IMG/VR virus record: IMGVR_UViG_3300014838_000019 | Location: 1 to 64,000 of that record | Direction: 5' to 3' (one strand) | DNA: 64,000 nucleotides | Source of the DNA: a virus | In this document: one piece after another, positions 1 to 64,000 of the stretch | How the letters are laid out: the number at the start of each line of letters is the position of its first letter | Numbering within the stretch: the stretch's first letter is position 1 | Position numbers and translations under genes: made by a program | The notes under the pieces: generated by a model | What the model was told of the DNA's origin: nothing | Database searches by the model: none | What the model saw: the letters and a program-made list of their open reading frames with translations, nothing else

Positions 1-78
1 ACTGGCTTGACGCAAGTCGGAATGTTGGTTGGAAGTACAACGACCATCTCCATTGTGGGTTCGAATCCCATCACAGTA
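1..78 (+). tRNA. degenerate or truncated tRNA-like sequence at the window edge
   Basis: The 3' half looks like a tRNA. A T-arm with stem GTGGG/CCCAT and loop TTCGAAT lies at 55-71 and is followed by a possible 3' acceptor strand CACAGTA (72-78). The 5' acceptor strand would begin at or before base 1 and pairs for only about five positions. No CCA is encoded, unlike every other tRNA in this window, and no clean anticodon arm can be drawn. It is either a decayed tRNA or one cut by the window edge. The anticodon is not assigned. Confidence 0.35.
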
Positions 79-112
79 AGAATTGATAGCGTCCATGTAT
101 ATCTCTAATTAT

Positions 113-196
113 GCTGATGTGGTGTAATGGAAGCCACGCAAGTCTCAGAAGCTTGTGCCGAAAGGCGTGGGAGTTCGACTCTCCCCATCAGCACCA
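113..196 (+). tRNA. tRNA-Leu(CAG)
   Basis: The acceptor stem GCTGATG/CATCAGC is followed by discriminator A and an encoded CCA. The anticodon arm is CAAGT/GCTTG with loop CTCAGAA, giving anticodon CAG. A long variable arm (TGCCGAAAGGC) marks it as a class II tRNA, as expected for leucine. The T-loop is TTCGACT. Confidence 0.93.
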
Positions 197-221
197 AATT
201 TAGTCATGGTTCAGCATCTCT

Positions 222-299
222 GCCACGGTGATGCAATTTGGAAGACATTCCTGATTTAGACTCAGGATTTTAGGGGTTCAAGTCCCCTCTGTGGCACCA
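222..299 (+). tRNA. tRNA-Leu(UAG), short variable loop
   Basis: The acceptor stem is GCCACGG/CTGTGGC with discriminator A and encoded CCA. The anticodon arm is CCTGA/TCAGG with loop TTTAGAC, giving anticodon TAG, which reads CUA (Leu). The T-arm AGGGG/CCCCT with loop TTCAAGT follows after only about five nucleotides, so the long variable arm of normal bacterial tRNA-Leu is missing. The leucine assignment rests on the anticodon alone. Confidence 0.85.
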
Positions 300-303
300 A
301 TTT

Positions 304-594
304 ATGAATAAGTTTAAACAAATTTTTGATGATTCGTGGAAAAAATATAACTTACCTCCGAAAAAGGTATTCAAATTTACATGGGAATATTGTCCCTTAT
401 GCGATGCTATGTTTGTGCGCTGCCCTAAATGTGGAAATAATTGTTGTAATGCAACTTTTGGCCGAGTGACAAAACTCGGGTTTCCAACAAAACGGTGGGG
501 GAAAGAAACTAAAGAATGTGATGTGTGTAATTTGGCATATATGTATCAATCGTTGGCCGAACAAACAAATACGGTTCCTAAAAAACCGTTATGA
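304..594 (+). CDS. small cysteine-rich zinc-ribbon protein
   Basis: This 96-residue protein starts just after tRNA-Leu(UAG). It has four CxxC-type pairs (CPLC near residue 30, CPKC near 40, a CC pair near 47, and CDVC near 72), which is typical of a structural zinc-binding fold. There is no signal peptide or membrane segment. Its stop overlaps the start of the next gene by 4 nt, so the two are probably translationally coupled. No family was recognised. Small zinc-ribbon proteins are frequent among early or accessory phage genes, but no function can be given. Confidence 0.7.
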   Translation: MNKFKQIFDDSWKKYNLPPKKVFKFTWEYCPLCDAMFVRCPKCGNNCCNATFGRVTKLGFPTKRWGKETKECDVCNLAYMYQSLAEQTNTVPKKPL

Positions 595-884
595 ACATCA
601 ACTCAGTTAACATTGATTTAGACCAAGCGATTGGCGTAGTAACATTTTCAGATAACAGCGTCATACACATCAAAGGTTATTGTCAATGTGTAGCGTTTGG
701 TGAAATCGTATGGAATTATACATATATGAAAGACAAATTGCAACACGAGAAAGACTACGTTGAGTTCTTGGAGAAGCGACTGAAAAGTTCTCATTTTAAG
801 AAGAACGTAAGCCCCGAAGAATTTGAAAAGACCGAGAAAAAGCTTAAGAAAGCCCGACTTGTCTTGAGGGTGTTGGAAAAATAA
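591..884 (+). CDS. hypothetical protein with C-terminal charged helix
   Basis: This 97-residue protein overlaps the preceding zinc-ribbon gene by 4 nt. The N-terminal half alternates hydrophobic and polar residues and reads like a small beta-rich domain. From about residue 45 the sequence is strongly charged (K and E rich) and probably forms a long helix or coiled coil. There is no signal peptide and no recognised motif. It is followed by a short gap and tRNA-Glu. Confidence 0.6.
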   Translation: MNINSVNIDLDQAIGVVTFSDNSVIHIKGYCQCVAFGEIVWNYTYMKDKLQHEKDYVEFLEKRLKSSHFKKNVSPEEFEKTEKKLKKARLVLRVLEK

Positions 885-950
885 TTTGACTTTCATCCGT
901 TATTGTAGTAGGCTACAAACAATCCGTTAAGCCTGTAGGCAGGCAAAAAT

Positions 951-1026
951 GTCGGTGTAGTGAAATGGTTATCACGGAAGCCTTTCAAGCTTTAATAGGC
1001 GAGTTCAATTCTCCCCACCGACACCA
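951..1026 (+). tRNA. tRNA-Glu(UUC)
   Basis: The acceptor stem is GTCGGTG/CACCGAC with discriminator A and encoded CCA. The anticodon arm is GAAGC/GCTTT with loop CTTTCAA, giving TTC. The T-loop is TTCAATT, and the T-stem carries one mismatch. A small hairpin (GCCT..AGGC, about 931-945) lies just upstream. Confidence 0.9.
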
Positions 1027-1071
1027 TTATAATAGGACATTGTTTTTAGATATTTTCCCTTATTAATCAAT

Positions 1072-1437
1072 ATGAGAACATGGATAGAGCAAAAACCTAA
1101 AAGTCATAACTGTGGCCCAATTGCTGTCGCCGTTATCGCAGGTGTTACTTTAGAAGAAGCGATAAAAGCAATAGGTAAGAAGGGTTCCACTACAACTAAA
1201 CAATTGGTTTGTGGGTTACGTAAACTTGGATGGAATTGTCCTGACCGATGTAAGAAAATGCCGAAACCACCACTTGGGATTGCACAGTTGAAATCCCCCA
1301 CACGAAAATCGGGATGGCATTGGGTAGTTGTTGATGGAGACAAAATTTACGATGGATGTAACGGGAATCCCGATGGCACTGTCAGATGGATTAATGGAGA
1401 ACGAATCACGTCGTATCTTCCAGTGACAAAGATTTAA
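1072..1437 (+). CDS. C39-like papain-fold peptidase-type protein
   Basis: This 121-residue protein has the compact layout of C39-like cysteine peptidase domains. A cysteine lies in an NCGP motif (Cys14) at the start of a helix. The helical segment is followed by GWHWVVV (His83) and an aspartate-rich DGDKIYDG segment (Asp88-94) that could complete a Cys-His-Asp triad. In bacteria, C39 domains cleave double-glycine leaders of secreted peptides, but here there is no transporter domain, so the substrate is unknown. It could also be an inactive fold used for binding. It ends 1 nt before a tRNA gene. The fold is inferred from motif order only. Confidence 0.6.
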   Translation: MRTWIEQKPKSHNCGPIAVAVIAGVTLEEAIKAIGKKGSTTTKQLVCGLRKLGWNCPDRCKKMPKPPLGIAQLKSPTRKSGWHWVVVDGDKIYDGCNGNPDGTVRWINGERITSYLPVTKI

Positions 1438-1438
1438 T

Positions 1439-1516
1439 GCGTTAGTAATGGCTCCGGTTTCTACCCGGTACGTGCATAATTGGACAATGAGGGTTCGAGT
1501 CCCTCCTGACGCACCA
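1439..1516 (+). tRNA. tRNA of undetermined identity with an enlarged anticodon loop
   Basis: The acceptor GCGTTAG/CTGACGC, discriminator A, CCA and T-arm GAGGG/CCCTC (loop TTCGAGT) are clear. The best anticodon stem is CCGGT/ATTGG, which leaves a nine-base loop ACGTGCATA instead of seven. The anticodon is therefore ambiguous: GTG, TGC and GCA all fall near the centre. The D-stem is short. It may be a tRNA with unusual decoding or a decaying gene. Confidence 0.6.
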
Positions 1517-1626
1517 CTTTTTATCAGAAAATTACTGACCACGGTATCAGTAAGTTTACGGTCGCCAAGAAGAAAGTCATTACTGATGACGAACCTACTT
1601 CCCGACGCAATCGTTAACCAACAAGT

Positions 1627-1702
1627 GGCTTCATGGTGAAATTGGACATCATGGGAATTTCCTAAATTTTCGTTCCGAGTTCAAATCTCGGTGGAGCCAC
1701 CA
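1627..1702 (+). tRNA. tRNA-Arg(CCU)
   Basis: The acceptor stem is GGCTTCA/TGGAGCC with discriminator A and encoded CCA. The anticodon arm GGAAT/ATTTT (two G-T pairs) holds loop TTCCTAA, giving anticodon CCT. The T-arm CCGAG/CTCGG with loop TTCAAAT is canonical. Confidence 0.85.
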
Positions 1703-1706
1703 CTTT

Positions 1707-1958
1707 ATGAAATCATTTACAAAAGTTACAGAGACCACCTACACTCCAACATGGATTAAATCTCATTTCATCACTTACGACGAGCATTTTATTCGCATTC
1801 GCCAAAATTTTCCATACAAATGTGACCGCTGTGAAAAATGCGATCACAAATTTCTTCTTGGAGAAAGTATTGGCTTAGCTGCATTTGAGAACATTGGAAA
1901 CCGAGTGTTATGTGAATCCTGTGTCATAGAATTAGAATGTTCACATCAACCGGCATAG
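1707..1958 (+). CDS. small zinc-finger protein
   Basis: This 83-residue protein starts 4 nt after tRNA-Arg. Cysteines occur as CDRCEKC (about 44-50) and CESC (about 73-76), with further histidines and cysteine at the end, which fits one zinc site. The C-terminus overlaps the next gene by 22 nt in another frame. No family was recognised. Confidence 0.6.
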   Translation: MKSFTKVTETTYTPTWIKSHFITYDEHFIRIRQNFPYKCDRCEKCDHKFLLGESIGLAAFENIGNRVLCESCVIELECSHQPA

Positions 1959-2365
1959 TTCATTACGATGATGACGAAGGACATAGAGTAATTCTCCGAG
2001 TATCTCAAAGCTTGGCGGATTATTATAGGTCATTCATTCCCAAATGTGAAAGAGTCATCAAACCAAGGTGGGCGGCTCATGCAACGGTTATAAGACCGGG
2101 ATTTGAAGTTCCTCCCAAGATTAGTTATTGGGGAGACTACGAGGGAGAGGTAGTAGAATTTCTATATGATTCATATCAGTTGAATGGTTACGGCTATTAC
2201 TGGGTGAACATATGGTCAAAAAGATTGGAAGAAATTCGCACTGAATTGGGGTTGACCAATGTTAGCAAATATGCATTGCGTCCACCGGGATATGATAAGA
2301 CCTTTCATATCACCATCGGTAACTATATAGAAATACTTAGGAATGGGGAGTCTCCCGAAAAATAA
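1937..2365 (+). CDS. 2H phosphoesterase-like protein (2'-5' RNA ligase superfamily)
   Basis: This 142-residue protein carries the two H-x-T motifs that define 2H phosphoesterases: HATVIRPG (His48, Thr50) and HITIGNY (His124, Thr126), spaced as expected for a single two-lobed fold. Members hydrolyse or form 2',3'- or 2',5'-linked phosphodiesters. Phage members include anti-CBASS enzymes that destroy cyclic oligonucleotide signals, and tRNA- or RNA-processing enzymes. Its place among tRNA genes would also fit RNA repair. The substrate cannot be told from sequence. The start at 1937 overlaps the preceding gene by 22 nt. It is followed by the promoter of tRNA-Ser. Confidence 0.65.
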   Translation: MFTSTGIVHYDDDEGHRVILRVSQSLADYYRSFIPKCERVIKPRWAAHATVIRPGFEVPPKISYWGDYEGEVVEFLYDSYQLNGYGYYWVNIWSKRLEEIRTELGLTNVSKYALRPPGYDKTFHITIGNYIEILRNGESPEK

Positions 2366-2378
2366 GTGCAGATTTCAT

Positions 2379-2406
2379 TTGACATTTCGTTAAGGTCTGT
2401 TATATT
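2379..2406 (+). promoter_or_regulatory. sigma70-type promoter for tRNA-Ser(UGA)
   Basis: TTGACA (2379-2384), a 16-bp spacer, then TATATT (2401-2406) within TATATTTATA. The predicted start is near 2413-2416, a few bases before the mature tRNA at 2419. The same layout recurs at 11993, 13121 and 14262. Confidence 0.75.
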
Positions 2407-2418
2407 TATACTCACAAC

Positions 2419-2510
2419 GGTAGGATGGCAGAGCACGGCTTATCGCACCTGACTTGAAATCAGATGTGGCCTCAAAACCACCGGGGGTTCGAATCCCTCT
2501 CCTACCGCCA
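2419..2510 (+). tRNA. tRNA-Ser(UGA)
   Basis: The acceptor stem is GGTAGGA/TCCTACC with discriminator G and encoded CCA. The anticodon arm CTGA/TCAG has loop CTTGAAA, giving TGA. A long variable arm (GTGGCCTCAAAACCAC) marks a class II serine tRNA. It is nearly identical in its 3' half to tRNA-Ser(CGA) at 14788. Confidence 0.93.
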
Positions 2511-2516
2511 ATTTCT

Positions 2517-2590
2517 GCGGGGTTAATTAATCGGTATAATAATTCGCCTACACCGAATAGTGAGTGGTTCGACTCCACTACCTCGTACCA
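2517..2590 (+). tRNA. tRNA-Val(UAC)
   Basis: The acceptor stem is GCGGGGT/ACCTCGT (two G-T pairs) with discriminator A and CCA. The anticodon arm ATTCG/CGAAT has loop CCTACAC, giving TAC. Position 33 is C instead of the near-universal U. The T-arm AGTGG/CCACT with TTCGACT is canonical. Confidence 0.82.
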
Positions 2591-2594
2591 TTTT

Positions 2595-2798
2595 ATGTCA
2601 GATGCAGTGACTCAAACGCCCGATTGGTTGGTTGACAGAATGGATAAAATATCCAAACTGCCACCGCCGACGTTGGAAGAAGTGAGGATGCAGTTTGATG
2701 GGTCGAGCAATCAAAAAGAATCTAAGGTTATCATTGTTACACCGACCATGAGTCGAGTGGTTAAATCCGCAGGCAAGAAATTGTGGCAAATTTTATAA
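2595..2798 (+). CDS. hypothetical protein, 67 aa
   Basis: The start is the ATG 4 nt after tRNA-Val, since longer readings would run through two tRNAs. The protein begins MSDAVTQTPDWLVDRMDK and is soluble. It has a proline-rich centre (about residues 22-26), then a beta-like KVIIVTPTMS stretch and a basic C-terminus. There are no cysteines, signal peptide or recognised family. Confidence 0.5.
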   Translation: MSDAVTQTPDWLVDRMDKISKLPPPTLEEVRMQFDGSSNQKESKVIIVTPTMSRVVKSAGKKLWQIL

Positions 2799-2836
2799 TG
2801 TGACTTACGAAGATTTCAATATGAAATCTGTTCAAT

Positions 2837-2924
2837 GGAAGGTAAAACAGCCAGGGGTTGTGATTGATTGCTAATCAAATCGTGCCTTAATCGGCATGGG
2901 AATCGTGCTCTCTGCCTTCCGCCA
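2837..2924 (+). tRNA. tRNA-Ser(GCU)
   Basis: The acceptor stem is GGAAGGT/GCCTTCC with discriminator G and CCA. The anticodon arm TTGA/TCAA has loop TTGCTAA, giving GCT. A long variable arm is present. The T-arm is degenerate: GGGA/TCTC with loop ATCGTGC, lacking the usual TTC. The downstream stretch 2925-3020 has three short hairpins but no further tRNA that I can fold. Confidence 0.8.
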
Positions 2925-3112
2925 ATTTCGTAATTGCGAGTCAATCCTTTAACTCTATACAGTGATTTACGACTGTGAGTGGGGACTAAATAGACCGCCC
3001 AATTTATCTTTGTAGGAGCAGAAAACCCATCTCCCTTTAGGGGATGGGATGAATGCGACTCATTGAAAATAATTTAACGTTTTCTGAAAGTGATTGATAT
3101 GTATCTTGTAGA

Positions 3113-4318
3113 ATGTATAACCGAGCATACAAATATCGTTTGATTCCGAATAAAGAACAACAAGTTCTATTGTCCAAACACTTTGGACATTGTAGATTCG
3201 TATATAACCATTTCCTCCAAGTGAAGATTGACCATTACAAGAAAACCAAGAAAACAATCAATTGGCAGGATATGGCAACACAACTTCCAAAATTAAAGAA
3301 TGAATATGAATGGTTAAGTGAGGTTGGCTCACAATCTCTCCAGCAATCTATTCTCAATTTAGATAGAGCATATACATCTTTCTTTCGTAGTGGAACTGGA
3401 TTTCCCAAGTTTAAGTCGAGAAAGTATGCTCGCAAATCATTCATTGTTCCTATTACTAATAACAATATTAAATTGAACTATGAAACGAAACGATTGGTCA
3501 TACCAAAGTTTAGAAATGGTATTAAATGTATCTTTGATAGAGAAGCAGAAGGAACATTAAAGCAAGCAATCATATCACAAGACAGAGATGGAACGTATTA
3601 TGTCTCCATATTGGTTGAAGTGAATAATGATTTTCCAACTAAACCAGAACCAAAGAAGACTAAAGCGATTGGAATGGATTTTGGAGTAAAGACGTTCCTA
3701 ACATTGAATAATGGAGAAAAGATTGAAAATCCAAAAGTGTTGAAACAATCATCTGATAAATTGGGAAAACGCCAGCAAGAACTGGAGACATTAACCAAAG
3801 GTTCCACTGCTCACATTTCCAAGCAAGAGCAGATTACCAAACTCCATAGTAAAATAGCAAGACAGAGAAAAGATTTCTTGGATAAACTCTCACACAAACT
3901 AACCAATGATAACCAAATTGGAACGATTTGTATTGAGGACTTATCCATAAAAAACATGCAGGCAGACAACTACAAAGCAACCAACAATAGAATTGCTGAT
4001 TATGCTTGGGGTAAGTTTGTGAGTATGTTGCAGTATAAGAGTGATTGGTATGGGAAGAACTTCCGAAAGATTGGAAGATTTGACCCGTCCAGTAAAATGT
4101 GTAACGAATGTGGATATGTAAATCATTCTCTAACTTTAAGTGACAGAGAATGGAAGTGTCCAAGTTGTAGCACAAATCACGATAGAGGTGTGAATGCTGC
4201 CAAGAATATCTTGGACTTCTCATTTCCCAAAACAGAGTTTAATAAGGGTAGGAATTACCCTATAGAAACCTTAATGTTAGAGCAACGGGGAAACCCACTT
4301 GCTTTAGCGGGTGGGTAA
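3113..4318 (+). CDS. tnpB: TnpB RNA-guided nuclease, apparently intact
   Basis: This 401-residue protein has the usual TnpB length and order. An N-terminal helix-turn-helix/WED-like region (KYRLIPNKEQ near residue 7) leads to a RuvC nuclease with Asp189 in GMDFGVKTF, Glu275 in CIEDLSIKN and Asp357 in DRGVNAAKNI. A C4 zinc ribbon uses Cys330, Cys333, Cys349 and Cys352 between the last two catalytic residues. All catalytic positions are present, so it is predicted to be active. Known TnpBs use an omega-RNA made from the 3' end of the gene and the right end to cut DNA beside a short TAM, which favours retention of the element. The stop codon lies inside the right-end hairpin region, as in relatives. 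Confidence 0.93.
   Translation: MYNRAYKYRLIPNKEQQVLLSKHFGHCRFVYNHFLQVKIDHYKKTKKTINWQDMATQLPKLKNEYEWLSEVGSQSLQQSILNLDRAYTSFFRSGTGFPKFKSRKYARKSFIVPITNNNIKLNYETKRLVIPKFRNGIKCIFDREAEGTLKQAIISQDRDGTYYVSILVEVNNDFPTKPEPKKTKAIGMDFGVKTFLTLNNGEKIENPKVLKQSSDKLGKRQQELETLTKGSTAHISKQEQITKLHSKIARQRKDFLDKLSHKLTNDNQIGTICIEDLSIKNMQADNYKATNNRIADYAWGKFVSMLQYKSDWYGKNFRKIGRFDPSSKMCNECGYVNHSLTLSDREWKCPSCSTNHDRGVNAAKNILDFSFPKTEFNKGRNYPIETLMLEQRGNPLALAGG
4180..4316 (+). ncRNA. putative TnpB omega-RNA (boundaries approximate)
   Basis: In IS200/IS605 elements the guide RNA is transcribed from the 3' part of tnpB through the right end, and the guide is the flanking sequence. Here the last about 140 nt include the hairpin at 4294-4315 and the segment beginning ACGGGGAAACCCAC before it. 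The guide would then start at about 4317-4322 and cover the start of the downstream zinc-finger gene. This is inferred from the family, and boundaries are not visible. Confidence 0.35.
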
Positions 4319-4323
4319 TTCAT

Positions 4324-4533
4324 ATGATATGTTTTCTTTGTTCGTGTGAAGAATTCAACGTGAAGATGGATGCTGTAGTTATTCAGGAATATAAAGGGAT
4401 GACCCTCGAAGTTCCAAGTCCAACTATGGTTTGCAAAAAGTGCGGGTGGGAAACCCTCGCCCGTGGTCAAGTGGATGCCTTATTTGTTGCTACTAAAAAG
4501 TGTTATGAAGAAAAAGTTTCCGAAGTTTCCTGA
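4324..4533 (+). CDS. YgiT/MqsA-type zinc-finger protein
   Basis: This 69-residue protein has CFLC near the N-terminus and CKKCGW about 33 residues later, with YKGMTLEVPSP between them. That resembles the N-terminal zinc domain of MqsA/YgiT antitoxin-like proteins, which normally precedes a DNA-binding helix-turn-helix. Here the protein ends soon after the zinc domain, so DNA binding is doubtful. It begins 6 nt after the TnpB stop, and a TnpB guide could correspond to its 5' end. It overlaps the next gene by 29 nt. No toxin partner is evident. Confidence 0.55.
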   Translation: MICFLCSCEEFNVKMDAVVIQEYKGMTLEVPSPTMVCKKCGWETLARGQVDALFVATKKCYEEKVSEVS

Positions 4534-4846
4534 CTCTGTAATCATACTCAAACAGTATTTAACGTACATGGATTATGCAGCTACGGGTGAAGGTAGGACG
4601 TTTGAACTTAATATTTGTTTTGCCGAGACTCAAGCTGAGGCAAAAGCAAAACATTTGAAAAGATTTTATCCTACAGATGACGCAGCCCGAACATACTACG
4701 GTGTAGCTGTTGAGGTGGTTCCATTTAAAAGTAAAAGAGCCAAGGACATTATTACACATATATTCAAGTTGGGCGAGGGATTACACGAAGATTTACTTAA
4801 ATATGGAATTGATTTCTATTTCAAGTATTATGTTAATGCAAGTTAA
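4505..4846 (+). CDS. hypothetical protein, 113 aa
   Basis: The ATG at 4505 was chosen because the upstream in-frame codons lie fully inside the preceding zinc-finger gene. The protein starts MKKKFPKFPDSVI. The middle (FAETQAEAKAKHLKRFYP) looks helical and the C-terminus is rich in aromatic residues. It is soluble, has no cysteine pairs and no family was recognised. Confidence 0.55.
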   Translation: MKKKFPKFPDSVIILKQYLTYMDYAATGEGRTFELNICFAETQAEAKAKHLKRFYPTDDAARTYYGVAVEVVPFKSKRAKDIITHIFKLGEGLHEDLLKYGIDFYFKYYVNAS

Positions 4847-4956
4847 TATATAAAATAAGGTCAGAGACATTCTTTAATGTTTTTTACTCGCAGCCTTATG
4901 GCTTACGAGATTGCTTCGGGGTCAGTGAGCAGGATTAATCACGGACTCAATAATTT

Positions 4957-5322
4957 ATGAAAACGAAAAATGCAGTTGTAGTATCAATCGTCGGCGCAAT
5001 AGTCGCCTTAACATTAACAGGTTGTGTCGCAACATGGACACCAGGAGGCGTAGTTGTTAGTGGACCACCACCATTGGTGATCGAACCTCCAATTGTAGAA
5101 GTCTCTCCAGTCGGAGTTGCAGTCGGTGTTCCAGATGAATATACTTGGGATGGATACGAATATGTGGGAATCGTAGGTGGGCAATATGTTTACCTTGGAC
5201 CCGTTGGCGTTTGGGGTGTCTGTGAACCTTGGCGTTTAGACCGCTTTCATGGATGGGAACGTGGTCATAGTGATTGGCGTAGCCATGCTTTTCATGGACG
5301 TGGAGGGCATGGTCGTCGTTAA
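4957..5322 (+). CDS. glycine/tryptophan-rich lipoprotein
   Basis: This 121-residue protein has a type II signal peptide: positive N-terminus (MKTKN), hydrophobic core, and lipobox LTGC ending at about Cys23. The mature part is rich in Gly, Pro, Val and Trp. It contains a DEYTWDGYEYVG segment and a His/Arg/Gly-rich tail (HGRGGHGRR). It is likely anchored in a host membrane and exposed to the periplasm or surface. It is the first of three lipoprotein genes in about 1.3 kb. Phage lipoproteins often block superinfection, but there is no direct evidence of that here. Confidence 0.7.
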   Translation: MKTKNAVVVSIVGAIVALTLTGCVATWTPGGVVVSGPPPLVIEPPIVEVSPVGVAVGVPDEYTWDGYEYVGIVGGQYVYLGPVGVWGVCEPWRLDRFHGWERGHSDWRSHAFHGRGGHGRR

Positions 5323-5327
5323 TTCCT

Positions 5328-5528
5328 ATGGAATACATCAACGAAGCAAATTCATTCCTCGACGCTCTGTATAAGAGCGTTGGGGCTTCTACCGCAGAGC
5401 AAAAGTATAATACACTAATTCTTAGGCTCGGGTACGAAAACGAGTTTATTGGGTTCAGTCATATTCCAACATGGCAACAAAAGCAGAGAATGATGGAATA
5501 TGAACTTTTGGATCGTCAAGGCGCATGA
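5328..5528 (+). CDS. hypothetical protein, 66 aa
   Basis: A short, soluble, mostly helical protein beginning MEYINEANSFLDALYKS. It sits between two lipoprotein genes and its stop overlaps the next start by 4 nt (ATGA), indicating coupling. No motif was recognised. Confidence 0.5.
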   Translation: MEYINEANSFLDALYKSVGASTAEQKYNTLILRLGYENEFIGFSHIPTWQQKQRMMEYELLDRQGA

Positions 5529-5833
5529 GAAAATGGCTCCAAACTATTGCTGCGTGTATTGCGTTGATACTTATAGTTGGATGTGTTCCAATACACGTCA
5601 ATGGTACAACGCATTATCTAGTGGTGGGCATTGGAGTAATAAGTGTAAATAACACTAATCAAGCCTTGGCACAAGTGACTAAAGCAACAATCCTTGGGGG
5701 ATATGCATCGGAACAGGGTGGAGGTATTGGATTTAGTTCGGTTAAGAAAGTAATGATCGCTACAAACGTCAATATGGTTATTGACGTGAGTAATGCCCCA
5801 TTCAAACCTTTAAATGTGGAAGTTCAAAAATGA
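5525..5833 (+). CDS. small lipoprotein
   Basis: This 102-residue protein has a signal peptide with a hydrophobic core and lipobox IVGC at about Cys20. The mature part is small, alternates polar and hydrophobic residues and is probably beta-rich. Its 5' and 3' ends overlap the neighbouring genes by 4 nt each, so it belongs to a coupled operon 5328-6252. The product is predicted to sit in a cell membrane during infection. Confidence 0.65.
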   Translation: MRKWLQTIAACIALILIVGCVPIHVNGTTHYLVVGIGVISVNNTNQALAQVTKATILGGYASEQGGGIGFSSVKKVMIATNVNMVIDVSNAPFKPLNVEVQK

Positions 5834-6252
5834 AAAATAAAATTATAAGCTTTATTAGCATGGGTCTGTTGGCAGTTTTGATGATGGGATGTAAAATTCA
5901 ACCAAATTACATTATTATATCATCCGCCACCACGGTTGGGTTTGATGTATCTGAATCAACCGTATCACAAACCCCGCAAGCCACCTTGGCATATAAACGA
6001 GGCGAGTTAGTGATTGTGCCGATTCCTACGAATGGACCTGTTCCCGATGTCATTATGGATTTCAGTTTCAAGACTTCAATATTTACTTCATCGGGTGGAA
6101 TTTATTCTCGAATTGCAACGGGTCCACATGCGACCACAAGTGCCGCTTCGGCATTGATGATGTCTAAGGATAAAAACGGAAACCTTTTTACGAATTTACC
6201 TAGTGTTTTGCCTTCGATCACCACTTTCCTAACTCCTAAATCAACAAAATAA
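5830..6252 (+). CDS. lipoprotein
   Basis: This 140-residue protein has a lysine-rich start (MKNK), hydrophobic core and lipobox LMMGC with Cys at about 21. The mature domain is Ser/Thr-rich and may be beta-structured. It overlaps the previous lipoprotein gene by 4 nt and is followed after 2 nt by a small helical protein, so all are likely expressed together. No family was recognised. Confidence 0.65.
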   Translation: MKNKIISFISMGLLAVLMMGCKIQPNYIIISSATTVGFDVSESTVSQTPQATLAYKRGELVIVPIPTNGPVPDVIMDFSFKTSIFTSSGGIYSRIATGPHATTSAASALMMSKDKNGNLFTNLPSVLPSITTFLTPKSTK

Positions 6253-6254
6253 GT

Positions 6255-6506
6255 ATGACGAAATTAAATAGTTATTGTAAACACCTCAAACCAGGTAAGA
6301 TATATCTTGCCGAAAAAGTTGCAGCGGAAAAGATAAAAATAGCTCGCCAAGCCGTGGTTGATCGTGCTGAAAAGGATGCTGAATTTGCCGCAGATGTTTT
6401 GAAAGCTATTGGTGACAAGTTGAGTCCCGAGGCTAGAAACATATGTGAAAAGAGCGTTGCAACCGACAAGGCAAAAAAACTTCAATCTGGATTTGTGGAT
6501 TTGTGA
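6255..6506 (+). CDS. small alpha-helical protein
   Basis: This 83-residue protein is rich in Ala, Lys and Glu from residue 18 on (EKVAAEKIKIARQAVVDRA) and is predicted almost wholly helical. It has no signal peptide. It is the last gene of the lipoprotein operon and is followed by tRNA-Pro after 24 nt. Confidence 0.5.
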   Translation: MTKLNSYCKHLKPGKIYLAEKVAAEKIKIARQAVVDRAEKDAEFAADVLKAIGDKLSPEARNICEKSVATDKAKKLQSGFVDL

Positions 6507-6530
6507 ATTTTGATTGATAGTTATTAATAT

Positions 6531-6607
6531 CGGAGCGTAGGATAATTGGCTATTCCGCATGTTTTGGGTACATGATATTGCGAGTTCAAGTCTCGCCGCT
6601 CCGACCA
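6531..6607 (+). tRNA. tRNA-Pro(UGG)
   Basis: The acceptor stem CGGAGCG/CGCTCCG pairs perfectly and is followed by A and CCA. The anticodon arm CATGT/ACATG has loop TTTGGGT, giving TGG. The T-arm is GCGAG/CTCGC with TTCAAGT. Confidence 0.95.
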
Positions 6608-6620
6608 TCTTCTAAAAGTT

Positions 6621-6944
6621 ATGAGTAACAACATTTATCCCGTATCAACAGGTCAAAAACCTCCATTCTACGTAGAGTTTAATCGTGGTGGAATGGGCGG
6701 AGAATTCACTCTGTTTCGTCGTAACTTCATGTATTCACCAAGCGAGTTAGCAGAAATGGAAAAGAAATCTCCTGAACACGCCCCCATGTTAAAACTGTGC
6801 AATGAAGTTCACCCTTGGAATCTATTCACGGCTGAGTATGGTAAGGATGGATCAGTTCCCGACCGCAAGTGGATTGAATGGATGGTAGATGCTTTAAACT
6901 CAAAGGCGGAACAGGAAGAAATGGGAAGTGAATATTTCTCTTGA
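6621..6944 (+). CDS. hypothetical protein, 107 aa
   Basis: A soluble, acidic protein starting 14 nt after tRNA-Pro. It contains a glycine-rich GGMGGEFTLFRR segment (about residues 23-34) and aromatic-rich stretches. No membrane segment or recognised domain. The -35 box of the promoter for the next gene overlaps its 3' end. Confidence 0.55.
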   Translation: MSNNIYPVSTGQKPPFYVEFNRGGMGGEFTLFRRNFMYSPSELAEMEKKSPEHAPMLKLCNEVHPWNLFTAEYGKDGSVPDRKWIEWMVDALNSKAEQEEMGSEYFS

Positions 6945-6969
6945 CCCTTAACTTATTTTCCGATACAAT
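6941..6969 (+). promoter_or_regulatory. sigma70-type promoter with near-leaderless output
   Basis: TTGACC (6941-6946), a 17-bp spacer and TACAAT (6964-6969). The expected start, 7 nt further on, is about 6976, while the ATG of the next gene is at 6978. The mRNA would have almost no 5' leader. Confidence 0.65.
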
Positions 6970-6977
6970 TTAGACCT

Positions 6978-7343
6978 ATGACAAAACCTGAAAAAATCAA
7001 AGCTATTCTAGCACGTCTCAAAAAGGAAAACGCTGACATTGCGGAGGCTCATATCTCGGCTATGGTCATTACTGGTTATTTAGATGATCTCGCTCAGGCG
7101 GGGATCATCGAAAGCGCATTCGCTATGACCCCCGTTGGTCGCTCAGTAAGGTCTATTTGCGAAGAGTTTGATTGGAAACCGACTGATGAAGACCTAATTG
7201 CATTTGTAAGCAATATGGTCGGTCCTGAAGAACGTGTTGGGTTCTTGTTTATGCTGAAAAAGTATCGGGATGATCGAACTGGGCTTCTGACAGAATTTAA
7301 GGCTATGATGGATAAACAAACTCCTCCCGACGAAGCAACGTAA
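6978..7343 (+). CDS. hypothetical protein, 121 aa
   Basis: A soluble helical protein beginning MTKPEKIKAILARLKKENAD. The composition suggests several helices with a small globular core (FAMTPVGRSVRSICEEFDW near residues 48-66). It has its own promoter placed so that the transcript begins at or one to two bases before the ATG. No family was recognised. Confidence 0.6.
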   Translation: MTKPEKIKAILARLKKENADIAEAHISAMVITGYLDDLAQAGIIESAFAMTPVGRSVRSICEEFDWKPTDEDLIAFVSNMVGPEERVGFLFMLKKYRDDRTGLLTEFKAMMDKQTPPDEAT

Positions 7344-7362
7344 GGTTTGGTAATTCGTTTAA

Positions 7363-7370
7363 TATTTATA
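7363..7370 (+). promoter_or_regulatory. TATTTATA box before tRNA-Leu(GAG)
   Basis: TATTTATA without a recognisable TTGACA. By analogy with T4 late promoters, whose start lies 6 nt after the box, transcription would begin at 7376, the first base of the mature tRNA. Confidence 0.4.
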
Positions 7371-7375
7371 GTAAA

Positions 7376-7460
7376 GCCGCTGTGGTGTAACTGGAAGCCA
7401 CACAAGTTTGAGAGACTTGTGCCGTAAGGCGTGGAGGTTCAAATCCTCTCAGCGGCACCA
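7376..7460 (+). tRNA. tRNA-Leu(GAG)
   Basis: The acceptor stem is GCCGCTG/CAGCGGC with discriminator A and CCA. The anticodon arm CAAGT/ACTTG has loop TTGAGAG, giving GAG. A long variable arm is present (TGCCGTAAGGC). It is closely related to tRNA-Leu(CAG) at 113. Confidence 0.94.
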
Positions 7461-7467
7461 TTTTATC

Positions 7468-7785
7468 ATGAAAAACATTGAAGGTCTCGTCGTATCCGCC
7501 AAGTTGTTCTGCGTATTTGCTGGAACTAGCTTGCTCACTCTCCAAACTGGATTAGGTAGTTTAGCTCAATCAGATAAACCCGCCACCAATATCCAGTGGG
7601 CAATGGTTGTCGGTGGAAGTCTCGGTACGGGGCTTACGGCGGCTGGGGCTTTCTTGTCAAATGCGTTTGGAAACTACATGAATAACGTTAATATCAATGG
7701 AAATCCAATCACTTCTCAGACGGGAAGTATAAATCCTCTATTGACAGAAGTCAAAAAGGATGCTACAGTAAAGCCAGTTCTTTGA
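7468..7785 (+). CDS. small membrane protein, possible holin
   Basis: The ATG at 7468 lies 7 nt after tRNA-Leu; longer readings would enter the tRNA. The 105-residue product has two hydrophobic segments, about residues 6-28 and 44-66 (MVVGGSLGTGLTAAGAFLS), joined by a short polar turn, and a soluble C-terminal tail. Size and topology fit a class II holin, but no lysin gene is nearby, so this is only a suggestion. It is followed directly by a long structured non-coding stretch. Confidence 0.5.
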   Translation: MKNIEGLVVSAKLFCVFAGTSLLTLQTGLGSLAQSDKPATNIQWAMVVGGSLGTGLTAAGAFLSNAFGNYMNNVNINGNPITSQTGSINPLLTEVKKDATVKPVL

Positions 7786-8282
7786 GATTTTGTCGTAAGC
7801 GACTCTACGCTGGGGAGAAATCCTTAGAGGAAGTTCGCCGCTGCACAGCAGATGATTGGGAGAATTTGGTTACAATAGGATTGGTCAAGTCGTGAAGTCC
7901 GAAAATCAATCAGCAGAACCTTAATCACAACTGATTGACCCTTGCAACCATTTCGTTATTACCACAAATTAGCAGCAATCCTAAATAGGTCAAGTCTAGT
8001 GCTGGACGTTACTAAGACCGAGGTTGGAGCAGTCTCCTTTAACGGGGGACCAGTTGAAAGACTGAGAAAAATGTAGAGATAGACCATAACGGCGGCTAAA
8101 ACATGAGCTATAAACTCATGGGTGCGAACGACAATTTTTAAAAGTATGGGGAACGTCGAAAGACGCACTAGTCTCCATCAATATGTCATCTAAAAAATGA
8201 TGATGACAAAATTTATGCCCGTGGTCGGATTGGGTTGCTGCGATACCACCGACATATTTGAGCAGAACATGGGCATCATTAT
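7786..8282 (+). ncRNA. candidate large structured RNA upstream of tRNA-Ala(CGC)
   Basis: About 495 nt hold no convincing gene on either strand but many local hairpins. These include GTCG-TAAG-CGAC (7792-7803), ATGAG/CTCAT (8103-8119), CGTC-GAAA-GACG with a GNRA loop (8154-8165), GTCATC/GATGAC (8185-8207) and a closing pair ATGCCC/GGGCAT (8215-8220 with 8271-8276) around GTGG/CCAC. The last stem ends 6 nt before tRNA-Ala, and a terminator follows the tRNA. Size and tRNA-array context recall the phage GOLLD and ROOL large RNAs, but no family can be assigned by eye. Confidence 0.5.
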
Positions 8283-8360
8283 GGGGCCGTAGCACAATTG
8301 GTAGTGCAGCACGTTCGCAACGTGAAGGTTTTGGGCGTTCAACTCGCCTCGGCTCCACCA
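8283..8360 (+). tRNA. tRNA-Ala(CGC)
   Basis: The acceptor GGGGCCG/CGGCTCC contains the G3-U70 wobble that identifies alanine tRNAs, then A and CCA. The anticodon arm CACG/CGTG has loop TTCGCAA, giving CGC. The T-loop is TTCAACT. It is followed by a strong terminator. Confidence 0.9.
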
Positions 8361-8370
8361 TCATAACAAA

Positions 8371-8410
8371 AAGAGAGGCGACTGAAAAGTCGCCTCTCTC
8401 TTTTTTTTTT
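8371..8410 (+). terminator. rho-independent terminator (works in both directions)
   Basis: GAGAGGCGACT (8373-8383), loop GAAA, AGTCGCCTCTC (8388-8398), then an uninterrupted T run to 8410. It ends the ncRNA/tRNA-Ala transcript. An A-rich left flank lets it also serve the minus-strand gene that ends at 8420. Confidence 0.92.
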
Positions 8411-8419
8411 AGTTATACC

Positions 8420-8638
8420 TTATGCGATACAACTAATTGGTGCGGGGTTTGACCCGACGTGAATGTCACGGTTTCCATGTAGAACTCCAAATACATTAAG
8501 CAACCATAGTATGATGGCTATGACTGCTACAACGTTAATGATTTTCTTGATGGCATCCGGCATTGGGATGTACATGTTGACGAGCCATAGGAGAACTCCT
8601 ATGATTGCCAACGTTACGATGATTGCTATGAGGGACAT
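8420..8638 (-). CDS. small two-helix membrane protein, Thivi_2564-like
   Basis: This 72-residue protein begins MSLIAIIVTLAIIGVLLWLV and has a second hydrophobic helix at about residues 33-52 (INVVAVIAIILWLLNVFGV). A short loop NMYIPMPDAIKK joins them. This pattern matches small bacterial Thivi_2564-type membrane proteins of unknown role. It is encoded on the minus strand and convergent with the tRNA-Ala transcript across the shared terminator. Confidence 0.65.
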   Translation of the reverse strand: MSLIAIIVTLAIIGVLLWLVNMYIPMPDAIKKIINVVAVIAIILWLLNVFGVLHGNRDIHVGSNPAPISCIA

Positions 8639-8651
8639 ATATTTCCTTTTG

Positions 8652-8726
8652 TTATTTGATGTGTTCCAAACGCCATATAATTACCCCTATCATACCACTC
8701 GCTAAGATTAGAGTAAAGAATAGCAT
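8652..8726 (-). CDS. possible 24-residue membrane peptide
   Basis: A minus-strand reading of 24 codons starts with ATG at 8726 and encodes MLFFTLILASGMIGVIIWRL plus a short polar end (EHIK). It forms a single hydrophobic helix with a positively charged end and lies between two minus-strand genes. A GGA lies about 8 nt upstream of the start. Such short readings arise by chance, so confidence is low. Confidence 0.3.
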   Translation of the reverse strand: MLFFTLILASGMIGVIIWRLEHIK

Positions 8727-8744
8727 ATGATTCCATTTTGGTTC

Positions 8745-9137
8745 TTAGTCTCGTGGGGCACCGGCAGACAATCCAAGGTTGGTTGTTGTTCGATCTTGTG
8801 ATTTGTCAGGTAGTGTTTGAACCACATTGACACTAATTTGGTTATAGATGAATCCATCGGCGTTAACTGTTGCAGATTGATGCAAATCTATATTGACCCA
8901 TTTACGTGCGGTTTTTAGATTCATATCCGTATCTGCTCCAACCAAGAATACCGTTACTCCCGGCGTGGAAGATGCAGTTATGATTGCGGTCATTCCATCA
9001 ACTGATGGTTTGATTGTAGATTCTCCACTGATAACTTTCCAAGTAATCGTCTTTACACGACCTACTTTTCCAGAAAAACTCTGTGGATTCATCGTCAACG
9101 TAATCGTTTGATTTACTGTTAGTGTTAGATTTATCAT
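8745..9137 (-). CDS. putative virion protein with Ig-like/BIg-type beta domain
   Basis: This 130-residue protein is dominated by beta strands. The pattern NLTLTVNQTITLTMNPQSFSG, then ITWKVISGE, and VDGMTAIITASSTPGVTVFLVGAD resembles bacterial Ig-like domains used in surface and virion proteins. It has no signal peptide. It lies on the minus strand next to a serine/glycine-rich fibre-like gene. A virion or fibre decoration role is inferred from composition and neighbours. Confidence 0.5.
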   Translation of the reverse strand: MINLTLTVNQTITLTMNPQSFSGKVGRVKTITWKVISGESTIKPSVDGMTAIITASSTPGVTVFLVGADTDMNLKTARKWVNIDLHQSATVNADGFIYNQISVNVVQTLPDKSQDRTTTNLGLSAGAPRD

Positions 9138-9214
9138 ATAGTTTCCTATTTTATTTGAATTAAAATTGATATTCTCGTGAAATATTTCTATTTCACGAGA
9201 ACATTTGTTACGCT

Positions 9215-10180
9215 TTATCGGCGATTAGATTTATTAAACTGACGAGCCAAAGATGCCGAAGCATTTTGGACGACTGTATAAGTTGCAACTACAGTTCCAT
9301 TCAAGATAACATTCTCAACCACTTGGTTATTGAATGAACCCGTGAATCCACCAACGTAAGTTCCACTGATGGAGTTTCCGTTAATTGAACCCGTGAATGC
9401 TCCACTACCAATACCGTTCATGCTTGCGCTGACGACCGTTGCGGTCGAACTAGACAAGTCGGTGATTGTTCCAGTGTAAGTTCCAACATAGGAACCACTC
9501 AATGGACCTTGGGTAGAACCGCTATATGATCCACTGTATGATCCGCTATTTGAACCACTGATTGATCCACTGTATGATCCACTATTTGAACCGCTTGAAT
9601 TTGCTGATGCATATGCATCGAGGGCGTCAAGTTTAGCTGCTATGGTGCTGGCTCGTGCTGAGAGAGCATCAAGCAATGCTTGGTCACTTTGAGTGAATAC
9701 AGAACCCGAAGAGTTCTGAAGGGAGTTGATTGTAGTTACGAGGTAACTTACGTCACCTTGTAAATCTGTCACCGCAATGTCCATACGGTCATTGAATGCG
9801 TTCTGCGTTGTTGCGAAGTTTGATACTTGGCTCATAATTTTTTCCTCTGTTTGTTTCAAGTCGAGTTTACTCACGAATTCATGGGACTTGAACCATTCCA
9901 ATTCGTTTTTGGTTTGTTTTTCAAGATTTTCTAGTTCTTGAAAAATTCTTTGAAAGAGATGATATGTGGGATGATTATCCACATGATGTTCTCTTAATTC
10001 CGTAGGACTGATGCGTGTGACTACAGCATTACTAGCTGTGGGTGCATGAGGTACGGATTCTGTCGTTGTAAATTGTGTTTCTCCGGTGAATGTCGAAATT
10101 CTATTCACTGGGTCACTTAAAAGTATAGTTGGCGATACTGCCGACTGTGTAATGGGATAGTGACGATGAAAATAGTTCAT
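9215..10180 (-). CDS. fibre-like protein with Ser/Gly/Tyr repeats
   Basis: This 321-residue protein has an N-terminal region without repeats, then a helical stretch (about residues 75-190) likely to form a trimeric coiled coil. A run of SGSNSGSYSGS-type repeats follows (about 195-235), then alternating SGSYVGTYTG and GSFTGSINGNS beta-type repeats. This layout is typical of trimeric phage fibres or whiskers. It is on the minus strand, apart from the main tail module, and might be a decoration or neck fibre. Confidence 0.55.
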   Translation of the reverse strand: MNYFHRHYPITQSAVSPTILLSDPVNRISTFTGETQFTTTESVPHAPTASNAVVTRISPTELREHHVDNHPTYHLFQRIFQELENLEKQTKNELEWFKSHEFVSKLDLKQTEEKIMSQVSNFATTQNAFNDRMDIAVTDLQGDVSYLVTTINSLQNSSGSVFTQSDQALLDALSARASTIAAKLDALDAYASANSSGSNSGSYSGSISGSNSGSYSGSYSGSTQGPLSGSYVGTYTGTITDLSSSTATVVSASMNGIGSGAFTGSINGNSISGTYVGGFTGSFNNQVVENVILNGTVVATYTVVQNASASLARQFNKSNRR

Positions 10181-10433
10181 ATTTTACCTTATGGTTATTC
10201 GTGGATGTAAATTCTACGCACGAGTTTATACGTGATTGTATAGTTAACGGGATATTGAACGGGAAGATAAACAAACTGTCATCCGATGGAATGGGTCTAT
10301 AGGACGGACACCTTTTTGAGGTATGAGAACTTGGAAGTTATTCCATCTCGACTTGCTTATACATATTGGAACGAATAATTAATATCGATTATATCGCAAT
10401 ATATATTTTATAATATTGCTGTAAATTTATCAC
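10181..10433. other. divergent intergenic region with an A+T-rich inverted repeat
   Basis: No gene is evident between the minus-strand fibre gene and the plus-strand zinc-ribbon gene. The region must hold the minus-strand promoter. A perfect inverted repeat GCAATAT/ATATTGC with a 10-nt A+T centre occurs at 10396-10419, just upstream of the plus-strand promoter. It could be an operator or a weak terminator. Confidence 0.4.
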
Positions 10434-10461
10434 TTGACTTCTTCTTGAGATGTGATATTAT
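10434..10461 (+). promoter_or_regulatory. sigma70-type promoter, leaderless output
   Basis: TTGACT (10434-10439), a 16-bp spacer and TATTAT (10456-10461). The expected start is about 10468, the A of the next ATG. Confidence 0.65.
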
Positions 10462-10467
10462 GATGGC

Positions 10468-10638
10468 ATGATTTGCGTCATTTGTAAAAAATGTAAAAAA
10501 GAATTGACACTCCCCGGCGGTTTATTATTTTCTCCTCCGATTGGGGGGCAAGTGAACAAATATCATTTGTGCCTCAGTTGTTACGTGTCTTTAATTCAAT
10601 GGCTTAACACTCCATTATCGAAAAATAAAAAGTTATGA
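10468..10638 (+). CDS. 56-residue zinc-ribbon protein
   Basis: This short gene starts with the ATG at 10468 and ends with TGA at 10638, overlapping the next ATG by 4 nt (ATGA), which supports it being translated. The product has CVICKKC at the N-terminus (Cys3, Cys6, Cys9) and CLSC (Cys35, Cys38), fitting a zinc ribbon. A promoter 6 nt upstream predicts a leaderless mRNA. Function unknown. Confidence 0.65.
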   Translation: MICVICKKCKKELTLPGGLLFSPPIGGQVNKYHLCLSCYVSLIQWLNTPLSKNKKL

Positions 10639-11138
10639 TCCTAACAGACTACAGAATTGGCGTATTCAACTCCCATTGGTGGAAGGACGTTTGGTATAAT
10701 CAAGTAGCGTCTAGGTGGAACCCTCGTAATAAATGGCTTACCAAGAAGATTCCTCGCACTTGGATGGACAAAGATCATATTATTGAAATCTGTGTCCTAG
10801 AATCACTCAAACATTATATTGAGGGAGAAGAAGCTTTGGGCAAGGATATGTGTCATTTTCAATCGAGTCAGGATGACCCGTCATTTCCCGGATGGAAAAA
10901 GGAATCAGATCGAGAAGTGAAGAAGCAGTATGAATTAGTAACGATCAAGTTGGACTCTCTCGAAAAGCAACTGAAAATAGAATGGAATAATGTTCCGACT
11001 CGGAATTGGCGAGATGTTACTAAGCTTGACTACGAGCAGACTTATGGCAAGATTGATCGGTTGGAGAAAGAAATATACGATTTGCAGACTGAGATAATGG
11101 TTTGGGTCGTAAAGAATCGCAATATACTTTGGACATGA
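10635..11138 (+). CDS. hypothetical protein, 167 aa
   Basis: A soluble, tryptophan-rich protein (WWKDVWYNQ near the start) with a long charged helical C-terminal half (about residues 90-160) likely to form a coiled coil. It is translationally coupled to the preceding zinc-ribbon gene and followed after 1 nt by a cysteine-rich gene. No family was recognised. Confidence 0.6.
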   Translation: MILTDYRIGVFNSHWWKDVWYNQVASRWNPRNKWLTKKIPRTWMDKDHIIEICVLESLKHYIEGEEALGKDMCHFQSSQDDPSFPGWKKESDREVKKQYELVTIKLDSLEKQLKIEWNNVPTRNWRDVTKLDYEQTYGKIDRLEKEIYDLQTEIMVWVVKNRNILWT

Positions 11139-11139
11139 T

Positions 11140-11517
11140 ATGAAAGTTACAATTCCCGCAAGAACAGAAGAAATCACACGATGTTATCATTCGTGCCCAT
11201 ATTTTGGGCTTGATGGTGGTCCTAGTTCCGTAATGTATTGTAAGCATCCATATTGGGATGACAAGGGAAGTTATGCTGGATTTATTATTTCTCACCCCGA
11301 ATGCGATGACGGATTCCCATCACTGTGCCCATTGTATAAAGAAAATGGAATGTCACCACCACCGAAAGAGCAACCGATAAAGGAAAAATCATATTTGACT
11401 GATGAAGAACGAGCCAAGTTTTCTGTCGGTGAGGCATTGAATGTTGAGTATCAGCGACGTTTCGATGAAGTGCTTCTCAATGCACTTTTGAAAATTCCAA
11501 TTGATAATAAATTATGA
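11140..11517 (+). CDS. cysteine-rich hypothetical protein
   Basis: This 125-residue protein has cysteines at positions 15, 19, 34, 54 and 63 (CYHSC, YCKHP, ECDD, LCPL), suggesting a metal site or cluster in the N-terminal half. The C-terminal third is a charged helix. It overlaps coaD by 4 nt, so the two are co-translated. Confidence 0.55.
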   Translation: MKVTIPARTEEITRCYHSCPYFGLDGGPSSVMYCKHPYWDDKGSYAGFIISHPECDDGFPSLCPLYKENGMSPPPKEQPIKEKSYLTDEERAKFSVGEALNVEYQRRFDEVLLNALLKIPIDNKL

Positions 11518-11972
11518 AAACAAATGCGACAATCGGTCTGTATGCGGGCAGTTTTAATCCGTTTCATGTTGGGCATCTATCAATCGTGAATCAAGCCAAG
11601 GAAGTATTTAATAAAGTAATTGTTGCACAAGGTATCAACCCCGACAAGAATTATGATGACAGTGCTCTTTTTCCCGAGTCGTATTTGGCATCTATAAATG
11701 TTGAGACCCGATCATACAACTGTTTGTTGACTACGCTCATAGAGAAAATAGAGCAGCAATATTCAGCTACCAATGTTGTCTTGGTTCGTGGGTTAAGGAA
11801 TGGTGCCGATTTGGAATACGAGCAGAACCTTATTGCGTTTTTACGAGGGTTCAAGCCCGGACTCAAGGTCACGGCGTTCTATTGCGACCCGATATATCGC
11901 CACGTCAGTTCGAGTGCTCTGCGGGGCATTCAGAAGTTTTCCGAACAGGAATACAGAAAATACGTGGTCTGA
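11514..11972 (+). CDS. coaD: phosphopantetheine adenylyltransferase (CoaD-like)
   Basis: This 152-residue nucleotidyltransferase matches CoaD in length and motif order. It has GSFNPFHVGH (residues 12-21, the HxGH ATP site), RGLRNGADLEYEQN (92-105) and HVSSSALRGI (130-139, the ISSS/TxxR-like loop). CoaD transfers AMP from ATP to 4'-phosphopantetheine to make dephospho-CoA, the step before CoA. It is a metabolic gene carried by the phage, perhaps to sustain CoA. A related nicotinamide-nucleotide adenylyltransferase role is less likely because the RGLRNGADLEYE motif is CoaD-type. It ends a coupled four-gene operon from 10468. Confidence 0.88.
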   Translation: MKTNATIGLYAGSFNPFHVGHLSIVNQAKEVFNKVIVAQGINPDKNYDDSALFPESYLASINVETRSYNCLLTTLIEKIEQQYSATNVVLVRGLRNGADLEYEQNLIAFLRGFKPGLKVTAFYCDPIYRHVSSSALRGIQKFSEQEYRKYVV

Positions 11973-11992
11973 AATATAAATAATCATGGGAC

Positions 11993-12021
11993 TTGACATT
12001 TTCGACTTCCCGTGCTATATT
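11993..12021 (+). promoter_or_regulatory. sigma70-type promoter for ncRNA/tRNA-Ala(UGC)
   Basis: TTGACA (11993-11998), a 17-bp spacer and TATATT (12016-12021) in TATATTTATG. The predicted start is near 12028, so a roughly 200-nt RNA precedes the tRNA. Confidence 0.75.
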
Positions 12022-12027
12022 TATGCG

Positions 12028-12228
12028 TAAGATTTGAGATGCACACAGCGACAAAAAATCTATGAGCCGAAAGACTCACCATGAGTCATCCTCTCCCTCG
12101 CAAAAAAGAGAGGCGGAAGAATAACCGTGCTGTTTTTATAGTGCAGCGTAAAATTGGGCATCTCGCAAAATTTCCTATTCACCAATGGTGGAAAAGGTTG
12201 GGATAGACGTTCAGCGTCATCCTTTTAT
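12028..12228 (+). ncRNA. candidate structured RNA upstream of tRNA-Ala(UGC)
   Basis: A 7-bp long-range stem GAGATGC/GCATCTC (12036-12042 with 12158-12164) encloses smaller hairpins, including TGAG/CTCA around CCGAAAGA (12063-12078) and CCTCTC/GAGAGG (12090-12113). Two further hairpins follow: CACC-AAT-GGTG (12180-12190) and GACG-TTCAG-CGTC (12206-12218). The last ends 10 nt before tRNA-Ala. It has its own promoter. There is no long reading frame that avoids the tRNA. Confidence 0.55.
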
Positions 12229-12304
12229 GGGGCATTAGCTCAGTCAGTAGAGCGTCTGCTTTGCAAGCAGAAGGTGCCGGGAGCAAAGCCCGGATGCTCC
12301 ACCA
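12229..12304 (+). tRNA. tRNA-Ala(UGC), non-canonical T-loop
   Basis: The acceptor GGGGCAT/ATGCTCC carries the alanine G3-U70 pair, with A and CCA. The D-arm GCTC/GAGC and anticodon arm TCTGC/GCAGA (loop TTTGCAA, anticodon TGC) are canonical. The T-stem CCGGG/CCCGG is perfect, but the loop is AGCAAAG in place of TTCRANN. Confidence 0.9.
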
Positions 12305-12351
12305 ATCTAAATATTTCGATTCGTTTCCGTTTCTCTCCACTATTTATTGGT

Positions 12352-13143
12352 ATGAAGATGATACCAATCACTTGCCACAAATGTTCTAATATTGTTGACC
12401 GGCCAAAATCCGAGGTTGACCGACAAATTAGAAATGGGCGGAAATATTTTTTCTGCTCATTGTCTTGCTCCACATCGGCAACAAAAACCACAACTCGCAA
12501 TATAAAATCACGATGTCTATTTTGTCATAAAGAGTTTGATTCGACTACTCGTAAAAAAGCAAAAGTATGTTGTAGCAAAGAGTGTGCAATAAAATATTCT
12601 CAATCATTTGTGGACCCGGTAATTCACAAAAAATCTATTCAGCGGCCATCACATTATCCCCGAGTCGAGAATTTCGAGTGCGTTATATGTGGAACGACGT
12701 TTAATAAGAATATAAAATCTCACGTCGAAACATATCAGACCTGTTCGGATAAATGTTTTAGAACACTACTCCAAGTAAAGGCAAGAGCCAATCCAAATTG
12801 CGGCGGGGATACGAATTATCGAAGGTATAAATATAATGGGATATGGATGGACTCAAAATGGGAAATAGAATTAGCCAAATGGATGGATGCCAATAGTATA
12901 TCGTGGGAGAGGGACAATAAGAAACATCAATTCATATGGACGGATAAAGACGGAAATAAGCGGCGATATTATCCCGACTTTTACCTTCCATCTTATAATG
13001 TGTATTTAGACCCGAAGAACAAATATCTCATTAAAGTTGATGATTACAAAATAAATCAAGTCATTCGGGAAAATAAAATTTGTCTTGTTTGGGGTCTGTT
13101 AGAAAATGTGAAAAAAGAAGTTGACATTTTGCGGGGAGTCTGA
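12352..13143 (+). CDS. putative homing endonuclease, zinc fingers plus PD-(D/E)XK-like domain
   Basis: The ATG at 12352 was chosen because upstream codons run through tRNA-Ala. The 263-residue product has several CxxC zinc motifs in its first two thirds (CHKC, CLFC, CVIC with paired downstream cysteines). The C-terminal domain reads SKWEIELAKWMD, then RRYYPDFYLP and YLDPKNKYL. The glutamate, the PDF aspartate and the D-x-K segment match the order of a PD-(D/E)XK nuclease, as in Vsr-like homing enzymes. It sits between a tRNA and a structured RNA, a usual place for a free-standing homing gene. A TATTTATT box lies 4 nt before the start. Confidence 0.65.
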   Translation: MKMIPITCHKCSNIVDRPKSEVDRQIRNGRKYFFCSLSCSTSATKTTTRNIKSRCLFCHKEFDSTTRKKAKVCCSKECAIKYSQSFVDPVIHKKSIQRPSHYPRVENFECVICGTTFNKNIKSHVETYQTCSDKCFRTLLQVKARANPNCGGDTNYRRYKYNGIWMDSKWEIELAKWMDANSISWERDNKKHQFIWTDKDGNKRRYYPDFYLPSYNVYLDPKNKYLIKVDDYKINQVIRENKICLVWGLLENVKKEVDILRGV

Positions 13144-13149
13144 TATATT
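13121..13149 (+). promoter_or_regulatory. sigma70-type promoter for ncRNA/tRNA-Met
   Basis: TTGACA (13121-13126), a 17-bp spacer and TATATT (13144-13149) in TATATTTATG. It lies at the end of the homing endonuclease gene. The predicted start is about 13156. Confidence 0.75.
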
Positions 13150-13155
13150 TATGAC

Positions 13156-13375
13156 CATAGCTCATCTACCAAGTAAGTGTAGAAGGAGTAACGGGTCCGT
13201 CAAGTGGCGAACCCATCAATTTGCCTATCGCCCATGTGGTGAAAAGGTATCTGAAGTCACTGCGAAGTGACCTCTGACAACTGCGGGAGTCGGCAGACAA
13301 TAAAATAAGACGGAACTCCAATACCTTATGGTATTGCGAATCAAACCGAGGGGCACGGTCTCTCGGTCAGTTTAT
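13156..13375 (+). ncRNA. candidate structured RNA upstream of tRNA-Met
   Basis: About 220 nt without a gene show several clear hairpins: GGGT/ACCC (13193-13214), GTCACT-GCGA-AGTGAC with a GNRA loop (13256-13271), AATACC-TTAT-GGTATT (13320-13335) and CCGAG/CTCGG (13346-13366). The last ends about 10 nt before the tRNA. A strong promoter lies immediately upstream. No known family was recognised by eye. Confidence 0.55.
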
Positions 13376-13453
13376 TGCGGGCTAGGCAGTTCTGGTGAAC
13401 TCCTTTGTCTCATAAGCAAATCTAGAAAAGTTCAATTCTTTTGCCCGCTACCA
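13376..13453 (+). tRNA. tRNA-Met(CAU), initiator-like acceptor end
   Basis: The anticodon arm TTTGT/GCAAA has loop CTCATAA, giving CAT. Counting back from the encoded ACCA, the acceptor is TGCGGGC/GCCCGCT, which leaves positions 1 and 72 as a T-T mismatch. A 1-72 mismatch is an initiator hallmark, but the GGG/CCC anticodon stem of initiators is absent. It could be elongator Met, an initiator-like tRNA, or Ile after lysidine modification. Confidence 0.82.
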
Positions 13454-13517
13454 ATTTTGCTCTTGTAAATGTCCCGATCCAAAGTCATAGACTTGAGAAG
13501 AAGGTATTGAGCATTAT

Positions 13518-13591
13518 GGGGTCGTCGTTCAACGGTAGGACTTGACTATGGCATAGTTAGGATAGGGGTTCGATTCCCCTCGGCTCCACCA
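13518..13591 (+). tRNA. tRNA-Ala(GGC)
   Basis: The acceptor GGGGTCG/CGGCTCC has the G3-U70 alanine identity pair, then A and CCA. The anticodon arm TGACT/AGTTA has loop ATGGCAT, giving GGC. The T-arm AGGGG/CCCCT with TTCGATT is canonical. Confidence 0.9.
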
Positions 13592-13638
13592 AGTATTTGA
13601 CTGGAATAGTTTCAGTCATTAGAGAAATAAAACATAAC

Positions 13639-14202
13639 ATGAAGAAAACATTATCATTATTTGCAACCCTCATCCTTGCGGTAGGTCTATTCGCAGGATG
13701 TGCATCTCCAAACGGAGCATCATCCCTCACCCCCGCTCAAGTAGCAACCGTTGGTGTGGTTGTAACTCAAGCCGCCAATGTTGGTGCTGCATATGCAATT
13801 CAGCAAGACAAAACGAACGCCAAGTATTTTGTTCTTGCCGATGCCGCCATTGACACCTTGGTTGTAAGCAGCAATGCAAGTCCAACCGAACTTGAAAATG
13901 CTCTTGCTCCAATCGAAGGAAGCAATCAATTGGTTAATGTTGCCATCAGCGGAGCACTCGTCGCTTATGACCTCACATTGAGCCAATATTCAATCACGAA
14001 TGCCGCTGACGCCGATGCCATTATATGGCTTGGTGATATAGAAGTCGGATTCAAGGAAGCATTGGTCTCGACTGGTGCAACAGGATTGACAGTCGCCCAC
14101 ATTGATCCTCCTTATTACTTGCAGCACGTTGGAACAGGTATCGTAGTTAATACGAATGCTATCAAGTTTACAATCGAAGAAGCCAAGCCAGTGACAAAGT
14201 AA
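13639..14202 (+). CDS. lipoprotein, 187 aa
   Basis: The start at 13639 gives an ideal signal peptide: MKKT, a hydrophobic core and lipobox LFAGC (Cys at about 21). The in-frame codons upstream do not fit a signal peptide. The mature protein is Ala/Val/Thr-rich with predicted helices (TPAQVATVGVVVTQAANVGA) and no recognised domain. It is the fourth lipoprotein in the accessory region, followed by a strong terminator. The role is unknown. Confidence 0.7.
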   Translation: MKKTLSLFATLILAVGLFAGCASPNGASSLTPAQVATVGVVVTQAANVGAAYAIQQDKTNAKYFVLADAAIDTLVVSSNASPTELENALAPIEGSNQLVNVAISGALVAYDLTLSQYSITNAADADAIIWLGDIEVGFKEALVSTGATGLTVAHIDPPYYLQHVGTGIVVNTNAIKFTIEEAKPVTK

Positions 14203-14217
14203 ATTAACTTTAACGCA

Positions 14218-14251
14218 TATCCCTCGCTTCGGCGAGGGATTTTTTTTTTTG
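14218..14251 (+). terminator. rho-independent terminator
   Basis: CCCTCGC (14221-14227), UUCG tetraloop, GCGAGGG (14232-14238), followed by a T run to 14251. It ends the lipoprotein transcript just before the tRNA-Gln promoter. Confidence 0.93.
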
Positions 14252-14261
14252 TAGAAAGTGT

Positions 14262-14289
14262 TTGACATTTGGAAAAGGTGTGGTATATT
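14262..14289 (+). promoter_or_regulatory. sigma70-type promoter for tRNA-Gln and downstream RNAs
   Basis: TTGACA (14262-14267), a 16-bp spacer and TATATT (14284-14289) in TATATTTATA. The start is expected near 14296-14299, a few bases before tRNA-Gln at 14303. Confidence 0.75.
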
Positions 14290-14302
14290 TATATCTGACG
14301 AT

Positions 14303-14376
14303 TGGAGTTTAGTGTAGTGGTAGCACGACTCTCTCTGAAAGAGCAAGTGAAAGTTCGATTCTTTCAACTCCAGCCA
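14303..14376 (+). tRNA. tRNA-Gln(CUG)
   Basis: The acceptor TGGAGTT/AACTCCA has U1-A72 and discriminator G, both glutamine identity features, then CCA. The anticodon stem CTCT/AGAG with loop CTCTGAA gives CTG. The outermost pair of this stem is an A-C mismatch. Confidence 0.9.
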
Positions 14377-14388
14377 ATTTTAGTTTTT

Positions 14389-14572
14389 GATGTAGCAGAC
14401 ATACCAAAATTCTATGTGCCCGTCATGTGGACATATGGGACGAACGTCAGCAACAAGTAGGTTCTTAAGTTTGAACCGAAGATGACGATGGGAGGTCACA
14501 ACCCAAAGAGTGACTTTGCGAAGACTGCGAGTAAGGTCTAGGTCAACTACGAACTGTCGTAAGGGCTACATC
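14389..14572 (+). ncRNA. candidate structured RNA between tRNA-Gln and tRNA-Ser(GGA)
   Basis: A perfect 8-bp stem GATGTAGC/GCTACATC (14389-14396 with 14565-14572) encloses about 170 nt. Inside, CGTCAT/ATGACG (14421-14426 with 14482-14487) encloses GGTTC/GAACC (14460-14477), and a separate GTCAC/GTGAC hairpin follows (14495-14514). This is a nested multi-branch fold. The closing stem ends 7 nt before tRNA-Ser. No gene is evident. Confidence 0.6.
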
Positions 14573-14579
14573 AATTTTA

Positions 14580-14667
14580 GGCGAATTGCCGGAACGGTAA
14601 CGGGCCAGCTTGGAAAGCTGAGGCAAGTTAACTACTTGAGTGGGTTCGACTCCTACATTCGCCGCCA
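14580..14667 (+). tRNA. tRNA-Ser(GGA)
   Basis: The acceptor stem is GGCGAAT/ATTCGCC with discriminator G and CCA. The anticodon arm CAGC/GCTG has loop TTGGAAA, giving GGA. A long variable arm follows (CAAGTTAACTACTTG). Confidence 0.92.
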
Positions 14668-14787
14668 ATTTTAAATGCGACTGCAACTAGCGATGAAGGT
14701 TCGATTCCTTAGTAAAGTGGAACGCAAGTCAGGGGCATAATCTGATAGGGTTATGTCAGCATTACGATTATGGATATACAGTATCGA

Positions 14788-14878
14788 GGTGAGTTGGTAG
14801 AGATGGATTATTGCACCTGACTCGAAATCAGGAGTGGCCTCAAAACCACCGGGGGTTCGAATCCCTCACTTACCGCCA
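14788..14878 (+). tRNA. tRNA-Ser(CGA)
   Basis: The acceptor stem is GGTGAGT/ACTTACC with discriminator G and CCA. The anticodon arm CCTGA/TCAGG has loop CTCGAAA, giving CGA. The variable arm and T-arm are essentially identical to tRNA-Ser(UGA) at 2419, suggesting duplication and anticodon change. Confidence 0.93.
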
Positions 14879-14886
14879 TTTTGTAG

Positions 14887-14915
14887 TTGACATCAATTGA
14901 GTAAAGTGTTAAACT
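14887..14915 (+). promoter_or_regulatory. sigma70-type promoter for the 14947 gene
   Basis: TTGACA (14887-14892), a 17-bp spacer and TAAACT (14910-14915). The leader to the ATG at 14947 would be about 25 nt. Confidence 0.65.
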
Positions 14916-14946
14916 ATCTTTGAAATTGAAATTCTAAAATACAGTT

Positions 14947-15213
14947 ATGACATTACCAATATGGTTCCTCGTTCTTAGTCTTTTCCTCCCTCGCATTGCA
15001 CTCTTAGCTGCATTTATTGCGGGTGGATCATTCCCACATCTGTTCACCAAATGGCTTTCTGTGCCAATGGCTGCACTTATTCCCCGAGTTCTTGTTCTTA
15101 TTGCTATAGCCACTACAATGGGGATATGCGTATGGTTTTGGATTCATTTAGGATTCATGATTGTAGTTTGGTTCATATCCATACTTCGTAGTTCTGTCAG
15201 TCGTGGAAAGTAA
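14947..15213 (+). CDS. multi-spanning small membrane protein
   Basis: This 88-residue protein is almost wholly hydrophobic, with three likely helices: about residues 4-26 (IWFLVLSLFLPRIALLAAF), 38-58 (MAALIPRVLVLIAIATTMG) and 60-78 (CVWFWIHLGFMIVVWFI). The C-terminus is positively charged (RSSVSRGK). It is predicted to sit in the inner membrane. It has its own promoter. It could be a holin-like or host-membrane-modifying protein, but no family is recognised. Confidence 0.6.
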   Translation: MTLPIWFLVLSLFLPRIALLAAFIAGGSFPHLFTKWLSVPMAALIPRVLVLIAIATTMGICVWFWIHLGFMIVVWFISILRSSVSRGK

Positions 15214-15217
15214 TTCT

Positions 15218-15514
15218 ATGCAAGAACCAACGTCTATCATGGTCAAGTGTGAATGCCACGATGAAGCACTTGAAGTGACCCATTGGCCAGATACAAATGG
15301 CAATGGAGAAAGTGAAAATGAGTATTGGTTTGCAATATGGAAACAAGGATTTGATACTCGTCTCTGTTGGAGAGAACGTTTCCGTTGGTGTTGGAATATT
15401 TTAAGGACGGGCAAGCCGTGGGGTGACAATATAATTTTAACTCCCGAGAACGCTAAACAAGTTTCTGAGTTCATTAATCAAAATTTAAAAAATGATACCG
15501 AGACCAAAAAATAG
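15218..15514 (+). CDS. hypothetical protein, 98 aa
   Basis: The ATG at 15218 was preferred over 15203 because GGAAAG sits 8 nt before it. The protein begins MQEPTSIMVKCECHDEALEV and includes a WFAIWKQG strand and a WRERFRWCWNILR helix, looking like a compact alpha/beta domain with a CxC motif near residue 11. No family assignment is certain. It overlaps the next gene by 23 nt. Confidence 0.6.
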   Translation: MQEPTSIMVKCECHDEALEVTHWPDTNGNGESENEYWFAIWKQGFDTRLCWRERFRWCWNILRTGKPWGDNIILTPENAKQVSEFINQNLKNDTETKK

Positions 15515-15746
15515 TGTGGCACCGTCAAGCCATCAAACGGATATAGCCAGTAACCACGAGGCAACCCCCATCAAGTATGTAGTTGTCCGCAATGGGCATC
15601 GAGTATCTGATAAAGATTACGATGCTCCCAATAATCCTCGGTGTTTGGATGAAATAAATTTCTGGACAAGAGTTTCCAATAACACTTCGTTTGGGGAAAA
15701 GGTTGAGGTGGTCCCCTATGATTCAAAAAGGCATCGAGTTTGGTAA
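15492..15746 (+). CDS. hypothetical protein, 84 aa
   Basis: A small soluble protein whose C-terminal half (IKYVVVRNGHRVSDKDYD, then EVVPYDSKRHRVW) suggests a compact beta fold. The N-terminal 25 residues are disordered and Ser/Asn-rich. It is followed by a terminator. No family was recognised. Confidence 0.5.
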   Translation: MIPRPKNSVAPSSHQTDIASNHEATPIKYVVVRNGHRVSDKDYDAPNNPRCLDEINFWTRVSNNTSFGEKVEVVPYDSKRHRVW

Positions 15747-15764
15747 CTATATCTATTTCTACAG

Positions 15765-15792
15765 GAGCACGTATTTACGTGCTCTTTTTTTT
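15765..15792 (+). terminator. rho-independent terminator
   Basis: GAGCACGT (15765-15772), loop ATTT, ACGTGCTC (15777-15784), then eight Ts. It ends the 14947-15746 transcript. Confidence 0.92.
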
Positions 15793-15831
15793 GGTTCTTT
15801 TATTTCTTTTGTCCACAAGTATCTCATATTT

Positions 15832-15975
15832 ATGAGTATGCGGAAATTGACGTTAGATGAATTCATTCTGAAAGCAAAGCACGCTCATGGTGGAAAATAT
15901 GATTATTCGAAATTTGTGCGAATAACACATAAAGATTTCTCAAATATATATTCGGGTTTATCTTCTATGTTATGA
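15832..15975 (+). pseudogene. probable remnant of a phage endonuclease-associated repeat protein
   Basis: A 47-codon reading (ATG at 15832, or 15838) gives LTLDEFILKAKHAHGGKYDYSK. This matches the opening of a repeat (F-x-x-K-A-x-x-x-H-G-x-K-Y-D-Y-S) found at the N-terminus of many phage-encoded nuclease-like proteins. The expected zinc and nuclease parts are missing, since the reading ends after SNIYSGLSSML. A TATTTATG box lies just before it. It is likely a truncated remnant of a selfish gene, although a short functional product cannot be excluded. Confidence 0.5.
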
Positions 15976-16328
15976 AGAAAAAAAATAAAAATATTGAGGC
16001 AGAGGGTTATATTCTTCCGTCTAATAATGATGAGATGAGAAAATTCATATCCAAATTCAAAGTGGACATGATGGAAAAAGTAGTATCTTCAATAAAGTTT
16101 GCAGTGGAAAACAAGCTCTCCCTAATCGAAGTTTTTCAATTTAAAGGAACTCCATTCGTTGTTACTATAAACAAAGATGAGTTCATGCTTAATCTTTCAC
16201 ACATTCATCAATTCTATATGAATAATGAAATGTATGAACTGTGTCAGCGGGTAGAAGTGTTATGCGAAACCCTAAAGAAGAATGAAAAAGAAAACCACAA
16301 ACCAAACGGACCAAACTCAACCATATAA
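15972..16328 (+). CDS. hypothetical protein, 118 aa
   Basis: A soluble protein with a lysine-rich start (MKKKNKNIEAEG). Its central alpha/beta region includes FAVENKLSLIEVFQFKGTPFVVTI, and the C-terminus is helical. It overlaps phoH by 47 nt in another frame, so the two are co-expressed. This pairing may indicate an accessory role to PhoH, but no function is recognised. Confidence 0.6.
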   Translation: MKKKNKNIEAEGYILPSNNDEMRKFISKFKVDMMEKVVSSIKFAVENKLSLIEVFQFKGTPFVVTINKDEFMLNLSHIHQFYMNNEMYELCQRVEVLCETLKKNEKENHKPNGPNSTI

Positions 16329-17034
16329 CGATCACTACGACCATTCTCCGGTCATTCCGCAAAGAAGTAAATTAAAGTCAGTTCTCAAAATATATAAACG
16401 AGAATTGACTCCCCGCCAACAAGAATTCCTTTCCCTCGCTAACGACAAATCGTCGAAAATCATTTTCGTTTCTGGTCCCGCTGGAACTTCGAAAACATTC
16501 CTCTCTATCTTCCACGCCTTAACTATGATTAATGAGAAAAAGGTCAGTGATCTCATTTACATCCGTAGTGCAGTGGAATGCTCGGATGCTAAATTGGGGT
16601 TCCTTCCCGGTGAAGCTAATGAGAAAATGGCACCTTACATCCAACCATTGCTAGATAAACTATCAGAGTTCCTTCCTAAGAGTGATATTGATATTTTACT
16701 CAAAGAAGAGCGAGTGACTGGCATTCCGGTTGGATTTTTGCGTGGTTTAAACTGGAATGCGAAGGTAATTATAGCCGATGAGGCACAAAATATGTCCTAT
16801 AAGGAACTTTTGACACTTATTACACGCACCGGGGAGTTTTCCAAAGTATTTATTCTTGGCGACCCAGAGCAAAGCGATATTAATGGTAAAAGTGGTTTTA
16901 TAAAAATGGTAAGCCATTTCGACGACGAGGAAAGCCGTCAGAATGGTATTCACGTATTCCGTTTCACGGAAGACGATATTGTCCGAAGTGGATTGGTCCA
17001 ATTTATAATTCGAAAGATAAAAAAGACTCTGTAA
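16282..17034 (+). CDS. phoH: PhoH-like ATPase
   Basis: This 250-residue P-loop protein has Walker A GPAGTSKT (residues 65-72), Walker B VIIADEAQN (162-170) and the PhoH-typical GDPEQSD (193-199). The core follows LTPRQQEFLSLAND. PhoH proteins are ATP-binding, possibly RNA-linked helicase-type enzymes. They are among the commonest genes of marine and freshwater myophages, and their phage role is unsettled. Length fits phage PhoH. The N-terminal 40 residues are probably disordered. It precedes the fibre genes. Confidence 0.93.
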   Translation: MKKKTTNQTDQTQPYNDHYDHSPVIPQRSKLKSVLKIYKRELTPRQQEFLSLANDKSSKIIFVSGPAGTSKTFLSIFHALTMINEKKVSDLIYIRSAVECSDAKLGFLPGEANEKMAPYIQPLLDKLSEFLPKSDIDILLKEERVTGIPVGFLRGLNWNAKVIIADEAQNMSYKELLTLITRTGEFSKVFILGDPEQSDINGKSGFIKMVSHFDDEESRQNGIHVFRFTEDDIVRSGLVQFIIRKIKKTL

Positions 17035-17050
17035 TCGCTATGTATATCTT

Positions 17051-18976
17051 ATGGCAAACATGCGTGTATCAGAACTGGTGCAAATTACAGTGCCCGAAAT
17101 GGTGGCCGGAGACCTCCTGCTCGTTTCCGACATAAATGCAAACCAGTCCAAAAAATTAACGGTTGGTGATCTTGGTACGTTTCTTATTGAGAACGGATTA
17201 CTAACGGGGTCTTTTAATGGAACTTCCAGTTACGCATTGGTTGCGGCGACAGCATCATATGTGGTGCCGGGATCGGCTTCTTATGCCCCAACTTCCAGTT
17301 GGGCACTGAATGTATCAACTGCATCCTATGCGTTAACTGCCACGTCAGCAGCTAATTCTGTCACAAGTTCATATGTTGTTACCGCATCGTATGCATTATT
17401 TGCATCGGTTCAATCGGTATTTTCCGCATCGTTTGCTGGCAATGCCCAAACCGCTTCGTTTTTGTTTTTTACACCGGGGGAAACAAATGGAACTGCATCA
17501 TCGGCAATTACAGCGTCATATGCTCTTAAAACATCCCCGACATCATCATTCGCAATTACGGCGTCATATGTTCTCGGTCTTGTCACCCAAGTATCAGCAT
17601 CGTATGCTCAAACAGCATCCATAGCTAATACAGCATCGTATGCTCAAACTTCAACCTATCTTCAATTTAATGGTGTTCCAAATGGAACTTCTTCGTATGC
17701 ATTAGCTGCCGCATATATTGCTGGAGTAACTTCCGATTTTGGAACTTATGCCGCAATAACACAATCCTTATCTTCATCTCAACTCGACATGGTATTTGTA
17801 AGTCCATCATTGGCTGGATATAGAAATACTAATTTTGAAGCGTTAGGAACTATCTGCGTTCCATTTACATCATCCAATGGACCCACGAATGGAACCATTC
17901 AATTCTTCGTTGTAGATAGACAAAATGGTGGCTCTCAATCTTTAGATTCAACTTCCATTTATGTTAATTTAGCAAGTTCATCTAGTATTTCTGGAACTTT
18001 CAAATATCCATTTTCTCTTGCTGGTGATGTATCTTTAAGTGGATCATATGAGCTATATGTTACTGCATCGAACGGAGTTTTTATTGAACCATCAAGAAAT
18101 GTTAAATTTAAAATCACAAGTCAAAGCGATGTATTAAAAGTTCAATCTTCCGAACCAATACAGTTTTATACTACTCCATCCAACATTGTAATGGGATATT
18201 CATCAAGTTTAAATCCTGCTACAGCCTATGTGGGTTCCGCTTCCCAAGTCATTTTCTCGGGGTCAAATGATCCGACCGTTCTAGTTGTTCCTGCGGCGAG
18301 CGGAATGACTAGCCTTTCTTATACATGGACATTGATAAATCTAACGTATCTGAATACAATTGGTAATTCAAGTATTACTAATATTGGTGGAGCACCGAGT
18401 TCACTTCTAACAATGTCCGTAGCAAGTTGTAGTATTTTGGCAATTCCACATTTAGGAACTTCTTCAGTTCAAATATTGGACTGTTCTAATAACAACATAA
18501 ATGGAGTATTGGAATTGGCACCATCAATGAGTTATGTTAACGTATCAAACAATCCAAATTTGATATTACCTTCATATTTGCCACAGGGATTAACCTCCCT
18601 TTGGGCGAATCAGTTGTCTATATTGTCAACTCCTACAACAATACCCGATACACTCCAAACTATGTCCATGGCTTCTTGTACAAGTTTGAATTCATGGGCA
18701 AGTCTAACATTTCCCTTATCAATCGGATATTTTGATTGTCATTCAACATCAATAGCAAGTCTTCCGACCTTTATACCATCACATATGTTATATTGTGATG
18801 TTTCATATTGTCAAATGACCCCAACTACAATAGGTAATATTTGTAGTGGTCTTGTTTCAAATGCATTATCAAATGGAACATTGAAAGTCATTGGAAACCC
18901 ATCAAGTCAGTCGGCTCCGAGCATAGTGACAAATATAGCCACACTTGTTAGCCGTGGATGGACGGTTGTATCATAA
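17051..18976 (+). CDS. tail fibre protein with SASYA repeats and leucine-rich-like C-terminal part
   Basis: This 641-residue protein opens with a short adaptor-like segment (MRVSELVQITVPEMVAGD), probably for virion attachment. Dozens of ASYAL/TASYV-type repeats follow (about residues 55-235), a pattern common in trimeric phage fibres. Next is a beta-rich region (about 240-420). The last 200 residues contain repeats such as SVQILDCSNNNING, MSYVNVSNNPNL, LQTMSMASCTSL and IGYFDCHSTSI, which resemble leucine-rich repeats and may form the receptor-binding tip. It shares its N-terminal plan with the next gene. Confidence 0.75.
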   Translation: MANMRVSELVQITVPEMVAGDLLLVSDINANQSKKLTVGDLGTFLIENGLLTGSFNGTSSYALVAATASYVVPGSASYAPTSSWALNVSTASYALTATSAANSVTSSYVVTASYALFASVQSVFSASFAGNAQTASFLFFTPGETNGTASSAITASYALKTSPTSSFAITASYVLGLVTQVSASYAQTASIANTASYAQTSTYLQFNGVPNGTSSYALAAAYIAGVTSDFGTYAAITQSLSSSQLDMVFVSPSLAGYRNTNFEALGTICVPFTSSNGPTNGTIQFFVVDRQNGGSQSLDSTSIYVNLASSSSISGTFKYPFSLAGDVSLSGSYELYVTASNGVFIEPSRNVKFKITSQSDVLKVQSSEPIQFYTTPSNIVMGYSSSLNPATAYVGSASQVIFSGSNDPTVLVVPAASGMTSLSYTWTLINLTYLNTIGNSSITNIGGAPSSLLTMSVASCSILAIPHLGTSSVQILDCSNNNINGVLELAPSMSYVNVSNNPNLILPSYLPQGLTSLWANQLSILSTPTTIPDTLQTMSMASCTSLNSWASLTFPLSIGYFDCHSTSIASLPTFIPSHMLYCDVSYCQMTPTTIGNICSGLVSNALSNGTLKVIGNPSSQSAPSIVTNIATLVSRGWTVVS

Positions 18977-18986
18977 GGAACAATAT

Positions 18987-20105
18987 ATGGCAACATACGA
19001 CATAAAAATAAGTCAGCTTAACTCGTTTCCTGATCCAACCCAAACGGTGGATTTTTTCCCATTGGTTGATAGTTCATCGCTGACTACATACCGTGCATCA
19101 ATCGCAGATATAGCACCATTGATGACCCACTCTATACAGTCTGATTCTGCATCATTAACTGTAACAGCGTCATATGCCCTCAGTTCCTCATATGTGGTTT
19201 CAGCAAGTAATGCTATCAGTTCGTCATATGCTATTACATCCTCAAATGCAGTAACAGCCTCGAACTCTTTATTCGCAAGTAGTTCTATTAGTGCATCATA
19301 TGCATTGAACGCTGGTAATTCTTTAACGGCATTATCTTCTATTTCTGCAAGCAATACGATCAGTGCGTCATACACATTAAGCTCGTCATACACCATAACC
19401 GCCAGCAATGCAATAAGTGCTGCATATACATTATCATCAAGCAATACTGTCAGTGCCTCGTATGCTATTTCGGCGAGCAATACTGTCAGTGCCTCGTATG
19501 CTATTTCGGCGAGCAATGCAATCACGGCGTCATATGCAATAAATGCGGGAAGTTCAAGTTATGCTTTGACTGCATCTTACGTAAATCAAGGACAGACTTA
19601 TTTGCCTTACCCTTTTATTCAAGGAATGTTGTTTGTGGCTACGAACGATGATTATATAAATGCAAATTTATTGGGAACGAACTGGCAAGCCGGAACATAT
19701 GATATGTGCCCTGCATTTACTAATAACCAAGTAGGGGATAATGAAGCGTTAGCGTTATCATATTCATTTACATGGGATAATATCAACCAGGCGTATGTGA
19801 GTCCTAGTTCGCACGGAGTATATTTTCCAACATTTTGTTCCCCGACTTCTTGTATTAGAATGTGGTGTGATAATCGTGGTGGTGGTGGAAACAACTGGAA
19901 TATGTATGGATATTTCTATGTATATTTTGCATTATCTCCAACGCAGGTTGTTACACATTCATATTCTCCCGTGCTACATAAAAATTATGCCCAGCCAAAT
20001 TTCATAGTCAGTGCTTATCGTGCCTCCGCCGGACTCAATGCTATAGTGCAAGCTGATACCACAAACACTATAAATTTGATATTCCCGTCTCCAATAATAA
20101 GTTAA
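18987..20105 (+). CDS. tail fibre protein, SASYA-repeat paralogue
   Basis: The ATG at 18987 follows AAGGAAC and gives MATYDIKISQLNSFPDPTQT, similar to the adaptor of the previous fibre. The 372-residue product has SASYAI/SASNT repeats from about residue 55 to 200, including an exact 36-nt DNA duplication. A globular C-terminal domain of about 170 residues is rich in aromatics and Asn (WQAGTYDMCPAFTNNQ, RMWCDNRGGGGNNW), probably the binding tip. The different tips on a shared shaft suggest alternative host-range modules. Confidence 0.75.
   Translation: MATYDIKISQLNSFPDPTQTVDFFPLVDSSSLTTYRASIADIAPLMTHSIQSDSASLTVTASYALSSSYVVSASNAISSSYAITSSNAVTASNSLFASSSISASYALNAGNSLTALSSISASNTISASYTLSSSYTITASNAISAAYTLSSSNTVSASYAISASNTVSASYAISASNAITASYAINAGSSSYALTASYVNQGQTYLPYPFIQGMLFVATNDDYINANLLGTNWQAGTYDMCPAFTNNQVGDNEALALSYSFTWDNINQAYVSPSSHGVYFPTFCSPTSCIRMWCDNRGGGGNNWNMYGYFYVYFALSPTQVVTHSYSPVLHKNYAQPNFIVSAYRASAGLNAIVQADTTNTINLIFPSPIIS
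19440..19511 (+). repeat. two exact 36-nt tandem repeats inside the fibre gene
   Basis: The unit starts AGCAATACTGTCAGTGCCTC and ends GCTATTTCGGCG. It occurs at 19440-19475 and 19476-19511 and encodes 12 residues of the SASYA shaft, so copy-number change keeps the frame. Confidence 0.9.
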
Positions 20106-20114
20106 TATAATAAG

Positions 20115-20142
20115 TTGACTATTCTTTTAATTATGATATTAT
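20115..20142 (+). promoter_or_regulatory. sigma70-type promoter
   Basis: TTGACT (20115-20120), a 16-bp spacer and TATTAT (20137-20142). It starts the small-gene cluster that leads into the late sigma factor. Confidence 0.6.
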
Positions 20143-20176
20143 ATCACTATTGATAAAACAAAATCTACTTTTTCAC

Positions 20177-20359
20177 ATGGAAAACAATATGTATCCGTCG
20201 GTTAGTCATAAGAAAAATACTATGGATCAATCCGACATTCAATACATATTGGACCTGCTAAACGATGCAGTCTTAGAAAAGGACTGGGATAAAGTGGAAG
20301 AAGCTCGTGAAACACTCAAGGAATTCTTGGATGCCACCGAGGCTGTTTTAGAAGAATAA
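20177..20359 (+). CDS. small acidic helical protein
   Basis: The first ATG after the promoter is at 20177; another in frame is at 20222. The product has up to 60 residues and is acidic and helical, with IQYILDLLNDAVLEKDWDKV and KEFLDATEAVLEE as two amphipathic helices. It could dimerise. It is followed after 1 nt by a membrane protein gene. Function unknown. Confidence 0.5.
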   Translation: MENNMYPSVSHKKNTMDQSDIQYILDLLNDAVLEKDWDKVEEARETLKEFLDATEAVLEE

Positions 20360-20360
20360 T

Positions 20361-20651
20361 ATGATTATAACACTCTTATCATTAGCTCTAGTTATCTCTT
20401 TAGGACTTCTTTTCTCGGCTTATGTCATAATTCGAAAATTGCTAGTTAAAGTTGCCATCTATGAGACATGGATAATGGACGTTAAGACTGATGTTATAGA
20501 CACCGTTGAACAAATGCGTGAGGTTGACAAGTCCGGAGTTCTGTCTTCCAGATTAAATGATAAAGGCGTCTTCGAATCAGATGACCAAGTTGGTGGAGTT
20601 TTTAAAGATTTGCTTGATCTAATTGAGAAGCTAAATCAAAGAACTCAATGA
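20361..20651 (+). CDS. membrane-anchored small protein
   Basis: This 96-residue protein has one N-terminal transmembrane helix (residues 1-24, MIITLLSLALVISLGLLFSA) and then a basic stop-transfer (RKLLVK). A soluble, mostly helical acidic domain follows. The C-terminus overlaps the sigma-factor gene by 4 nt, so the two are co-translated. No family was recognised. Confidence 0.6.
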   Translation: MIITLLSLALVISLGLLFSAYVIIRKLLVKVAIYETWIMDVKTDVIDTVEQMREVDKSGVLSSRLNDKGVFESDDQVGGVFKDLLDLIEKLNQRTQ

Positions 20652-21541
20652 AAAAAAACAAAAAAGTTACACGTAAGTCCCGGTCCACTTCTAATCGTTC
20701 CAAAGTTAAACCCGCCATCCTAAGACAAAGAAAGAAGGCGGTATCCGTTCCTGTCGTAACCATTACGTCTCCGATTATAGAGAAAGCCAAGCTTCCTCGT
20801 AAACGTCGAACCAAGAACGTTACCCGGATGTATTTCACCCAAGATACCGAAGATGCTATTGTGCTCTACAATAACACCACCGACCTCGCTGTGCGTGAAC
20901 AAATCTTCCGTGACAGAATCCTTCACCCCTTTCAGAAACTTGTTGAGAACGTGTTTAACACGTTCAAGTTCTCTTATTTTGAGACTGGTCCGTTAGATGT
21001 TCAAAAGGAATGTTTGACGCATCTTGTTGCCAATATGCACAAATTCGATCCTACTCGCACTAGTCGTAATGATCCAACCAAGAAGACTCGGGCATTTGCC
21101 TACTTTTCTATAATCGCCAAGCATTATCTCATTCTTTTGAATAACACCAATTATAAGAAATTCAATCAGAATGTCGAAATAAGTGATGAGAGGGAAGACA
21201 ATACCATTCAACTTCAACAAGATGATAAATATTACGCTCAACAGGAATTGAACGATTTCATCAAGCTTATCATTGATTTCTGGGAAAAGAACGTTTCTAA
21301 GATATTCAATAAACAACGGGACTTGAATATTGCGAATGCAGTCATTGAGCTATTTCGTAGTTCCGACCGCATTGACGCCTTTAATAAAAAAGCCCTCTAT
21401 TTGTATATTCGTGAAATTGCTTTATGTAAGACCCAACAGATTACTAAGGTTATTAATCGAATGAAACAGTATCAGGATACCATTCAAAAGTCCTATATGG
21501 AAAATGGAAGCATCAATGCTGACCGTTATTCCGTATCCTAA
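20648..21541 (+). CDS. late-transcription sigma factor, T4 gp55-like
   Basis: This 297-residue protein has a very basic N-terminal tail (about 60 residues), then a sigma-2-like core. The stretch from residue 110 to 170 includes CLTHLVANMHKFDP, and the region ARGL-equivalent TRAFAYFSIIAKHYLILLNN resembles the region 2 helices of T4 gp55-family factors. T4 gp55 binds host core polymerase and reads an A+T-rich -10 box on replicating DNA. The N-terminal extension is longer than in T4. It may recognise the TATTTATA boxes seen upstream of structural genes here. Its position at the entry of the baseplate module fits. Confidence 0.75.
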   Translation: MKKNKKVTRKSRSTSNRSKVKPAILRQRKKAVSVPVVTITSPIIEKAKLPRKRRTKNVTRMYFTQDTEDAIVLYNNTTDLAVREQIFRDRILHPFQKLVENVFNTFKFSYFETGPLDVQKECLTHLVANMHKFDPTRTSRNDPTKKTRAFAYFSIIAKHYLILLNNTNYKKFNQNVEISDEREDNTIQLQQDDKYYAQQELNDFIKLIIDFWEKNVSKIFNKQRDLNIANAVIELFRSSDRIDAFNKKALYLYIREIALCKTQQITKVINRMKQYQDTIQKSYMENGSINADRYSVS

Positions 21542-21588
21542 TACCGTTAAAATAGACCGTTTGCCCACGTAAAGTCGGGTGATAGGTC

Positions 21589-21596
21589 TATTTATG
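21589..21596 (+). promoter_or_regulatory. TATTTATG late-type box
   Basis: It lies 7 nt before the remnant GIY-YIG start at 21604 and about 62 nt before the baseplate operon start at 21659. Confidence 0.35.
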
Positions 21597-21603
21597 TACA
21601 AGT

Positions 21604-21666
21604 ATGAGAAAATCCGGCATATACAGCATAACCAATTCTAAGAACGGGAAGGTATATTATGGATAA
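21604..21666 (+). pseudogene. GIY-YIG endonuclease remnant
   Basis: ATG at 21604 to TAA at 21666 encodes 20 residues, MRKSGIYSITNSKNGKVYYG. This is exactly the first strand pair of a GIY-YIG nuclease (compare the starts of the genes at 48484 and 50754). The reading ends where the catalytic domain should continue, and the last bases overlap the next gene. It is the scar of a lost homing endonuclease. Confidence 0.65.
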
Positions 21667-22042
21667 TGATTTCGAAATTTATGGTGGGAAAACATTTAAA
21701 GATTTATGCAAGGAAATCGTTGACCGTTCAGAAAACAAAAAAATGCAAGTAGATACACTTATCGGAGACTTGCGGACTCTTATAAAGGGTCCAAACGATG
21801 TTGCGTCGTTTATGCCTCGAATCAAAGAACTTCTCGAAGTTGGGGTAAAAAATGATGAGCAACTCATCAAGCTTGCTGCTGTTTGTCAAAGAATTCAATC
21901 TAGTCAAATCGAAGTCTCAGGTGGAGAAGGGTCGGGTTTATCCGAAGAAGATAAGGCTAAACTATTAGAAAACCACTTGGCTGAAGCTGAAGCCACCCTA
22001 AAAGGTATAAAAAAGAATACGGATGATTCTATACCCAAATAA
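21659..22042 (+). CDS. conserved-type phage protein next to the baseplate module
   Basis: This 127-residue protein is soluble and predicted almost all helical, with TFKDLCKEIVDRSENKK and a linker SGGEGSG (about residue 86). The C-terminal helix is acidic. Length and position (directly before the gp5-like gene) are what I expect of a small tail-assembly or baseplate-hub helper, but nothing in the sequence proves this. Its start overlaps the GIY-YIG remnant. Confidence 0.6.
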   Translation: MDNDFEIYGGKTFKDLCKEIVDRSENKKMQVDTLIGDLRTLIKGPNDVASFMPRIKELLEVGVKNDEQLIKLAAVCQRIQSSQIEVSGGEGSGLSEEDKAKLLENHLAEAEATLKGIKKNTDDSIPK

Positions 22043-22045
22043 TAT

Positions 22046-23554
22046 ATGGCATACTGGAAAGACAGTTCTAAGAATACTCGCCCGTTAGATAGTTTTGGTC
22101 TGACGACGAATCAGTCTGCCGCCAAGGGAGGAAATAGGGAATTTCATGAGTTAGAAATGGGCGTAGTACTTGATATTGTATTAGATTTAACTCACCCTAT
22201 TTTCACAAAAGCTAATCCTGAACAGACTAGAATTGATGCCGACAGATGGCCTGTAGATTTAACTGGGAAGCCCCCATCTCAAAACGACCCCGATTTGACA
22301 TGGATTGGTCGTGTGTTGGTTCGTCCTATTATTTCTGGAAAACTAACCAAAAAAGATCAACTCAAATGGGCATACCCGTTAGAAAATAACTTTGGAGAAT
22401 ATCCTCTCATTAACGAGAAGGTAATGTTATATGAGTCAGACAACCGTTTATATTATAGTAGAACGTTAAATTTTAGAAACTTACCGAATAACAATCTCGA
22501 CTTTACAATCGAAGATGCTACGTCGGGTGCAGGAAACACCGAACTATTTAGCACATCTCCTTACACTGGGCGCATTCTATCTCAAACAAACTGGAAGGGA
22601 GATGATGGAAGAATTGGGTATGCGGGAAAGTATTTCTATGCCAATCCTAAAATCCGTCAAGTACATCGGTTTGAAGGAGACACCGTGTTGGAAAGCCGTC
22701 ATGGGTCCGAAGTTATTATAAAGGCTTTTGATAAGAATCGTGCAAATGACGTGGGGTATTATCCAGATTACTCCAACAGCGGGAATCCAATGCTAATTCT
22801 CCGAAATCGTCAACGTCAGTTATTGAAGGTTGGTCAAACTCTTTCATTAACTAACAGTCCTAATCCAGCAACCGTTACTGGAACCATCGAAGAAAAAAAT
22901 GTGGGTGGATATTTGGATGAAAATATAAATCATGACGGGTCATCGGTTTATATGACGAGTGGGCAAACTATTAGTGAATGGGTAACAACATGTTATAAAA
23001 AAATGTTTGGTGTGGGTGAAGAGGTTGATGCATTTAACGGTACTACCAATTTTACATATCCCGTTTTAAATGGCGATCAGATTGTTATACAATCCGATAG
23101 GTTGATATTATCGGCACGTTATGGAGAATTATTTCAATATTCTAAAAAGAGACATGGTATAGTTACTGATAGTGAATTTACGGTAGATGCCCACGATCAA
23201 ATTGTAATGACAACTCACGTCAAAACCGTTTTTAACTCACCTCTTATTTTCCTCGGAGAATATGACCAGAGTGGAGAACCGGCATTGTTAGGTCAAACAA
23301 CTGTTAATTGGTTATATGAACTTTGTGAATGGTTACTTGCTCATACACATTGGTATCATCATGTACATCCAGATGCAGTAACTAAAGATGGCGAAGGAGT
23401 TGATACAAAGCAGCCTGAGCCTTTGCAGACTCAAGCTCCAGTTCAAGTGTTAAAGTTGATGGCATTGCGGGATAATTTACAAACAATTATGAGCCGTAGA
23501 GTATTTATAACTGGTGGAGGTTATGCTCCCGGTCAAAATGGAGCAACTATATAA
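22046..23554 (+). CDS. putative baseplate hub/spike protein, gp5-like without lysozyme
   Basis: This 502-residue protein has a beta-rich N-terminal region with LTWIGRVLVRPI and NEKVMLYESDNRLYYSRT, resembling an OB-fold of spike proteins. The centre carries GEEVDAFNGTT and LSARYGELFQYSKKRHG. Near the C-terminus, FTVDAHDQIVMTT and FLGEYDQSGEPALLGQTTV are followed by a HTHWYHHVHPD cluster that could bind a metal ion. T4 gp5 also carries a lysozyme domain; none is evident here. The neighbourhood (gp25 and gp6 downstream) supports a hub or spike role. Confidence 0.6.
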   Translation: MAYWKDSSKNTRPLDSFGLTTNQSAAKGGNREFHELEMGVVLDIVLDLTHPIFTKANPEQTRIDADRWPVDLTGKPPSQNDPDLTWIGRVLVRPIISGKLTKKDQLKWAYPLENNFGEYPLINEKVMLYESDNRLYYSRTLNFRNLPNNNLDFTIEDATSGAGNTELFSTSPYTGRILSQTNWKGDDGRIGYAGKYFYANPKIRQVHRFEGDTVLESRHGSEVIIKAFDKNRANDVGYYPDYSNSGNPMLILRNRQRQLLKVGQTLSLTNSPNPATVTGTIEEKNVGGYLDENINHDGSSVYMTSGQTISEWVTTCYKKMFGVGEEVDAFNGTTNFTYPVLNGDQIVIQSDRLILSARYGELFQYSKKRHGIVTDSEFTVDAHDQIVMTTHVKTVFNSPLIFLGEYDQSGEPALLGQTTVNWLYELCEWLLAHTHWYHHVHPDAVTKDGEGVDTKQPEPLQTQAPVQVLKLMALRDNLQTIMSRRVFITGGGYAPGQNGATI

Positions 23555-23558
23555 ACAT

Positions 23559-24080
23559 ATGGCGGACACAGATTTATCTTCTTTTGGATTAACTAGTTCA
23601 GACAATGCGGTTTATGATCCAAACGCTCAACATCCATCATTGGAAAGTACCGAGGGTGTTTCCACCCCAAACCCAAATTATAACCCCCCAAAATTGCCAG
23701 TTACTCCATCGACAGTAAATATAACTACTGGGAATGGAGTTCCAGGTGGGTTTGATTGTTCCAGCATAAAATCTCCAACGTCCGCCACAACGAATGCGTC
23801 ATTGGCTATTTCGGCAATAATGGCTGAAGCATCCGCAGTTACCGCTGTAATTTCAGCAATCAAGGCGGGGTTAATTCCATCAGTTCCTGGAATAATGGGG
23901 GCATCCAGTAAATTAGCGGCACTGCAAACAAAAGCAGCCAACAAACTGAACGCAGCCAAATCAGCGCCGGACTTCTCGAAAAGTTATATATTACCCTCTC
24001 CACCTACAATACCGGCTGTTCCAAATTTTGCAAGTGCAGGAATACCCACACTACCTAAACTCCCATCGGTGAGTTTGTAG
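23559..24080 (+). CDS. proline/alanine-rich protein, possible hub component
   Basis: The start at 23559 (MADTDLSSFGLTSSDNAV) is the first ATG after the hub gene stop. The 173-residue protein has a proline-rich N-terminal third, an alanine-rich helical centre (ASLAISAIMAEASAVTAVIS) and a proline-rich C-terminus (LPSPPTIPAVPNF). No cysteine pairs or enzyme motif. Position between the hub and gp25-like genes suggests a baseplate hub or tip accessory. Confidence 0.5.
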   Translation: MADTDLSSFGLTSSDNAVYDPNAQHPSLESTEGVSTPNPNYNPPKLPVTPSTVNITTGNGVPGGFDCSSIKSPTSATTNASLAISAIMAEASAVTAVISAIKAGLIPSVPGIMGASSKLAALQTKAANKLNAAKSAPDFSKSYILPSPPTIPAVPNFASAGIPTLPKLPSVSL

Positions 24081-24115
24081 TCGTCGTGAATGGACCCGAA
24101 TAAATAATAACCAGC

Positions 24116-24123
24116 TATTTATA
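24116..24123 (+). promoter_or_regulatory. TATTTATA late-type box
   Basis: It lies 9 nt before the ATG at 24133. There is no TTGACA upstream, so it may depend on the gp55-like factor. Confidence 0.4.
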
Positions 24124-24132
24124 CACATACAT

Positions 24133-24738
24133 ATGAAAAAGTCAGAACTCACACAACTCACACAGATAATTGAAGTTCTCGTAACTCGGGAAGTTCGCAA
24201 ACAACTCCCTAAACTCATTGGAGAGGTATTTTCCAACATGACCGGGAAGGCAATGGTCACGGAAAATGTCCATAAGGAAGTTGCACATCCATCAACAACC
24301 GTCGATCATCACGAATTTAAGTCATCTCTGAAAGACCTTTTTACTGGGGCAATACCCATAACAAGGGCAGAATTAGAAGAGGGGGTTCGTTCATCCCCTC
24401 CAAAGGTAATGAAAACCTATACTAAAGACCCAATTCTTAATAAAATTTTGAATGAAACCACTCCAAGAGCAAGTGAAGGACCGGGAGCAATGGCAGCATT
24501 AGCTGGAGGATTTAGTCCGTCGGGTCCAATTGATATGGGGCAAATAGTTCAACCAACGTCAAATGCTACAATGTTATCGGAAGGTCATGCTCCGTTATCG
24601 AATATACCAGATGGAGTTTCGGTGTTGGATGTAGCCAAGATGGGTGGAGGTGTTATTGCCGCCCCAGTTGTGGAAGCATTGACCAATTATGATCGAATGA
24701 AGAAGATTTTGGATGCATCGAAAGGTAAGAGATACTAA
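24133..24738 (+). CDS. hypothetical baseplate-module protein
   Basis: This 201-residue protein opens with a helical segment (LTQIIEVLVTREVRKQLPKLIGEVF, residues 8-32) and then is largely disordered and Pro/Gly/Ser-rich. A C-terminal helix follows (VVEALTNYDRMKKILDASKGKRY). It is adjacent, without a gap, to the gp25-like gene. It may be a scaffold or chaperone of baseplate assembly; no family was recognised. Confidence 0.55.
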   Translation: MKKSELTQLTQIIEVLVTREVRKQLPKLIGEVFSNMTGKAMVTENVHKEVAHPSTTVDHHEFKSSLKDLFTGAIPITRAELEEGVRSSPPKVMKTYTKDPILNKILNETTPRASEGPGAMAALAGGFSPSGPIDMGQIVQPTSNATMLSEGHAPLSNIPDGVSVLDVAKMGGGVIAAPVVEALTNYDRMKKILDASKGKRY

Positions 24739-25146
24739 ATGTCCCTTATAAAAAATACTCCAATCGGTATTACGTTTCCCATCCGAGATGGGCGTGATGG
24801 GTATTTTGAGCAGTCAACGGATAGTTTCACGGCTTACCGGATGAATATCATCAATTTGCTTAGAACTAACCAAGGAGAACGAAGGTTGAATCCAACGTTT
24901 GGTTCTAGATTGGGAACTTTGGTATTCGATCCGAATGATGATTTTCTACTGAAGAAGATTGAAAACATAATTCAGCAAGATATATCCGAATGGATTCCTG
25001 GCATCACAGTGACAAATGTAGCGGTCGAGGGAAACCAAAATACAAATACTGATAATTATACATTGCAAATTTCCGTCACATATGTCATAAACGCAATCAA
25101 TGCGGCGGATGTAGTGGGGATTAACCTCAATGTGAACAAAGTTTAA
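24739..25146 (+). CDS. baseplate wedge protein, gp25-like
   Basis: This 135-residue protein matches the gpW/gp25 family in length and in the central motif LLRTNQGERRLNPTFGSRL, which is followed by a hydrophobic-D-P turn (LVFDPND). In T4, gp25 bridges the hub and the gp6 ring and nucleates the sheath. It lies directly before the gp6-like gene, the order seen in T4-type and many other contractile tails. There is no lysozyme signature, as expected. Confidence 0.9.
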   Translation: MSLIKNTPIGITFPIRDGRDGYFEQSTDSFTAYRMNIINLLRTNQGERRLNPTFGSRLGTLVFDPNDDFLLKKIENIIQQDISEWIPGITVTNVAVEGNQNTNTDNYTLQISVTYVINAINAADVVGINLNVNKV

Positions 25147-25148
25147 AT

Positions 25149-27128
25149 ATGGCAACTACAACACCAAAGTCTTTTCAGCCTAATAGCAAAGACATTCGAT
25201 ATATTAACCGGGATTTCTCTCAACTAAGGGAGGCGTTAATCAATTTCGCAAAGGTTTATTATCCGAATACATATAAAGACTTTTCCCCTGCCGCCCCCGG
25301 CATGATGTTCATTGAACAAGCTGCTTATGTTGGTGATGTACTCAGTTATTATACGGATTATATTTTCGGGGAAACAACCATACAAAATGCCACCGAAAGA
25401 AAAAATATCATAGGGCTTGCAAGTTACTTGGGATATAAAGCTCAAGCAACGACCGCTGCTAATGGAGTTGTTAACCTCCAACAACTTTGTCCCGCTGCTA
25501 CTGATGGAGCAGGATCATATTATCCTGACCCAAATTACATGCTAACAGTAAGTCAAAATACTCAATTTTCCAACCAAAATGGAGCATATTACATATTGAC
25601 TTCGGATATTAACTTCAACGTTAGCACATCATTATCTCCGAGAACCGACCAAGTGTATTCTAGAAACTCAGATGGAACTCCACAGTTTTTCTTGATGACA
25701 AAGGAAGGACCAATTAGTTCTGGACAAATATTGACTATAAACGTTACGGTTGGAACACCGACAGCATATTTTCAAATTCCACTTACGGAAACCAATGTTA
25801 TTGACATTGTTGACATTGTTGATTCTGACAATAACGAGTGGTATGAGGTGGAGTATTTAGCTCAGGGTATGGTTCCTACTGCCGTTCCAAATGATGCCGA
25901 ATACGAAGGATCACTTGCACAATATCAAGATTCCGTCCCGTACATTTTGACATATCTCAAAACATCTCGCAAGTTTATAAAAAGCGTGGATGAGAACAAT
26001 TTGACGACTATTACATTTGGTGCGGGAATAAACGGAGTAGATGATGAATTGGTGACATTTGATTCCAATTTACTTGGGGTAGGACTTCAAAACATAAATA
26101 CTGTAAATGTCCCATTGGACCCAAGCACATTCTTAAATAATGAAAACTATGGCATAGCACCACAAAACACCACCCTCACGGTAACTTACACGATTGGTGG
26201 AGGATTGCTATCCAACTGTCAATCGGGAGAAATAACGAACATAGTAGCACCGATATTCAATAACCCAACGGAAGGTCTGTTACCATCACAAATGGCGTTG
26301 CTTCAAACCGTTCAAAATTCTCTTGCGGTATATAACCCATCACCATGTAATGGTGGTAAAGATGCAGAGACCGACGACGAATTGAGATTAAATGCAATGG
26401 CAACGTTTGCCGCACAGAATCGTGCCGTTACTCAGAATGATTATTTGACACGTCTATATTCAATGCCCTCGCAGTTTGGTTCTATTGCTAAAGCACAGAT
26501 TGTTGCCAATACCAGTTTACAAGTTGGTATCAATAAGATTTTGATTGGAAACATTGACCAAAATAATGTAGCTCAAGTTACTGATAACAGTAATAGTAGT
26601 TACTTGCGTAGCATTGCATATGACAATACAAACCCCTTTGCACTCAATGTTTATATTCTAAGTTATGACGCAAATAAGAATTTAACACCATCCAACCAAG
26701 CATTAATAACAAATTTAATTACCTATCTAAAACAATACAGAATTATTACTGATGGGGTAAACCTAATTGATGGATATGTTATAAATATAGGAGTTAATTT
26801 TACAATCACCGCTTACAAAGGCTACAATAAGAAAGATGTGTTGAGCAACTGTATATCGACCGTTCAAGATTTTTTCAGCATTGACAAATGGAGTTTTTCT
26901 CAACCCATTAACTTGAGCCAATTGAATTTGGAAATAGCCAAGATTGAAGGAGTGCAATCTGTGCCTGTTGTTCAGATTACAAACCTAACAACTATGGATG
27001 GAACTTATTCAGGAGTTCAATATGACATTTCAGCAGCAACTAAGAATAATATAGTATATCCATCGATCGATCCTAGCGTGTTTGAGGTTCGTTTTCCGAA
27101 TAGTGATATTAGAGGAAGTTGCTTATAA
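25149..27128 (+). CDS. baseplate wedge protein, gp6/J-like
   Basis: This 659-residue protein has the features of gp6/baseplate J. It has an N-terminal segment DIRYINRDFSQLREALINF, then FIEQAAYVGDVLSYYTDYIFGE, and a central ETDDELRLNAMATFAAQNRA followed by VTQNDYLTRLYSMPSQFG. In T4 gp6 forms the dimeric ring of the wedge. The C-terminal part (about 480-640) is a beta/alpha repeat like the gp6 core. It starts 2 nt after gp25 and is followed by a homing endonuclease gene. Confidence 0.88.
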   Translation: MATTTPKSFQPNSKDIRYINRDFSQLREALINFAKVYYPNTYKDFSPAAPGMMFIEQAAYVGDVLSYYTDYIFGETTIQNATERKNIIGLASYLGYKAQATTAANGVVNLQQLCPAATDGAGSYYPDPNYMLTVSQNTQFSNQNGAYYILTSDINFNVSTSLSPRTDQVYSRNSDGTPQFFLMTKEGPISSGQILTINVTVGTPTAYFQIPLTETNVIDIVDIVDSDNNEWYEVEYLAQGMVPTAVPNDAEYEGSLAQYQDSVPYILTYLKTSRKFIKSVDENNLTTITFGAGINGVDDELVTFDSNLLGVGLQNINTVNVPLDPSTFLNNENYGIAPQNTTLTVTYTIGGGLLSNCQSGEITNIVAPIFNNPTEGLLPSQMALLQTVQNSLAVYNPSPCNGGKDAETDDELRLNAMATFAAQNRAVTQNDYLTRLYSMPSQFGSIAKAQIVANTSLQVGINKILIGNIDQNNVAQVTDNSNSSYLRSIAYDNTNPFALNVYILSYDANKNLTPSNQALITNLITYLKQYRIITDGVNLIDGYVINIGVNFTITAYKGYNKKDVLSNCISTVQDFFSIDKWSFSQPINLSQLNLEIAKIEGVQSVPVVQITNLTTMDGTYSGVQYDISAATKNNIVYPSIDPSVFEVRFPNSDIRGSCL

Positions 27129-27138
27129 TAAATAATTT

Positions 27139-28026
27139 ATGGAATATAAAAAACAATGTCCAACTTGTGGGAAAGAGATTGTGTTCTCTTGTAAACAATC
27201 ATTACGATTATCCATAAAAAATAATCGTGATTGTAAACAGTGGTCTGCATTAAAACGTGCTCCGAAATCAGAAGAAACTAAATGTAAAATTTCACAGACC
27301 TTAATTGGAAGAACAATACCACGAGATATAGTTGAAAAAATAAGAACTACGCTCAAGGTTAAATTTAATACTCCCGAATATAAAAATAAGTTCAAGATAC
27401 AAAATGGGGGAGAAAATAATCCCAATTTTGGAAATCATCATGATGAGAAAATAAGAAACAAGATTTCTATTCAAACGAAAATAGCAATAAGTTCGGAGGA
27501 TGTAAGAAATCGTCACTTAGAGTCGCATAGAACAGAAGAATATAGAAATAAAATTTCTCAACTTAATCTTGGGCGAAAGCATTCATGTAATAGTCGAATG
27601 AAAATGAAAGGTCCAAGACCAAGTTTACAAGGCGAAAACAATCCGAATTTTGGAAAACACAGAAAGCATTCGGATGAAGATAGAAGAAAAATGAGAATAG
27701 CTTTCGTGACTCGTCTCGACGAAATGTTTCGAGATGGGTGTGATATAACATATCCAAATTATAATCCGAACGCCTGTAAAATAATTACAGAATATGGGAG
27801 GCAAAATGGATATAAATTCCAACACGCTCTCAAGGGTGGAGAATATCATATCAAAGATTTGGGATATTGGGTAGATGGATATGATAAAGAAAAGAATGTG
27901 GTTATAGAAATTGATGAGCATCATCACAATAAGCCAAGTCAAAGAGAAAAAGACATTCGTCGTCAAAAGGAAATAGAGAAACATCTTGGTTGCAAGTTTA
28001 TACGTCTGCCTTTCGTTAAACCTTGA
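27139..28026 (+). CDS. homing endonuclease: zinc finger, NUMOD3 repeats and Vsr-like nuclease
   Basis: This 295-residue protein has CPTCGKEI at its N-terminus, then NUMOD3-type DNA-binding segments with GENNPNFGNHH (about residue 94) and GENNPNFGKHR (about 165). The C-terminal nuclease has GYWVDGYDKEKNVVIEIDEH followed by HHNKPSQREKDIRRQKEI and CKFIRL. The EIDEHHH cluster fits an EDxHD/Vsr-like PD-(D/E)XK homing enzyme. It is inserted between baseplate genes and is a selfish element. A shortened copy of the same protein lies at 28969. Confidence 0.8.
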   Translation: MEYKKQCPTCGKEIVFSCKQSLRLSIKNNRDCKQWSALKRAPKSEETKCKISQTLIGRTIPRDIVEKIRTTLKVKFNTPEYKNKFKIQNGGENNPNFGNHHDEKIRNKISIQTKIAISSEDVRNRHLESHRTEEYRNKISQLNLGRKHSCNSRMKMKGPRPSLQGENNPNFGKHRKHSDEDRRKMRIAFVTRLDEMFRDGCDITYPNYNPNACKIITEYGRQNGYKFQHALKGGEYHIKDLGYWVDGYDKEKNVVIEIDEHHHNKPSQREKDIRRQKEIEKHLGCKFIRLPFVKP

Positions 28027-28027
28027 C

Positions 28028-28035
28028 TATTTATA
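28028..28035 (+). promoter_or_regulatory. TATTTATA late-type box, leaderless output
   Basis: It occurs in TTGACTATTTATATCTGAT immediately before ATGATTAAG. The T4 spacing of 6 nt after the box falls on 28041-28042, the ATG itself. The same block recurs at 28601. Confidence 0.5.
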
Positions 28036-28041
28036 TCTGAT

Positions 28042-28593
28042 ATGATTAAGTTGAAAGAATTAATAATGGAGACCAAACGAAAACAGTATGGATGTGTTAT
28101 GGCGTGTATTGATGGAGGCATTAAATCCGAAATTCTAAAATTTAATAAATCCATTATTGAAAATGAAATCATTTATGATAACAAAGAAAAAGAATTTGGA
28201 CGGGAGACCGACCCTCACATCACCATTAAATTTGGGTTGACTAAAAATTATACCCGAAAAGATATGGAAACTTTTTTGAAAGATGTATCGCCGTTTACTA
28301 TAAATATTGATGGCGTAAGTGTATTTGAAAATGATGATTTTGACGTTGTTAAAATGGATGTGTCTGGAGATGAACTGAAGAAATTAAATAAGAAATTTAG
28401 TAAATTGCCAAATGAAGATGAACATCCAGATTATCATCCACATTGTACTTTAGCATATGTAACTCATGGTGAAGGAGATAAATTTAACGGCAAATCAAAG
28501 AAATTTTTAAATATAGAAATTAGTCGAATAGTATATTCTTGTTCCGATGGAAAGAGTTATTATAACTTAAAATATTCCTATCCAAAATCTTAA
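28042..28593 (+). CDS. 2H phosphoesterase with a capsid-targeting-like leader
   Basis: This 183-residue protein starts MIKLKELIME and then has two H-x-T motifs, DPHITIKFGL (His59, Thr61) and HPHCTLAYV (His134, Thr136), with the spacing of 2H phosphoesterases. Phage anti-CBASS enzymes such as Acb1 belong to this superfamily and cut cyclic oligonucleotide signals; others act on RNA ends. The first ten residues are shared in pattern with the genes at 28620 and 40198 and resemble T4 capsid-targeting sequences, ending in I-M-E like a prohead-protease site. It may be packaged and injected. The substrate is unproven. Confidence 0.7.
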   Translation: MIKLKELIMETKRKQYGCVMACIDGGIKSEILKFNKSIIENEIIYDNKEKEFGRETDPHITIKFGLTKNYTRKDMETFLKDVSPFTINIDGVSVFENDDFDVVKMDVSGDELKKLNKKFSKLPNEDEHPDYHPHCTLAYVTHGEGDKFNGKSKKFLNIEISRIVYSCSDGKSYYNLKYSYPKS

Positions 28594-28605
28594 AATGGCA
28601 TTGAC

Positions 28606-28613
28606 TATTTATA
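28606..28613 (+). promoter_or_regulatory. TATTTATA late-type box, leaderless output
   Basis: It lies in a second copy of TTGACTATTTATATCTGAT (28601-28619), directly before ATGATTAGG. The expected start coincides with the ATG at 28620. Confidence 0.5.
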
Positions 28614-28619
28614 TCTGAT

Positions 28620-28964
28620 ATGATTAGGATGAAGACATTATTGTTGGAGACTATGGTGAAATTGACTCATGAAGATGCTCAAGAAGTGATGCATAAAATT
28701 GGAGTGTTAGCTGATAATACAGATTTACAAGAGGACTATGGTGTTACATCAGAACAAGCGAAGGCATTGGTACACAGCATTCCTCAGAATGGGGGAGAAT
28801 GGCTCATTCCAGATTGGGGAATAAATGCTGTTAGAGGTGAAATAGAAGACCATATACAGGTGCTTAGAGATATAGCTATGGATGCATACAATAGCAATGA
28901 AAAAGGACAATTTTTGAGAATAAGTAAACAAGCCAAACGATTAACTGCCTTATTTGAGTTATAA
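28620..28964 (+). CDS. small protein with capsid-targeting-like leader
   Basis: This 114-residue protein starts MIRMKTLLLETMVKL, parallel to MIKLKELIMET of the preceding gene; LLE could be a prohead-protease site. The rest is soluble and helical (EDAQEVMHKIGVLAD, and a C-terminal basic helix ISKQAKRLTALFEL). No enzyme motif was recognised. The same promoter block and leader as its neighbour suggest a shared fate, possibly as internal capsid proteins. Confidence 0.6.
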   Translation: MIRMKTLLLETMVKLTHEDAQEVMHKIGVLADNTDLQEDYGVTSEQAKALVHSIPQNGGEWLIPDWGINAVRGEIEDHIQVLRDIAMDAYNSNEKGQFLRISKQAKRLTALFEL

Positions 28965-28968
28965 ATAT

Positions 28969-29139
28969 ATGAAGGAAATAAATTCCAATGAAGAATTGAA
29001 GTGGAAACGAGATTGTCCGTCTTGTGGAGAGGAACTTATTTATGGAATATTAAGAGAGAAGGATATTCGTCGTCAGAATGAAATAGAACAATATCTTAAA
29101 TGTAAGTTTATAAGAATTCCCATCAAATACAAGGTATAA
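28969..29139 (+). pseudogene. internally deleted remnant of the 27139-type homing endonuclease
   Basis: A 56-codon reading from ATG at 28969 joins a CPSCGEELIYG zinc-finger start to REKDIRRQNEIEQYLKCKFI. The first part mirrors CPTCGKEIVFS and the second mirrors REKDIRRQKEIEKHLGCKFI of the enzyme 1 kb upstream. The roughly 230 residues between them, including the catalytic cluster, are missing while the frame is kept. It is best read as a decayed second copy. Confidence 0.7.
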
Positions 29140-29140
29140 T

Positions 29141-31744
29141 ATGCATCATCAGATTTTTCCGGTCACAGATACTTACATAACCGACCGTCCAAATGATTTG
29201 GATACGAAGAACTTTGGTGTGACGGAAATCCTCCAAGTTGGAACTCAGAACAAACTAATAGGATATATCAGTCCCACCACGGATTATCTCTACTCCAACA
29301 TTATATTTGACAGCATTGGGGTTCAATACTTTAACGGCACATTTACGGGGTCTATATTAGGAACGACTGGTAGTTCATATGCATATCTCGTTGGATCGGG
29401 AAGTATTACATCGGCATCTTATTTCAGTGGTTCAGATATAGGTGGGGTAATAAATGGGATTTTTTCGGGATCATTTGAGGTTGATTTTTATGTTGGAAGT
29501 ATAGCCAGCGGTTCATATGTTTGTTTTTATGGAACGGCATCTGGAACTGATACTCGTCAGCAAAGAAGCAGCCAATATAGCACCCAATCGTTCGCCGACC
29601 ACGCTCTATTACAATTTGATATTACTGCTATTTCCCAGTCCATTTCTTCGGGAGATATAGTGAATGCGTCATTTTTCCTAAAAGTCAAGATTTGTAACGA
29701 ATTTGAGATTCCAATGGCATATTCCATTTATGCTGCCCCACTCAGCGAAAGTTGGGTCGGTGGAGTCGGCTATACATCCGATGGTGGAGATTCCAATGGA
29801 GCAAGTTGGGTCTATAGAGATTTTGATGGAGGAACAGCATGGGTCACTGCGGGAGGAACTGTAATACCCACATATTGTACGCAAAGTTTTCAATATCAAT
29901 CGGCTGATCTCGATATGGATGTTACTCCCATTGTAAATCAATGGTTCGCAGGACTTCCAAACAATGGATTTATTATTCAGTCTTCCGATGAACTTTTCCC
30001 AACTGGATCAGGATTCATTCTTAAATATTTTAGCAAAGAAACAAACACGGTATATTCTCCCGTGCTCGATGTAGGATGGGACGATTCCTCGTTTATTACG
30101 GGCAGTTTCTTTACAGCCAGTGCTCAAGTATTATCCATTACAGCGTCATCTATGACAGTAAATGGTAGTGGATCGTGGTTAAATGCCGTTGGAGGAGTTC
30201 ATGGAAACTTTTCGGCTTCAACAGCTATAACCATAGGAACTAACTACATTACATCAAGTGGAAACATGACTATATTCGTAAATGAATTGGTGCAACAATT
30301 CACCGGAAGTTTGACTGGTTCATTCTATGGAATTGCAGATGTCATTTATGGAACTTTGTCAGGAAGTGGGACGTTCTACACTGATTATTACTCGGGGTCC
30401 GTTAACGGATTTCCAATAGTGTCTTCGGGAAGTATAAGTAGTGGATTGATTGATGTGTTCATTAGTGGAACAGTAATAATGCCTACGAGTTCTATTACTT
30501 TATTCACAGGATATTTGTTATCCAATGCCATATCTTTAAATGGAACGGGGTCTGGTCAATATTATGATTCTGCCTCGGTCGCATTTAGTGGGTTCATATT
30601 TGGACAGGGAATATCGGGAAATATTTCAGGAGTTCCCATATTTGGACCGGCATTTGGTGTAATGAGTGTTACAACTACCGTTGTAACGTTGCCAACAGAA
30701 TGGAAATATTCATATCCGACATCTCCCAATGAGGCTCCATACGGAGATATGATACGTCAGATTTTCAACTGTTCTGATTGTGGTGATGGTGGATGGGCTA
30801 ACCGTCCAAACCCTTGGAATGCCTCCCCACCATTGAACAGTCAATTTTGCAATCCAACGCCATATGCATTTGATAGTTTATACTATGTATGGTCAGGCGA
30901 TGATGTTGGATGGACTATGACCCTTCCACAGGCATCATCATCGGTCATAACGTCATCTTGCGGGAAATATCATACCGTTCAAAAAATGGATGGAACGTTT
31001 AGTGATGGAGTTTTCAGTGGAAGTTCATTCTTTGCCTTTTATGAGAACTATAAAATATCATTCGGAATGTTAACTGGGTCGTGGAATCCATCTGCATTGA
31101 ATGGGGAAACGCTTGTCGTTACCTTACCTCCATTGTTTTTCCCATATTATACCGCAGTTCTTGAAGGTCCGTATGCTTATGGACCAATCATGGGTATTTA
31201 TACTACGTCTGGCTCTTATAGCGCAAGTTTTTATGGTCAGTTCACCGACGGAATGTTGTTGGGGGCAATGGCGGACTTTCAACTGTCGGGAAGTGCCGTT
31301 ACTTCAAGTTATGCTTATACGAGCAGCGTAAATTTGTCAGCCAGTTATTTGTTGCCACTCGACGTAGAACAACAGTTCAGCATAAATCTGACCAATTTGC
31401 AGTCAGAATATAAGGCAGGAGATATTATCAAACTCAATGTATTTGGAAGAAAAAAATATCCTCAGAAGTTTTTCGATCATACTAATCAACAAACTCAATA
31501 TCTTATTCCTGAGTTTTTGCCTTCATCGTCATATTATGCGTTAAAAGACAATCAGACTGGAGAAATTGTAGTTAATTTCGATAGTTATACCCGTATAAGC
31601 TGCGACTACCCATATGGAAACTATTTCCTAGTGGATACGACGGGCATACCACAAGAGAGATACTATAAAGTATTGGTTCGTGTGGAAGACGGGTCAATAA
31701 TGGACACGATTGACACAGGAAAAATATTTAAGATAACGAGATAA
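29141..31744 (+). CDS. large tail/baseplate protein with DNRLRE-like domain and Gly/Ser beta repeats
   Basis: This 867-residue protein starts MHHQIFPVTDTYITDRPNDL. Its first 320 residues resemble a DNRLRE/CBM96-type jelly roll: an ALLQFDITAIS strand, SESWVGG, WFAGLPNNGFIIQS and a closing SPVLDVGW. Such folds bind glycans or assemble surface fibres. Next come Gly/Ser-rich beta repeats (GTLSGSGTFYTDYYSGS), a Cys/Trp-rich insert (NCSDCGDGGWANRPNPWN) near 540, and a compact C-terminal domain. It sits directly before further structural genes. It is probably part of the baseplate periphery or a fibre. Confidence 0.65.
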   Translation: MHHQIFPVTDTYITDRPNDLDTKNFGVTEILQVGTQNKLIGYISPTTDYLYSNIIFDSIGVQYFNGTFTGSILGTTGSSYAYLVGSGSITSASYFSGSDIGGVINGIFSGSFEVDFYVGSIASGSYVCFYGTASGTDTRQQRSSQYSTQSFADHALLQFDITAISQSISSGDIVNASFFLKVKICNEFEIPMAYSIYAAPLSESWVGGVGYTSDGGDSNGASWVYRDFDGGTAWVTAGGTVIPTYCTQSFQYQSADLDMDVTPIVNQWFAGLPNNGFIIQSSDELFPTGSGFILKYFSKETNTVYSPVLDVGWDDSSFITGSFFTASAQVLSITASSMTVNGSGSWLNAVGGVHGNFSASTAITIGTNYITSSGNMTIFVNELVQQFTGSLTGSFYGIADVIYGTLSGSGTFYTDYYSGSVNGFPIVSSGSISSGLIDVFISGTVIMPTSSITLFTGYLLSNAISLNGTGSGQYYDSASVAFSGFIFGQGISGNISGVPIFGPAFGVMSVTTTVVTLPTEWKYSYPTSPNEAPYGDMIRQIFNCSDCGDGGWANRPNPWNASPPLNSQFCNPTPYAFDSLYYVWSGDDVGWTMTLPQASSSVITSSCGKYHTVQKMDGTFSDGVFSGSSFFAFYENYKISFGMLTGSWNPSALNGETLVVTLPPLFFPYYTAVLEGPYAYGPIMGIYTTSGSYSASFYGQFTDGMLLGAMADFQLSGSAVTSSYAYTSSVNLSASYLLPLDVEQQFSINLTNLQSEYKAGDIIKLNVFGRKKYPQKFFDHTNQQTQYLIPEFLPSSSYYALKDNQTGEIVVNFDSYTRISCDYPYGNYFLVDTTGIPQERYYKVLVRVEDGSIMDTIDTGKIFKITR

Positions 31745-31747
31745 GAT

Positions 31748-32206
31748 ATGGCTGATTTTTCGATGGACATAGACCAATTTCAGAAGGATGGAACTTATAC
31801 ATATGAGTTTGATGATGCTGGAAACTTGTATTTTAACAGTGCCTCCACTGACTTTTCACAGGTCTATTTATCATTACCATTGACCAACGTATCTTATAAC
31901 AGTGCGAGAATAGAAAAGTTTTACAATCCAACGTTTCTTGAGTTTATTCCAACAACGATTGTTACATCTTCGGCACCAAGCACAGAGGATTTACAGGCTC
32001 AGTTGGGAGTCGTCCAACAAGAAAATATAACATTAAAGTCACAACTTGATAATGTTATTGCTGAAAATGAAACCACAAGCAATTCGTCAGATTCACAGGT
32101 TGTAAAACAAATAATTTTGGAATTAAGAATAGCCTTGGGGCAAGGTCGAGTAGCAGCAAATTTCTCGGATACATTTCCGTATGCGCCGTTAACGGCACAA
32201 TCATAA
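31748..32206 (+). CDS. small structural protein with coiled-coil
   Basis: This 152-residue protein has an N-terminal beta-rich region (FDDAGNLYFNSASTDFSQVY) and a heptad-like helix at about residues 80-108 (TEDLQAQLGVVQQENITLKS). A C-terminal helix and an aromatic tail follow. It begins 3 nt after the preceding gene and ends 1 nt before the 1,760-residue gene, so it belongs to the tail operon. It is probably a small trimeric connector. Confidence 0.55.
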   Translation: MADFSMDIDQFQKDGTYTYEFDDAGNLYFNSASTDFSQVYLSLPLTNVSYNSARIEKFYNPTFLEFIPTTIVTSSAPSTEDLQAQLGVVQQENITLKSQLDNVIAENETTSNSSDSQVVKQIILELRIALGQGRVAANFSDTFPYAPLTAQS

Positions 32207-32207
32207 T

Positions 32208-35200
32208 ATGGATTACATATCATATCAGTCAATCTCCGAAAACTCACAAAGTTTGAATACGGGTTCTTATTTGAATCCTACGGAATATGCTATGTTTGTA
32301 AATGGGTTCGTTCCAGATTTATGGTATGGACTGTCGGCTAAAGATGTGGTTGAAATTGGACTTTGGGATAGAACTGAAAATCAACTTGGATGGGATATAT
32401 TATATCAATCGAAGAGTTATGATGCTGTAACTGTATCCTATTTGGATTCTAAAAATAATTCCGTCACATACTCTTATAAAGAGCTTATTCCAGATTTCAT
32501 TCTGAATAAAACGAACAATCTATTGGTTGATCCAACAAATAATATTTCATCGTCCTTTTCCATTTTTAGCGGAAGCTTCAATCTGACATATAATTTGACC
32601 CGAGAAATGGCAGGTTCTCCTACTATTCCATTGGTCATTACAGACATAGCCCCATCAAGGACTGAAGTAAAATTACTTCCGTTATCAGCATCAGACGATT
32701 CTTACACTGCATTTTGTCAGCATCAAGTTTTGATACAAGATGCGTCCCCACTGTATATCAGTTCGCTTACATCATGTCCTTACGGTAAGATTTTAAGCGT
32801 AGTAACTCCTCTCTATACCAATCAAATTTCTACAATCCGAAACTTATTTTTCATTTCATCTGAGGGTGGAATAGAACTATTTTTCCGTAACATTTATGAA
32901 GACTTGCTCATGTATTCTTCGAATACATTCGGGGTTCAGAACTTTATCCGAATTCAAGGAATCAAGACGTATTTCACAAACTATCTTCTGTCTAATGGAG
33001 ATACTATAGTTAATTTCAGTGATATTGATTCTAATTTCGGAGCATTGGTTTCGGCTTCAATCGAACGAAAGTTTGTGTCGGTAGGAAAAAATCCTCCGCA
33101 AGAATATGTCAATGCCAAAGAGTTTGTATATGATTTCTTCACTAAGTATTTTTATACTCCAATATCCAATACGCTTCAGACCACATATAATGACAAATAT
33201 TTTGGATATTTTAAGAACGCTCTGAATGTTGGAAACAACCGCTTGCTTCCAATATTAAGTATAGGAATGATGGATGAGAGAACCAGTCCATATGATCCTC
33301 TGACGTTGCTTATCAAACTTAAAGACGGGTTACCTTCCGATCTTACGATGCAGACTCAATGCTGGGTCTCGAATATTTCGTTGGTTCCTCAGATTGTTAG
33401 TTCTATTTTGGTTAGTAATACATCGATCGGAGTATATCAAATTGGTCCTCCAAACTTTTCTATACCAATCCCACACGCAAGTTTGACTAATACTAATACG
33501 TCTTACACTGCGAATGATTTGACGCAGACAGACGAGGCAGAACGTCAAATTACTGTTGGCCAGAACATACAAAAATTGTCGGTAGATTATACCGATTTCA
33601 GTAACTTCGTTCTATTTTCATCTGCTGAAATGCGTTTGAAAGTATTCAAAAATAAAGCCATAAATCTGTGTGTATTAAGTGCATCGTTAGGATCATTGAA
33701 CACAATTGCTAATACGTTTCTCGTAGCAAGTGGAAGTGTCTATCCATATTATACTCAAGAATATACGACCATCCAAACTCAGATGGATAATATCATAAAC
33801 ACGTTTGATGGTTATGAGTCATATCTTTATAACAATGGAAGTTATGCCTTCCAAAATGGAGAATTTGTAAGTTCCAGTTATGTAGCGAGTCAAGATGTGA
33901 TCGCTACTCAATATGATACTGACAATCGTGATAGTTTGGTAAATACTTGTCCCGAACACGTTCTAACTAATCCCGATAATGATGATTATATAATATTCCT
34001 TTCGATGATTGGTCACTTTTTCGATAACATTTACATTTACATTGCTAACATGCCTTCGGAAAAGAAGTTGGGAAATGATACGACTTCTGTGTTTTCTCGA
34101 CAAGTGGTTGACTACATGCTAGAAACTTTCGGGTGGGATATTGGAAATTCTCTTGAGCAAACCGATTTACTCAACAATTTCTTGACTTCCAACCAAATTG
34201 CCGGATTAAACAGTATGTCGGCGGAAGACCGATTGAAAACGATTCGTAATCGCATCCTACAAAATCTTCCGGCCATTTACAAGGCAAAAGGAACGGACGA
34301 AGCAGTTCAACTCATTTTAGGGTGTTATGGTATTCCATCGGCTCTTCTTAGCGTTCGAGAATATGGTGGAGTAAACTACAACGACCCATCGGCAGCTTAT
34401 ACGCTCTATGAGCGTGTTTATATGCGTCAGTGGGATACTTCGTCTCGATATGACTCTTACGACCTGCAAGTTCCCACAGGATCACATACGTATTTGTTCA
34501 AAATACACCTTGACGACTCTACTCCATACACGTATGGAAATGAGCAGATTTTGTTTGGGAGAGTTCAAGATTCGAATAACACGTCTGTTAGTGGTTCGGG
34601 CGAGTGGTCAACTGGATTTGTTCGCATTCCTAAAAAGAATACTGGGCAAATATTCTTCAGAATTGGATATAAAGGTCAAGAAGAGTTTAAGTTATACAGT
34701 CCTGAATTTCCTCTGTTTGATGGAAACATTTATAGTATAATGATTCGTCGGAATTATCCCGATGCGAATTTTGATATTTCAACCAACCCAGATGTAGTAC
34801 CGGCTCTTTACGATTTGTATGTAAAAAGAAATCAATTTGGAAATCAAGTTGTAGCTCTGTCATCCAGTGCAGTTTGCTATGATGTTGGAACCAATTCTCG
34901 ATTTAGTCAAGGTGGATTGATTAAAATTGGAGGATGGTTCTCTGATTATAATGGTCAAGGATTTACTGGAGCATTCGATAAGTTTCAAGCTTGGTTAAAC
35001 CCAATTTCCAATGATGACCTTGAAAACTATGCAAACAATTTTAATGCATATACTTCTCAAGTAAGTGGGGCACTTTCCTATAAATCATTGTTTTTCCGTA
35101 TGCATACAGATTATCCATTCAATCAAAATGTGAATGGAATATGGAGAAATGGAAACCCATATTTTGCTGTATCTTCATCGGTAAAACTGAATACTCTGTA

Positions 35201-37490
35201 TGGAGAGCCAAACTGCAATGTTGATTATATCGTAGGAACCTTGCCTTGGTCTGGTTCGACCGAGATGGTAGAAGGACCATGTGGTCTTGTATCCCAATCA
35301 GTTTATCCGTGGCAATGGAAGGTGTTTGATTATCCTAGCACATGGGGAATGTCTCAATACGGACCCAATAAGTTTCGAAATGAGAAGACGAAATATGTCT
35401 CTCAATCGTTGCAAGTTCGCCTAGACAACTTAAACCGTTCAACCTATGTGGATACGAGTGGAATAGCACCTGATTCCAATCAAGTTGGATTCTTTGCTGA
35501 CCCACAAGATTTCAAAAATCGTGATATTGTTCGTTACTTTGGTAATTACAACTTCATGGATGCTATTGGAGACCCCGAGCTTCAGTTCTCTCAAAGTTAT
35601 GACCCACTGCGTCTATTCCGAAAAGAGTTTGCTGAGGATCAAAATCAATTTAGCGGAAGCCGAACACTGTTCAATGAACTTCTCACTACTTACAAGTTAT
35701 ATTTTAATCGTTCGGTATTTGATAGCATTAAGAATGTGGTTCCTGCGAGAACAAACGCCCTAGTGGGGATTGTTATAGAACCTACTATTTTGGAGAGACC
35801 GAAATATCAATCGAAACCAATGGAAGTTAAGGCGAGGTATGCATTCGAAGTGCCAATTGGACGATTAATGCGAATGACTGCTTCGTTGGCTCCGTCTCAT
35901 TCAATGAACTTGGATGTTAAATATGTTTCATACCCTAACAAAGATTATCCCGTCAATTATGGTGGAAACTATATTGGAGATTTGACCGACCGTATTGAGT
36001 TCGGGCATTTCGCTGCTGGAGTTCCACCTCGATACATTGATTTTTCTGCAAGTTTAGTTGCGGGGGTTGCACCATTGATTGTTTATTTCACTAACCTTTC
36101 ATATGGAGCAAGCACGTATGTTTGGGATTTTGGAGATGGTGTAACTGATTCAAATCCACAAGAGAACATAGTGAATGGTAATTATCCCGTTACACATTCA
36201 TATTTGTTACCCGGCGTTTACACTGTTACATTAAATGGATACTACGGTAGTTACGGATTGCACACTACCAAAATAGGATATATAACAGTTGGTTCCTATC
36301 CATTTAATGCTGATTTTGCCGCAAGTCAAAATATTGGATTAGCACCATTGTCGGTAACATTTACTAATAATACCACCCCGGGTGCAGCTAACTATTATTG
36401 GGATTTCGGGTCTGGATCAGCAACTAGTACTGCTTATTCCCCAACTCAAGTATATACAAATCCCGGCGTTTATAACGTGACATTGGCATCATCCACATCA
36501 TCCATATCAACCGGCGTATTCGCTTCTCAACATGTTAGCACGAGTTATATCACAGTATTGTATCCGACCAATAATTGCAATGGACCATATTTCAATGCTG
36601 TTGCTGGAGGAATATACGGACACTATTCAGTATCACAATCATATATGGTTTCCCTTGGGTCACTTGAAACTCCCGTTACTGTTAGTTATAATGCAGGAGC
36701 AAGTGCATCTCGATATGTTGTCACCATAAACGGAGTGCAAGAATATGATAGCTTATGGGTATCTACTGCTGGAACAAGTTCGGCTATTATTAATTCCATC
36801 AATTCGGCACTGATTTCATATGGAGCAGTGACCGCATCATTCCTATCAGCATCGTCGGCGAATGTGGTGACTGCATTTAATAATTCTCTATTCTACTTCA
36901 ACAAAGATCAGAGTGGAAGCATAACTCAAGTAACAGTGTATAATCCATTTAACACGACTTCTAGCTTTACAATGAGTTGCCCTACAGCTATAGCTCTTGC
37001 AACTGGATCGGCTCCACCATTATTCACTTATAACTCGGAAACGGCAGTATCTATAGTTTCAGATGCTGGTGGAAATCCATATCCAACATCATTCTTCATT
37101 CAGTTTACAAATGTGGACGATGATATGGCATTGGCTTGGTCGGCTAATAGTCCTATTCGTATTGTATTATGGTATAATGGAGTTGCACAAAATCCAGTGC
37201 TTTCTCTAGGAAATCCGAATTTCAATTACAACGGAAGCTTATTTGGTGACACTGGTTACATTGGTGATCCAAGTCAACAGGGAGTATTGAATAATGCCCT
37301 AATTGCTCAAGGTGGTGGGGCGGCTATTATTACTCCATTTACACCGTTGAATGGAGTATCAAGTGGAATATTCCTAAATAGCTTCTTTGAAAAACAATCA
37401 TGGGGGGCTGGATCGAACGAGCTGGCGGTTCAAGTTTATGCTCCAATTCCTAACACCAAGTTTACCATAACAGTGGGGAACCCATACTAA
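32208..37490 (+). CDS. giant tail/baseplate protein with two PKD domains
   Basis: This 1,760-residue protein is the largest in the window. Residues 1-700 look like a structural baseplate domain, with LQTTYNDKYFGYFKNALNVG and a helical VFSRQVVDYMLETFGWDIG, then AEDRLKTIRNRILQNLPAIYKAKGTDEAV. This recalls wedge-like phage proteins that carry a conserved helical segment before beta domains. About 730-920 is a concanavalin/LamG-like region. Two PKD domains follow (about 1273-1365 and 1364-1450), with YVWDFGDGVTDSNPQ and YYWDFGSGSA as their signature strands. The C-terminal 300 residues are beta-rich. It may be a wedge protein fused to an adhesin arm. Confidence 0.65.
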   Translation: MDYISYQSISENSQSLNTGSYLNPTEYAMFVNGFVPDLWYGLSAKDVVEIGLWDRTENQLGWDILYQSKSYDAVTVSYLDSKNNSVTYSYKELIPDFILNKTNNLLVDPTNNISSSFSIFSGSFNLTYNLTREMAGSPTIPLVITDIAPSRTEVKLLPLSASDDSYTAFCQHQVLIQDASPLYISSLTSCPYGKILSVVTPLYTNQISTIRNLFFISSEGGIELFFRNIYEDLLMYSSNTFGVQNFIRIQGIKTYFTNYLLSNGDTIVNFSDIDSNFGALVSASIERKFVSVGKNPPQEYVNAKEFVYDFFTKYFYTPISNTLQTTYNDKYFGYFKNALNVGNNRLLPILSIGMMDERTSPYDPLTLLIKLKDGLPSDLTMQTQCWVSNISLVPQIVSSILVSNTSIGVYQIGPPNFSIPIPHASLTNTNTSYTANDLTQTDEAERQITVGQNIQKLSVDYTDFSNFVLFSSAEMRLKVFKNKAINLCVLSASLGSLNTIANTFLVASGSVYPYYTQEYTTIQTQMDNIINTFDGYESYLYNNGSYAFQNGEFVSSSYVASQDVIATQYDTDNRDSLVNTCPEHVLTNPDNDDYIIFLSMIGHFFDNIYIYIANMPSEKKLGNDTTSVFSRQVVDYMLETFGWDIGNSLEQTDLLNNFLTSNQIAGLNSMSAEDRLKTIRNRILQNLPAIYKAKGTDEAVQLILGCYGIPSALLSVREYGGVNYNDPSAAYTLYERVYMRQWDTSSRYDSYDLQVPTGSHTYLFKIHLDDSTPYTYGNEQILFGRVQDSNNTSVSGSGEWSTGFVRIPKKNTGQIFFRIGYKGQEEFKLYSPEFPLFDGNIYSIMIRRNYPDANFDISTNPDVVPALYDLYVKRNQFGNQVVALSSSAVCYDVGTNSRFSQGGLIKIGGWFSDYNGQGFTGAFDKFQAWLNPISNDDLENYANNFNAYTSQVSGALSYKSLFFRMHTDYPFNQNVNGIWRNGNPYFAVSSSVKLNTLYGEPNCNVDYIVGTLPWSGSTEMVEGPCGLVSQSVYPWQWKVFDYPSTWGMSQYGPNKFRNEKTKYVSQSLQVRLDNLNRSTYVDTSGIAPDSNQVGFFADPQDFKNRDIVRYFGNYNFMDAIGDPELQFSQSYDPLRLFRKEFAEDQNQFSGSRTLFNELLTTYKLYFNRSVFDSIKNVVPARTNALVGIVIEPTILERPKYQSKPMEVKARYAFEVPIGRLMRMTASLAPSHSMNLDVKYVSYPNKDYPVNYGGNYIGDLTDRIEFGHFAAGVPPRYIDFSASLVAGVAPLIVYFTNLSYGASTYVWDFGDGVTDSNPQENIVNGNYPVTHSYLLPGVYTVTLNGYYGSYGLHTTKIGYITVGSYPFNADFAASQNIGLAPLSVTFTNNTTPGAANYYWDFGSGSATSTAYSPTQVYTNPGVYNVTLASSTSSISTGVFASQHVSTSYITVLYPTNNCNGPYFNAVAGGIYGHYSVSQSYMVSLGSLETPVTVSYNAGASASRYVVTINGVQEYDSLWVSTAGTSSAIINSINSALISYGAVTASFLSASSANVVTAFNNSLFYFNKDQSGSITQVTVYNPFNTTSSFTMSCPTAIALATGSAPPLFTYNSETAVSIVSDAGGNPYPTSFFIQFTNVDDDMALAWSANSPIRIVLWYNGVAQNPVLSLGNPNFNYNGSLFGDTGYIGDPSQQGVLNNALIAQGGGAAIITPFTPLNGVSSGIFLNSFFEKQSWGAGSNELAVQVYAPIPNTKFTITVGNPY

Positions 37491-37491
37491 T

Positions 37492-38262
37492 ATGAATCTA
37501 GACGGACAAGTATATTTTGACATGTTCCGAACATCTCATCCAACGATTGGGAACTCAGTATTTATGCTCAAACGATGGACTAAGAATACCATTTATGCAT
37601 TAAGCGGTTCTTACAAACATCATCAAAGTCAATCTTGGCACAGTGTATCCGACCCAAGATTTAACATGTATTCTACTAATTCCATATATTTGTATGATTA
37701 TGTGTTGGTAAACGATGCATTTTTTGATGCTGCGGTTTATACCTCCTCCAGTGTTGATTCAACCCCCGCTGGAATTGCAAGTTACGCTGGAACTATAAAC
37801 GGTACAGCATCATTTTCTCATAGTGCAAATACATGGAAAAATAGTCCAAATGCAACAACTAACAACTATTTGTTAAGGTATAATCCTCTTGCAAGTTCGT
37901 TTAGAAAATTCCCCGTGTATGGGCTTGACCCCGGATATGCCGCAACGGCATCATATCAAGCGTTAATGGCGACTCCTATTTATACTGATAATGGGACGTA
38001 TTTCGAAATAGTCAGTGGATACCCGAGGAATCACCACACCCATAAAAGAAACATGTTTGCGGCAGAACGATTCACAAGCTATGGATTGACTGGAGATTTA
38101 TTTATAGGAACTACGATTACATCTGCATCTTACAGAACGGGATTTCAGACGGCGGCGACAACCATTAATTCAGGAGGATTAAGCGACGGAACTGATCCAG
38201 TTCAATCGTTCCAAGTAACGAATATTAATTTCATACAATCGAACAACGTAATTTACCAATAA
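37492..38262 (+). CDS. structural protein of the tail operon
   Basis: This 256-residue protein starts 1 nt after the giant gene. It has a beta-rich N-terminal part (GQVYFDMFRTSHPTIGNSVF) and Ser/Tyr-rich centre. A motif GYPRNHHTHKRNMFAAERF (about residues 175-193) has clustered histidines and basic residues. The C-terminus ends in beta repeats. No enzyme motif. Position suggests a baseplate or fibre-connector component. Confidence 0.55.
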   Translation: MNLDGQVYFDMFRTSHPTIGNSVFMLKRWTKNTIYALSGSYKHHQSQSWHSVSDPRFNMYSTNSIYLYDYVLVNDAFFDAAVYTSSSVDSTPAGIASYAGTINGTASFSHSANTWKNSPNATTNNYLLRYNPLASSFRKFPVYGLDPGYAATASYQALMATPIYTDNGTYFEIVSGYPRNHHTHKRNMFAAERFTSYGLTGDLFIGTTITSASYRTGFQTAATTINSGGLSDGTDPVQSFQVTNINFIQSNNVIYQ

Positions 38263-38312
38263 AAAGCATCAACTCACTTATACTTATAGATTAGAACCCG
38301 ATTTATAAAAAT

Positions 38313-38960
38313 ATGGCATATATTGACAACCAGAGCATCACTGTTGATGCAATTTTGACCCAAAAGGGTCGCCAACTGTTGGCACAAAATGGCAACTTGA
38401 ACATTACATCATTTGCGCTTGCCGATGACGAAATTGACTACACGCTGTATCAGCCAAACCACCCGCAAGGAAGTGCTTTCTATGACATTGCTCTTCGCAA
38501 TACACCAGTATTTGAACCACTGACTGATGAAACACAAGTGATGAAATATAAGTTGGTTACCCTCAATCAGGGTGTCACGTCCATTCCAGTCATCACTATT
38601 TCTCAAGACAAGATTTTGGTTACTTCTACATATACGGGAGATATTATAATAAATCCTTCCACTAACCCAACATACAATTTACAATTGGGATATACAGCAA
38701 TTCTTGGAAACAAAAACGTGGGATTGTTGATTGTTCAACAAACTAATGCGGTTAACTCTGTTTCCAATACGGTTCCAACATTTGCAGGAAACATTAACAT
38801 CGCCAGTGCTCAAGTTGTTGTTGGTAATAGTTTCCGATTTGTCCCAAACAGTGGATTGACCCAGACCACCACGACCAATTTAACCATCATTGGCAATGAG
38901 TCGGGAGGAAGCACTTCAATTGAAGTTACTGTTACAGTTCCCACGACTACTACCTCCTAA
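38313..38960 (+). CDS. virion structural protein with ILTQKGRQLLA motif
   Basis: This 215-residue protein starts MAYIDNQSITVDAILTQKGR. The opening motif (VDAILTQKGRQLLA) with ITSFALADDEIDYTLY is a pattern I associate with small tail proteins that recur in tail modules of large myophages. The C-terminal 100 residues are a beta-rich Ig-like domain (VGNSFRFVPNSGLTQTTTTN). An A+T-rich block (ATTTATAAAAATATGG) precedes the start. The role is not established. Confidence 0.6.
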   Translation: MAYIDNQSITVDAILTQKGRQLLAQNGNLNITSFALADDEIDYTLYQPNHPQGSAFYDIALRNTPVFEPLTDETQVMKYKLVTLNQGVTSIPVITISQDKILVTSTYTGDIIINPSTNPTYNLQLGYTAILGNKNVGLLIVQQTNAVNSVSNTVPTFAGNINIASAQVVVGNSFRFVPNSGLTQTTTTNLTIIGNESGGSTSIEVTVTVPTTTTS

Positions 38961-38968
38961 AAAAGATT

Positions 38969-40117
38969 ATGATATTCAATACATTTGACCCCAATCAGGA
39001 TGTTGTAACGGGACGTGTTACCCAAGTTGCCAGTGGTTATTGGCCCGATGGCTCTCCTAACTGGGGGCAAGGAAATTTCTTGTCAGATTTTTGGAGAAAT
39101 ACGGGGTCGTCAGCATCTCCATCATACGGAACGTCTTATTATGACGTTCTATACACAATGTATTATTTGAATGTGTTTCCAGACATTGGGACATATACAA
39201 ATTACGATCCATATTTTTCCATTACTTATGGAAACTTTTATGGGGAGTTCGGAAGTGGTTCATTTGCAATAGAATCGTCGAGTATTATGGCATCTCCTAC
39301 AAAGGCTATTTACAGTCAATATAAAAATGTTTTACTTGCAGATTCTAATGTTAGTGCTACTTCCAATGGAATGTTTTCCATGATTAGCGCAAGCACCACC
39401 GTCAATGCGACAGATATTTGGGCTATAAACTTTTCGGCTTATAAAATGAAAGACCATGTTGATGAGGGTCTTCTTCAACTTAACTTCAGTGGTTCAAATG
39501 GGTTGTTTTCATTCATTGATGACTCGATCTATACATCCAATAATCAATCCGTATATCAAATAGTTCCCGGAACTATTGATGCTCCCAATGCCTCTCCGAC
39601 GTATGCTGGTATTGGATTGTTTTATCCACAATCAGGAATTGTTATTCTCAATGCCGCAGTTCTTGCTAACATCCTCGGAATCACCATCACCACTGGAACA
39701 GGACCGGGAACGGGCGGACCATTGCCCGATGGATCGTGGCCATATAACTCATCATCTCTAGCAACCAATTACACCTACAATCACATGACTCTGTTTGAGT
39801 CAATGAACAGTTGTGTTGGACTTGACATGAACGTTCGCAAATCAGAGTATGTTCCTTCTCAACATTACTTCGTGCGTGTAATGAATCGTGATTTTAACTA
39901 CAGCAACAACCCAACGTATGTATGGGATGGAACAGATGGAATTCATCCACAAGGGTTAATATACAACTCGGATTTTATTACTGACCCCAAGACATATATT
40001 ACGAGTGTTGGACTGTATGATGACAACAATAACCTTGTTGCCATTGCGAAGTTGAGCCGTCCAGCAGTCAAATCATTTGACCAAGAATTGCTCATAAAAG
40101 TCCGTCTTGATTTTTGA
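38969..40117 (+). CDS. tail structural protein with shared C-terminal clamp domain
   Basis: This 382-residue protein is beta-rich with a Ser/Tyr-rich middle. The C-terminal about 45 residues (ITSVGLYDDNNNLVAIAKL, then PAVKSFDQELLIKVRLDF) closely parallel the end of the 845-residue gene at 44770 (LIGIYDGLQLVALGKL, then PIKISPELPINFVVKMDF). This shared C-terminal module probably mediates virion attachment. It also carries a GTGPGTGGPLPDGSW loop. Probably a baseplate or fibre-attachment protein. Confidence 0.65.
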   Translation: MIFNTFDPNQDVVTGRVTQVASGYWPDGSPNWGQGNFLSDFWRNTGSSASPSYGTSYYDVLYTMYYLNVFPDIGTYTNYDPYFSITYGNFYGEFGSGSFAIESSSIMASPTKAIYSQYKNVLLADSNVSATSNGMFSMISASTTVNATDIWAINFSAYKMKDHVDEGLLQLNFSGSNGLFSFIDDSIYTSNNQSVYQIVPGTIDAPNASPTYAGIGLFYPQSGIVILNAAVLANILGITITTGTGPGTGGPLPDGSWPYNSSSLATNYTYNHMTLFESMNSCVGLDMNVRKSEYVPSQHYFVRVMNRDFNYSNNPTYVWDGTDGIHPQGLIYNSDFITDPKTYITSVGLYDDNNNLVAIAKLSRPAVKSFDQELLIKVRLDF

Positions 40118-40197
40118 CCATAAGTCATTAATAAAATAGAGTTTTGACTATGTGGATCAATAGTTCTTAAATGCGTTATTTGAGTATATTTATTATC

Positions 40198-40737
40198 ATG
40201 ATTAAACTCCTCGACCTTCTTGTAGAATATCATGATACTAATATTTGGTATCATGGGTCTGCGTCAGGAGATTTGCGTGGAGGTAAAACAGGTCTTCATT
40301 TAGGAACTGCTTTGGCGGCTAAACAAGCATTGGAAGCAACAATTGGGATACCCATCGAAGGATACTGGGATGGAACTCGTGAATATGGAAAAACTTTACT
40401 TTGTGGTAAAAATACGTTAAAACATAGAGGAATTTTTCCAACGGGGATTAATTGTGATGTTACGGAGGAAGATTTCTATGTTACGCCAGAAATCATTCGC
40501 CGACGGTCATCCTTTATAACATCATCAATGAAACCCTCTATAAAAAAGTATAAGATAGTTTGTAGAATGACAAATACTCCGGAAAATCCATATCCCGACT
40601 TTAAAGCCAACGGATATATGGGCGGGTTACTGAAACGAGGAATAGCGAAAAATGGATTTTATTACAAAAACGAGTCCGAAGATTATGGGAGTATATCCGC
40701 TGTAGTTCCAAATGGAACTTGCGTGAAAGAGGTATGA
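40198..40737 (+). CDS. ADP-ribosyltransferase-like protein with capsid-targeting-like leader
   Basis: The ATG at 40198 (MIKLLDLLVEYHDTNIWYHG) was chosen over 40171 because it reproduces the leader and the TATTTAT box spacing seen at 28042 and 28620. The 179-residue product has WYHGS (His19) followed by GLHLGTALAAKQAL (about 32-45), which resembles the start of ADP-ribosyltransferase-type NAD-binding folds. A Tyr/Glu pair later could complete the site. T4 packages and injects the ADP-ribosyltransferase Alt, also targeted by an N-terminal leader. The ART assignment is tentative. Confidence 0.55.
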   Translation: MIKLLDLLVEYHDTNIWYHGSASGDLRGGKTGLHLGTALAAKQALEATIGIPIEGYWDGTREYGKTLLCGKNTLKHRGIFPTGINCDVTEEDFYVTPEIIRRRSSFITSSMKPSIKKYKIVCRMTNTPENPYPDFKANGYMGGLLKRGIAKNGFYYKNESEDYGSISAVVPNGTCVKEV

Positions 40738-42170
40738 TAAAGCAAATCAATCCTCAGAATATTCTGATTTCGCCGTTTATTGCGGCTAAATCTCGTGCTT
40801 TATCCAACACAGCAAATTCTGATATAGTCATCCTTGAACAAGATACCACTGAAACGATTGGTATTGCGCTCGAATATATTGATTATAATTTTGGAACTCC
40901 CCTACTTAATCGTGACTGTAATATAGCTCTTGAGCAACAAAGCAATGATCTCGCAATGTATCAAGAAGGTGTTTCGGGATCGGGAACATTCAATAGTCAA
41001 TCAGCAGTTTTAAATGGAGATGGGACCTATAAAGTTCTTGTTTACAACACAGTAAAGAATCTATTCTATAATACCTATAATAATCCTACTGAGATTTTAG
41101 GTCTTGAACATATTGATTTTCCTCTTAGTAACACCCTCCGAAATCTGTCACAACAGTTTCGAATGTTTTCTATCCCCCAAAGTGTTTTTGGAGATAGAAT
41201 ACAACCTAAAAGTGTTCAGCTTTTCGACGAACTTTTGGATGATAACATCATAATTTTTGACGATGGAAACCAAAACCTGATTGCTGGGTATAATTTATTT
41301 TCAAAAGTTCAAGAGGTTCACACATATCCGGCTGGATTTAATCCTCAGATTCTACTACCGGGAGCAGTGAGTCTTTCATGCCCAGTTTACAATCCTGTAT
41401 ATTTCACTCTCAATCCGTCTCCACAGGGAAATTGGACGACTCCGACATATATTTACGAGTCATTACCCGACAAAAATTTCTTTACAGCATCATTTACGGT
41501 AAGCGCAAGTGCAGGAAACAATGAGATAACATTCCAATGGTATTCAGGAAGCACTGCATTAGTTGACAATGCTAGAGTAACGGGAAGTTTGGTGGTATCT
41601 AGCTCAGTATCGGGTTCGACTTTACAAATTAACGATCTTCAATTTAGTGATTATGGTAATTACTATTGTTCGGCAACAGACAATGCAGGAACTTCCTTCA
41701 GTTCAAATGGATTATTGACTGTTTGGGATAATACGGTGTCTCAAAGTATGGTTGATACAATGACGTTGGGAACCTCCGTTCTTTATGGTAGCACTACTAC
41801 ATTGCTACCATATGGGGAAGCAAGTGTTCCAACATTTGGAACAACACTACGTAGTGGTTTGGTAGTTAACAATGTCTTCTATGCTAATGCATACGAAACT
41901 GCTTCTGTATCGGTTGGATTTGATAGTGGATTATTGTTTAACGTTCTTGTTCCATCGTATGGAGGACAAGAAACTGCTTCTGTATCGGTTGGATTTGATA
42001 GTGGATTATTGTTTAACGTTCTTGTTCCATCGTATGGAGGACAAGAAACTGCCTCAGTATCAGTAGGGTTTGATAGTGGACAACTTACAACACTTGTAGG
42101 TCCATATGTGAGTGTTACAGAAACACCGGCAACATTTGCAGTAAGCTTATTGACGGGAAGCGTCTTTTAA
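40734..42170 (+). CDS. fibre/adhesin protein with Ig-like domain and triple C-terminal repeat
   Basis: The start at 40734 overlaps the previous stop (ATGATAA), indicating coupling; 40719 is less likely. The 478-residue protein has a 240-residue structural N-terminal region (NPQNILISPFIAAKSRALSN). An Ig-like domain follows at about 245-330: FQWYSGSTALVDNARVTGSL, then LQINDLQFSDYGNYYCSATD with the Y-x-C signature. The C-terminus has three units of ETASVSVGFDSGLLFNVLVP, two from exact 75-nt DNA repeats. Ig-like domains on phage virions are thought to bind surface glycans or mucus. Confidence 0.7.
   Translation: MIKQINPQNILISPFIAAKSRALSNTANSDIVILEQDTTETIGIALEYIDYNFGTPLLNRDCNIALEQQSNDLAMYQEGVSGSGTFNSQSAVLNGDGTYKVLVYNTVKNLFYNTYNNPTEILGLEHIDFPLSNTLRNLSQQFRMFSIPQSVFGDRIQPKSVQLFDELLDDNIIIFDDGNQNLIAGYNLFSKVQEVHTYPAGFNPQILLPGAVSLSCPVYNPVYFTLNPSPQGNWTTPTYIYESLPDKNFFTASFTVSASAGNNEITFQWYSGSTALVDNARVTGSLVVSSSVSGSTLQINDLQFSDYGNYYCSATDNAGTSFSSNGLLTVWDNTVSQSMVDTMTLGTSVLYGSTTTLLPYGEASVPTFGTTLRSGLVVNNVFYANAYETASVSVGFDSGLLFNVLVPSYGGQETASVSVGFDSGLLFNVLVPSYGGQETASVSVGFDSGQLTTLVGPYVSVTETPATFAVSLLTGSVF
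41895..42069 (+). repeat. 75-nt tandem repeat, two exact copies plus a diverged partial
   Basis: Units at 41895-41969 and 41970-42044 are identical (start GAAACTGCTTCTGTATCGGT). The third, from 42045, matches only for its first third, with third-position changes. The unit is 25 codons, so copy-number change stays in frame. Confidence 0.9.
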
Positions 42171-42191
42171 AAATATGTATAGGACATAAAT

Positions 42192-43442
42192 ATGAACAGC
42201 ATACAACAACTTTCTCAGACATTTCACGGTTATTATAAAATTGGCGTAGTCAATCCTGCGACCGACGAAGTTGAGTGGAAGTGCTCGGGCAGCAACATTA
42301 TCCTCAATGCTGGAATGGATAACTTGTATAATATGTCCATTGCCGATCAGACCGATTATGCAATGTGTGGAGTTGGAACCCGGCCCACCAATTTGTTTGG
42401 TGGAGCATCTCAGATTTCCCAATCTGGGAACCAAGTCCTTTTATATAACACAGGGGGGCTTATTACCGATTTTACATCATCATACAATGTGTATCCAAAC
42501 TTGGTTCAAGCAGGAGATATGATTTCTTGTTCCAATGGACAACAACTCATAGTATCAAGTGTTAATAATGGATTCAATCTAACGGTAACTCCTCCTTATA
42601 CGTTTGGACCACAGACGTTTGCAGTTTATAAAACATCTCAAGTAGGGCTTCAGGCTGAATCCTATCGTGCAGGTCCAGGTATTTCCAATAGTCAATATTT
42701 CACAGGACTTAATGGATGTGGAACAACATACAATGGAAACATTGTGGAATTACTTCGAACCTATGATTTTGCCCCGATAGTAACAACTCAAACATTCAAT
42801 GAAGTTGGGGTAGGATGGGCATCAACTGGAGCAGCCACAGTATTCAGCCGCCTATTGCTCCCATCTCCGGTGACCGTTACGGCTGGATTTAAATTGAGGT
42901 TAGCATATACACTCACCACAACATTTGGTCCAAATGGTTCCATTTTTGGAGCAGCATCAATTGGTGGATGGCCATTATTACCATCAACAAACACGAACGG
43001 AACTCAATCAGTCCAAGATTTGCTGTGTTCATATATTGATACTAATGGTAATACACAGGCGAGTCTTGCAGTGCTTGATCCATTCTTTATCAATGTTGGA
43101 GGAAATTATGCCGCAATATATGCATCAACAAATTCACAATCGCTTGCCCCATTTGGAAGTGCCTATGACCGCACAAGTACAGCAGTCACTGGTCCTCAAA
43201 TGAGTTTAGCGTCTTATACTAATGGAAGTTATTTTTGTGATAAAACGGGAACTACTACTGCGGGAGCAATTAGTTCTAACACGATATATAGCATTGGATT
43301 CGGAGTAATAGCATATGGATATGTTCCCTATTCCTCAACAGGTCAAGCATATACATTTATATTCGCCCAGCCTCAAACATTGACCAATACCCAAACTCTA
43401 TCTCTGACTTTCAGATACACATGGGGAAGAATATTAGGATAA
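42192..43442 (+). CDS. tail fibre-type protein, paralogue A
   Basis: This 416-residue protein starts MNSIQQLSQTFHGYYKIGVV. Its N-terminal region (VNPATDEVEWKCSGSNIILN, NAGMDNLYNM, GVGTRPTN) aligns with that of the next gene (VDSTTDEIMADYGWHKNLIL, NNGMDAVASV, GTGSRPNY). Both end with a similar strand pattern (QTLSLTFRYTWGRILG against QSLTLTWRWYWSRIIQ). It looks like a beta-structured fibre or receptor-binding protein. AGGA lies about 8 nt before the ATG. Confidence 0.65.
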   Translation: MNSIQQLSQTFHGYYKIGVVNPATDEVEWKCSGSNIILNAGMDNLYNMSIADQTDYAMCGVGTRPTNLFGGASQISQSGNQVLLYNTGGLITDFTSSYNVYPNLVQAGDMISCSNGQQLIVSSVNNGFNLTVTPPYTFGPQTFAVYKTSQVGLQAESYRAGPGISNSQYFTGLNGCGTTYNGNIVELLRTYDFAPIVTTQTFNEVGVGWASTGAATVFSRLLLPSPVTVTAGFKLRLAYTLTTTFGPNGSIFGAASIGGWPLLPSTNTNGTQSVQDLLCSYIDTNGNTQASLAVLDPFFINVGGNYAAIYASTNSQSLAPFGSAYDRTSTAVTGPQMSLASYTNGSYFCDKTGTTTAGAISSNTIYSIGFGVIAYGYVPYSSTGQAYTFIFAQPQTLTNTQTLSLTFRYTWGRILG

Positions 43443-43446
43443 GATT

Positions 43447-44760
43447 ATGAGTGAACAAAACAACTTAAATTATAACGGTGGAATACAGATAGGATTATCG
43501 GGGCGGTATTGCGTTCAAGTAGTTGATTCTACGACCGACGAAATAATGGCAGATTATGGGTGGCACAAAAATCTTATTCTTAACAATGGAATGGATGCAG
43601 TCGCATCTGTAGAAATGGGTGCTCTGTCAGAAATCGCAATTTCTGGGACTGGATCACGTCCTAATTATTTTACCAGTAGCACATCCACTATAACTCAGTC
43701 AGCAAACTATATTGGATTGGTAAATTCATCCTCAATTACATCATTCAATCAATCGGTAACTACTAATGGAACTAGTTCTTATCCTTATATAGTTCAAGCA
43801 GGAGATTTAATCATAGATCAAACTTTGAGTCAATCTGTAGTTATCACAACATCTATTGATGGTAAAACTATTCAGATTAGTGGAAACGGTCAATCATTCT
43901 CTACCCCCAGAACGTTTACTATATGGAAAACATCTCAATATGGGTTGCAAGGAGAAAGTCAACGCACTAACAATTATTACCCGGGGTTTGTTAATACAAG
44001 TTCTTGGAATTGCGGGTCGGTTCAAAGTGGAAGCACATTGACCATGCGTCGTACTTTTAACTTCTTACCGGAAGTTCAAACTCAATCATATACAGAGGTA
44101 GGATGTGGATGGAACACCAATCCTTCTTATGGTGCTTTCAGTCGTGTTTTATTGCCACAAACAGTATCGTTGTCCCCATTCCAACAGTTGCGACTCATTT
44201 ATGATTTGTCGGTTTCATATGGACCGTTTACCCTAATAACTAGGAGTATAAATATTGCTGGATGGCCTGTCGGTCCTTCTACAAATACTTTGGGAACCGA
44301 ATCAGTGCAAAATTTCAATGTTTCATCAGTAAACATAGGTGGATACTCTGACGGGTGGGGACAATATGGGTTATATACCTTAGACCCCTCGAACATAAGC
44401 CAGTTTAACGTTTTTGCATCTGTATATACGGCATCGTTTTATACTGGGTCTCCCACGTCTGGCTCCGCAAGTAATTTGCCCGGTGATTATACACTTACAA
44501 ACACACTGGGAACCTATGTTCCTGGGACTTATACCAACACAAAAACTGGATTTTTTACCATCTATCAAGTAACTTCTTCAAACTTAATGAGTATTGGATT
44601 TGGAACGTATCTTCTAGATTATAATAATAATGTATTGACATATCCTTGGGATAAATATGGACAAGCAATGGTATTTTCGTTTAATCAGCCACAATCAAAA
44701 AACAGTTATCAATCCTTAACTCTAACGTGGAGATGGTATTGGTCACGGATTATTCAATAA
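43447..44760 (+). CDS. tail fibre-type protein, paralogue B
   Basis: This 437-residue protein is a diverged tandem copy of the gene just upstream, with the same opening and ending strands and matching internal blocks such as VYKTSQVGLQAESYR against IWKTSQYGLQGESQR. The sequence between is variable, as expected for receptor-binding surfaces. It is separated from its copy by 4 nt and preceded by AGGATAAG. The two may form heteromers or serve different receptors. Confidence 0.7.
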   Translation: MSEQNNLNYNGGIQIGLSGRYCVQVVDSTTDEIMADYGWHKNLILNNGMDAVASVEMGALSEIAISGTGSRPNYFTSSTSTITQSANYIGLVNSSSITSFNQSVTTNGTSSYPYIVQAGDLIIDQTLSQSVVITTSIDGKTIQISGNGQSFSTPRTFTIWKTSQYGLQGESQRTNNYYPGFVNTSSWNCGSVQSGSTLTMRRTFNFLPEVQTQSYTEVGCGWNTNPSYGAFSRVLLPQTVSLSPFQQLRLIYDLSVSYGPFTLITRSINIAGWPVGPSTNTLGTESVQNFNVSSVNIGGYSDGWGQYGLYTLDPSNISQFNVFASVYTASFYTGSPTSGSASNLPGDYTLTNTLGTYVPGTYTNTKTGFFTIYQVTSSNLMSIGFGTYLLDYNNNVLTYPWDKYGQAMVFSFNQPQSKNSYQSLTLTWRWYWSRIIQ

Positions 44761-44769
44761 TTATTTATT

Positions 44770-47307
44770 ATGCCAGTCGTCTTCAACCCACCAACAGGTT
44801 CTGCATCAGGATCATTATCAGGTTCTGCATCAGGATCATTATCAGGATCGATATCAAGTTCCTACACCGGTTCCGCTCATTCCGTCCATGTAATAGCACA
44901 AAATGTAAACTATGGATATGCAGTCGCAACATATGGTGACTATGTTGTGGTTGGGAATCCTGATTTTTTACCATATGACCAATCGACTGGAAGTTTTCAT
45001 ACGGGGTCGGTTGATGTTTTTCTTTACAACAAATCTACAGATGAACATGATTATGTAGGAAGTATTGTCCAACTTTGGAGAGACGTTGATGTTATAATGA
45101 CTACGGAAGCCAATAATTCTCCGTCGGCTTTCACACCAATATCAACCGAAAGTTCGTCCCTAACCTCCTATCCTGAGTATGATATTGTTATAGATAAAAA
45201 TCTATATGAATACTCCATCGAAAATGGATATGGTACTTCCCTTGATATGTATAAAACATATTTAGTAGTGGGAAACCCGTATGATAAAGAAATTACTCAG
45301 ACTCAAGCGGGTGTATTCGTATCTTCTTCTTGGTCGATGGTAGATATTTATGATTTGTCCAAGATAGCTTGGCCATTATTAAGTTCAAGTGCGGCTCTTT
45401 TTACAATTGATGACCCTGATTTGACCACTGATTTTGGATTCACGGGATCATTTGGAACCTCCGTATCCATCAACGCCGAATGGGTTGCTGTTGGAGCACC
45501 ACGTCACAATGGATCGAATGGATTGGTTTATATCTATCAAAATCAATCCATAGGAAATAATTACTCGTGGTCGTTATTTCAAACACTTCAACCTCCGGCA
45601 TCTGCCGTATCCCAATCTGAATTTGGATACAAATTAAAGCTGAATAAATATGATGGTCCTCATAGTAATAGTCTTATAGTAGGGTGTGGAAATCCAATGG
45701 CATCGGTAGCATATTATTTCGAGTTTATTAATAATGTATGGACTCAAACCTTTGTTTTCCAACCAGACATGAGTGTCTATCCTATGACATTCAATCCAAA
45801 TTATTATCCTCAGCCCGGTAATATCAACATGAATGTGTTCAATGGGTTTGGGATGGCAGTTGGATGTTATGGCGATGGAGTTATTATCGGAGAACCATTT
45901 GATCGAAGTTTCTACGAGTTTGCTAGTTCATCACTTTATCAACAAGGTTCAACATATATTTTTGAACGATGCATAACTGGATCGGGTTGGCAGCAAGTTT
46001 TAAAAACATATGGAACTCCTACAACATTATTTAACAATCGAATGGGATTGTCCGTTGATATGTTTGGTACAAACGGGGTATCGGGAATTCCTAAAATAAA
46101 TGAAGGTCAGGAAAATTCATGTTATATCGAAGGAACCCTAAGTCAGGTTTATCAATGTGGAACTAATTTACAAGAGATTGTCAATGGACAAGTAATGTTG
46201 CTTCAACAAAATACTCAGTCGGGACAATGGGGAGTTACTAATGTATATCAAAAAAAGAAACAGTTTTTAACTCCGTTCCGTGATTATGGGTTTGATGTTG
46301 CCGTGGCAGACGTTTCGATGGTTGTCGGTGCTCCAATGCTTGTAGCAGATAACAATCGTATTATAAATACGCCATTAACACAAAGCGGAGCATCAATGTT
46401 AGGGGATTTAATGGGTAAAGCCTACATTTACGATTTCGATACATTTAGAGATCAATTTCATGTCGGTAATGTATTTTACCGAAATGGAAAAATAATCATC
46501 ATGACCTCGGGGTCAGTGTTTGATGGTCTGTTTTATAATCCAGTAAATACTAATAATTACGAATATGACTTGGCATTCAATAGTCAGCACACGATCTACG
46601 AAAAACAGATCATCTGCACGGTTGACCCGGGTGAGTTCAACGTCAGCACCAACCCAACTGCTATCACTCAGGGCATCGCTACTTTTGACATCAATGGGAA
46701 TGGAATCTTCGACTTCCAAGACGCCGATGTTATCTTGCGATACATGCAATACAAATATACGTCGATTCTCGGAGTTCCAGTGTCAACCGATTGGAGTTCC
46801 TCTGTTGTTAATACTGTTGACGAAATAAGTTTGTATAACTATTATTTAACGAACTACAATAATATTTCAACCCCAACTTTACTTTCTCAGAGTTTGACTA
46901 CGTGGGAGACGACAAATACTGAAATGCAAACGATCCTTGATCTTAACCAAGATGGTAAGATTGACATTCGAGATATAAACATCTTGTGGAAATATTTCTC
47001 GCACCGATTGACTCAAGATAACTATTCTCTTTACATTACGCCTGCATGTTCACGCCGATTGTTCAGTGATGTAACCGATTATCTCAATGGATTGACTGGA
47101 AAATATAATACTCCATTGATTAACAATAACTTCATGGACTATGAGCGGTTGACTGCCACAGATAATACTGGGTCGTATTTAGCTCCTATGGCTACTTTGA
47201 TTGGAATTTATGATGGACTGCAACTTGTAGCATTGGGAAAACTTGGAACTCCAATTAAAATTTCCCCAGAACTTCCAATTAATTTTGTAGTCAAAATGGA
47301 CTTCTAA
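44770..47307 (+). CDS. large adhesin: FG-GAP-like propeller plus dockerin-like Ca repeats
   Basis: This 845-residue protein starts with a short ASGSLSGS repeat tail, then FG-GAP-like blades (residues about 40-560). Typical blades read YGYAVATYGDYVVVGNPD, GTSLDMYKTYLVVGNP, GTSVSINAEWVAVGAPR and MAVGCYGDGVIIGEP. Two EF-hand-like dockerin repeats follow, FDINGNGIFDFQDADVILRY (about 637) and LDLNQDGKIDIRDINILWKY (about 723), with Asp/Asn Ca ligands in the expected positions. It ends with the same C-terminal attachment domain as the gene at 38969. This is a Ca-dependent adhesin-like fibre, probably on the baseplate. Confidence 0.75.
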   Translation: MPVVFNPPTGSASGSLSGSASGSLSGSISSSYTGSAHSVHVIAQNVNYGYAVATYGDYVVVGNPDFLPYDQSTGSFHTGSVDVFLYNKSTDEHDYVGSIVQLWRDVDVIMTTEANNSPSAFTPISTESSSLTSYPEYDIVIDKNLYEYSIENGYGTSLDMYKTYLVVGNPYDKEITQTQAGVFVSSSWSMVDIYDLSKIAWPLLSSSAALFTIDDPDLTTDFGFTGSFGTSVSINAEWVAVGAPRHNGSNGLVYIYQNQSIGNNYSWSLFQTLQPPASAVSQSEFGYKLKLNKYDGPHSNSLIVGCGNPMASVAYYFEFINNVWTQTFVFQPDMSVYPMTFNPNYYPQPGNINMNVFNGFGMAVGCYGDGVIIGEPFDRSFYEFASSSLYQQGSTYIFERCITGSGWQQVLKTYGTPTTLFNNRMGLSVDMFGTNGVSGIPKINEGQENSCYIEGTLSQVYQCGTNLQEIVNGQVMLLQQNTQSGQWGVTNVYQKKKQFLTPFRDYGFDVAVADVSMVVGAPMLVADNNRIINTPLTQSGASMLGDLMGKAYIYDFDTFRDQFHVGNVFYRNGKIIIMTSGSVFDGLFYNPVNTNNYEYDLAFNSQHTIYEKQIICTVDPGEFNVSTNPTAITQGIATFDINGNGIFDFQDADVILRYMQYKYTSILGVPVSTDWSSSVVNTVDEISLYNYYLTNYNNISTPTLLSQSLTTWETTNTEMQTILDLNQDGKIDIRDINILWKYFSHRLTQDNYSLYITPACSRRLFSDVTDYLNGLTGKYNTPLINNNFMDYERLTATDNTGSYLAPMATLIGIYDGLQLVALGKLGTPIKISPELPINFVVKMDF
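44797..44844 (+). repeat. two exact 24-nt tandem repeats
   Basis: GGTTCTGCATCAGGATCATT plus ATCA occurs at 44797-44820 and 44821-44844. It encodes GSASGSLS and keeps the frame. Confidence 0.9.
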
Positions 47308-47311
47308 CTGA

Positions 47312-47319
47312 TATTTATA
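47312..47319 (+). promoter_or_regulatory. TATTTATA late-type box
   Basis: It lies just after the adhesin gene and 23 nt before the ATG at 47343. No -35 box. Confidence 0.4.
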
Positions 47320-47342
47320 GGTAATGATTGAATTATATCAAA

Positions 47343-47528
47343 ATGAACAGTCGCAATGGTGCCTCAAATGCTCATGTGGAGATGCCATGGTTTATGCAAA
47401 CAAACGTGCCGCAGAAACAAATTCAACTATACCAATCCTATGCCTATAAGTTCACCACGCCCATCACTGACGACCACCCTAGACCAGCGTTATGCAACTC
47501 AGAATGTTGGAGAGGCATTCAACGTTAA
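47343..47528 (+). CDS. possible small protein overlapping the 47440 gene
   Basis: This is the first ATG after the late-type box. The first 40 residues (MNSRNGASNAHVEMPWFMQT, QKQIQLYQSYAYKF) read like a genuine protein start, while the last 20 are cysteine/arginine-rich and look out of frame. The next gene begins inside it in the +1 frame. Either these are two overlapping genes, or a single gene broken by a frameshift. Confidence 0.4.
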   Translation: MNSRNGASNAHVEMPWFMQTNVPQKQIQLYQSYAYKFTTPITDDHPRPALCNSECWRGIQR

Positions 47529-47733
47529 AGCCGTTCTAGGAGGACCGGGAGCCGTTCCAACCTCGGGAGAGACTATTGACGCTGTAAGTAGTAATGGACA
47601 AACTTTTCAAAGTCCGAATGGGTTTTGGGTCAGCCCGAAGTCGCAAGTGTCTCAACTTAAAGATGTTCAGTCTGGAAATAGCTCTCTATCTACCTATATT
47701 AAAGGCTTAGATACGACAAAGTATCATCCGTAA
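47440..47733 (+). CDS. small structural-module protein, 97 aa
   Basis: The ATG at 47440 gives MPISSPRPSLTTTLDQRYAT, followed by GEAFNVKAVLGGPGAVPTSG and a Ser/Gly-rich middle. A C-terminal KGLDTTKYHP ends the product. The reading continues in this frame through 98 codons and ends just before a terminator. It overlaps the 47343 reading by 89 nt. No family was recognised. Confidence 0.55.
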   Translation: MPISSPRPSLTTTLDQRYATQNVGEAFNVKAVLGGPGAVPTSGETIDAVSSNGQTFQSPNGFWVSPKSQVSQLKDVQSGNSSLSTYIKGLDTTKYHP

Positions 47734-47750
47734 AAAAATATTTTCACAAA

Positions 47751-47795
47751 AACCTCCATTGCCCTATGTATATCAAACGGCAATGGAGGTTTTTT
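47751..47795 (+). terminator. rho-independent terminator closing the tail operon
   Basis: AACCTCCATTGCC (47751-47763), a 15-nt loop, and GGCAATGGAGGTT (47779-47791) followed by Ts. The A-rich left side could allow function in both directions. Confidence 0.92.
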
Positions 47796-47823
47796 CATTG
47801 TCGAAAACAACGTAACAAATAAC

Positions 47824-48402
47824 ATGTCACTACAAGAAATCAAAGTTGCACGCACGGATGTTCTCAAAATTGTGCAAGAGAACAAGGAAAAACACGATGG
47901 TATCCTCAAAACAGCCATCGAAGGTTACTGGATTGATGCAGAATCGTATTTGAAGAAATTTGAGAAGGAAGAACTCGAAAAAGCTACGAAAACGCATAAG
48001 GCACAGCTAAAATCTATACGAAAAAGTCATAAAGAGTTAGTAAAGTCAATAAAATCTCGTGTTAAGGAAGACCTCACGAAAGTAGCTTCCCGAACTAAGG
48101 ATAAAGGATTTAATTACTGGCGTGGAGCATATCCAGAAGATCATGGCGATGATTATACCGGAACCATTCGTAGGTTGGAATTATGTGTTGAACCTAACAT
48201 CGACCTTAATACCAATGAGTTTGATTCCTATATCCGTAATAAATGGTCGTGGAAGGATTCATTCATCACGTCAAATCGTGGGTATGTAACTTCATTCGCT
48301 AGTGCTAATAATATGGGAATTGGAAACTATCAACCAAGCTATACTATTAGTGCATCCTATGCATCGACTGGAAGCTACCTTAACGCCTTAGCAAGGTTCT
48401 AA
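47824..48402 (+). CDS. coiled-coil phage protein
   Basis: This 192-residue protein has a long charged helix at about residues 5-95 (KVARTDVLKIVQENKEKHDG, KEELEKATKTHKAQLKSIRK), then a conserved-looking domain with FNYWRGAYPEDHGDDYTGTI. The C-terminus ends in ISASYASTGSYL, similar to the SASYA fibre repeats. It lies between two terminators and is thus transcribed alone. The function is unknown; the tail motif hints at a virion or fibre-assembly link. Confidence 0.6.
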   Translation: MSLQEIKVARTDVLKIVQENKEKHDGILKTAIEGYWIDAESYLKKFEKEELEKATKTHKAQLKSIRKSHKELVKSIKSRVKEDLTKVASRTKDKGFNYWRGAYPEDHGDDYTGTIRRLELCVEPNIDLNTNEFDSYIRNKWSWKDSFITSNRGYVTSFASANNMGIGNYQPSYTISASYASTGSYLNALARF

Positions 48403-48433
48403 AAAGTCATAAAATAAAATGTTACAATATGAA

Positions 48434-48458
48434 ATGGCATCTTCGGGTGCCATTTTTT
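48434..48458 (+). terminator. rho-independent terminator
   Basis: ATGGCATC, UUCG loop, GGTGCCAT, then TTTTT. It closes the 47824 transcript before the GIY-YIG gene. Confidence 0.88.
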
Positions 48459-48483
48459 ATGTTTTCGACCAATACTTATAAAC

Positions 48484-49047
48484 ATGAAGCAATCAGGCGT
48501 TTATAAAATCCAAAATACTATCAATGGGAAATCTTACATAGGGAGTTCGTTTGATATTGTTGACCGATGGAATAGACACAAACGTTTATTGTCTGATGAA
48601 AAACATCATAACACTCATCTTCAAAATGCATGGCACAAATATGGCAGTGGGCAGTTTACATTTGAAGTTTTGGAGCTTGTCCCGTGTAATGAACTATTGG
48701 TAGTGGAACAGAAGTATTTGAACGATTGTAAACTTAACCCCGATTGCTATTACAATACGGTGTATGAAGCAGGAGCACCGATGAGAGGACGGGTTCCGTG
48801 GAATAAAGGGAAAGTAGGAGTTCAGGCTGCTTGGAACAAAGGGATATTATTTTCGGATGACGCAAAACGCAAAATGAGTGAAGCTGCCAAAAATAGAACC
48901 GGAAATAAAAACTCGATGTTCGGGAAAAAACACTCCGAAGAAACACGAAAAAAGTTAAAAATTGCACGACGAAGCCGACCTCCTGTTAGTATTGAGACAC
49001 GAGAAAAGATGCGTCAATCACATTTGGCTCGATGGAGGAACCAATGA
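48484..49047 (+). CDS. GIY-YIG homing endonuclease with NUMOD3 motifs
   Basis: This 187-residue protein has the GIY-YIG core: SGVYKIQNTINGKSYIGSS (residues 4-22), an Arg-His helix DIVDRWNRHKRLL, a central HLQNAWHKYGSGQFTFEVLE and a Glu in VVEQKYL. The C-terminus carries NUMOD3 DNA-binding segments (DDAKRKMSEAAKNRTGNKNS, MFGKKHSEETRKKL). It is a free-standing homing endonuclease inserted before the resolvase gene, overlapping it by 4 nt. All core residues are present. Confidence 0.9.
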   Translation: MKQSGVYKIQNTINGKSYIGSSFDIVDRWNRHKRLLSDEKHHNTHLQNAWHKYGSGQFTFEVLELVPCNELLVVEQKYLNDCKLNPDCYYNTVYEAGAPMRGRVPWNKGKVGVQAAWNKGILFSDDAKRKMSEAAKNRTGNKNSMFGKKHSEETRKKLKIARRSRPPVSIETREKMRQSHLARWRNQ

Positions 49048-49538
49048 AAAGTTTAGGCTTGGACTTATCAACAACTGTATGTGGATTCGCCATTGCGGAA
49101 AACAAAATCATTTTGGATGCTGGATTTTTTGATATAAGCGATGTGGCAAAATACAAAGAAAAATCATCCATTATTATAAATGGACTTGAAGGTAAAGTTT
49201 TTGATAGAATAATCATTGAAGAAACATTGTCGGGATTTGCGTTTGGAAAAACCTCTCAACAGGTGTTATTGAAGTTGGCTAAAAACAAAGCGGTCATATC
49301 ATACATTTTGGAAGAGCATTATAAACTCTCCATTTTTTATGCCAACGCTGTGACCATGAGAAAACAATTGTTCGGAATTTCTCGAATCAAAGGAATAAAA
49401 CCAAAAGATTTTGTAAAATCAAAACTGGACGCTATGTATGATATGACACGGTGGACTACGCTCAATCGAAACGGCGTTCCAGATAAAAAGATGGAAGATG
49501 TTTATGATGCCGTAGTGATAGCGTGTTACGAACCGTAA
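49044..49538 (+). CDS. ruvC: RuvC-like Holliday junction resolvase
   Basis: The start at 49044 follows GGAGGA and gives MKSLGLDLSTTVCGFAI. The 164-residue RNase H-fold protein has the first acidic residue in GLDLS, a second in IIEETLSGF (about residue 60) and a third region EDVYDAVVIACYEP at the C-terminus. RuvC-type resolvases cut branched DNA made during recombination-dependent replication and before packaging. In T4 this role is filled by the unrelated gp49. Other RNase H-fold nuclease roles cannot be excluded. Confidence 0.75.
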   Translation: MKSLGLDLSTTVCGFAIAENKIILDAGFFDISDVAKYKEKSSIIINGLEGKVFDRIIIEETLSGFAFGKTSQQVLLKLAKNKAVISYILEEHYKLSIFYANAVTMRKQLFGISRIKGIKPKDFVKSKLDAMYDMTRWTTLNRNGVPDKKMEDVYDAVVIACYEP

Positions 49539-49539
49539 T

Positions 49540-49755
49540 ATGAAAACAATCAAGATAACGTGTGACCGATGCGGGACAGTAGTTGAGGGGGTTATAAACC
49601 ATAATTCCAAGGGGGACATAGTAACTACTGGTGGATATTACATCGTTTCCGAAGGCAGTAGTTGGAACGAATATCAACGGGACGACGAAGAATACGTCTG
49701 CGACGAATGTATGCATGAAGACCCGCTCTACAAAAAGTTATACCTTCAGGAATGA
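49540..49755 (+). CDS. small zinc-ribbon protein
   Basis: This 71-residue protein has CDRCG near residue 8 and CDECM near residue 56, giving one CxxC...CxxC zinc ribbon with a beta-rich centre (DIVTTGGYYIVSEGSSW). It starts 1 nt after the resolvase gene and overlaps the next by 4 nt. It is probably a small nucleic-acid or protein adaptor; no function is known. Confidence 0.65.
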   Translation: MKTIKITCDRCGTVVEGVINHNSKGDIVTTGGYYIVSEGSSWNEYQRDDEEYVCDECMHEDPLYKKLYLQE

Positions 49756-50057
49756 GTGGCGGCTACATATACATAATATCTAATCCCGCCCATCCAAATT
49801 TTCTAAAATTTGGAATTACGGAAGACATAAAGTCCCGTTTGTCCACCTATAACACAGGCGACCCTCAACGAGCATATCGGGTGGAGTATTACATTTTCCA
49901 TCCAAAATATAAAAAGGCTGAAATGAAGATTCAAGAAATGCTCAAATACTTTGCAAAATCCCAAAAGAATGAATGGGCGGAAATTTCACTTCCAATTGCC
50001 ATATCAAGATTGGATGAGACGTTGGATGATTATAACAATGGTCCTGAGAACTATTGA
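49752..50057 (+). CDS. T5orf172/GIY-YIG-type small protein
   Basis: This 101-residue protein has the T5orf172 pattern: GYIYIISNPAHPNFLKFGIT (a GIY-YIG variant), then SRLSTYNTGDPQRAYRVEYY and a KAEMKIQEMLKYF helix with NEWAEIS. Such domains occur in phage proteins with DNA-binding or nuclease roles. Its short length suggests a free-standing domain. It ends 5 nt before a convergent GIY-YIG gene on the other strand. Confidence 0.8.
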   Translation: MSGGYIYIISNPAHPNFLKFGITEDIKSRLSTYNTGDPQRAYRVEYYIFHPKYKKAEMKIQEMLKYFAKSQKNEWAEISLPIAISRLDETLDDYNNGPENY

Positions 50058-50061
50058 TAAC

Positions 50062-50754
50062 TTATTGTTTTGTGTTTAGGCATTTCCACCGTCTATATGA
50101 TTTGATATGCCCATTGATTAACTGTGAGAGCACTTTTCGATTAAACTGAAACCGAGTTCGCAAGTTAAACATTGTATCACTGACCACTTGGTTGGTGTCA
50201 ACATTGAATAGATTATAGACCTTCGTGTCATATGCTGAGTTTTTACTTCCATTTCGCATATTTTTATACCTCTCGATAGTTTCTTTCGAATGCTTTTTTC
50301 CATAGTTCGGGGCTAATTTTCCCACACGATTCTTTCTAAAAAACTTCATTTTGGCAATAGAGTTGTCTGAATGTCGCATTCCATAAAACCCATTCCGCTC
50401 ACCACGATTTTTGAATGATATTTTTTGACGGGACAATTCGGTTAGTTCGCCGCCCGAGGCATCAAAGCATAGGTTATAACATTTGCATTTTTCCGATTTT
50501 GCTACATCGAGATATTTCTGTTCTTCGGTTAGGAGATAATTTCTATTGACATCATGATGAAACTCTACAATTATTATGAAGTCAAAATTTTTCTCTCCAT
50601 ATTTATTCCACGCAGATTGAAGGTGGACGTTTTTATGTGATTGTTTACGCAAATCTATTCTATGATTCATCCATCGAATTGATATTCGGTTGGAACTCCC
50701 AACATAATATTTGCCATTAACTCGGTTGATAATTTTATAAATCCCACAGTTCAT
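50062..50754 (-). CDS. GIY-YIG homing endonuclease, minus strand
   Basis: The start at 50754 (MNCGIYKIINRVNGKYYVGS) was chosen because a further upstream ATG overlaps the -10 box of its own promoter. The 230-residue enzyme has the GIY-YIG core, RWMNHRIDLRKQSHKNVHLQ, HLQSAWNKYGEKNFDFII and a catalytic Glu in LTEEQKYLD. NUMOD3-like segments (GERNGFYGMRHSDNSIAKM, PNYGKKHSKETI) and a basic DNA-binding tail follow. It is one of few minus-strand genes in this half and points against its neighbours, as expected of a mobile gene. Confidence 0.88.
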   Translation of the reverse strand: MNCGIYKIINRVNGKYYVGSSNRISIRWMNHRIDLRKQSHKNVHLQSAWNKYGEKNFDFIIIVEFHHDVNRNYLLTEEQKYLDVAKSEKCKCYNLCFDASGGELTELSRQKISFKNRGERNGFYGMRHSDNSIAKMKFFRKNRVGKLAPNYGKKHSKETIERYKNMRNGSKNSAYDTKVYNLFNVDTNQVVSDTMFNLRTRFQFNRKVLSQLINGHIKSYRRWKCLNTKQ

Positions 50755-50760
50755 ATCAAT

Positions 50761-50788
50761 ATTATACATATTTCCACTCGAATGTCAA
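50761..50788 (-). promoter_or_regulatory. consensus sigma70 promoter for the minus-strand endonuclease
   Basis: On the minus strand, TTGACA (50788-50783), a 16-bp spacer and TATAAT (50766-50761), both perfect consensus. The expected start is near 50754, the first base of the ATG, so the mRNA would be leaderless. Confidence 0.8.
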
Positions 50789-50854
50789 CCCAAACATTTC
50801 CATCATCGAATATAAAAAGTTGATAGTGAGGGCGGTATCAGTTACAATCTTGGA

Positions 50855-51808
50855 ATGCTTTTACAATCAGAACTCGTAGCTCTATTTGACCAATTGCTCG
50901 GTCAAAAGGCTCGACTCCGAAAAAATGGAGTTCAGGCAACATACCATTGCCCGTTCTGCGTTGATAAAAATCTTGCTACAAACAAGTTGGAAATAGCCGT
51001 CGGGGGTCCGAGAATCGGAAACTATCACTGTTGGCGTTGTGATTTTCGAGGAAGATCATTTGGCAGTCTCCTTTATAAACTCAAAGCCCCACAAAACTAT
51101 CGGGACGCCATCGTTAAACTTACGGGCGATATTCGGATGGTTAATTCCCATCAAGATATAGAATCAACGTATGTGTGTCTTCCACCCGAGTTTCATCCAA
51201 TGCATAAGCCTAAAAAGACTCCGGAATATAAGAATGCAATGGTGTATTTGAAACGCCGTGGTATTACACGAGAAGACATTCTTCGTTACAACATTGGATA
51301 TTGCGAATCGGGGGAATATGAAAATCATGTCATCATTCCATCGTATGATGCCAAGGGTGATTTGAACTTTTTCATTGGGCGACGTTATTACGCAGCCGAC
51401 CCCGGACTCCCCCATAAGAAACCGGAAACACCAATGAATGAGATTATCGGGTTTGAATCATTTATCAACTGGAATGAACCTCCGATTTTAGTTGAAGGTG
51501 CATTTAACGCAATCACAATTCGGCGAAATGCCATTCCACTGTTCGGAAAGTTTCCATCCAAAAAACTATATGAAACTATGCTTGAAAATCACGTTGAAAA
51601 AGTGTATATCTGCTTGGATTCAGATGCCGAACCAGATGCAATATCCATATGTAAGCGATTGCTTCGACTCGGGATAGTGCCATATATTGTAAAACTAATT
51701 GGCGGAAAAGATGCTAATGAAATTGGATTTCATAATTCGTGGCAATGCATTCGGTCAGCAGTCGAAATAGACAGCACCGAATTATTGAAATATAAATTGA
51801 AAATATGA
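50855..51808 (+). CDS. DNA primase, DnaG/gp61-like
   Basis: This 317-residue protein has an N-terminal zinc-binding domain with CPFC and CWRC (about residues 32-35 and 58-61), as in CHC2-type primases. A Toprim domain follows, with ILVEGAFNAITIRR (Glu near residue 214) and YICLDSDAEPDAIS (Asp near 254), the acidic pair and D-x-D of the catalytic core. It makes RNA primers for lagging-strand synthesis with a replicative helicase not seen in this window. It overlaps the SbcD-SbcC gene by 4 nt. Confidence 0.88.
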   Translation: MLLQSELVALFDQLLGQKARLRKNGVQATYHCPFCVDKNLATNKLEIAVGGPRIGNYHCWRCDFRGRSFGSLLYKLKAPQNYRDAIVKLTGDIRMVNSHQDIESTYVCLPPEFHPMHKPKKTPEYKNAMVYLKRRGITREDILRYNIGYCESGEYENHVIIPSYDAKGDLNFFIGRRYYAADPGLPHKKPETPMNEIIGFESFINWNEPPILVEGAFNAITIRRNAIPLFGKFPSKKLYETMLENHVEKVYICLDSDAEPDAISICKRLLRLGIVPYIVKLIGGKDANEIGFHNSWQCIRSAVEIDSTELLKYKLKI

Positions 51809-54800
51809 ATGTATTAAAAACAAATCTTAACAAAGTAACTCATATAATTCACATCGCTGATATTCATGTGAGATTAAATAAAAGAATGGATGAATATAAA
51901 GAAGTATTTAAGAAGTTATACTCAGAGGTTAAATCTTCACCCGAATCATCCGTCGTGGTGATGGTGGGAGATACATGCCACAGCAAAAACGAATTGAGTC
52001 CAGAGTGCGTTCAGTTAATATCCGAATTATTTACGAATATCGCCAACATCAGACCTCTTATTCTCGTGGCAGGAAATCACGATGCTATATTATCTAATAA
52101 AACTCGTTTGGATAGCCTCACACCTATTGTGGATGCATTAAACCACCCCAATCTACATTACCTCAAGACAACGGGATTATATGGATTCGGAAACATCCTA
52201 TTTAACAACATGTGTATATTTGATGAACCCGATAAATACATCCTCGGCAAAGATATTCCCGCAATATATCGTAATCAATATGACCATATTATCGCATTGT
52301 TTCATGGTGCCGTTGATAGAGCATCATTAGATACTGGATATGCCATTAGCAATCCGTCAATAATGCTTCCATTGTTTGATAATCATCACGCAGCATTGCT
52401 TGGCGACATACATAAAATGCAGGATATGCAGGACTATGACGGCAATAGAAACAAACCATGCGTTAGATATTGCGGCTCACTTTGCCAACAGAACCATGGG
52501 GAATCTCTTATGGGGCATGGTTATTCATTATGGGATTTATCCGATTATTCTTATCAACACCACGAACTTCCAAATGAATATGGTTATTTCACCGTGGAAA
52601 TCCACAATGGTAAATTGACTACTGATATTTCAAATTTACCCAAGTTTGTTAGACTTCGGGTCAAGTTTTACAATAGCATAGCATCAGAAGTAAAGCAGGT
52701 TGTCGCCGACATTAAAATGAAAGTGCAAGTCATAGAGACTGCATATTTTCGAATGGATCAAGACCAAGATAAGTCAAATGGCATTCCTCTTTGCAAAGAT
52801 ATTGTGCTATCTGATTTGACGAGTGTCGATTATCAATCCAAACTGCTAACCGAATTTTTATCCAAAAAATTGGAAATCAATTCCCCGCAGAAAATCGAGG
52901 ATATTTTAAAGATTAATAAGGATACAAACTCTATTATTAAAAAGGATGACTTTACTCGCAACTTAAAGTGGAAACCTATCCGTTTCGAGTGGGACAATAT
53001 GTTCACGTATGGTGAGGGAAACGTTATTGACTTCACTCAAATGAATGGTGTCTATGGTATTTTTGGACCCAACGCATCGGGAAAATCGGCAATTCTATCA
53101 TCCATGATATTCTGTCTGTTCGATAAGTTTGATCGTGGATATAAGGGATTGCACGTTTTGAATGTTCAAAAGCAATCGTTCCATTGTAAGTTTGAATTTG
53201 AAATATCCGGTGTGCGTTACTTCATTGAACGAGAAGGAAACACTACCCGCACGGGAAATGTCAAGGTCGATGTATTTTTTTGGAAGATGGTGAATGGAGT
53301 CAAGGAAGAACTCCACGGCAATGCCCGACGTAATACCAATGACATCATTCGTGACTATATAGGAACGTATGAAGATTTCATTATTACTGCCGCATCTTTT
53401 CAGACTGCCAAAAACCTTACATCATTTATTGACATGGGTAATAGTGAACGCAAAGATTTACTCGTTCAGTATATTGGACTCAACGTATTTGACCGATTGC
53501 ATGAGTCGGCTGGCGAACGAAGTAAGGAACTGACCACCATTCTAAAAACACATAAGGATAAGAACTATCAGCTTGAAATTCAACAGAATGAGAGTGCGTT
53601 ATCACACGCCAATGAATTGTTCACTGCCGCAGCCGGAGAAGCTGAGAGTTTAAAAAATCAAATCGCAGCCGTAAATGAACAAATTGTGCTTGAAACGGCA
53701 AATATAATCAAACTTGATACGAGCGTACCAACGGATTTATCCGCATTGGAATCCCGTAAAAAAACATCCGAAGAAACATTAACGGCAAAACGAAAGGTAA
53801 TTTCTGATGCCCGTGAAGTGTTAGGAGTTCAAGAAAAAATTCTTGCTGAAATCAATAAGAAAATTGAGGATATTGAGAAGTCGAAATTTGTCGAAGCTCA
53901 TAAGACTTATAAGAATCTAACAGATTCAGTTACTTCCCTCAAGCAAAAAATTGACTTGAAGAAAGTTGAAATCAAGGGGAAACTTGAGAAAGTAGCTCGT
54001 TTAGATAAACACGAGTATGATCCTAACTGCAAGTTTTGTATAAATAACTCTTTCGTTAAGGATGCAACCAAAGCCAAGAAGGAACTTGTTGATGATAAGG
54101 TAGAAGCAAATGGAATGATGGAAACATTGGCGACTCTACGAAAGGATTTGGATGATGTTAAGTGGGTGGAACACACCTATGAGACCTACACTAAGTTGCT
54201 GACCGACCGTGGAACTTCCAAAGATACATGTGCTACGGCAAGCAGAAACATCATTATTGCAACAAATGAACTGGAACGGTTGGATACTTCTGCAAAGGCG
54301 GTTGTTCAACAAATAGAAATCTATCACCGCAATGAAGTTGCCGTAGAACAGAATTCTAAGGTTCAAGCGAAGATTAATGCGTTTCGAGTGACTTTAACAA
54401 AACTCGATTCCATATTCCAAAAACAATATCAATCACTGGTGGATATTTCTGGAAAGCGTGAAATGTTCAAGACAACTATTGCGAATGTGACTAAGACTCT
54501 TGCTGACGTGACGGCAATGGAAACGGAACTTGAAAACTATCAACTCTATTTGCAGTCAGTAGGACGAGATGGATTGCCATTTCAAGTCATATGCAATACA
54601 GTCCCCGAGATTGAGAAAGAGGTAAATTCCATTCTAAGTCAAGTGGTTGATTATACCCTTCAGTTTGAAACGGATGGAAAGAACATCGTTCCTTACGTTG
54701 TCTATGAATTTGGACGTTGGCCTATCGAATTGACATCCGGATATGAACGATTTGTTGCAAGCGTAGCTATCCGTGTTGCTCTGACCAACATCTCCAACTT

Positions 54801-55008
54801 GCCCAAGACGACGTTTCTTGCCCTCGATGAAGGCTTTGGAACATTGGACCCCGATAATCTCGCATCTATGTTCACACTCTTCTCTGTTCTCAAGAACAAC
54901 TTTGACTTTGTGTTTGTAATCTCACACCTGGATGCACTCAAGGATGCGGTAGACAAACGAATCGAGATCAAACGGGAGGGTAATTTCTCCCTCGTGAAAT
55001 ACGAATAA
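51805..55008 (+). CDS. SbcD-SbcC (gp47-gp46) fusion recombination nuclease
   Basis: This 1,067-residue protein joins a Mre11/SbcD nuclease to a Rad50/SbcC ATPase. The N-terminal part has IADIHVR (Asp19, His21), VGDTCHS (Asp56), AGNHD (90-93), FHGAVD and GDIHKM (about 200). From about residue 385 the ATPase starts, with Walker A GPNASGKS (421-428). A long coiled coil carries a zinc hook CKFC (742-745), and the C-terminus has LTSGYERF (976-983) and Walker B FLALDEGFG (1004-1012). In T4 these are separate gp47 and gp46, which resect DNA ends for recombination-dependent replication. No stop or frameshift separates the halves. Confidence 0.92.
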   Translation: MNVLKTNLNKVTHIIHIADIHVRLNKRMDEYKEVFKKLYSEVKSSPESSVVVMVGDTCHSKNELSPECVQLISELFTNIANIRPLILVAGNHDAILSNKTRLDSLTPIVDALNHPNLHYLKTTGLYGFGNILFNNMCIFDEPDKYILGKDIPAIYRNQYDHIIALFHGAVDRASLDTGYAISNPSIMLPLFDNHHAALLGDIHKMQDMQDYDGNRNKPCVRYCGSLCQQNHGESLMGHGYSLWDLSDYSYQHHELPNEYGYFTVEIHNGKLTTDISNLPKFVRLRVKFYNSIASEVKQVVADIKMKVQVIETAYFRMDQDQDKSNGIPLCKDIVLSDLTSVDYQSKLLTEFLSKKLEINSPQKIEDILKINKDTNSIIKKDDFTRNLKWKPIRFEWDNMFTYGEGNVIDFTQMNGVYGIFGPNASGKSAILSSMIFCLFDKFDRGYKGLHVLNVQKQSFHCKFEFEISGVRYFIEREGNTTRTGNVKVDVFFWKMVNGVKEELHGNARRNTNDIIRDYIGTYEDFIITAASFQTAKNLTSFIDMGNSERKDLLVQYIGLNVFDRLHESAGERSKELTTILKTHKDKNYQLEIQQNESALSHANELFTAAAGEAESLKNQIAAVNEQIVLETANIIKLDTSVPTDLSALESRKKTSEETLTAKRKVISDAREVLGVQEKILAEINKKIEDIEKSKFVEAHKTYKNLTDSVTSLKQKIDLKKVEIKGKLEKVARLDKHEYDPNCKFCINNSFVKDATKAKKELVDDKVEANGMMETLATLRKDLDDVKWVEHTYETYTKLLTDRGTSKDTCATASRNIIIATNELERLDTSAKAVVQQIEIYHRNEVAVEQNSKVQAKINAFRVTLTKLDSIFQKQYQSLVDISGKREMFKTTIANVTKTLADVTAMETELENYQLYLQSVGRDGLPFQVICNTVPEIEKEVNSILSQVVDYTLQFETDGKNIVPYVVYEFGRWPIELTSGYERFVASVAIRVALTNISNLPKTTFLALDEGFGTLDPDNLASMFTLFSVLKNNFDFVFVISHLDALKDAVDKRIEIKREGNFSLVKYE

Positions 55009-55046
55009 GGTTATATGTATAGGTGGGGCTTTTCCCCATCATACAT

Positions 55047-57632
55047 ATGGCCACTCAATTATTGTCTTCGTTCGGAACACGAGGCGACAGCAGCTATACA
55101 ACGACTGGAGTCCATCAAGGTCTCGCAGATTTAAGTATAGATATTACTGATACCGCCCATCTATCCACATATTTTCAAGTGGTTGAGTTCAATCCTGTGT
55201 TTACGGCAGGAAAGAACTCCATTTCGTTCAATGGTTCTAGTCTACTGGCGGTTGGCTCTGAGATAAAAATCGAAGTCTTAGATGCCGGTGGGAACTCCTT
55301 ATATTTAAAATCCCCACCAGCGACAGCCAATTACATTGATGTTGCTATCTTTACGGTTTCCATTTATGTGTATGAGGATACTGTAGCTGGATCGGGAAAA
55401 GTCATTTTAGTGGGAACTACTATTAACGGTGAAAGTGTTCGATGGACGGGAAATATAAGTATAAACACCACGTATAAAAATGTTTCACGTACTCGATTTT
55501 ATTATGCCCCCACTATAGAATCTCTTCCGCTCTTACTTCCCACGGTTGATTTAACAACTGGAGCTACCCTTGGTGTAGATGCAATCTTAACCGGATCATG
55601 CACGGGTCAGTCATTGATTGGGGCAACAATAGCCAATGGACCAAACTCTAACTATAGAGTGGACTTGACGGCGTTCTCATCAAGTATTGGATTTATTACT
55701 GGATTTGGTTCGCAACTTATTGGGCAAAACATTTCGCTATACGTTTACAAGGCAAAAAATCTATTCAATAATGGTATGGATGTTGTAAACTCAACTCAGT
55801 CGTTTACCATAAAAAACGTCATTAGTCCCACAGAACTTCAACTTGACGGTGATGTAGTTGATACCTCTACCACTCAACTATCTCAGTATCTATCTCCTTA
55901 TTTCATAGGAAGCTTTTATATAAGCTATAGCCAAACGGGTTATTTGAATCAAGCAACGGCGGTTCCCTGTGTTGGAACTTATAATGCACTATCACATTCT
56001 ATGACGCTTATTGCAAACAACTCATTTTTTACAGCATCAATGATTGGAAATGCCATTCAAGTAAACTATGATACATTGTATCTTGGAAATGGAAGTCCTA
56101 CCTTGACGTTAAATCCATCAATATCTTCGTCTACAAACAGAATACCTATAACATCATCGGTTTATACAGTCTTAACAGTTAAGGATTCTTATACAGCAAG
56201 TATAACACCTGTAACGTATAATCTTTATTCTGGAAACCCACATGTTGTGGCTCCAACTATATACACCGCATCCAAAATTTTAGGCAGTGTGACATCTCTA
56301 AGTTCATCCACTGCATATCAGTATTATACAACTGTATATTCATCATCCGTGCTTCTCCAAAAATCCTACATGGATGTTGTATTTCGAAATTTAGATACTT
56401 TTACGGGATGTGTTGCCAGCCAAAAATTGTATGCCATGAGCAACATTTATCCCGGTGATTTTGAACTTGTAAGTAATACTCAAATTGGTCCCACGGAATT
56501 ATTGTATGATCCTATTACGGTAAACAAAAACTATGCGGATATTGGAATATTTTACAATCAAGACCAAGTGAATAAATACTGGTATGCTTCTTCCGCATCG
56601 CTTTCACTTATTCAAAGTGATACTCCAGTGTTAAGTTCAATGACCATACAATCGTCTCCGAATTTTACGGGGGCGGATGGAAATAGTTATGTCGTCGTCA
56701 AAACATCTGCTATAAATGTTAATAATGATAGCAATTATTATCCATATGACCAAGTAAGTTTTGATGATTTTAATGGAACAGGTTACACATCCAATTTCAT
56801 ATTTCTTCTTAAAAATGTTTTATATGCTCTGACGACAGACGTAACTATCAATAAGAATCCCAATGTTTCAGCCAAAGTATCGTTTTACATGACAAGTTCG
56901 TCTCCTGAAATTTCGGGTGAACCAAATTTCGATCCAATATATGGTCTGAAAATAGGAGAGGTAAGTGTAACCGATTTAGTATCAAAGAAGGTATTCTCGC
57001 CATCACCAGAGTTATTTTTTACACCACTCAACGATTATTATGGCACGTTGGTTATTGTGCCCTATCAATGTAATGTGACGCTTGCAAATATGTCTATGGT
57101 AAACTATGGGGATTATGGATTTTCTCCCGGTGGTGCTACGATTCAAATTCCGTTTCCATTACATGTTGCAAATGAAACATACACGATAAAAGCGGAACTC
57201 TACGATAACAATTCAAATTTGGTATATACAACTGCTCCAATCATACAAACATTTGATCCGTTGGGATTGAGTCTATATGGAAGCAGTATTATCGCCACGG
57301 CTGGGTCTGGAAGCACAATTCCAACTGTGGTTCCAACATTTACGGTTACAAACAATTTATTTCTCCAAGGACTTACGCAACTAACCCCGCCGATGAAGTT
57401 TTTGGCATACGAACCATTCAATGGTATGGTAGGATTTACACCGGTATCAAATATAAGCTTAATTCCAACAAATGTTAATGATGCGGGATCAGTTGATTAT
57501 ATTAACATAGAACTTAATGGAGGAGCCAATATTGGAAGGTCTTTAGCCGTTAGATATAGCGGAAGCTCTCCAAATGTATTCGGTCGCCGAGTCTATGTGG
57601 ATCAGAGTGGTAACAAAACAACTTATATGTAA
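55047..57632 (+). CDS. large virion structural protein
   Basis: The start at 55047 (MATQLLSSFGTRGDSSYTTT) was preferred over an earlier GTG. The 861-residue protein is beta-rich, with a Ser/Thr-rich N-terminal domain and repeats of FTVSIYVYEDTVAGSGKVIL type. Several Ig-like strand groups lie in the middle and a GSGSTIPTVVPTFTV segment near 760. No enzyme motif is visible. It stands between the recombination nuclease and the terminase region and is probably a fibre, collar or decoration component. Confidence 0.55.
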   Translation: MATQLLSSFGTRGDSSYTTTGVHQGLADLSIDITDTAHLSTYFQVVEFNPVFTAGKNSISFNGSSLLAVGSEIKIEVLDAGGNSLYLKSPPATANYIDVAIFTVSIYVYEDTVAGSGKVILVGTTINGESVRWTGNISINTTYKNVSRTRFYYAPTIESLPLLLPTVDLTTGATLGVDAILTGSCTGQSLIGATIANGPNSNYRVDLTAFSSSIGFITGFGSQLIGQNISLYVYKAKNLFNNGMDVVNSTQSFTIKNVISPTELQLDGDVVDTSTTQLSQYLSPYFIGSFYISYSQTGYLNQATAVPCVGTYNALSHSMTLIANNSFFTASMIGNAIQVNYDTLYLGNGSPTLTLNPSISSSTNRIPITSSVYTVLTVKDSYTASITPVTYNLYSGNPHVVAPTIYTASKILGSVTSLSSSTAYQYYTTVYSSSVLLQKSYMDVVFRNLDTFTGCVASQKLYAMSNIYPGDFELVSNTQIGPTELLYDPITVNKNYADIGIFYNQDQVNKYWYASSASLSLIQSDTPVLSSMTIQSSPNFTGADGNSYVVVKTSAINVNNDSNYYPYDQVSFDDFNGTGYTSNFIFLLKNVLYALTTDVTINKNPNVSAKVSFYMTSSSPEISGEPNFDPIYGLKIGEVSVTDLVSKKVFSPSPELFFTPLNDYYGTLVIVPYQCNVTLANMSMVNYGDYGFSPGGATIQIPFPLHVANETYTIKAELYDNNSNLVYTTAPIIQTFDPLGLSLYGSSIIATAGSGSTIPTVVPTFTVTNNLFLQGLTQLTPPMKFLAYEPFNGMVGFTPVSNISLIPTNVNDAGSVDYINIELNGGANIGRSLAVRYSGSSPNVFGRRVYVDQSGNKTTYM

Positions 57633-57645
57633 AAATATTATGGGA

Positions 57646-57676
57646 TTTTCTGTGTTTTTTCTGTGTTTTTTCTGTG
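57646..57676 (+). repeat. short direct repeats before the 57697 gene
   Basis: TTTTTTCTGTG occurs twice in tandem (57655-57665 and 57666-57676) after a shorter TTTTCTGTG (57646-57654). It lies about 20 nt before a short gene, near A+T-rich promoter-like sequence, and might be regulatory. Confidence 0.7.
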
Positions 57677-57696
57677 TTATGATATAGTTATAGAAC

Positions 57697-57855
57697 ATGG
57701 ACAACAAGTTATATCAGATCAAATACCGTCGCCACAAGGAGAAAAATGGGTGGCGATATTTTTCTACTATTGTCCCTCCTGATTGTTATTTGGAATTGAA
57801 GAAGTTTTATCTCCGGTGGAAAAGTGAGAATATAGAAAAGTGGAACAATAAATGA
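57697..57855 (+). CDS. hypothetical protein, 52 aa
   Basis: ATG at 57697 to TGA at 57855. The stop overlaps the next ATG by 4 nt (ATGA), which supports it as a real gene. The product is basic and aromatic-rich: MDNKLYQIKYRRHKEKNGWR, then YFSTIVPPDCYLELKKFYLR. No family was recognised. Confidence 0.6.
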   Translation: MDNKLYQIKYRRHKEKNGWRYFSTIVPPDCYLELKKFYLRWKSENIEKWNNK

Positions 57856-58676
57856 AAACTGGAGTTTATAGAATACGAAATATAATAAATAACCATTGTT
57901 ATATTGGAAGTTGTGCCCACAAAACGGGAATTAAACATAGATGGAGAACTCACGTTCATGGTCTAAAACATGGCAGACATCATTTTATCATATTACAACG
58001 AGCATGGAATAAATATGGAGAAACCAATTTTCAATTCGAAATATTAGAGACGTGTATTCCGTCCGAGTGTATTAATCGAGAACAATTTTATTTGGATACA
58101 CTGACTCCGAAATATAATGTATTAAAAATTGCAGGGAGTTCATTGGGAAGAAAAATGTCGCCGGAACAATATGAAAAAAATAAAAATAGGTCATACGATT
58201 GGATGAAAGGCGATAAAAATTGGAATAAATCTCCAGAAAAACGAGAATTTTATAGACGGAGAATTAAAACGCAAAATTTACGACAATATCTTACGGCAGA
58301 TTCGTTTCTAAAAATATCAAAGTTTCATAAGGGCCGTCCAAAATCGGAAATTCAAAAACAACGAATGTCAGAAGCAGCTATAGGAAAACCCAAAAGTAAG
58401 GAACATGTGGAAAAAATGAAAGCATGGGCAAAGGAAAATAATTCTGGAGAAAAGTCATATTTTCATACTCATAAATTTATCTTCCAAGGAAAAGACAATC
58501 CCGGATTTTCCGGGTATTACAAATTTAGGAATAGAATTACAAATGAAGAAATTGTATGTGCCCAATTTGAGTTTGCTAATAAATTTAATTTTGATAGCGG
58601 ACGAATATCTGCAATATGTTTAGGTAAACGGAAGTCTCATAAACAATGGATTTGTCTCGGAAAGGAAACTATTTAA
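57852..58676 (+). CDS. GIY-YIG homing endonuclease
   Basis: This 274-residue enzyme has the GIY-YIG core (TGVYRIRNIINNHCYIGSC), a basic helix HRWRTHVHGLKHGRHHF, then LQRAWNKYGETNFQFEILE and a Glu in NREQFYLDT. NUMOD3-like segments follow (KFHKGRPKSEIQKQRMSEA, IGKPKSKEHVEKM). A C-terminal helix-turn-helix-like repeat (FANKFNFDSGRISAICLGKR) resembles NUMOD1. It is inserted just upstream of the terminase genes and is coupled to the short gene before it. Confidence 0.9.
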   Translation: MKTGVYRIRNIINNHCYIGSCAHKTGIKHRWRTHVHGLKHGRHHFIILQRAWNKYGETNFQFEILETCIPSECINREQFYLDTLTPKYNVLKIAGSSLGRKMSPEQYEKNKNRSYDWMKGDKNWNKSPEKREFYRRRIKTQNLRQYLTADSFLKISKFHKGRPKSEIQKQRMSEAAIGKPKSKEHVEKMKAWAKENNSGEKSYFHTHKFIFQGKDNPGFSGYYKFRNRITNEEIVCAQFEFANKFNFDSGRISAICLGKRKSHKQWICLGKETI

Positions 58677-58678
58677 TT

Positions 58679-59368
58679 ATGAAAAAATGCAAGGGAATGT
58701 CAAATTTAGAGATAGTTTCCCATTATCTCAATGGAACTCGCCCGTTTACTCAATTATCAATGAATATTTCCGAAAAAGAAAAGCATCGAGAAAATGGAGA
58801 AAAATGGACTGTGGATGGAAAGGAATATAAAAGGGAAAATGGGAAAACAATTTGTATTACAAAAACACAAGGAGATATTATTCGGGAGGCTATTGGAAAC
58901 GGATTAAATTGTAAACAATGTGGAGCGCAATATAAGTGGGTAGGAAAAAAAGACCAAAAATTTCTACGACGATGTGGATTATGCATGGATTGTTTGATTG
59001 ATTATGAAACAAAACTTAGAATTTTGGGAATTTATCCAAATTATGAAATATATAAATTAGCATCGTATGAATTGGATTCGTTAAAAACCCGACGGTCTCA
59101 ATTTGAAGAGGTCATTGAATATTTTACGAAAACTAATGGAGATATAATAAAAGTCGCAGAATCCGAATATGACCCCAATATAGTATGGAAAAATACTAAT
59201 AAGACTAAAATCCTCGCCGACTCCAAGAAAGATTTGGGCGAAGTCAATAAAAGAATTGATGCTCTCGAACAAATCCGAGATGAATGTAAGGCAAAGTATA
59301 TCGAATTAGCAACCAAATACGGACTTGAAATTTTATGCCATACGGACAAATCTCTTATCAAGAGTTAA
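58679..59368 (+). CDS. zinc-finger/coiled-coil protein, possible small terminase
   Basis: The ATG at 58679 gives MKKCKGMSNLEIVSHYLNGT; earlier codons overlap the GIY-YIG gene. The 229-residue protein has a CxxC pair (NCKQCGAQYKW and CGLCMDC at about 83-107) and a long charged coiled coil from about 125 to 225. It overlaps the large terminase gene by 34 nt, the position of T4 gene 16. Coiled-coil oligomers are typical of small terminases, but the zinc site is not, so the role is only suggested by position. Confidence 0.5.
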   Translation: MKKCKGMSNLEIVSHYLNGTRPFTQLSMNISEKEKHRENGEKWTVDGKEYKRENGKTICITKTQGDIIREAIGNGLNCKQCGAQYKWVGKKDQKFLRRCGLCMDCLIDYETKLRILGIYPNYEIYKLASYELDSLKTRRSQFEEVIEYFTKTNGDIIKVAESEYDPNIVWKNTNKTKILADSKKDLGEVNKRIDALEQIRDECKAKYIELATKYGLEILCHTDKSLIKS

Positions 59369-60981
59369 TAAAAAACGAGTATAAGAAGTGCATGGAATCT
59401 CCCGTGTACTTCATGAAACATTATGTCAAGATTAAGCATCCTATGCGGGGTACTATTCTTTTCGATTTATTTAGTTTTCAAGAGGAAACTCTGGATTCGT
59501 TTCATAAATACAAATTTAACATCATCCTAAAATCCCGTCAGATGGGTATCTCAACCCTTGTTGCTGCGTATTCCCTTTGGCTGATGACATTTTTGAAGGA
59601 TAAGAATGTCCTTCTGATTTCATTGCGCCAAGACGATGCCAAAGATGTTGTAGCTAAAGTCAAAGATGCCTATGAAGCATTGCCTAAATGGTTGAAAGTC
59701 AAGTGTCTTGAAGATAACCGTCTATCCATGAAATTCAGCAATGGATCGGCGATCAAGGCTGCATCTACGACTAAAAAATCAGGTGTTGGTCAAGCACTCT
59801 CCCTTCTAATTATCGACGAAGCTGCACTTATTGATGAAGCCGAAGAGTTGTGGACTTCTGCACAACCTACTCTGTCAACTGGTGGTAACGCCATCATCCT
59901 TTCTACCCCTCGTGGTGTTGGTAATTGGTTCCACAAAATGTGGCAAGGTGCTGAAGCTGACAATATGGATAACACTACGGGTAAGAATGGATTTCATCCT
60001 ATTACTCTCCCGTGGCAGTTACATCCTGAACGTGATGACGAATGGCGTAGGGTTGAAGGAGAAAAGCAAGGAAATCCCAAGAAGGCTTCACAGGAGTATG
60101 ACTGTAACTTTCTTGCATCAGGTGATAACGTTGTTGATCTTAACATCATTGAATTTTACAAAAAGAACAAAGCCCTCGACCCCATCGAATGTCGTGGTAT
60201 GGACAGGAACTTGTGGATATGGGAATATCCCGACCGAAATCATGTCTATGTAATTGCGGCTGACGTAGCCCGGGGCGACGGAGCCGACTATTCTGCTTGC
60301 CATGTGTTAGATATAAGCCGAGAGAAACCAGTTCAAGTTGCCGAGTATAAAGGAAAGATAGAAACCAAGGATTTTGGTGACTTTCTGGTGGCGTTGGCTA
60401 CAGAATACAATGGCTGCTTGCTTGTAGTTGAACGTGAAAACGTTGGGTGGGGTACTATTCAAGAAATTCTTGACCGTGGATATTCGAATACTTTTTATAG
60501 TTCTGCTGACCTTAAATATGTAGAAGTTCAACGTCAGTTGAATAATAAGTGGGCGTCTGAAGATAAGAAATTGGTCCCGGGATTCAGCACGAATATGAAA
60601 ACCCGCCCATTGATTATCGACAACATGGAGCATTACATGCGTCAGATGGCAATTGAGATTAGATCAAAGCGCACTTTGGCAGAATTGGAAACGTTTATTT
60701 GGAAGAACGGAAAACCTATAGCAATGGAAGGGTATAATGACGACTTAGTTATGTCTTTGTGTATTGCGCTGTGGGTTCGAGATACGGCTCTTCGTCTTCG
60801 TCAAGAAGGCGTCGAGTTGACCAAACTCGCTGTAGGAGGAATTACATCGACTCAAAAGGATAATACGCCTGTTTATAAAGCGAAACAGCAGCAAGCGGGA
60901 TTCAATTCATGGAAGATGAACACTGGACGCCAAGGATTTGGTAAAGAAAATCAAACGGATATACGGTGGCTTTTAGGTTAA
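59335..60981 (+). CDS. terL: terminase large subunit, gp17-like
   Basis: This 548-residue protein has both halves of a headful-packaging motor. The ATPase has a Walker A-like KSRQMGIST (66-74) and Walker B LLIIDEA (157-163), then STPRG coupling motif. The nuclease has Asp310 in AADVARGDGADYS, Glu366 in VVERENVG and Asp470 in GYNDDLVMS. It powers DNA entry through the portal and cuts concatemers. Length is close to T4 gp17. It is followed by a late-type promoter and the portal gene. All catalytic residues are present. Confidence 0.95.
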   Translation: MPYGQISYQELIKNEYKKCMESPVYFMKHYVKIKHPMRGTILFDLFSFQEETLDSFHKYKFNIILKSRQMGISTLVAAYSLWLMTFLKDKNVLLISLRQDDAKDVVAKVKDAYEALPKWLKVKCLEDNRLSMKFSNGSAIKAASTTKKSGVGQALSLLIIDEAALIDEAEELWTSAQPTLSTGGNAIILSTPRGVGNWFHKMWQGAEADNMDNTTGKNGFHPITLPWQLHPERDDEWRRVEGEKQGNPKKASQEYDCNFLASGDNVVDLNIIEFYKKNKALDPIECRGMDRNLWIWEYPDRNHVYVIAADVARGDGADYSACHVLDISREKPVQVAEYKGKIETKDFGDFLVALATEYNGCLLVVERENVGWGTIQEILDRGYSNTFYSSADLKYVEVQRQLNNKWASEDKKLVPGFSTNMKTRPLIIDNMEHYMRQMAIEIRSKRTLAELETFIWKNGKPIAMEGYNDDLVMSLCIALWVRDTALRLRQEGVELTKLAVGGITSTQKDNTPVYKAKQQQAGFNSWKMNTGRQGFGKENQTDIRWLLG

Positions 60982-60989
60982 ATGCGGAA

Positions 60990-60997
60990 TATTTATA
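60990..60997 (+). promoter_or_regulatory. TATTTATA late-type box before the portal gene
   Basis: AATATTTATAGTAAAG matches the block before tRNA-Leu at 7361. The portal ATG is 51 nt downstream. A structural gene driven by this box fits gp55-dependent late transcription. Confidence 0.45.
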
Positions 60998-61048
60998 GTA
61001 AAGGCCACTAGGTCTTCCACATATACACACTAAATCAAAAGACATATT

Positions 61049-63169
61049 ATGCCAAGTTCAAACCAAATACCGCCGACCAAGCCATTTGAGGACGAAATAC
61101 TCGACGTAAAGAAGCAATCGCTATATGCGAGGCTAAAACGATTGTTCTCAACTGACGTTATTGTCCGCAACGTTGGTGGTAAACAACTCAAGATAAAAGA
61201 CACCGATAGCATAATGTATGCTACGGATCGTAACAGTCTGAGAGACCGCTTCAACCGCATTCGTTCTTCGGGTTATAACGCTTATACTCGTGATTTTGCA
61301 CTGTCCTATCAAGCTGCTCGCATGGACCTCTTTCGTGATTACGATACGATGGACATGGACCCAATTTTATCTTCTGCCCTTGACATTTATGCCGATGAAT
61401 GTTTGACGTATAACGAAGTGGGTAAGATGATTACGGTTCATTCTACGAATAACAACGTCAAACGTATTCTTGAAAACCTATTTGACGAAGTTCTAAACGT
61501 CCGTTTCAATTTGTGGTCGTGGGTAAGAAACATGGTTAAGTATGGAGATTTCTATCTTAAACTCTATGTCACTCCCGAATACGGTATTTACATGGTTGAG
61601 CCAATATCAGCCTATAACGTAGAACGTATTGAAAACTCCGATCCCTCCAATAAACGCTACGTTAAGTTCCAACTTCGTCCAACCGATACATCTCAAGCTG
61701 AAATCCTTGAAAATTACGAAGTGGCTCACTTCCGTCTAATTTCCGATTCTAACTTCTTACCTTACGGCAAAGCAATGATTGAAGGTGCTCGCCGTGTTTG
61801 GAAACAACTATCTCTGATGGAAGACGCCATGCTTATCAGCCGTATCATGCGTGCTCCTGAACGTCGTATTTTCTATACTGATATTGGAAACATCCCACCA
61901 AACGAAGTGGATGCTTACATGCAGAAGATGATGGACAAAATGAAGAAGGTTCCATACGTCGATGAGCAAACGGGTGAATATAACCTTCGATTTAATTTAC
62001 AGAACATGATTGAGGATTATTATATCCCCGTTCGTGGTGGTGATAGCGGAACTAAGATCGACACTTTGGCGGGTATGGAGTGGACGGGTATTGACGATCT
62101 TGAATACGTCAAGAACAAGATGATGGCTGCTCTGAAGATTCCAAAGGCATTCCTTGGATATGAAGAGGGCATTTCCGGTAAAGCTACACTGGCATCCGAA
62201 GACGTTCGTTTTGCACGCACCATTCAGCGTTTACAACGCATTATTTGTTCTGAACTTAGCAAGATTGCTATTGTTCACTTGTATGCCCAAGGTTATCGTG
62301 ATGAATCCTTAGTTGACTTCGAAATCGAACTTACCAATCCATCTACCATTTTCGAAAAGGAAAAGATAGAAATTTGGCAAGATAAGATTGGTGTTGCAAT
62401 TGACATGGTGGAAAATAAATTCTTCTCATTCAATTGGGTTTACAAAACCATATTTAACATGTCTGAAGATGACATTCGTGATGTTAAAGATGAAGTTGTT
62501 GATGATGCCAAACAGAAATATCGTCTCAATAAGATTGAGGAGGATGGTGATGATCCAGCGAAGCCGTTTAAAAAAATTGGTGGTGGAAAAGGTGATGATG
62601 GTGATGACGAAGGTGGTCTTGGAGACATCGGCGGTGGTGGAGGAGGGCATGGGGGCGGCGGAGGTGGAATGGGAGGAGATTTGCCTGACTTAGATGACCT
62701 TGGAGGAGATGAGGGGGAAGGAAAAGATGGAGAAAAGGGAGATGAGGGAGATGAGGAAGACAATGATAAGGGTGAAAAAGAAGAAGCTCCCGACATGAAA
62801 AAGATCAAAGAAGTCGTGGATGTTAAAGACACCCGTGATCGAAGCGACCGTGACCAAAGCGACCGTGACCAGACAGGAGAGAAAGTAGCTCCGGCAATAG
62901 CCGAAGACCCAATTGGTCGGTTAGAACGTTCAGCAACCCAAAAGAAAAAGAGTGAAGGAAAACCTAAGAGTGCGCTTACTCATAACTTTGAGGGCGGAAG
63001 CCCATTGGTTCTGAAAGAAAGATCAGTTCCATATGTTGATACGGGTATGGTGAAGAGTCTTTCGGAGTTCCTAAAAAAGACTCAACCTGAAACTAAACAA
63101 GAACTTTTAAGTGAGAATCAAAAGAGCGGAAGTAAGTCCATGATGGATGTTTCCAACATTTTAGAATAA
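61049..63169 (+). CDS. portal protein, gp20-like, with long acidic/glycine tail
   Basis: This 706-residue protein shows the gp20 core: DFALSYQAARMDLFRDYDTM, DPILSSALDIYADECLT, VRFNLWSWVRNMVKYGDFYL, RVWKQLSLMEDAMLISRIMR, APERRIFYTDIGNIPPNE, then GDSGTKIDTLAGMEW and LASEDVRFARTIQRLQRI. The dodecameric portal is the DNA channel and packaging vertex. From about residue 509 to 576 a Gly/Asp/Glu-rich low-complexity run follows. Then come repeated RSDRDQ units and a folded-looking C-terminus. This extension of nearly 200 residues is unlike T4 gp20. Confidence 0.93.
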   Translation: MPSSNQIPPTKPFEDEILDVKKQSLYARLKRLFSTDVIVRNVGGKQLKIKDTDSIMYATDRNSLRDRFNRIRSSGYNAYTRDFALSYQAARMDLFRDYDTMDMDPILSSALDIYADECLTYNEVGKMITVHSTNNNVKRILENLFDEVLNVRFNLWSWVRNMVKYGDFYLKLYVTPEYGIYMVEPISAYNVERIENSDPSNKRYVKFQLRPTDTSQAEILENYEVAHFRLISDSNFLPYGKAMIEGARRVWKQLSLMEDAMLISRIMRAPERRIFYTDIGNIPPNEVDAYMQKMMDKMKKVPYVDEQTGEYNLRFNLQNMIEDYYIPVRGGDSGTKIDTLAGMEWTGIDDLEYVKNKMMAALKIPKAFLGYEEGISGKATLASEDVRFARTIQRLQRIICSELSKIAIVHLYAQGYRDESLVDFEIELTNPSTIFEKEKIEIWQDKIGVAIDMVENKFFSFNWVYKTIFNMSEDDIRDVKDEVVDDAKQKYRLNKIEEDGDDPAKPFKKIGGGKGDDGDDEGGLGDIGGGGGGHGGGGGGMGGDLPDLDDLGGDEGEGKDGEKGDEGDEEDNDKGEKEEAPDMKKIKEVVDVKDTRDRSDRDQSDRDQTGEKVAPAIAEDPIGRLERSATQKKKSEGKPKSALTHNFEGGSPLVLKERSVPYVDTGMVKSLSEFLKKTQPETKQELLSENQKSGSKSMMDVSNILE

Positions 63170-63216
63170 GTAAAACGTATCTCCATACAAAATGGAGGTT
63201 TAGACGATATTGTCTA

Positions 63217-63224
63217 TATTTATA
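63217..63224 (+). promoter_or_regulatory. TATTTATA late-type box
   Basis: Found in CTATATTTATAATAG, 27 nt before the short reading at 63251. It follows a small hairpin CTCCAT/ATGGAG (63181-63197). Confidence 0.4.
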
Positions 63225-63250
63225 ATAGTTGAAGATAAATACCAAATACT

Positions 63251-63331
63251 ATGCAGAAGGTGGAATATAAATGCCCTTGTCCAGATGATTCGGAAATCGA
63301 AACATTTTCTAATATTTTGGAGAAATCATAA
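63251..63331 (+). CDS. possible 26-residue peptide
   Basis: ATG at 63251 to TAA at 63331 encodes MQKVEYKCPCPDDSEIETFS plus NILEKS. It has a CPCP motif, follows a late-type box and ends 2 nt before the next gene. It could be a leader peptide or a chance reading. Confidence 0.35.
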   Translation: MQKVEYKCPCPDDSEIETFSNILEKS

Positions 63332-63333
63332 TT

Positions 63334-64000
63334 ATGAGTCAACAGAAGAAAATGCGCCATTCCAAATTTCGTAATACCGGAATCTTGTTTGAGTTGCTAA
63401 CCAAACAAGTTACTGCCGATATTATTTCAGGGAAAGATTCTTCGATAGCTAAAGACTTACTTCATAAGTATTTTCGGGAGACCACCGAGCTTGGGAGAGA
63501 GTGGCAACTGTATAGCACCCTGCTCAATGAAAAGATAAAGGACGAACCCCACGCCGAACGATTTTTTTCCGTTATTTTGGAAGCACGTAAGAAGTTGAAT
63601 AGTCGAAAGCTTTCCATGCTTAAGTATGACTTAATCAAGGAAATAAAGGATGCATATCCTATAGAGGAAATGCTAAAAGCCCCCGTTCGTAACTATAGAG
63701 TCTTGGCTTCTATTTATAAAGCTTTTGAAGACGTTGTAACCCCCGATTGTAAGTTTGATGTCAAAGAAGTGTATCAAGCTAAAAACTGCATCGTAGAACA
63801 CATCGTTGACCGACCGAAGGCATCACACCCCGAGGACGAACTCATCAACTATTATCAAACTCAAACGGAGGATATACGTCTTCTAACTTACAAACTTCTC
63901 TGCGAAAAGTTTAATGAAAAATATTGCAGTGTTCTTGACGAGGACCAACGGGCAGTTTTGCGGGAATACATCTGTAATGTTGCTAATACCAACAACTTCG
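63334..64000 (+). CDS. portal-linked conserved protein, 3' end outside the window
   Basis: The reading is open from ATG at 63334 to the window edge (222 codons). The product starts MSQQKKMRHSKFRNTGILFE and is helical and basic, with LLTKQVTADIISGKDSSIAK, HKYFRETTELGREWQLY and RKLSMLKYDLIKEIKDAYP. Similar helical proteins follow the portal gene in T4-like marine phages, and the prohead core and protease genes are expected here. A head-core or assembly role is inferred from position. It lacks protease motifs in the visible part. Confidence 0.7.
   Translation, partial: MSQQKKMRHSKFRNTGILFELLTKQVTADIISGKDSSIAKDLLHKYFRETTELGREWQLYSTLLNEKIKDEPHAERFFSVILEARKKLNSRKLSMLKYDLIKEIKDAYPIEEMLKAPVRNYRVLASIYKAFEDVVTPDCKFDVKEVYQAKNCIVEHIVDRPKASHPEDELINYYQTQTEDIRLLTYKLLCEKFNEKYCSVLDEDQRAVLREYICNVANTNNF

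Follow-up and report, generated by a model that had tools for sequence, protein, structure and literature searches.

T4 loads proteins into its head by means of a short N-terminal tag and injects them together with the DNA. In T4 IPII and IPIII (MKTYQEFIAE/A; the slash marks a cut, predicted for the leaders of this study) and in gp24 (MAKINELLRE/S) the motif ends at E10, in a register equal to that of the three leaders described here, and in gp21 (MNEPQLLIE/T) the register is nearly the same. According to PMC5694885, head propeptides of phiKZ and SPN3US are also N-terminal and are cut by the prohead protease C-terminal to Glu, as predicted for our leaders, but several of them exceed 100 residues and the SPN3US protease cuts after AxE. 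The accessible literature on the "capsid targeting sequence" (titles and passages, with subscription journals mostly outside) deals with T4 itself, with platforms for vaccines or vectors, and with SPN3US, P1 or P22, and within it no prediction of effectors in uncultured phages by means of the tag was found.

The stretch analysed (the window, 64,000 nucleotides of a viral record) carries three genes with such a leader, named here by their starts at 28042, 28620 and 40198 (Table 1). They resemble the T4 targeting system of IPI, IPII, IPIII and Alt in having a propeptide of about ten residues with the predicted protease site at the same register, in the placing of the tag on otherwise unrelated accessory proteins, and in the presence of a gp21-family protease in the genome. 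They differ in that the leader sequence is not homologous beyond the motif, the lineage is very distant, and the cargo (a 2H phosphoesterase, an ADP-ribosyltransferase-like protein and an orphan) is not of the GmrSD-inhibitor type. The signal is of a familiar kind, in a far broader setting and with cargo that is new.

Table 1. Features of the window in order of position (all on the + strand).
Feature	Position	Evidence or remark
gp6-like baseplate wedge gene	25149..27128	left border of insertion site 1
Homing-endonuclease-like gene (NUMOD3)	27139..28026	adjoins cargo pair
26-bp repeat, copy 1	28023..28048	TATTTAT box, start codon, first codons
Leader 1, MIKLKELIME/T	28042..28071	predicted cut after E10; pattern; G001 orthologue MIKLRDLILE/N
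2H phosphoesterase (Acb1/LigT-like), 183 aa	28042..28593	Pfam, fold search; mature domain from about residue 15
26-bp repeat, copy 2	28601..28626	
Leader 2, MIRMKTLLLE/T	28620..28649	pattern
Small orphan protein, 114 aa	28620..28964	homologues without the leader in Tunturi_5 and Stenotrophomonas phages
Endonuclease remnant, internally deleted	28954..29139	other side of cargo pair
Structural gene	29141..31744	right border of insertion site 1; directly next to gp6 in eight relatives
Border gene	38969..40117	left border of insertion site 2
TATTTAT box of gene 40198	40187..40193	
Leader 3, MIKLLDLLVE/Y	40198..40227	pattern; G016 orthologue MILLKSLLSE/RF
Probable ADP-ribosyltransferase-superfamily domain protein, 179 aa	40198..40737	alignment A1, model, VIA-align
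Border gene	40719..42170	right border of insertion site 2
Terminase large subunit	59335..60981	
gp20-like portal	61049..63169	

Leaders, prohead protease and relatives

All three starts named in the first-pass annotation were found, and a search of the window with degenerate DNA for M-I-[KR]-[LM]-x-x-L-[LI]-x-E returned exactly these genes, three matches where dinucleotide shuffles give an expectation of 0.01. Residues 8-10 are IME, LLE and LVE, and [LI]xE thus ends at residue 10. The likeness to T4 targeting leaders that had been proposed held in its testable sequence-level predictions, among them the E10 register, a gp21-family protease and the capsid site of relatives. The protease gene lies beyond the window, at 66700-67323 of the same record (Peptidase_S77, PF03420, E 3.2e-28, at 66793-67218), and every record of at least 250 kb with a relative of the 2H protein has a detectable S77 match. 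Flavobacterium phage immuto and Microcystis phage Mel-JY01 are relatives that have been isolated. The portal is only about 24-50% identical to those of known phages, which places the phage in a very distant lineage. In the major capsid proteins of relatives [LIV]xE/[AS] is conserved at the T4 gp23 cut site (E65); the record itself is without a capsid gene, and so the specificity of its protease is deduced from the relatives. The N-terminus of the protease, MNMSKTLLME/C, was not counted as a targeting leader, because D replaces E in more distant relatives.

Judged from these sequences, the leaders of the three proteins are very probably capsid-targeting propeptides of the T4 type. There is a small chance that the leader serves in docking to the prohead core, or in some other step of assembly, and that the proteins are structural or removed, not injected effectors. 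A gene between portal and protease begins MIKLLRIAES and genes of similar length in relatives start MISLKRIIEQ or alike, so the signal may be common to likely core parts; the cargo, however, consists of accessory enzymes with effector-type domains and falls into classes that other phages are inferred to inject (PMC5512222, PMC9503650).

The leader pattern was found at 48 of 1515 candidate starts against 2 of 4928 internal Met, and with E at position 10 at 20 candidate starts against none of the internal Met (Fisher p 2e-13). S77-positive records, about 7.0 Mb in all, gave 32 matches (control: 1), and about 1.8 Mb without detected S77 gave a single match (control: 3). Ahead of the 2H domain, [LIVMF]xE is present in 43 of 47 distinct N-termini of the family (shuffles: mean 20, maximum 31); [LIVMF][LIVMF]x is followed by E in 41 cases and by D in two. 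Since many of the compared genomes are related, these counts are not independent. Some leaders are without the motif, and in some position 10 is D or S. Each leader is a short segment with one hydrophobic face and basic residues close to its start, and amphipathic N-terminal helices may serve other roles; targeting to a membrane, a phage compartment or another place in the infected cell, with the Glu incidental, is nevertheless improbable, as it leaves unexplained the preference for E over D, the association with S77 and the T4 register.

Start regions and insertion sites

A TATTTAT box shared by the three start regions had also been taken as a mark of these genes. The box is indeed present at all three starts, but it is not specific to leader genes and was ruled out as their mark, being found upstream of other genes of the clade too (within 30 nt upstream of 12 of 23 leader genes and 85 of 514 other genes, compared with 0.5% within coding sequence). 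The clade uses it generally as a start or promoter element, with a strand-specific peak 11-15 nt before ATG, and this part of the earlier argument is weaker for that reason. A 26-mer, TTGACTATTTATATCTGATATGATTA, is identical ahead of genes 28042 and 28620 (0 expected), while gene 40198 shares only TATTTAT, at -11, with flanks differing from those of the other two.

The leader cargo is accessory, being present or absent among relatives at two insertion sites where cargo is exchanged. The 26 identical base pairs, and the endonuclease gene and remnant that flank the cargo pair, would fit a duplicated promoter/start cassette that recombination or homing endonucleases had spread, the peptide carrying no signal; the remnant is of a similar endonuclease, with 75% identity over 24 C-terminal residues and a matching N-terminal motif. 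Such an origin is very unlikely, as the repeat reaches no further than one base past the second codon, the leader of gene 40198 matches the other two at just 13-16 of 30 nt, and the motif is kept across dozens of homologues despite variable leader sequence.

Cargo domains and proposed delivery

Beyond the leader the three proteins are unrelated, as the first-pass annotation had it, with no family match in common and different folds in the two that were modelled. The leader is an add-on, since it is disordered in the AlphaFold models of the 28042 and 40198 proteins (pLDDT below 50, the domains being mostly about 90) and leaderless homologues exist for all three domains, with similarity beginning near residue 12; it also recurs on accessory cargo of relatives. 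As far as occurrence goes, the leader appears dispensable for the domain. That it belongs to the folded enzyme is hardly credible, for although the 2H model draws residues 4-11 as a helix, pLDDT in that part stays below 50, matches of the 2H and ADP-ribosyltransferase type begin at about residue 13-15 and homologues do without it.

The 28042 protein belongs to the 2H phosphoesterase superfamily by its fold and its two HxT motifs, H59-I-T61 and H134-C-T136, in which H and T are invariant (alignment A3). It scores higher to Pfam's general model for 2'-5' RNA ligases (2_5_RNA_ligase2, PF13563; 5.3e-11, 43.2 bits) than to the Acb1 model (PF23474; 6.9e-7, 29.5 bits, cut-off 27). The top Foldseek match of its model is Acb1 (7t26, E 8e-6), and LigT-type structures reach Z of about 14. 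Fold, motifs and an Acb1 score above the cut-off are shared with the anti-CBASS 2H nuclease Acb1 (T4 57B, FBB1); T4 57B, however, is without an [LI]xE leader ahead of its domain, and a leaderless 2H copy is also found in one T4-related huge phage. PADLOC gave no match for the window proteins.

The 40198 protein is probably an ADP-ribosyltransferase-superfamily domain, as suggested by its model (pLDDT 86). The top VIA-align rows are RES, ParT, MbcT, PARP and Tpt1 (best Z 5.8, rmsd 4.1, 105 aligned), the best Foldseek E in the PDB is only 0.17, and in a viral structure library the best match has E 2.7e-4, with ART-PolyVal-named proteins among the matches. No Pfam family was matched at E up to 1, ART-PolyVal (PF18760) included, and searches of phage records and plasmids with the protein gave no matches. 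The frame has an alternative start at 40171; the start at 40198 is favoured by the position of the box and by the G016 orthologue, whose leader stands ahead of the same domain. ART-PolyVal and the polyvalent proteins described by Iyer et al. (2017, PMC5512222) are a close parallel: elsewhere the 40198 domain is one domain within large phage proteins, of up to about 2200 residues, and its best fold neighbours are ADP-ribosyltransferases; there the domain is fused, whereas here it stands alone behind a leader. For the 28620 protein, no relatives were found in viral_contigs, and bacterial genomes gave a 21-residue match only.

If the leaders are capsid-targeting propeptides, the three proteins would be made late in infection alongside the structural proteins, and, as the prohead grows, each leader would dock its protein to the scaffold core. 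A cut by the gp21-family protease after [LI]-x-E at residue 10 would then let the leader fragment leave, while the mature forms of the 2H phosphoesterase, the ADP-ribosyltransferase-like protein and the small orphan would stay among the packaged DNA. Entering the next host with the DNA, they would be ready before phage gene expression. The likeliest targets of the 2H enzyme would be cyclic-oligonucleotide alarm signals, which it would destroy, or 2',3'-cyclic RNA ends, which it would repair; the ADP-ribosyltransferase-like protein would alter a host factor or dampen its action.

Which proteins a virion injects is mostly deduced from fusions or from the genes nearby. In S77-protease phages leader genes are found in tandem arrays encoding ADP-ribosyltransferases, GNAT acetyltransferases, NUDIX proteins, lysozyme and tRNA nucleotidyltransferase. 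It is more probable than not that a short propeptide code, hydrophobic-hydrophobic-x-E around residue 10, serves these phages, far beyond the T-evens, as a loading tag that is general and portable, marking tandem arrays of such effectors (2H enzymes, ADP-ribosyltransferases, acetyltransferases, NUDIX proteins, lysozymes and tRNA nucleotidyltransferases). Since it would mark whole arrays, one could read from sequence what uncultured and huge phages inject, and many unannotated genes of T4-like and huge phages would become predicted injected effectors. If this is true, 2H enzymes would be delivered ahead of the firing of cyclic-nucleotide defences, and standalone leader effectors and the polyvalent-protein effectors of other phages would be two ways of delivering the same domains. 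Proteomics on cultured relatives could then address the standing question of which anti-defence enzymes are at work ahead of gene expression.

Leaders, T4 likeness and the prohead protease

All three leader-like starts proposed in the first-pass annotation were present in the window: MIKLKELIME|T in gene 28042, MIRMKTLLLE|T in 28620 and MIKLLDLLVE|Y in 40198 (genes named by start position; the bar marks the predicted cut). A search of the 64 kb for the DNA pattern encoding M-I-[KR]-[LM]-x-x-L-[LI]-x-E returned precisely these three, with 0.01 matches expected from shuffles. In the T4 record, IPII and IPIII begin MKTYQEFIAE|A, gp24 MAKINELLRE|S and gp21 MNEPQLLIE|T, placing the motif in the same register as in the window leaders, or nearly so for gp21. 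The capsid targeting sequence takes T4 internal proteins to the prohead core, and gp21 cuts them (PMC5694885, PMC3012670). This leader is the sole common homology of IPI to IPIII, which act against GmrSD restriction enzymes (PMC12373910, PMC9391042).

The virus record of 75,836 bases belongs to a distant T4-like lineage, assigned from its terminase, portal, baseplate and protease genes (table). The gene order from portal to protease was the same in the record, T4, Microcystis phage Mel-JY01 and Flavobacterium phage immuto, with about 50% portal identity to the latter two cultured relatives. In the rows shown of an alignment with T4 gp23, the cleavage-site column (FLTE65|A) read QL[IL]xE|[AS] or QIVSE|A in relatives' capsid proteins, and the specificity predicted for the protease of the window phage was taken from these relatives since the record has no capsid gene of its own. 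In T4, gp23 is cut after E65.

Features of the virus record and of the leader-gene array in relative G005
Feature	Location	Assignment or N-terminus
Terminase	window	PHROG 2
gp20-like portal	window	
gp25-like and gp6-like baseplate genes	window	
Prohead protease, T4 gp21 family	66700-67323 of record, past window end	Peptidase_S77, E 3e-28
TATTTAT box	window 28028, 28606, 40187	
Fifteen tRNA genes, left part of record	window 113-14878	
Transposase-family gene, left part of record	window 3113-4318	
ART-PolyVal	G005 array	MIKLKSILTE
ART-PolyVal-like, below cut-off	G005 array	MIKLKSILEN
tRNA nucleotidyltransferase	G005 array	MIKLTHLLGD, without E
Orphan	G005 array	MIKLKSLLKE
GNAT	G005 array	MIKLKFMLSE

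Conservation of the motif

Relatives of 28042, a 2H phosphoesterase, were compared over 47 distinct N-termini ahead of the YGC[VLA]M-type domain start. The sequence of this region was highly variable, but [LIVMF]xE was kept in 43 of the 47 (2000 shuffles: mean 20.4, maximum 31) and [LIVMF][LIVMF]xE in 38 (mean 8.5, maximum 18). The residue following hydrophobic-hydrophobic-x was E 41 times and D twice. In the 2H family the motif is kept by selection. When any residue was allowed at position 10, the leader pattern was present at 48 of 1515 Met codons that are candidate starts and at 2 of 4928 internal ones in the contigs read; requiring E there gave 20 versus 0. The significance is indicative only, because related genomes were counted and the leaders themselves supplied the pattern.

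An S77 match was found in every searched record of at least 250 kb with a 2H gene, some matches lying under the family cut-off. S77-positive records gave 32 matches to the DNA leader pattern in about 7.0 Mb (backwards control 1) and records in which no S77 was found gave 1 in about 1.8 Mb (control 3), a comparison that is not unbiased, as the records were chosen through 2H or other homologues. Because their leaders have other sequences, MKHVKLFEEFMNE or MENFDLKKFLVE for example, several S77-positive phages had no exact match. A search of seven records with 40198 homologues, all of them partial, revealed no S77 protease.

Cargo, insertion sites and the upstream box

The 2H assignment of 28042 rests on Pfam (2_5_RNA_ligase2 5e-11, Acb1 7e-7), on the anti-CBASS nuclease Acb1 as best solved structure in Foldseek (7t26, E 8e-6) and on structural alignment with LigT-type enzymes (Z about 14). 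In T4 (NC_000866 73591-74410) the Acb1 gene 57B, itself without a leader, directly adjoins the internal protein gene ipI. As modelled, 40198 comes closest to the ADP-ribosyltransferase superfamily: VIA-align ranked RES, ParT, MbcT, PARP and Tpt1 chains highest (the best at Z 5.8, rmsd 4.1, 105 residues); sequence evidence for this superfamily was absent. Its best Foldseek match in the PDB (E 0.17) was residues 1420-1599 of a Cyanophage A4 pre-ejectosome protein (9k3a_B), hinting that the same domain may occur in another phage's ejected protein. The third protein, 28620, is an orphan.

The leader is an add-on to these domains. In AlphaFold models of 40198 and 28042, residues 1-12 had pLDDT below 50 and the first strands started at 16-17. 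Homologues of 40198, mostly parts of large multi-domain phage proteins, were 48-57% identical in the best segments and matched no earlier than residue 12-17; those of 28620 (Tunturi_5, Stenotrophomonas phages) lacked the leader, with similarity from residue 11-13 on. The orthologue of 40198 in relative G016 (L106:17212-17753) lay at a different location with the leader MILLKSLLSE|RF and a TATTTATA box, its leader intact and its reading frame broken downstream. The likening of the leaders to T4 capsid-targeting sequences is supported by this add-on nature, the T4 register, [LIV]xE at relatives' gp23 site and the S77 gene.

The gp6 gene directly adjoined the 29141 homologue in eight relatives; a 2H gene alone separated them in G001, and in the window the intervening stretch ran from an endonuclease gene through the 2H gene and 28620 to a remnant of an endonuclease. 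The 40198 site was empty in G007, G009 and G017; it was occupied by an endonuclease-like gene in G016 and G001 and by a different small gene in G003. Occupancy of both sites is consistent with cargo being gained and lost. On one side of the cargo pair is a NUMOD3 endonuclease gene and on the other an internally deleted remnant of a similar endonuclease (window 27139-29139), suggesting that homing endonucleases moved or trapped the pair.

The TATTTAT start region said to be shared was confirmed ahead of all three genes, but it does not mark cargo, as across the clade it preceded 12 of 23 leader genes and 85 of 514 others. Identical copies of the 26-mer TTGACTATTTATATCTGATATGATTA lay upstream of 28042 and 28620; 40198 had only the box, at -11, without the 26-mer. 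Across the clade TATTTAT was strand-specific (coding strand only) and peaked 11-15 nt ahead of ATG (58 of 126 matches), where ATAAATA showed no peak. TATTTAT probably acts as a late promoter or start element and supports co-expression of leader genes with structural genes. Its distance from the ATG would be compatible with late transcripts that are nearly leaderless, made from a promoter box whose reverse complement is T4's TATAAATA.

Leader-gene arrays in relatives

In G005 a consecutive run of genes began with a NUDIX plus cell-wall hydrolase gene and continued with those in the table. Arrays in phages G045, G047 and G032 held a 2H gene amid leader-bearing genes, together including GNAT, lysozyme, ART-PolyVal, tRNA nucleotidyltransferase and orphans, and the SAM lyase of Mel-JY01 begins MQFKQYILGE. 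These enzymes fall partly within the classes for which Iyer, Burroughs and Aravind deduced injection, using fusions and gene neighbourhood (PMC5512222, PMC7824862, PMC9503650). The tRNA nucleotidyltransferase-type (CCA-adding-like) proteins in leader arrays (L142:7773-9656, L246:7577-9127) would, if real, be unexpected as injected cargo.

Around head and tail genes of L010 (LR756508, 17811-36743), about ten small genes begin MK..E.KLR.IIKE or alike, making up a second leader-like family. In immuto (L132-L138), four genes begin M.NFDLKKFLVENKLT or alike and two MKKQILSEQF.RMQ.LAGIITES; these leader families are lineage-specific, with many members close to structural genes.

The signal, with its predicted roles in packaging, cleavage and injection, is of a kind known from T4; new here are its lineage, its cargo and the gene arrays.

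What the first reader, a model, noticed from the sequence alone, without database searches (positions are those of the whole stretch)
28042..28593. Possible injected anti-signalling 2H phosphoesterase
The protein has both H-x-T motifs of 2H phosphoesterases. Phage enzymes of this superfamily (Acb1) degrade the cyclic oligonucleotides of CBASS defence. If the leader sends it into the capsid, the enzyme would act at the first moment of infection, before any phage gene is expressed. That would be an unusual delivery route for an anti-defence enzyme.
Basis: inference. Interest (0 to 1): 0.7.

Follow-up and report, generated by a model that had tools for sequence, protein, structure and literature searches.

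The report
Phage-packaged 2H RNA-end enzyme, probable cargo
A T4-like environmental phage attaches a ten-residue packaging-type tag to a small enzyme that probably trims RNA ends, and its relatives put the same tag on rows of unrelated enzymes, which suggests that these phages inject a toolkit of ready-made proteins at the start of infection.

Summary
In detail: ORF 28042-28593 encodes a conserved 2H phosphoesterase (HIT 59-61, HCT 134-136), and its model shows a confident 2H fold behind a floppy 11-residue leader. The leader (MIKLKELIME|T) has the register of the T4 internal-protein capsid-targeting sequence, with an L/I-x-E site at residue 10. The same contig encodes a gp21-family prohead protease. 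In relatives the leader occurs on 96 distinct proteins in about 41 payload groups (2H, GNAT, ART, Nudix, CCA-adding enzyme, lysozyme), often in head-to-tail arrays with 4-nt overlaps. Packaging is therefore well supported, but not shown. The anti-CBASS part is not supported specifically. The protein lies outside the Acb1 clade (100/100), its Acb1-model score is marginal, and structure cannot separate Acb1 from RNA-end enzymes. Context favours RNA ends: a CCA-adding-type nucleotidyltransferase lies near or is fused to the 2H gene in 19 of 80 homologous loci, against 0 of 78 loci of related phages. My reading is a capsid-delivered RNA-end (probably tRNA-repair) phosphodiesterase. Nucleotide-signal cleavage remains a live rival, already predicted in print for 2H domains of polyvalent proteins.

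The parts
28028..28041 (+). TATTTATATCTGAT box directly before the start codon, probable late-promoter-like element
   Evidence: Same box before 28620 and before leader genes of relatives; 5 genes of the contig have TATTTATA within 30 nt upstream, 0.41 expected.
28042..28071 (+). Leader codons 1-10, MIKLKELIME, predicted capsid-targeting propeptide cut after Glu10
   Evidence: pLDDT<50 at residues 1-11; residues conserved through different codons; L/I-x-E ending at residue 10 in 21 of 591 genes, background 1.3 per position.
28042..28593 (+). 2H phosphoesterase gene (183 aa); mature enzyme predicted from residue 11
   Evidence: Pfam; homologs; structure and fold searches.
28216..28224 (+). Catalytic motif 1, H59-I-T61
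   Evidence: Invariant in 41 sequences.
28441..28449 (+). Catalytic motif 2, H134-C-T136
   Evidence: Invariant in 41 sequences.
28606..28619 (+). Second copy of the TATTTATATCTGAT box
28620..28964 (+). Second leader protein (MIRMKTLLLE|T, 114 aa), unknown domain; the same domain is fused to a leader-2H in L169/L240
40198..40737 (+). Third leader protein (MIKLLDLLVE|Y, 179 aa), ADP-ribosyltransferase-like; homologs are domains of large MuF/LPD22-type proteins
27139..28026 (+). NUMOD3 homing endonuclease upstream of the 2H gene
28954..29139 (+). Short remnant resembling the ends of the 27139 endonuclease
   Evidence: ORF sequence; no Pfam hit
24739..25146 (+). Baseplate wedge gp25 homolog (late structural context)
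   Evidence: GPW_gp25, 49.9 bits
25149..27128 (+). Baseplate-J/gp6-like protein (late structural context)
   Evidence: weak Baseplate_J, 17.9 bits, below cut-off; position after gp25
59335..60981 (+). T4-type large terminase
   Evidence: Terminase_6N 58.1 bits; 48% identical to Flavobacterium phage immuto
61049..63169 (+). T4-type portal protein; the gp21-family prohead protease follows outside the window (record 66,706-67,323)
   Evidence: Portal_T4 245.6 bits; Peptidase_S77 94.4 bits

Best explanation
The gene encodes an internal head protein. Its ten-residue leader takes the 2H enzyme into the prohead, the phage's gp21-family protease cuts after Glu10, and the leaderless enzyme (mature N-terminus TKRKQYGC...) is injected with the DNA. 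In the cell its HxT/HxT site hydrolyses 2',3'-cyclic phosphate (or related 2'/3'-phosphate) ends of RNA, most likely cleaved tRNA, so that partner enzymes such as a CCA-adding nucleotidyltransferase, sometimes packaged by the same leader, can rebuild the ends before phage gene expression. Shown here: fold, motifs, leader, protease gene, shared leader on unrelated payloads, CCA-enzyme linkage in relatives. Inferred: packaging, cleavage, injection, substrate, benefit. My stepwise estimates are 2H catalysis 0.85, packaging and processing 0.75, RNA-end substrate 0.5.
For: Leader: MIKLKELIME|T matches T4 IPIII's CTS, in which 10 residues suffice, positions 4 and 7 target and 8 and 10 process, and gp21 cuts after L/I-x-E (PMC9026906). 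In 30 sampled leaders residue 7 is always Leu (5 codons) and residue 4 is L/M/F (8 codons). [LIM][LIV]xE ends at residue 10 in 21 of 591 genes against 1.3 per position background; the motif occurs at 22 starts against 0.35 expected. The contig encodes Peptidase_S77 at 94.4 bits, and its protease orthologs share LLME near their own N-termini. 96 distinct leader proteins fall in 41 payload groups, many in tandem with -4 nt spacing; families are 2H, GNAT, ART, Nudix, PolyA_pol, lysozyme. An ortholog in G009 starts MSENVKYEYGCVMA, without leader. 2H homologs are domains of 1467-2126-aa proteins, and the 40198 payload is a domain of a MuF_C protein. RNA ends: PolyA_pol/CCA-type enzyme in 19 of 80 2H loci, 0 of 78 related loci; fused to 2H in L170 and L193; RlaP in the contig.
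Against: No proteomics or biochemistry exists for this phage. No PolyA_pol or RNA_ligase match was found in the 75.8-kb record, though the record may be incomplete. Many 2H homologs have no recognisable leader, so packaging is not universal for the family. PMC5512222 found no link of these 2H domains to RNA ligases. The structure cannot tell RNA-end enzymes from Acb1.
Confidence: 0.42

Rival explanations
1. One reading: a packaged and injected 2H enzyme that degrades immune nucleotide signals (CBASS cyclic di/trinucleotides, CRISPR cA4/cA6, 2'-5' oligoadenylate).
For: Acb1 Pfam model passes its cut-off (29.5 vs 27 bits); Foldseek's best solved match is Acb1 7t26 (8.3e-6); Acb1 W74 and F107 align with invariant Phe95 and a Tyr/Phe/His at 128; proposed for injected 2H domains in PMC5512222 and PMC9503650.
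Against: T4 Acb1 scores 202.7 bits on PF23474 and only 13 on 2_5_RNA_ligase2, the reverse of this protein. Acb1 forms its own clade (100/100) on a long branch. The column nearest Acb1's adenine-contacting E141 is variable here (alignment uncertain). The CCA-enzyme linkage points elsewhere.
Confidence: 0.22
2. The packaged 2H enzyme works on ADP-ribose metabolites, for example ADP-ribose 1'',2''-cyclic phosphate, together with co-packaged ARTs and Nudix enzymes.
For: Leader-2H fused to an ART/PARP-like domain in L125; Nudix gene next to 2H in several relatives; ADP-ribosylglycohydrolase in the contig; 2H acts on this substrate in other systems (PMC9503650).
Against: The ART fusion is seen once among the inspected homologs; the CCA-enzyme link is more frequent and spans distant clades.
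Confidence: 0.12
3. The leader is not a packaging signal but a conserved translation-start or recombination cassette that accompanies mobile genes.
For: The upstream box and first codons are similar at the DNA level in several copies; a homing endonuclease and a remnant flank the island; MI starts (ATGAT) suit 4-nt gene overlaps.
Against: Leucine and glutamate positions are kept through different codons; many leader genes lack the box; the L/I-x-E site sits at residue 10 and matches the protease family encoded.
Confidence: 0.17
4. An ordinary cytoplasmic RNA 2',3'-cyclic phosphodiesterase made during infection; the leader has no role.
For: Leaderless homologs are common.
Against: The gene lies among late baseplate/tail genes and carries a leader shared with unrelated proteins.
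Confidence: 0.07

Closest known systems
T4 internal proteins IPI, IPII, IPIII and Alt (capsid-targeting sequence)
   Same: Ten-residue N-terminal leader ending L/I-x-E, unrelated payloads behind one leader, gp21-family protease, T4-type portal and terminase.
   Different: Leader sequence MIKLK-x-LL-x-E instead of MKTYQEFIAE; payloads include 2H, GNAT, Nudix and CCA-adding enzymes; long tandem arrays; packaging not shown.
2H phosphoesterase domains of phage polyvalent/MuF proteins (PMC5512222, PMC9503650)
   Same: Same superfamily; close homologs are domains of 1.4-2.1-kaa phage proteins; predicted to be injected.
   Different: Here a single small protein with a cleavable-type leader, not a giant multidomain protein.
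Acb1 (T4 57B)
   Same: 2H fold with two HxT motifs; D-Y-x-P-H-x-T-hydrophobic-(A/S)-Y motif; partial aromatic correspondence.
   Different: Separate clade; low Acb1-model score; no clear E141/W147 equivalents; T4 Acb1 has no leader, though its gene neighbours ipI.
LigT/ThpR, Usb1 and cyclic phosphodiesterases
   Same: Best structural matches at Z about 14.
   Different: 10-15% sequence identity for most; cellular enzymes without a leader.
CCA-adding tRNA nucleotidyltransferases
   Same: Frequent neighbour; fused to a 2H domain in L170 and L193, where no HD domain was reported.
   Different: Partner, not homolog.

Membership tests
2H phosphoesterase superfamily | Two H-x-T/S motifs | tested here: met
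   H59-I-T, H134-C-T, invariant in 41 sequences
2H phosphoesterase superfamily | 2H fold | tested here: met
   Model pLDDT 89.7; many 2H structures at Z 10-14.6
Acb1 | Groups with Acb1 by sequence | tested here: not met
   Acb1 sequences separate at 100/100 on a long branch; few Acb1 rows and no other 2H outgroup
Acb1 | Passes the PF23474 cut-off | tested here: met
   29.5 vs 27 bits, but 2_5_RNA_ligase2 scores higher and true Acb1 scores 202.7
Acb1 | Base-binding residues Y12, W74, F107, E141, W147 | tested here: inconclusive
   W74 aligns with F95, F107 with H128; E141 and W147 lack clear equivalents; alignment uncertain
Acb1 | Cleaves 3'3'-cGAMP and related signals | not testable with these tools
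   needs enzyme assay
T4-type internal protein with CTS | About 10-residue leader ending L/I-x-E | tested here: met
   MIKLKELIME|T; positional peak at residue 10
T4-type internal protein with CTS | gp21-family protease encoded by the same phage | tested here: met
   Peptidase_S77 94.4 bits
T4-type internal protein with CTS | One leader on unrelated payloads | tested here: met
   41 payload groups, Pfam tally
T4-type internal protein with CTS | Found in virions, cleaved and injected | not testable with these tools
   needs virion proteomics
Phage polyvalent protein | Several disparate domains in one large polypeptide | tested here: not met
   Single 183-aa domain; only homologs are large
tRNA-end repair set with CCA-adding enzyme | CCA-adding enzyme nearby or fused | tested here: inconclusive
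   Met in 19 of 80 homologous loci; not found in the window's 75.8-kb record

The most novel reading that the evidence does not exclude
A whole group of uncultivated T4-like phages carries tandem, exchangeable cargo operons in which one short capsid-targeting leader delivers a ready-made RNA-repair and host-modification kit (2H phosphodiesterase, CCA-adding enzyme, ARTs, GNATs, Nudix) before any phage gene is expressed.
Probability: 0.33. Interest if true: 0.8.

Novelty: new variant of a known kind. Interest (0 to 1): 0.6.

Why it matters
If right, the leader is a sequence tag that reveals injected cargo directly from genomes, extending the small T4 internal-protein set to dozens of enzyme types. 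It would show that phages can deliver RNA-repair enzymes with their DNA, ready for the first minutes of infection. Cultured relatives with similar leaders (Flavobacterium phage immuto) make it testable.

Tried and rejected
Filing the protein as Acb1: rejected, because the tree and scores separate it, although Foldseek's first PDB row is Acb1; VIA-align puts Acb1 (12.9) among cellular 2H enzymes (12.8-14.6), so fold does not decide. Profile search of the PDB gave Acb1 and archaeal LigT at similar E-values (1e-4 and 2e-4). PADLOC hits among payloads were single and weak. A single-sequence scan for relatives of 28620 found none; the alignment scan found five. The 40198 model gave only weak matches (best Z 5.4), though nearly all listed rows are ART-superfamily folds. 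Virion proteomics of immuto was looked for and not found. Several text terms were rejected as too short. Bacterial-genome relatives were few and distant (35% identity at best) and were not pursued.

Full report
OBSERVATION. The window is bases 1-64,000 of a 75,836-base viral record. ORF 28042-28593 encodes 183 residues with HIT at 59-61 and HCT at 134-136. Pfam places it in the 2H superfamily: 2_5_RNA_ligase2 43.2 bits, Acb1 29.5, LigT 28.0, each over its cut-off. Forty homologs keep both motifs without exception. dN/dS against the 75% identical ortholog is 0.15/1.55. A ColabFold model built on window and locus sequences has mean pLDDT 89.7, with residues 1-11 below 50.

THE LEADER. The protein begins MIKLKELIME|T. 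Two more window proteins begin the same way: 28620-28964 (MIRMKTLLLE|T) and 40198-40737 (MIKLLDLLVE|Y). Contigs chosen by a baseplate gene, not by the leader, hold more. Among 591 genes of the window record and seven relatives, [LIM][LIV]xE ends at residue 10 in 21 genes, against 1.3 per position further in, and the full motif occurs at 22 starts against 0.35 expected from shuffles. The motif was written after seeing examples, so the positional peak is the cleaner test. In 30 sampled leaders residue 7 is always Leu, written with five codons, and residue 4 is L/M/F with eight, so the protein and not the DNA is conserved.

MATCH TO T4. In T4 the first ten residues of IPIII suffice for packaging; positions 4 and 7 target, 8 and 10 affect processing, and gp21 cuts after L/I-x-E (PMC9026906). 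T-even internal proteins share only this leader (PMC3012670). The present leader has hydrophobic residues at 4, 7 and 8 and Glu at 10. The record encodes a T4-type portal (245.6 bits) and a Peptidase_S77 prohead protease (94.4 bits), and protease orthologs share LLME near their own N-termini. The leader gene lies in the baseplate/tail cluster, after gp25, a baseplate-J/gp6-like gene and a homing endonuclease. I infer packaging and cleavage; no virion data exist.

INTERCHANGEABLE CARGO. Over all fetched phage loci there are 96 distinct leader proteins in 41 payload groups (single linkage merges some groups through fusions). Many follow one another with exactly 4-nt overlaps. A scan of 66 representatives found 2H (12), GNAT (8), ART-PolyVal (4), lysozyme (2), and single PolyA_pol/HD, Nudix, DnaJ, tRNA-ligase-CPD, KptA and dUTPase matches; several of the single matches are weak. 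Leader and payload separate freely: the ortholog in G009 starts MSENVKYEYGCVMA and has no leader, and the tree needs at least six gains or losses of the leader. Other homologs are domains of proteins of 1467-2126 residues. Homologs of the 40198 product lie in large proteins, one with MuF_C and LPD22 domains, types already predicted to be packaged and injected (PMC5512222).

WHICH SUBSTRATE? The Acb1 idea was tested in four ways. Scores: T4 Acb1 gets 202.7 bits on the Acb1 model and 13 on 2_5_RNA_ligase2, the reverse of this protein. Tree: five Acb1 sequences separate at 100/100 on a long branch; no other 2H family was included, so this shows distinctness, not what the nearest family is. Residues: Acb1 stacks bases on Y12, W74, F107 and W147 and contacts adenine with E141 (PMC9117128). 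W74 and F107 have aromatic counterparts (F95; Tyr/Phe/His at 128), but the column nearest E141 is variable. Fold: Z is 14.6 for TT0787, 14.2 for Usb1, 14.1 for LigT and 12.9 for Acb1, which does not decide.

Context gives a direction. A PolyA-polymerase/CCA-adding-type nucleotidyltransferase lies beside or near the 2H gene in 19 of 80 homologous loci (602 kb) and in none of 78 loci of related phages chosen by a baseplate gene (901 kb). In L170 and L193 it is fused to a 2H domain in one polypeptide. These cases span distant branches of the 2H tree. Several of these nucleotidyltransferases carry leaders themselves (MMLKQILTEG, MITFKNLLVEG, MIKLKSILLEG). The window's record has the RNA-repair nucleotidyltransferase RlaP but no detected CCA enzyme or RNA ligase. 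Homologous loci are not independent samples, and neighbours of the window's own gene are different: a homing endonuclease and the 28620 gene, whose domain is fused to a leader-2H in L169 and L240.

PRIOR KNOWLEDGE. Injected 2H domains that attack oligonucleotide signals were proposed in 2017 and 2022 (PMC5512222; PMC9503650). The 2017 paper noted no association with RNA ligases and favoured RNase or 2'-5' oligoA activity. RNA-end repair by 2H and CCA-adding enzymes in jumbo phages was proposed in 2021 (PMC7824862). T4 IP1-3 are injected inhibitors of restriction enzymes (PMC12373910). What I did not find described is a short T4-CTS-like leader on a stand-alone 2H enzyme, or long tandem arrays of leader-tagged enzymes including CCA-adding enzymes. 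The paper search covers open-licence papers only.

VERDICT. The enzyme and its leader are real. Packaging is likely, the RNA-end role more likely than the anti-CBASS role, and both are untested. New variant of a known kind; interest 0.6.

Noticed in passing
L096 (record G005, 95-115 kb): Cluster of about ten leader proteins with ART-like, metallopeptidase-like and unknown payloads, mostly in tandem on one strand.
   Followed up: partly
L126:4001-8512, L161:1218-5322: Tandem arrays of five or six leader genes, most with 4-nt overlaps, each with a different payload.
   Followed up: partly
L242 (Flavobacterium phage immuto_2-6A), gp076, gp077, gp092, gp093: Cultured relative with leader-like N-termini such as MENFDLKKFLVEN, a tractable model for virion proteomics.
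   Followed up: partly
window 2403, 7363, 14286, 24116, 28028, 28606: TATTTATA box upstream of several late genes and tRNA genes; it is the reverse complement of the T4 late promoter core TATAAATA.
   Followed up: partly
L002:13805-14635 and L002:12510-13670 (record 74.8-75.6 kb and 73.5-74.7 kb): ADP-ribosylglycohydrolase (121.7 bits) and RlaP RNA-repair nucleotidyltransferase encoded near the head genes.
   Followed up: no
L121 (phage T4, record 73,591-74,410): In T4 the acb1 gene (57B) is next to ipI, the gene of an injected internal protein.
   Followed up: no
L170, L193: CCA-adding enzyme with a 2H domain towards its C-terminal side; no HD domain was reported, so 2H may replace it.
   Followed up: partly
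window 113-14878: 15 tRNA genes in the first 15 kb of the window.
   Followed up: no
window 1937-2365: 142-aa ORF with HATVIRPGF and FHITIGNY segments, so it also has two H-x-T motifs and may be a second, unrelated-looking 2H-type protein; not examined.
   Followed up: no
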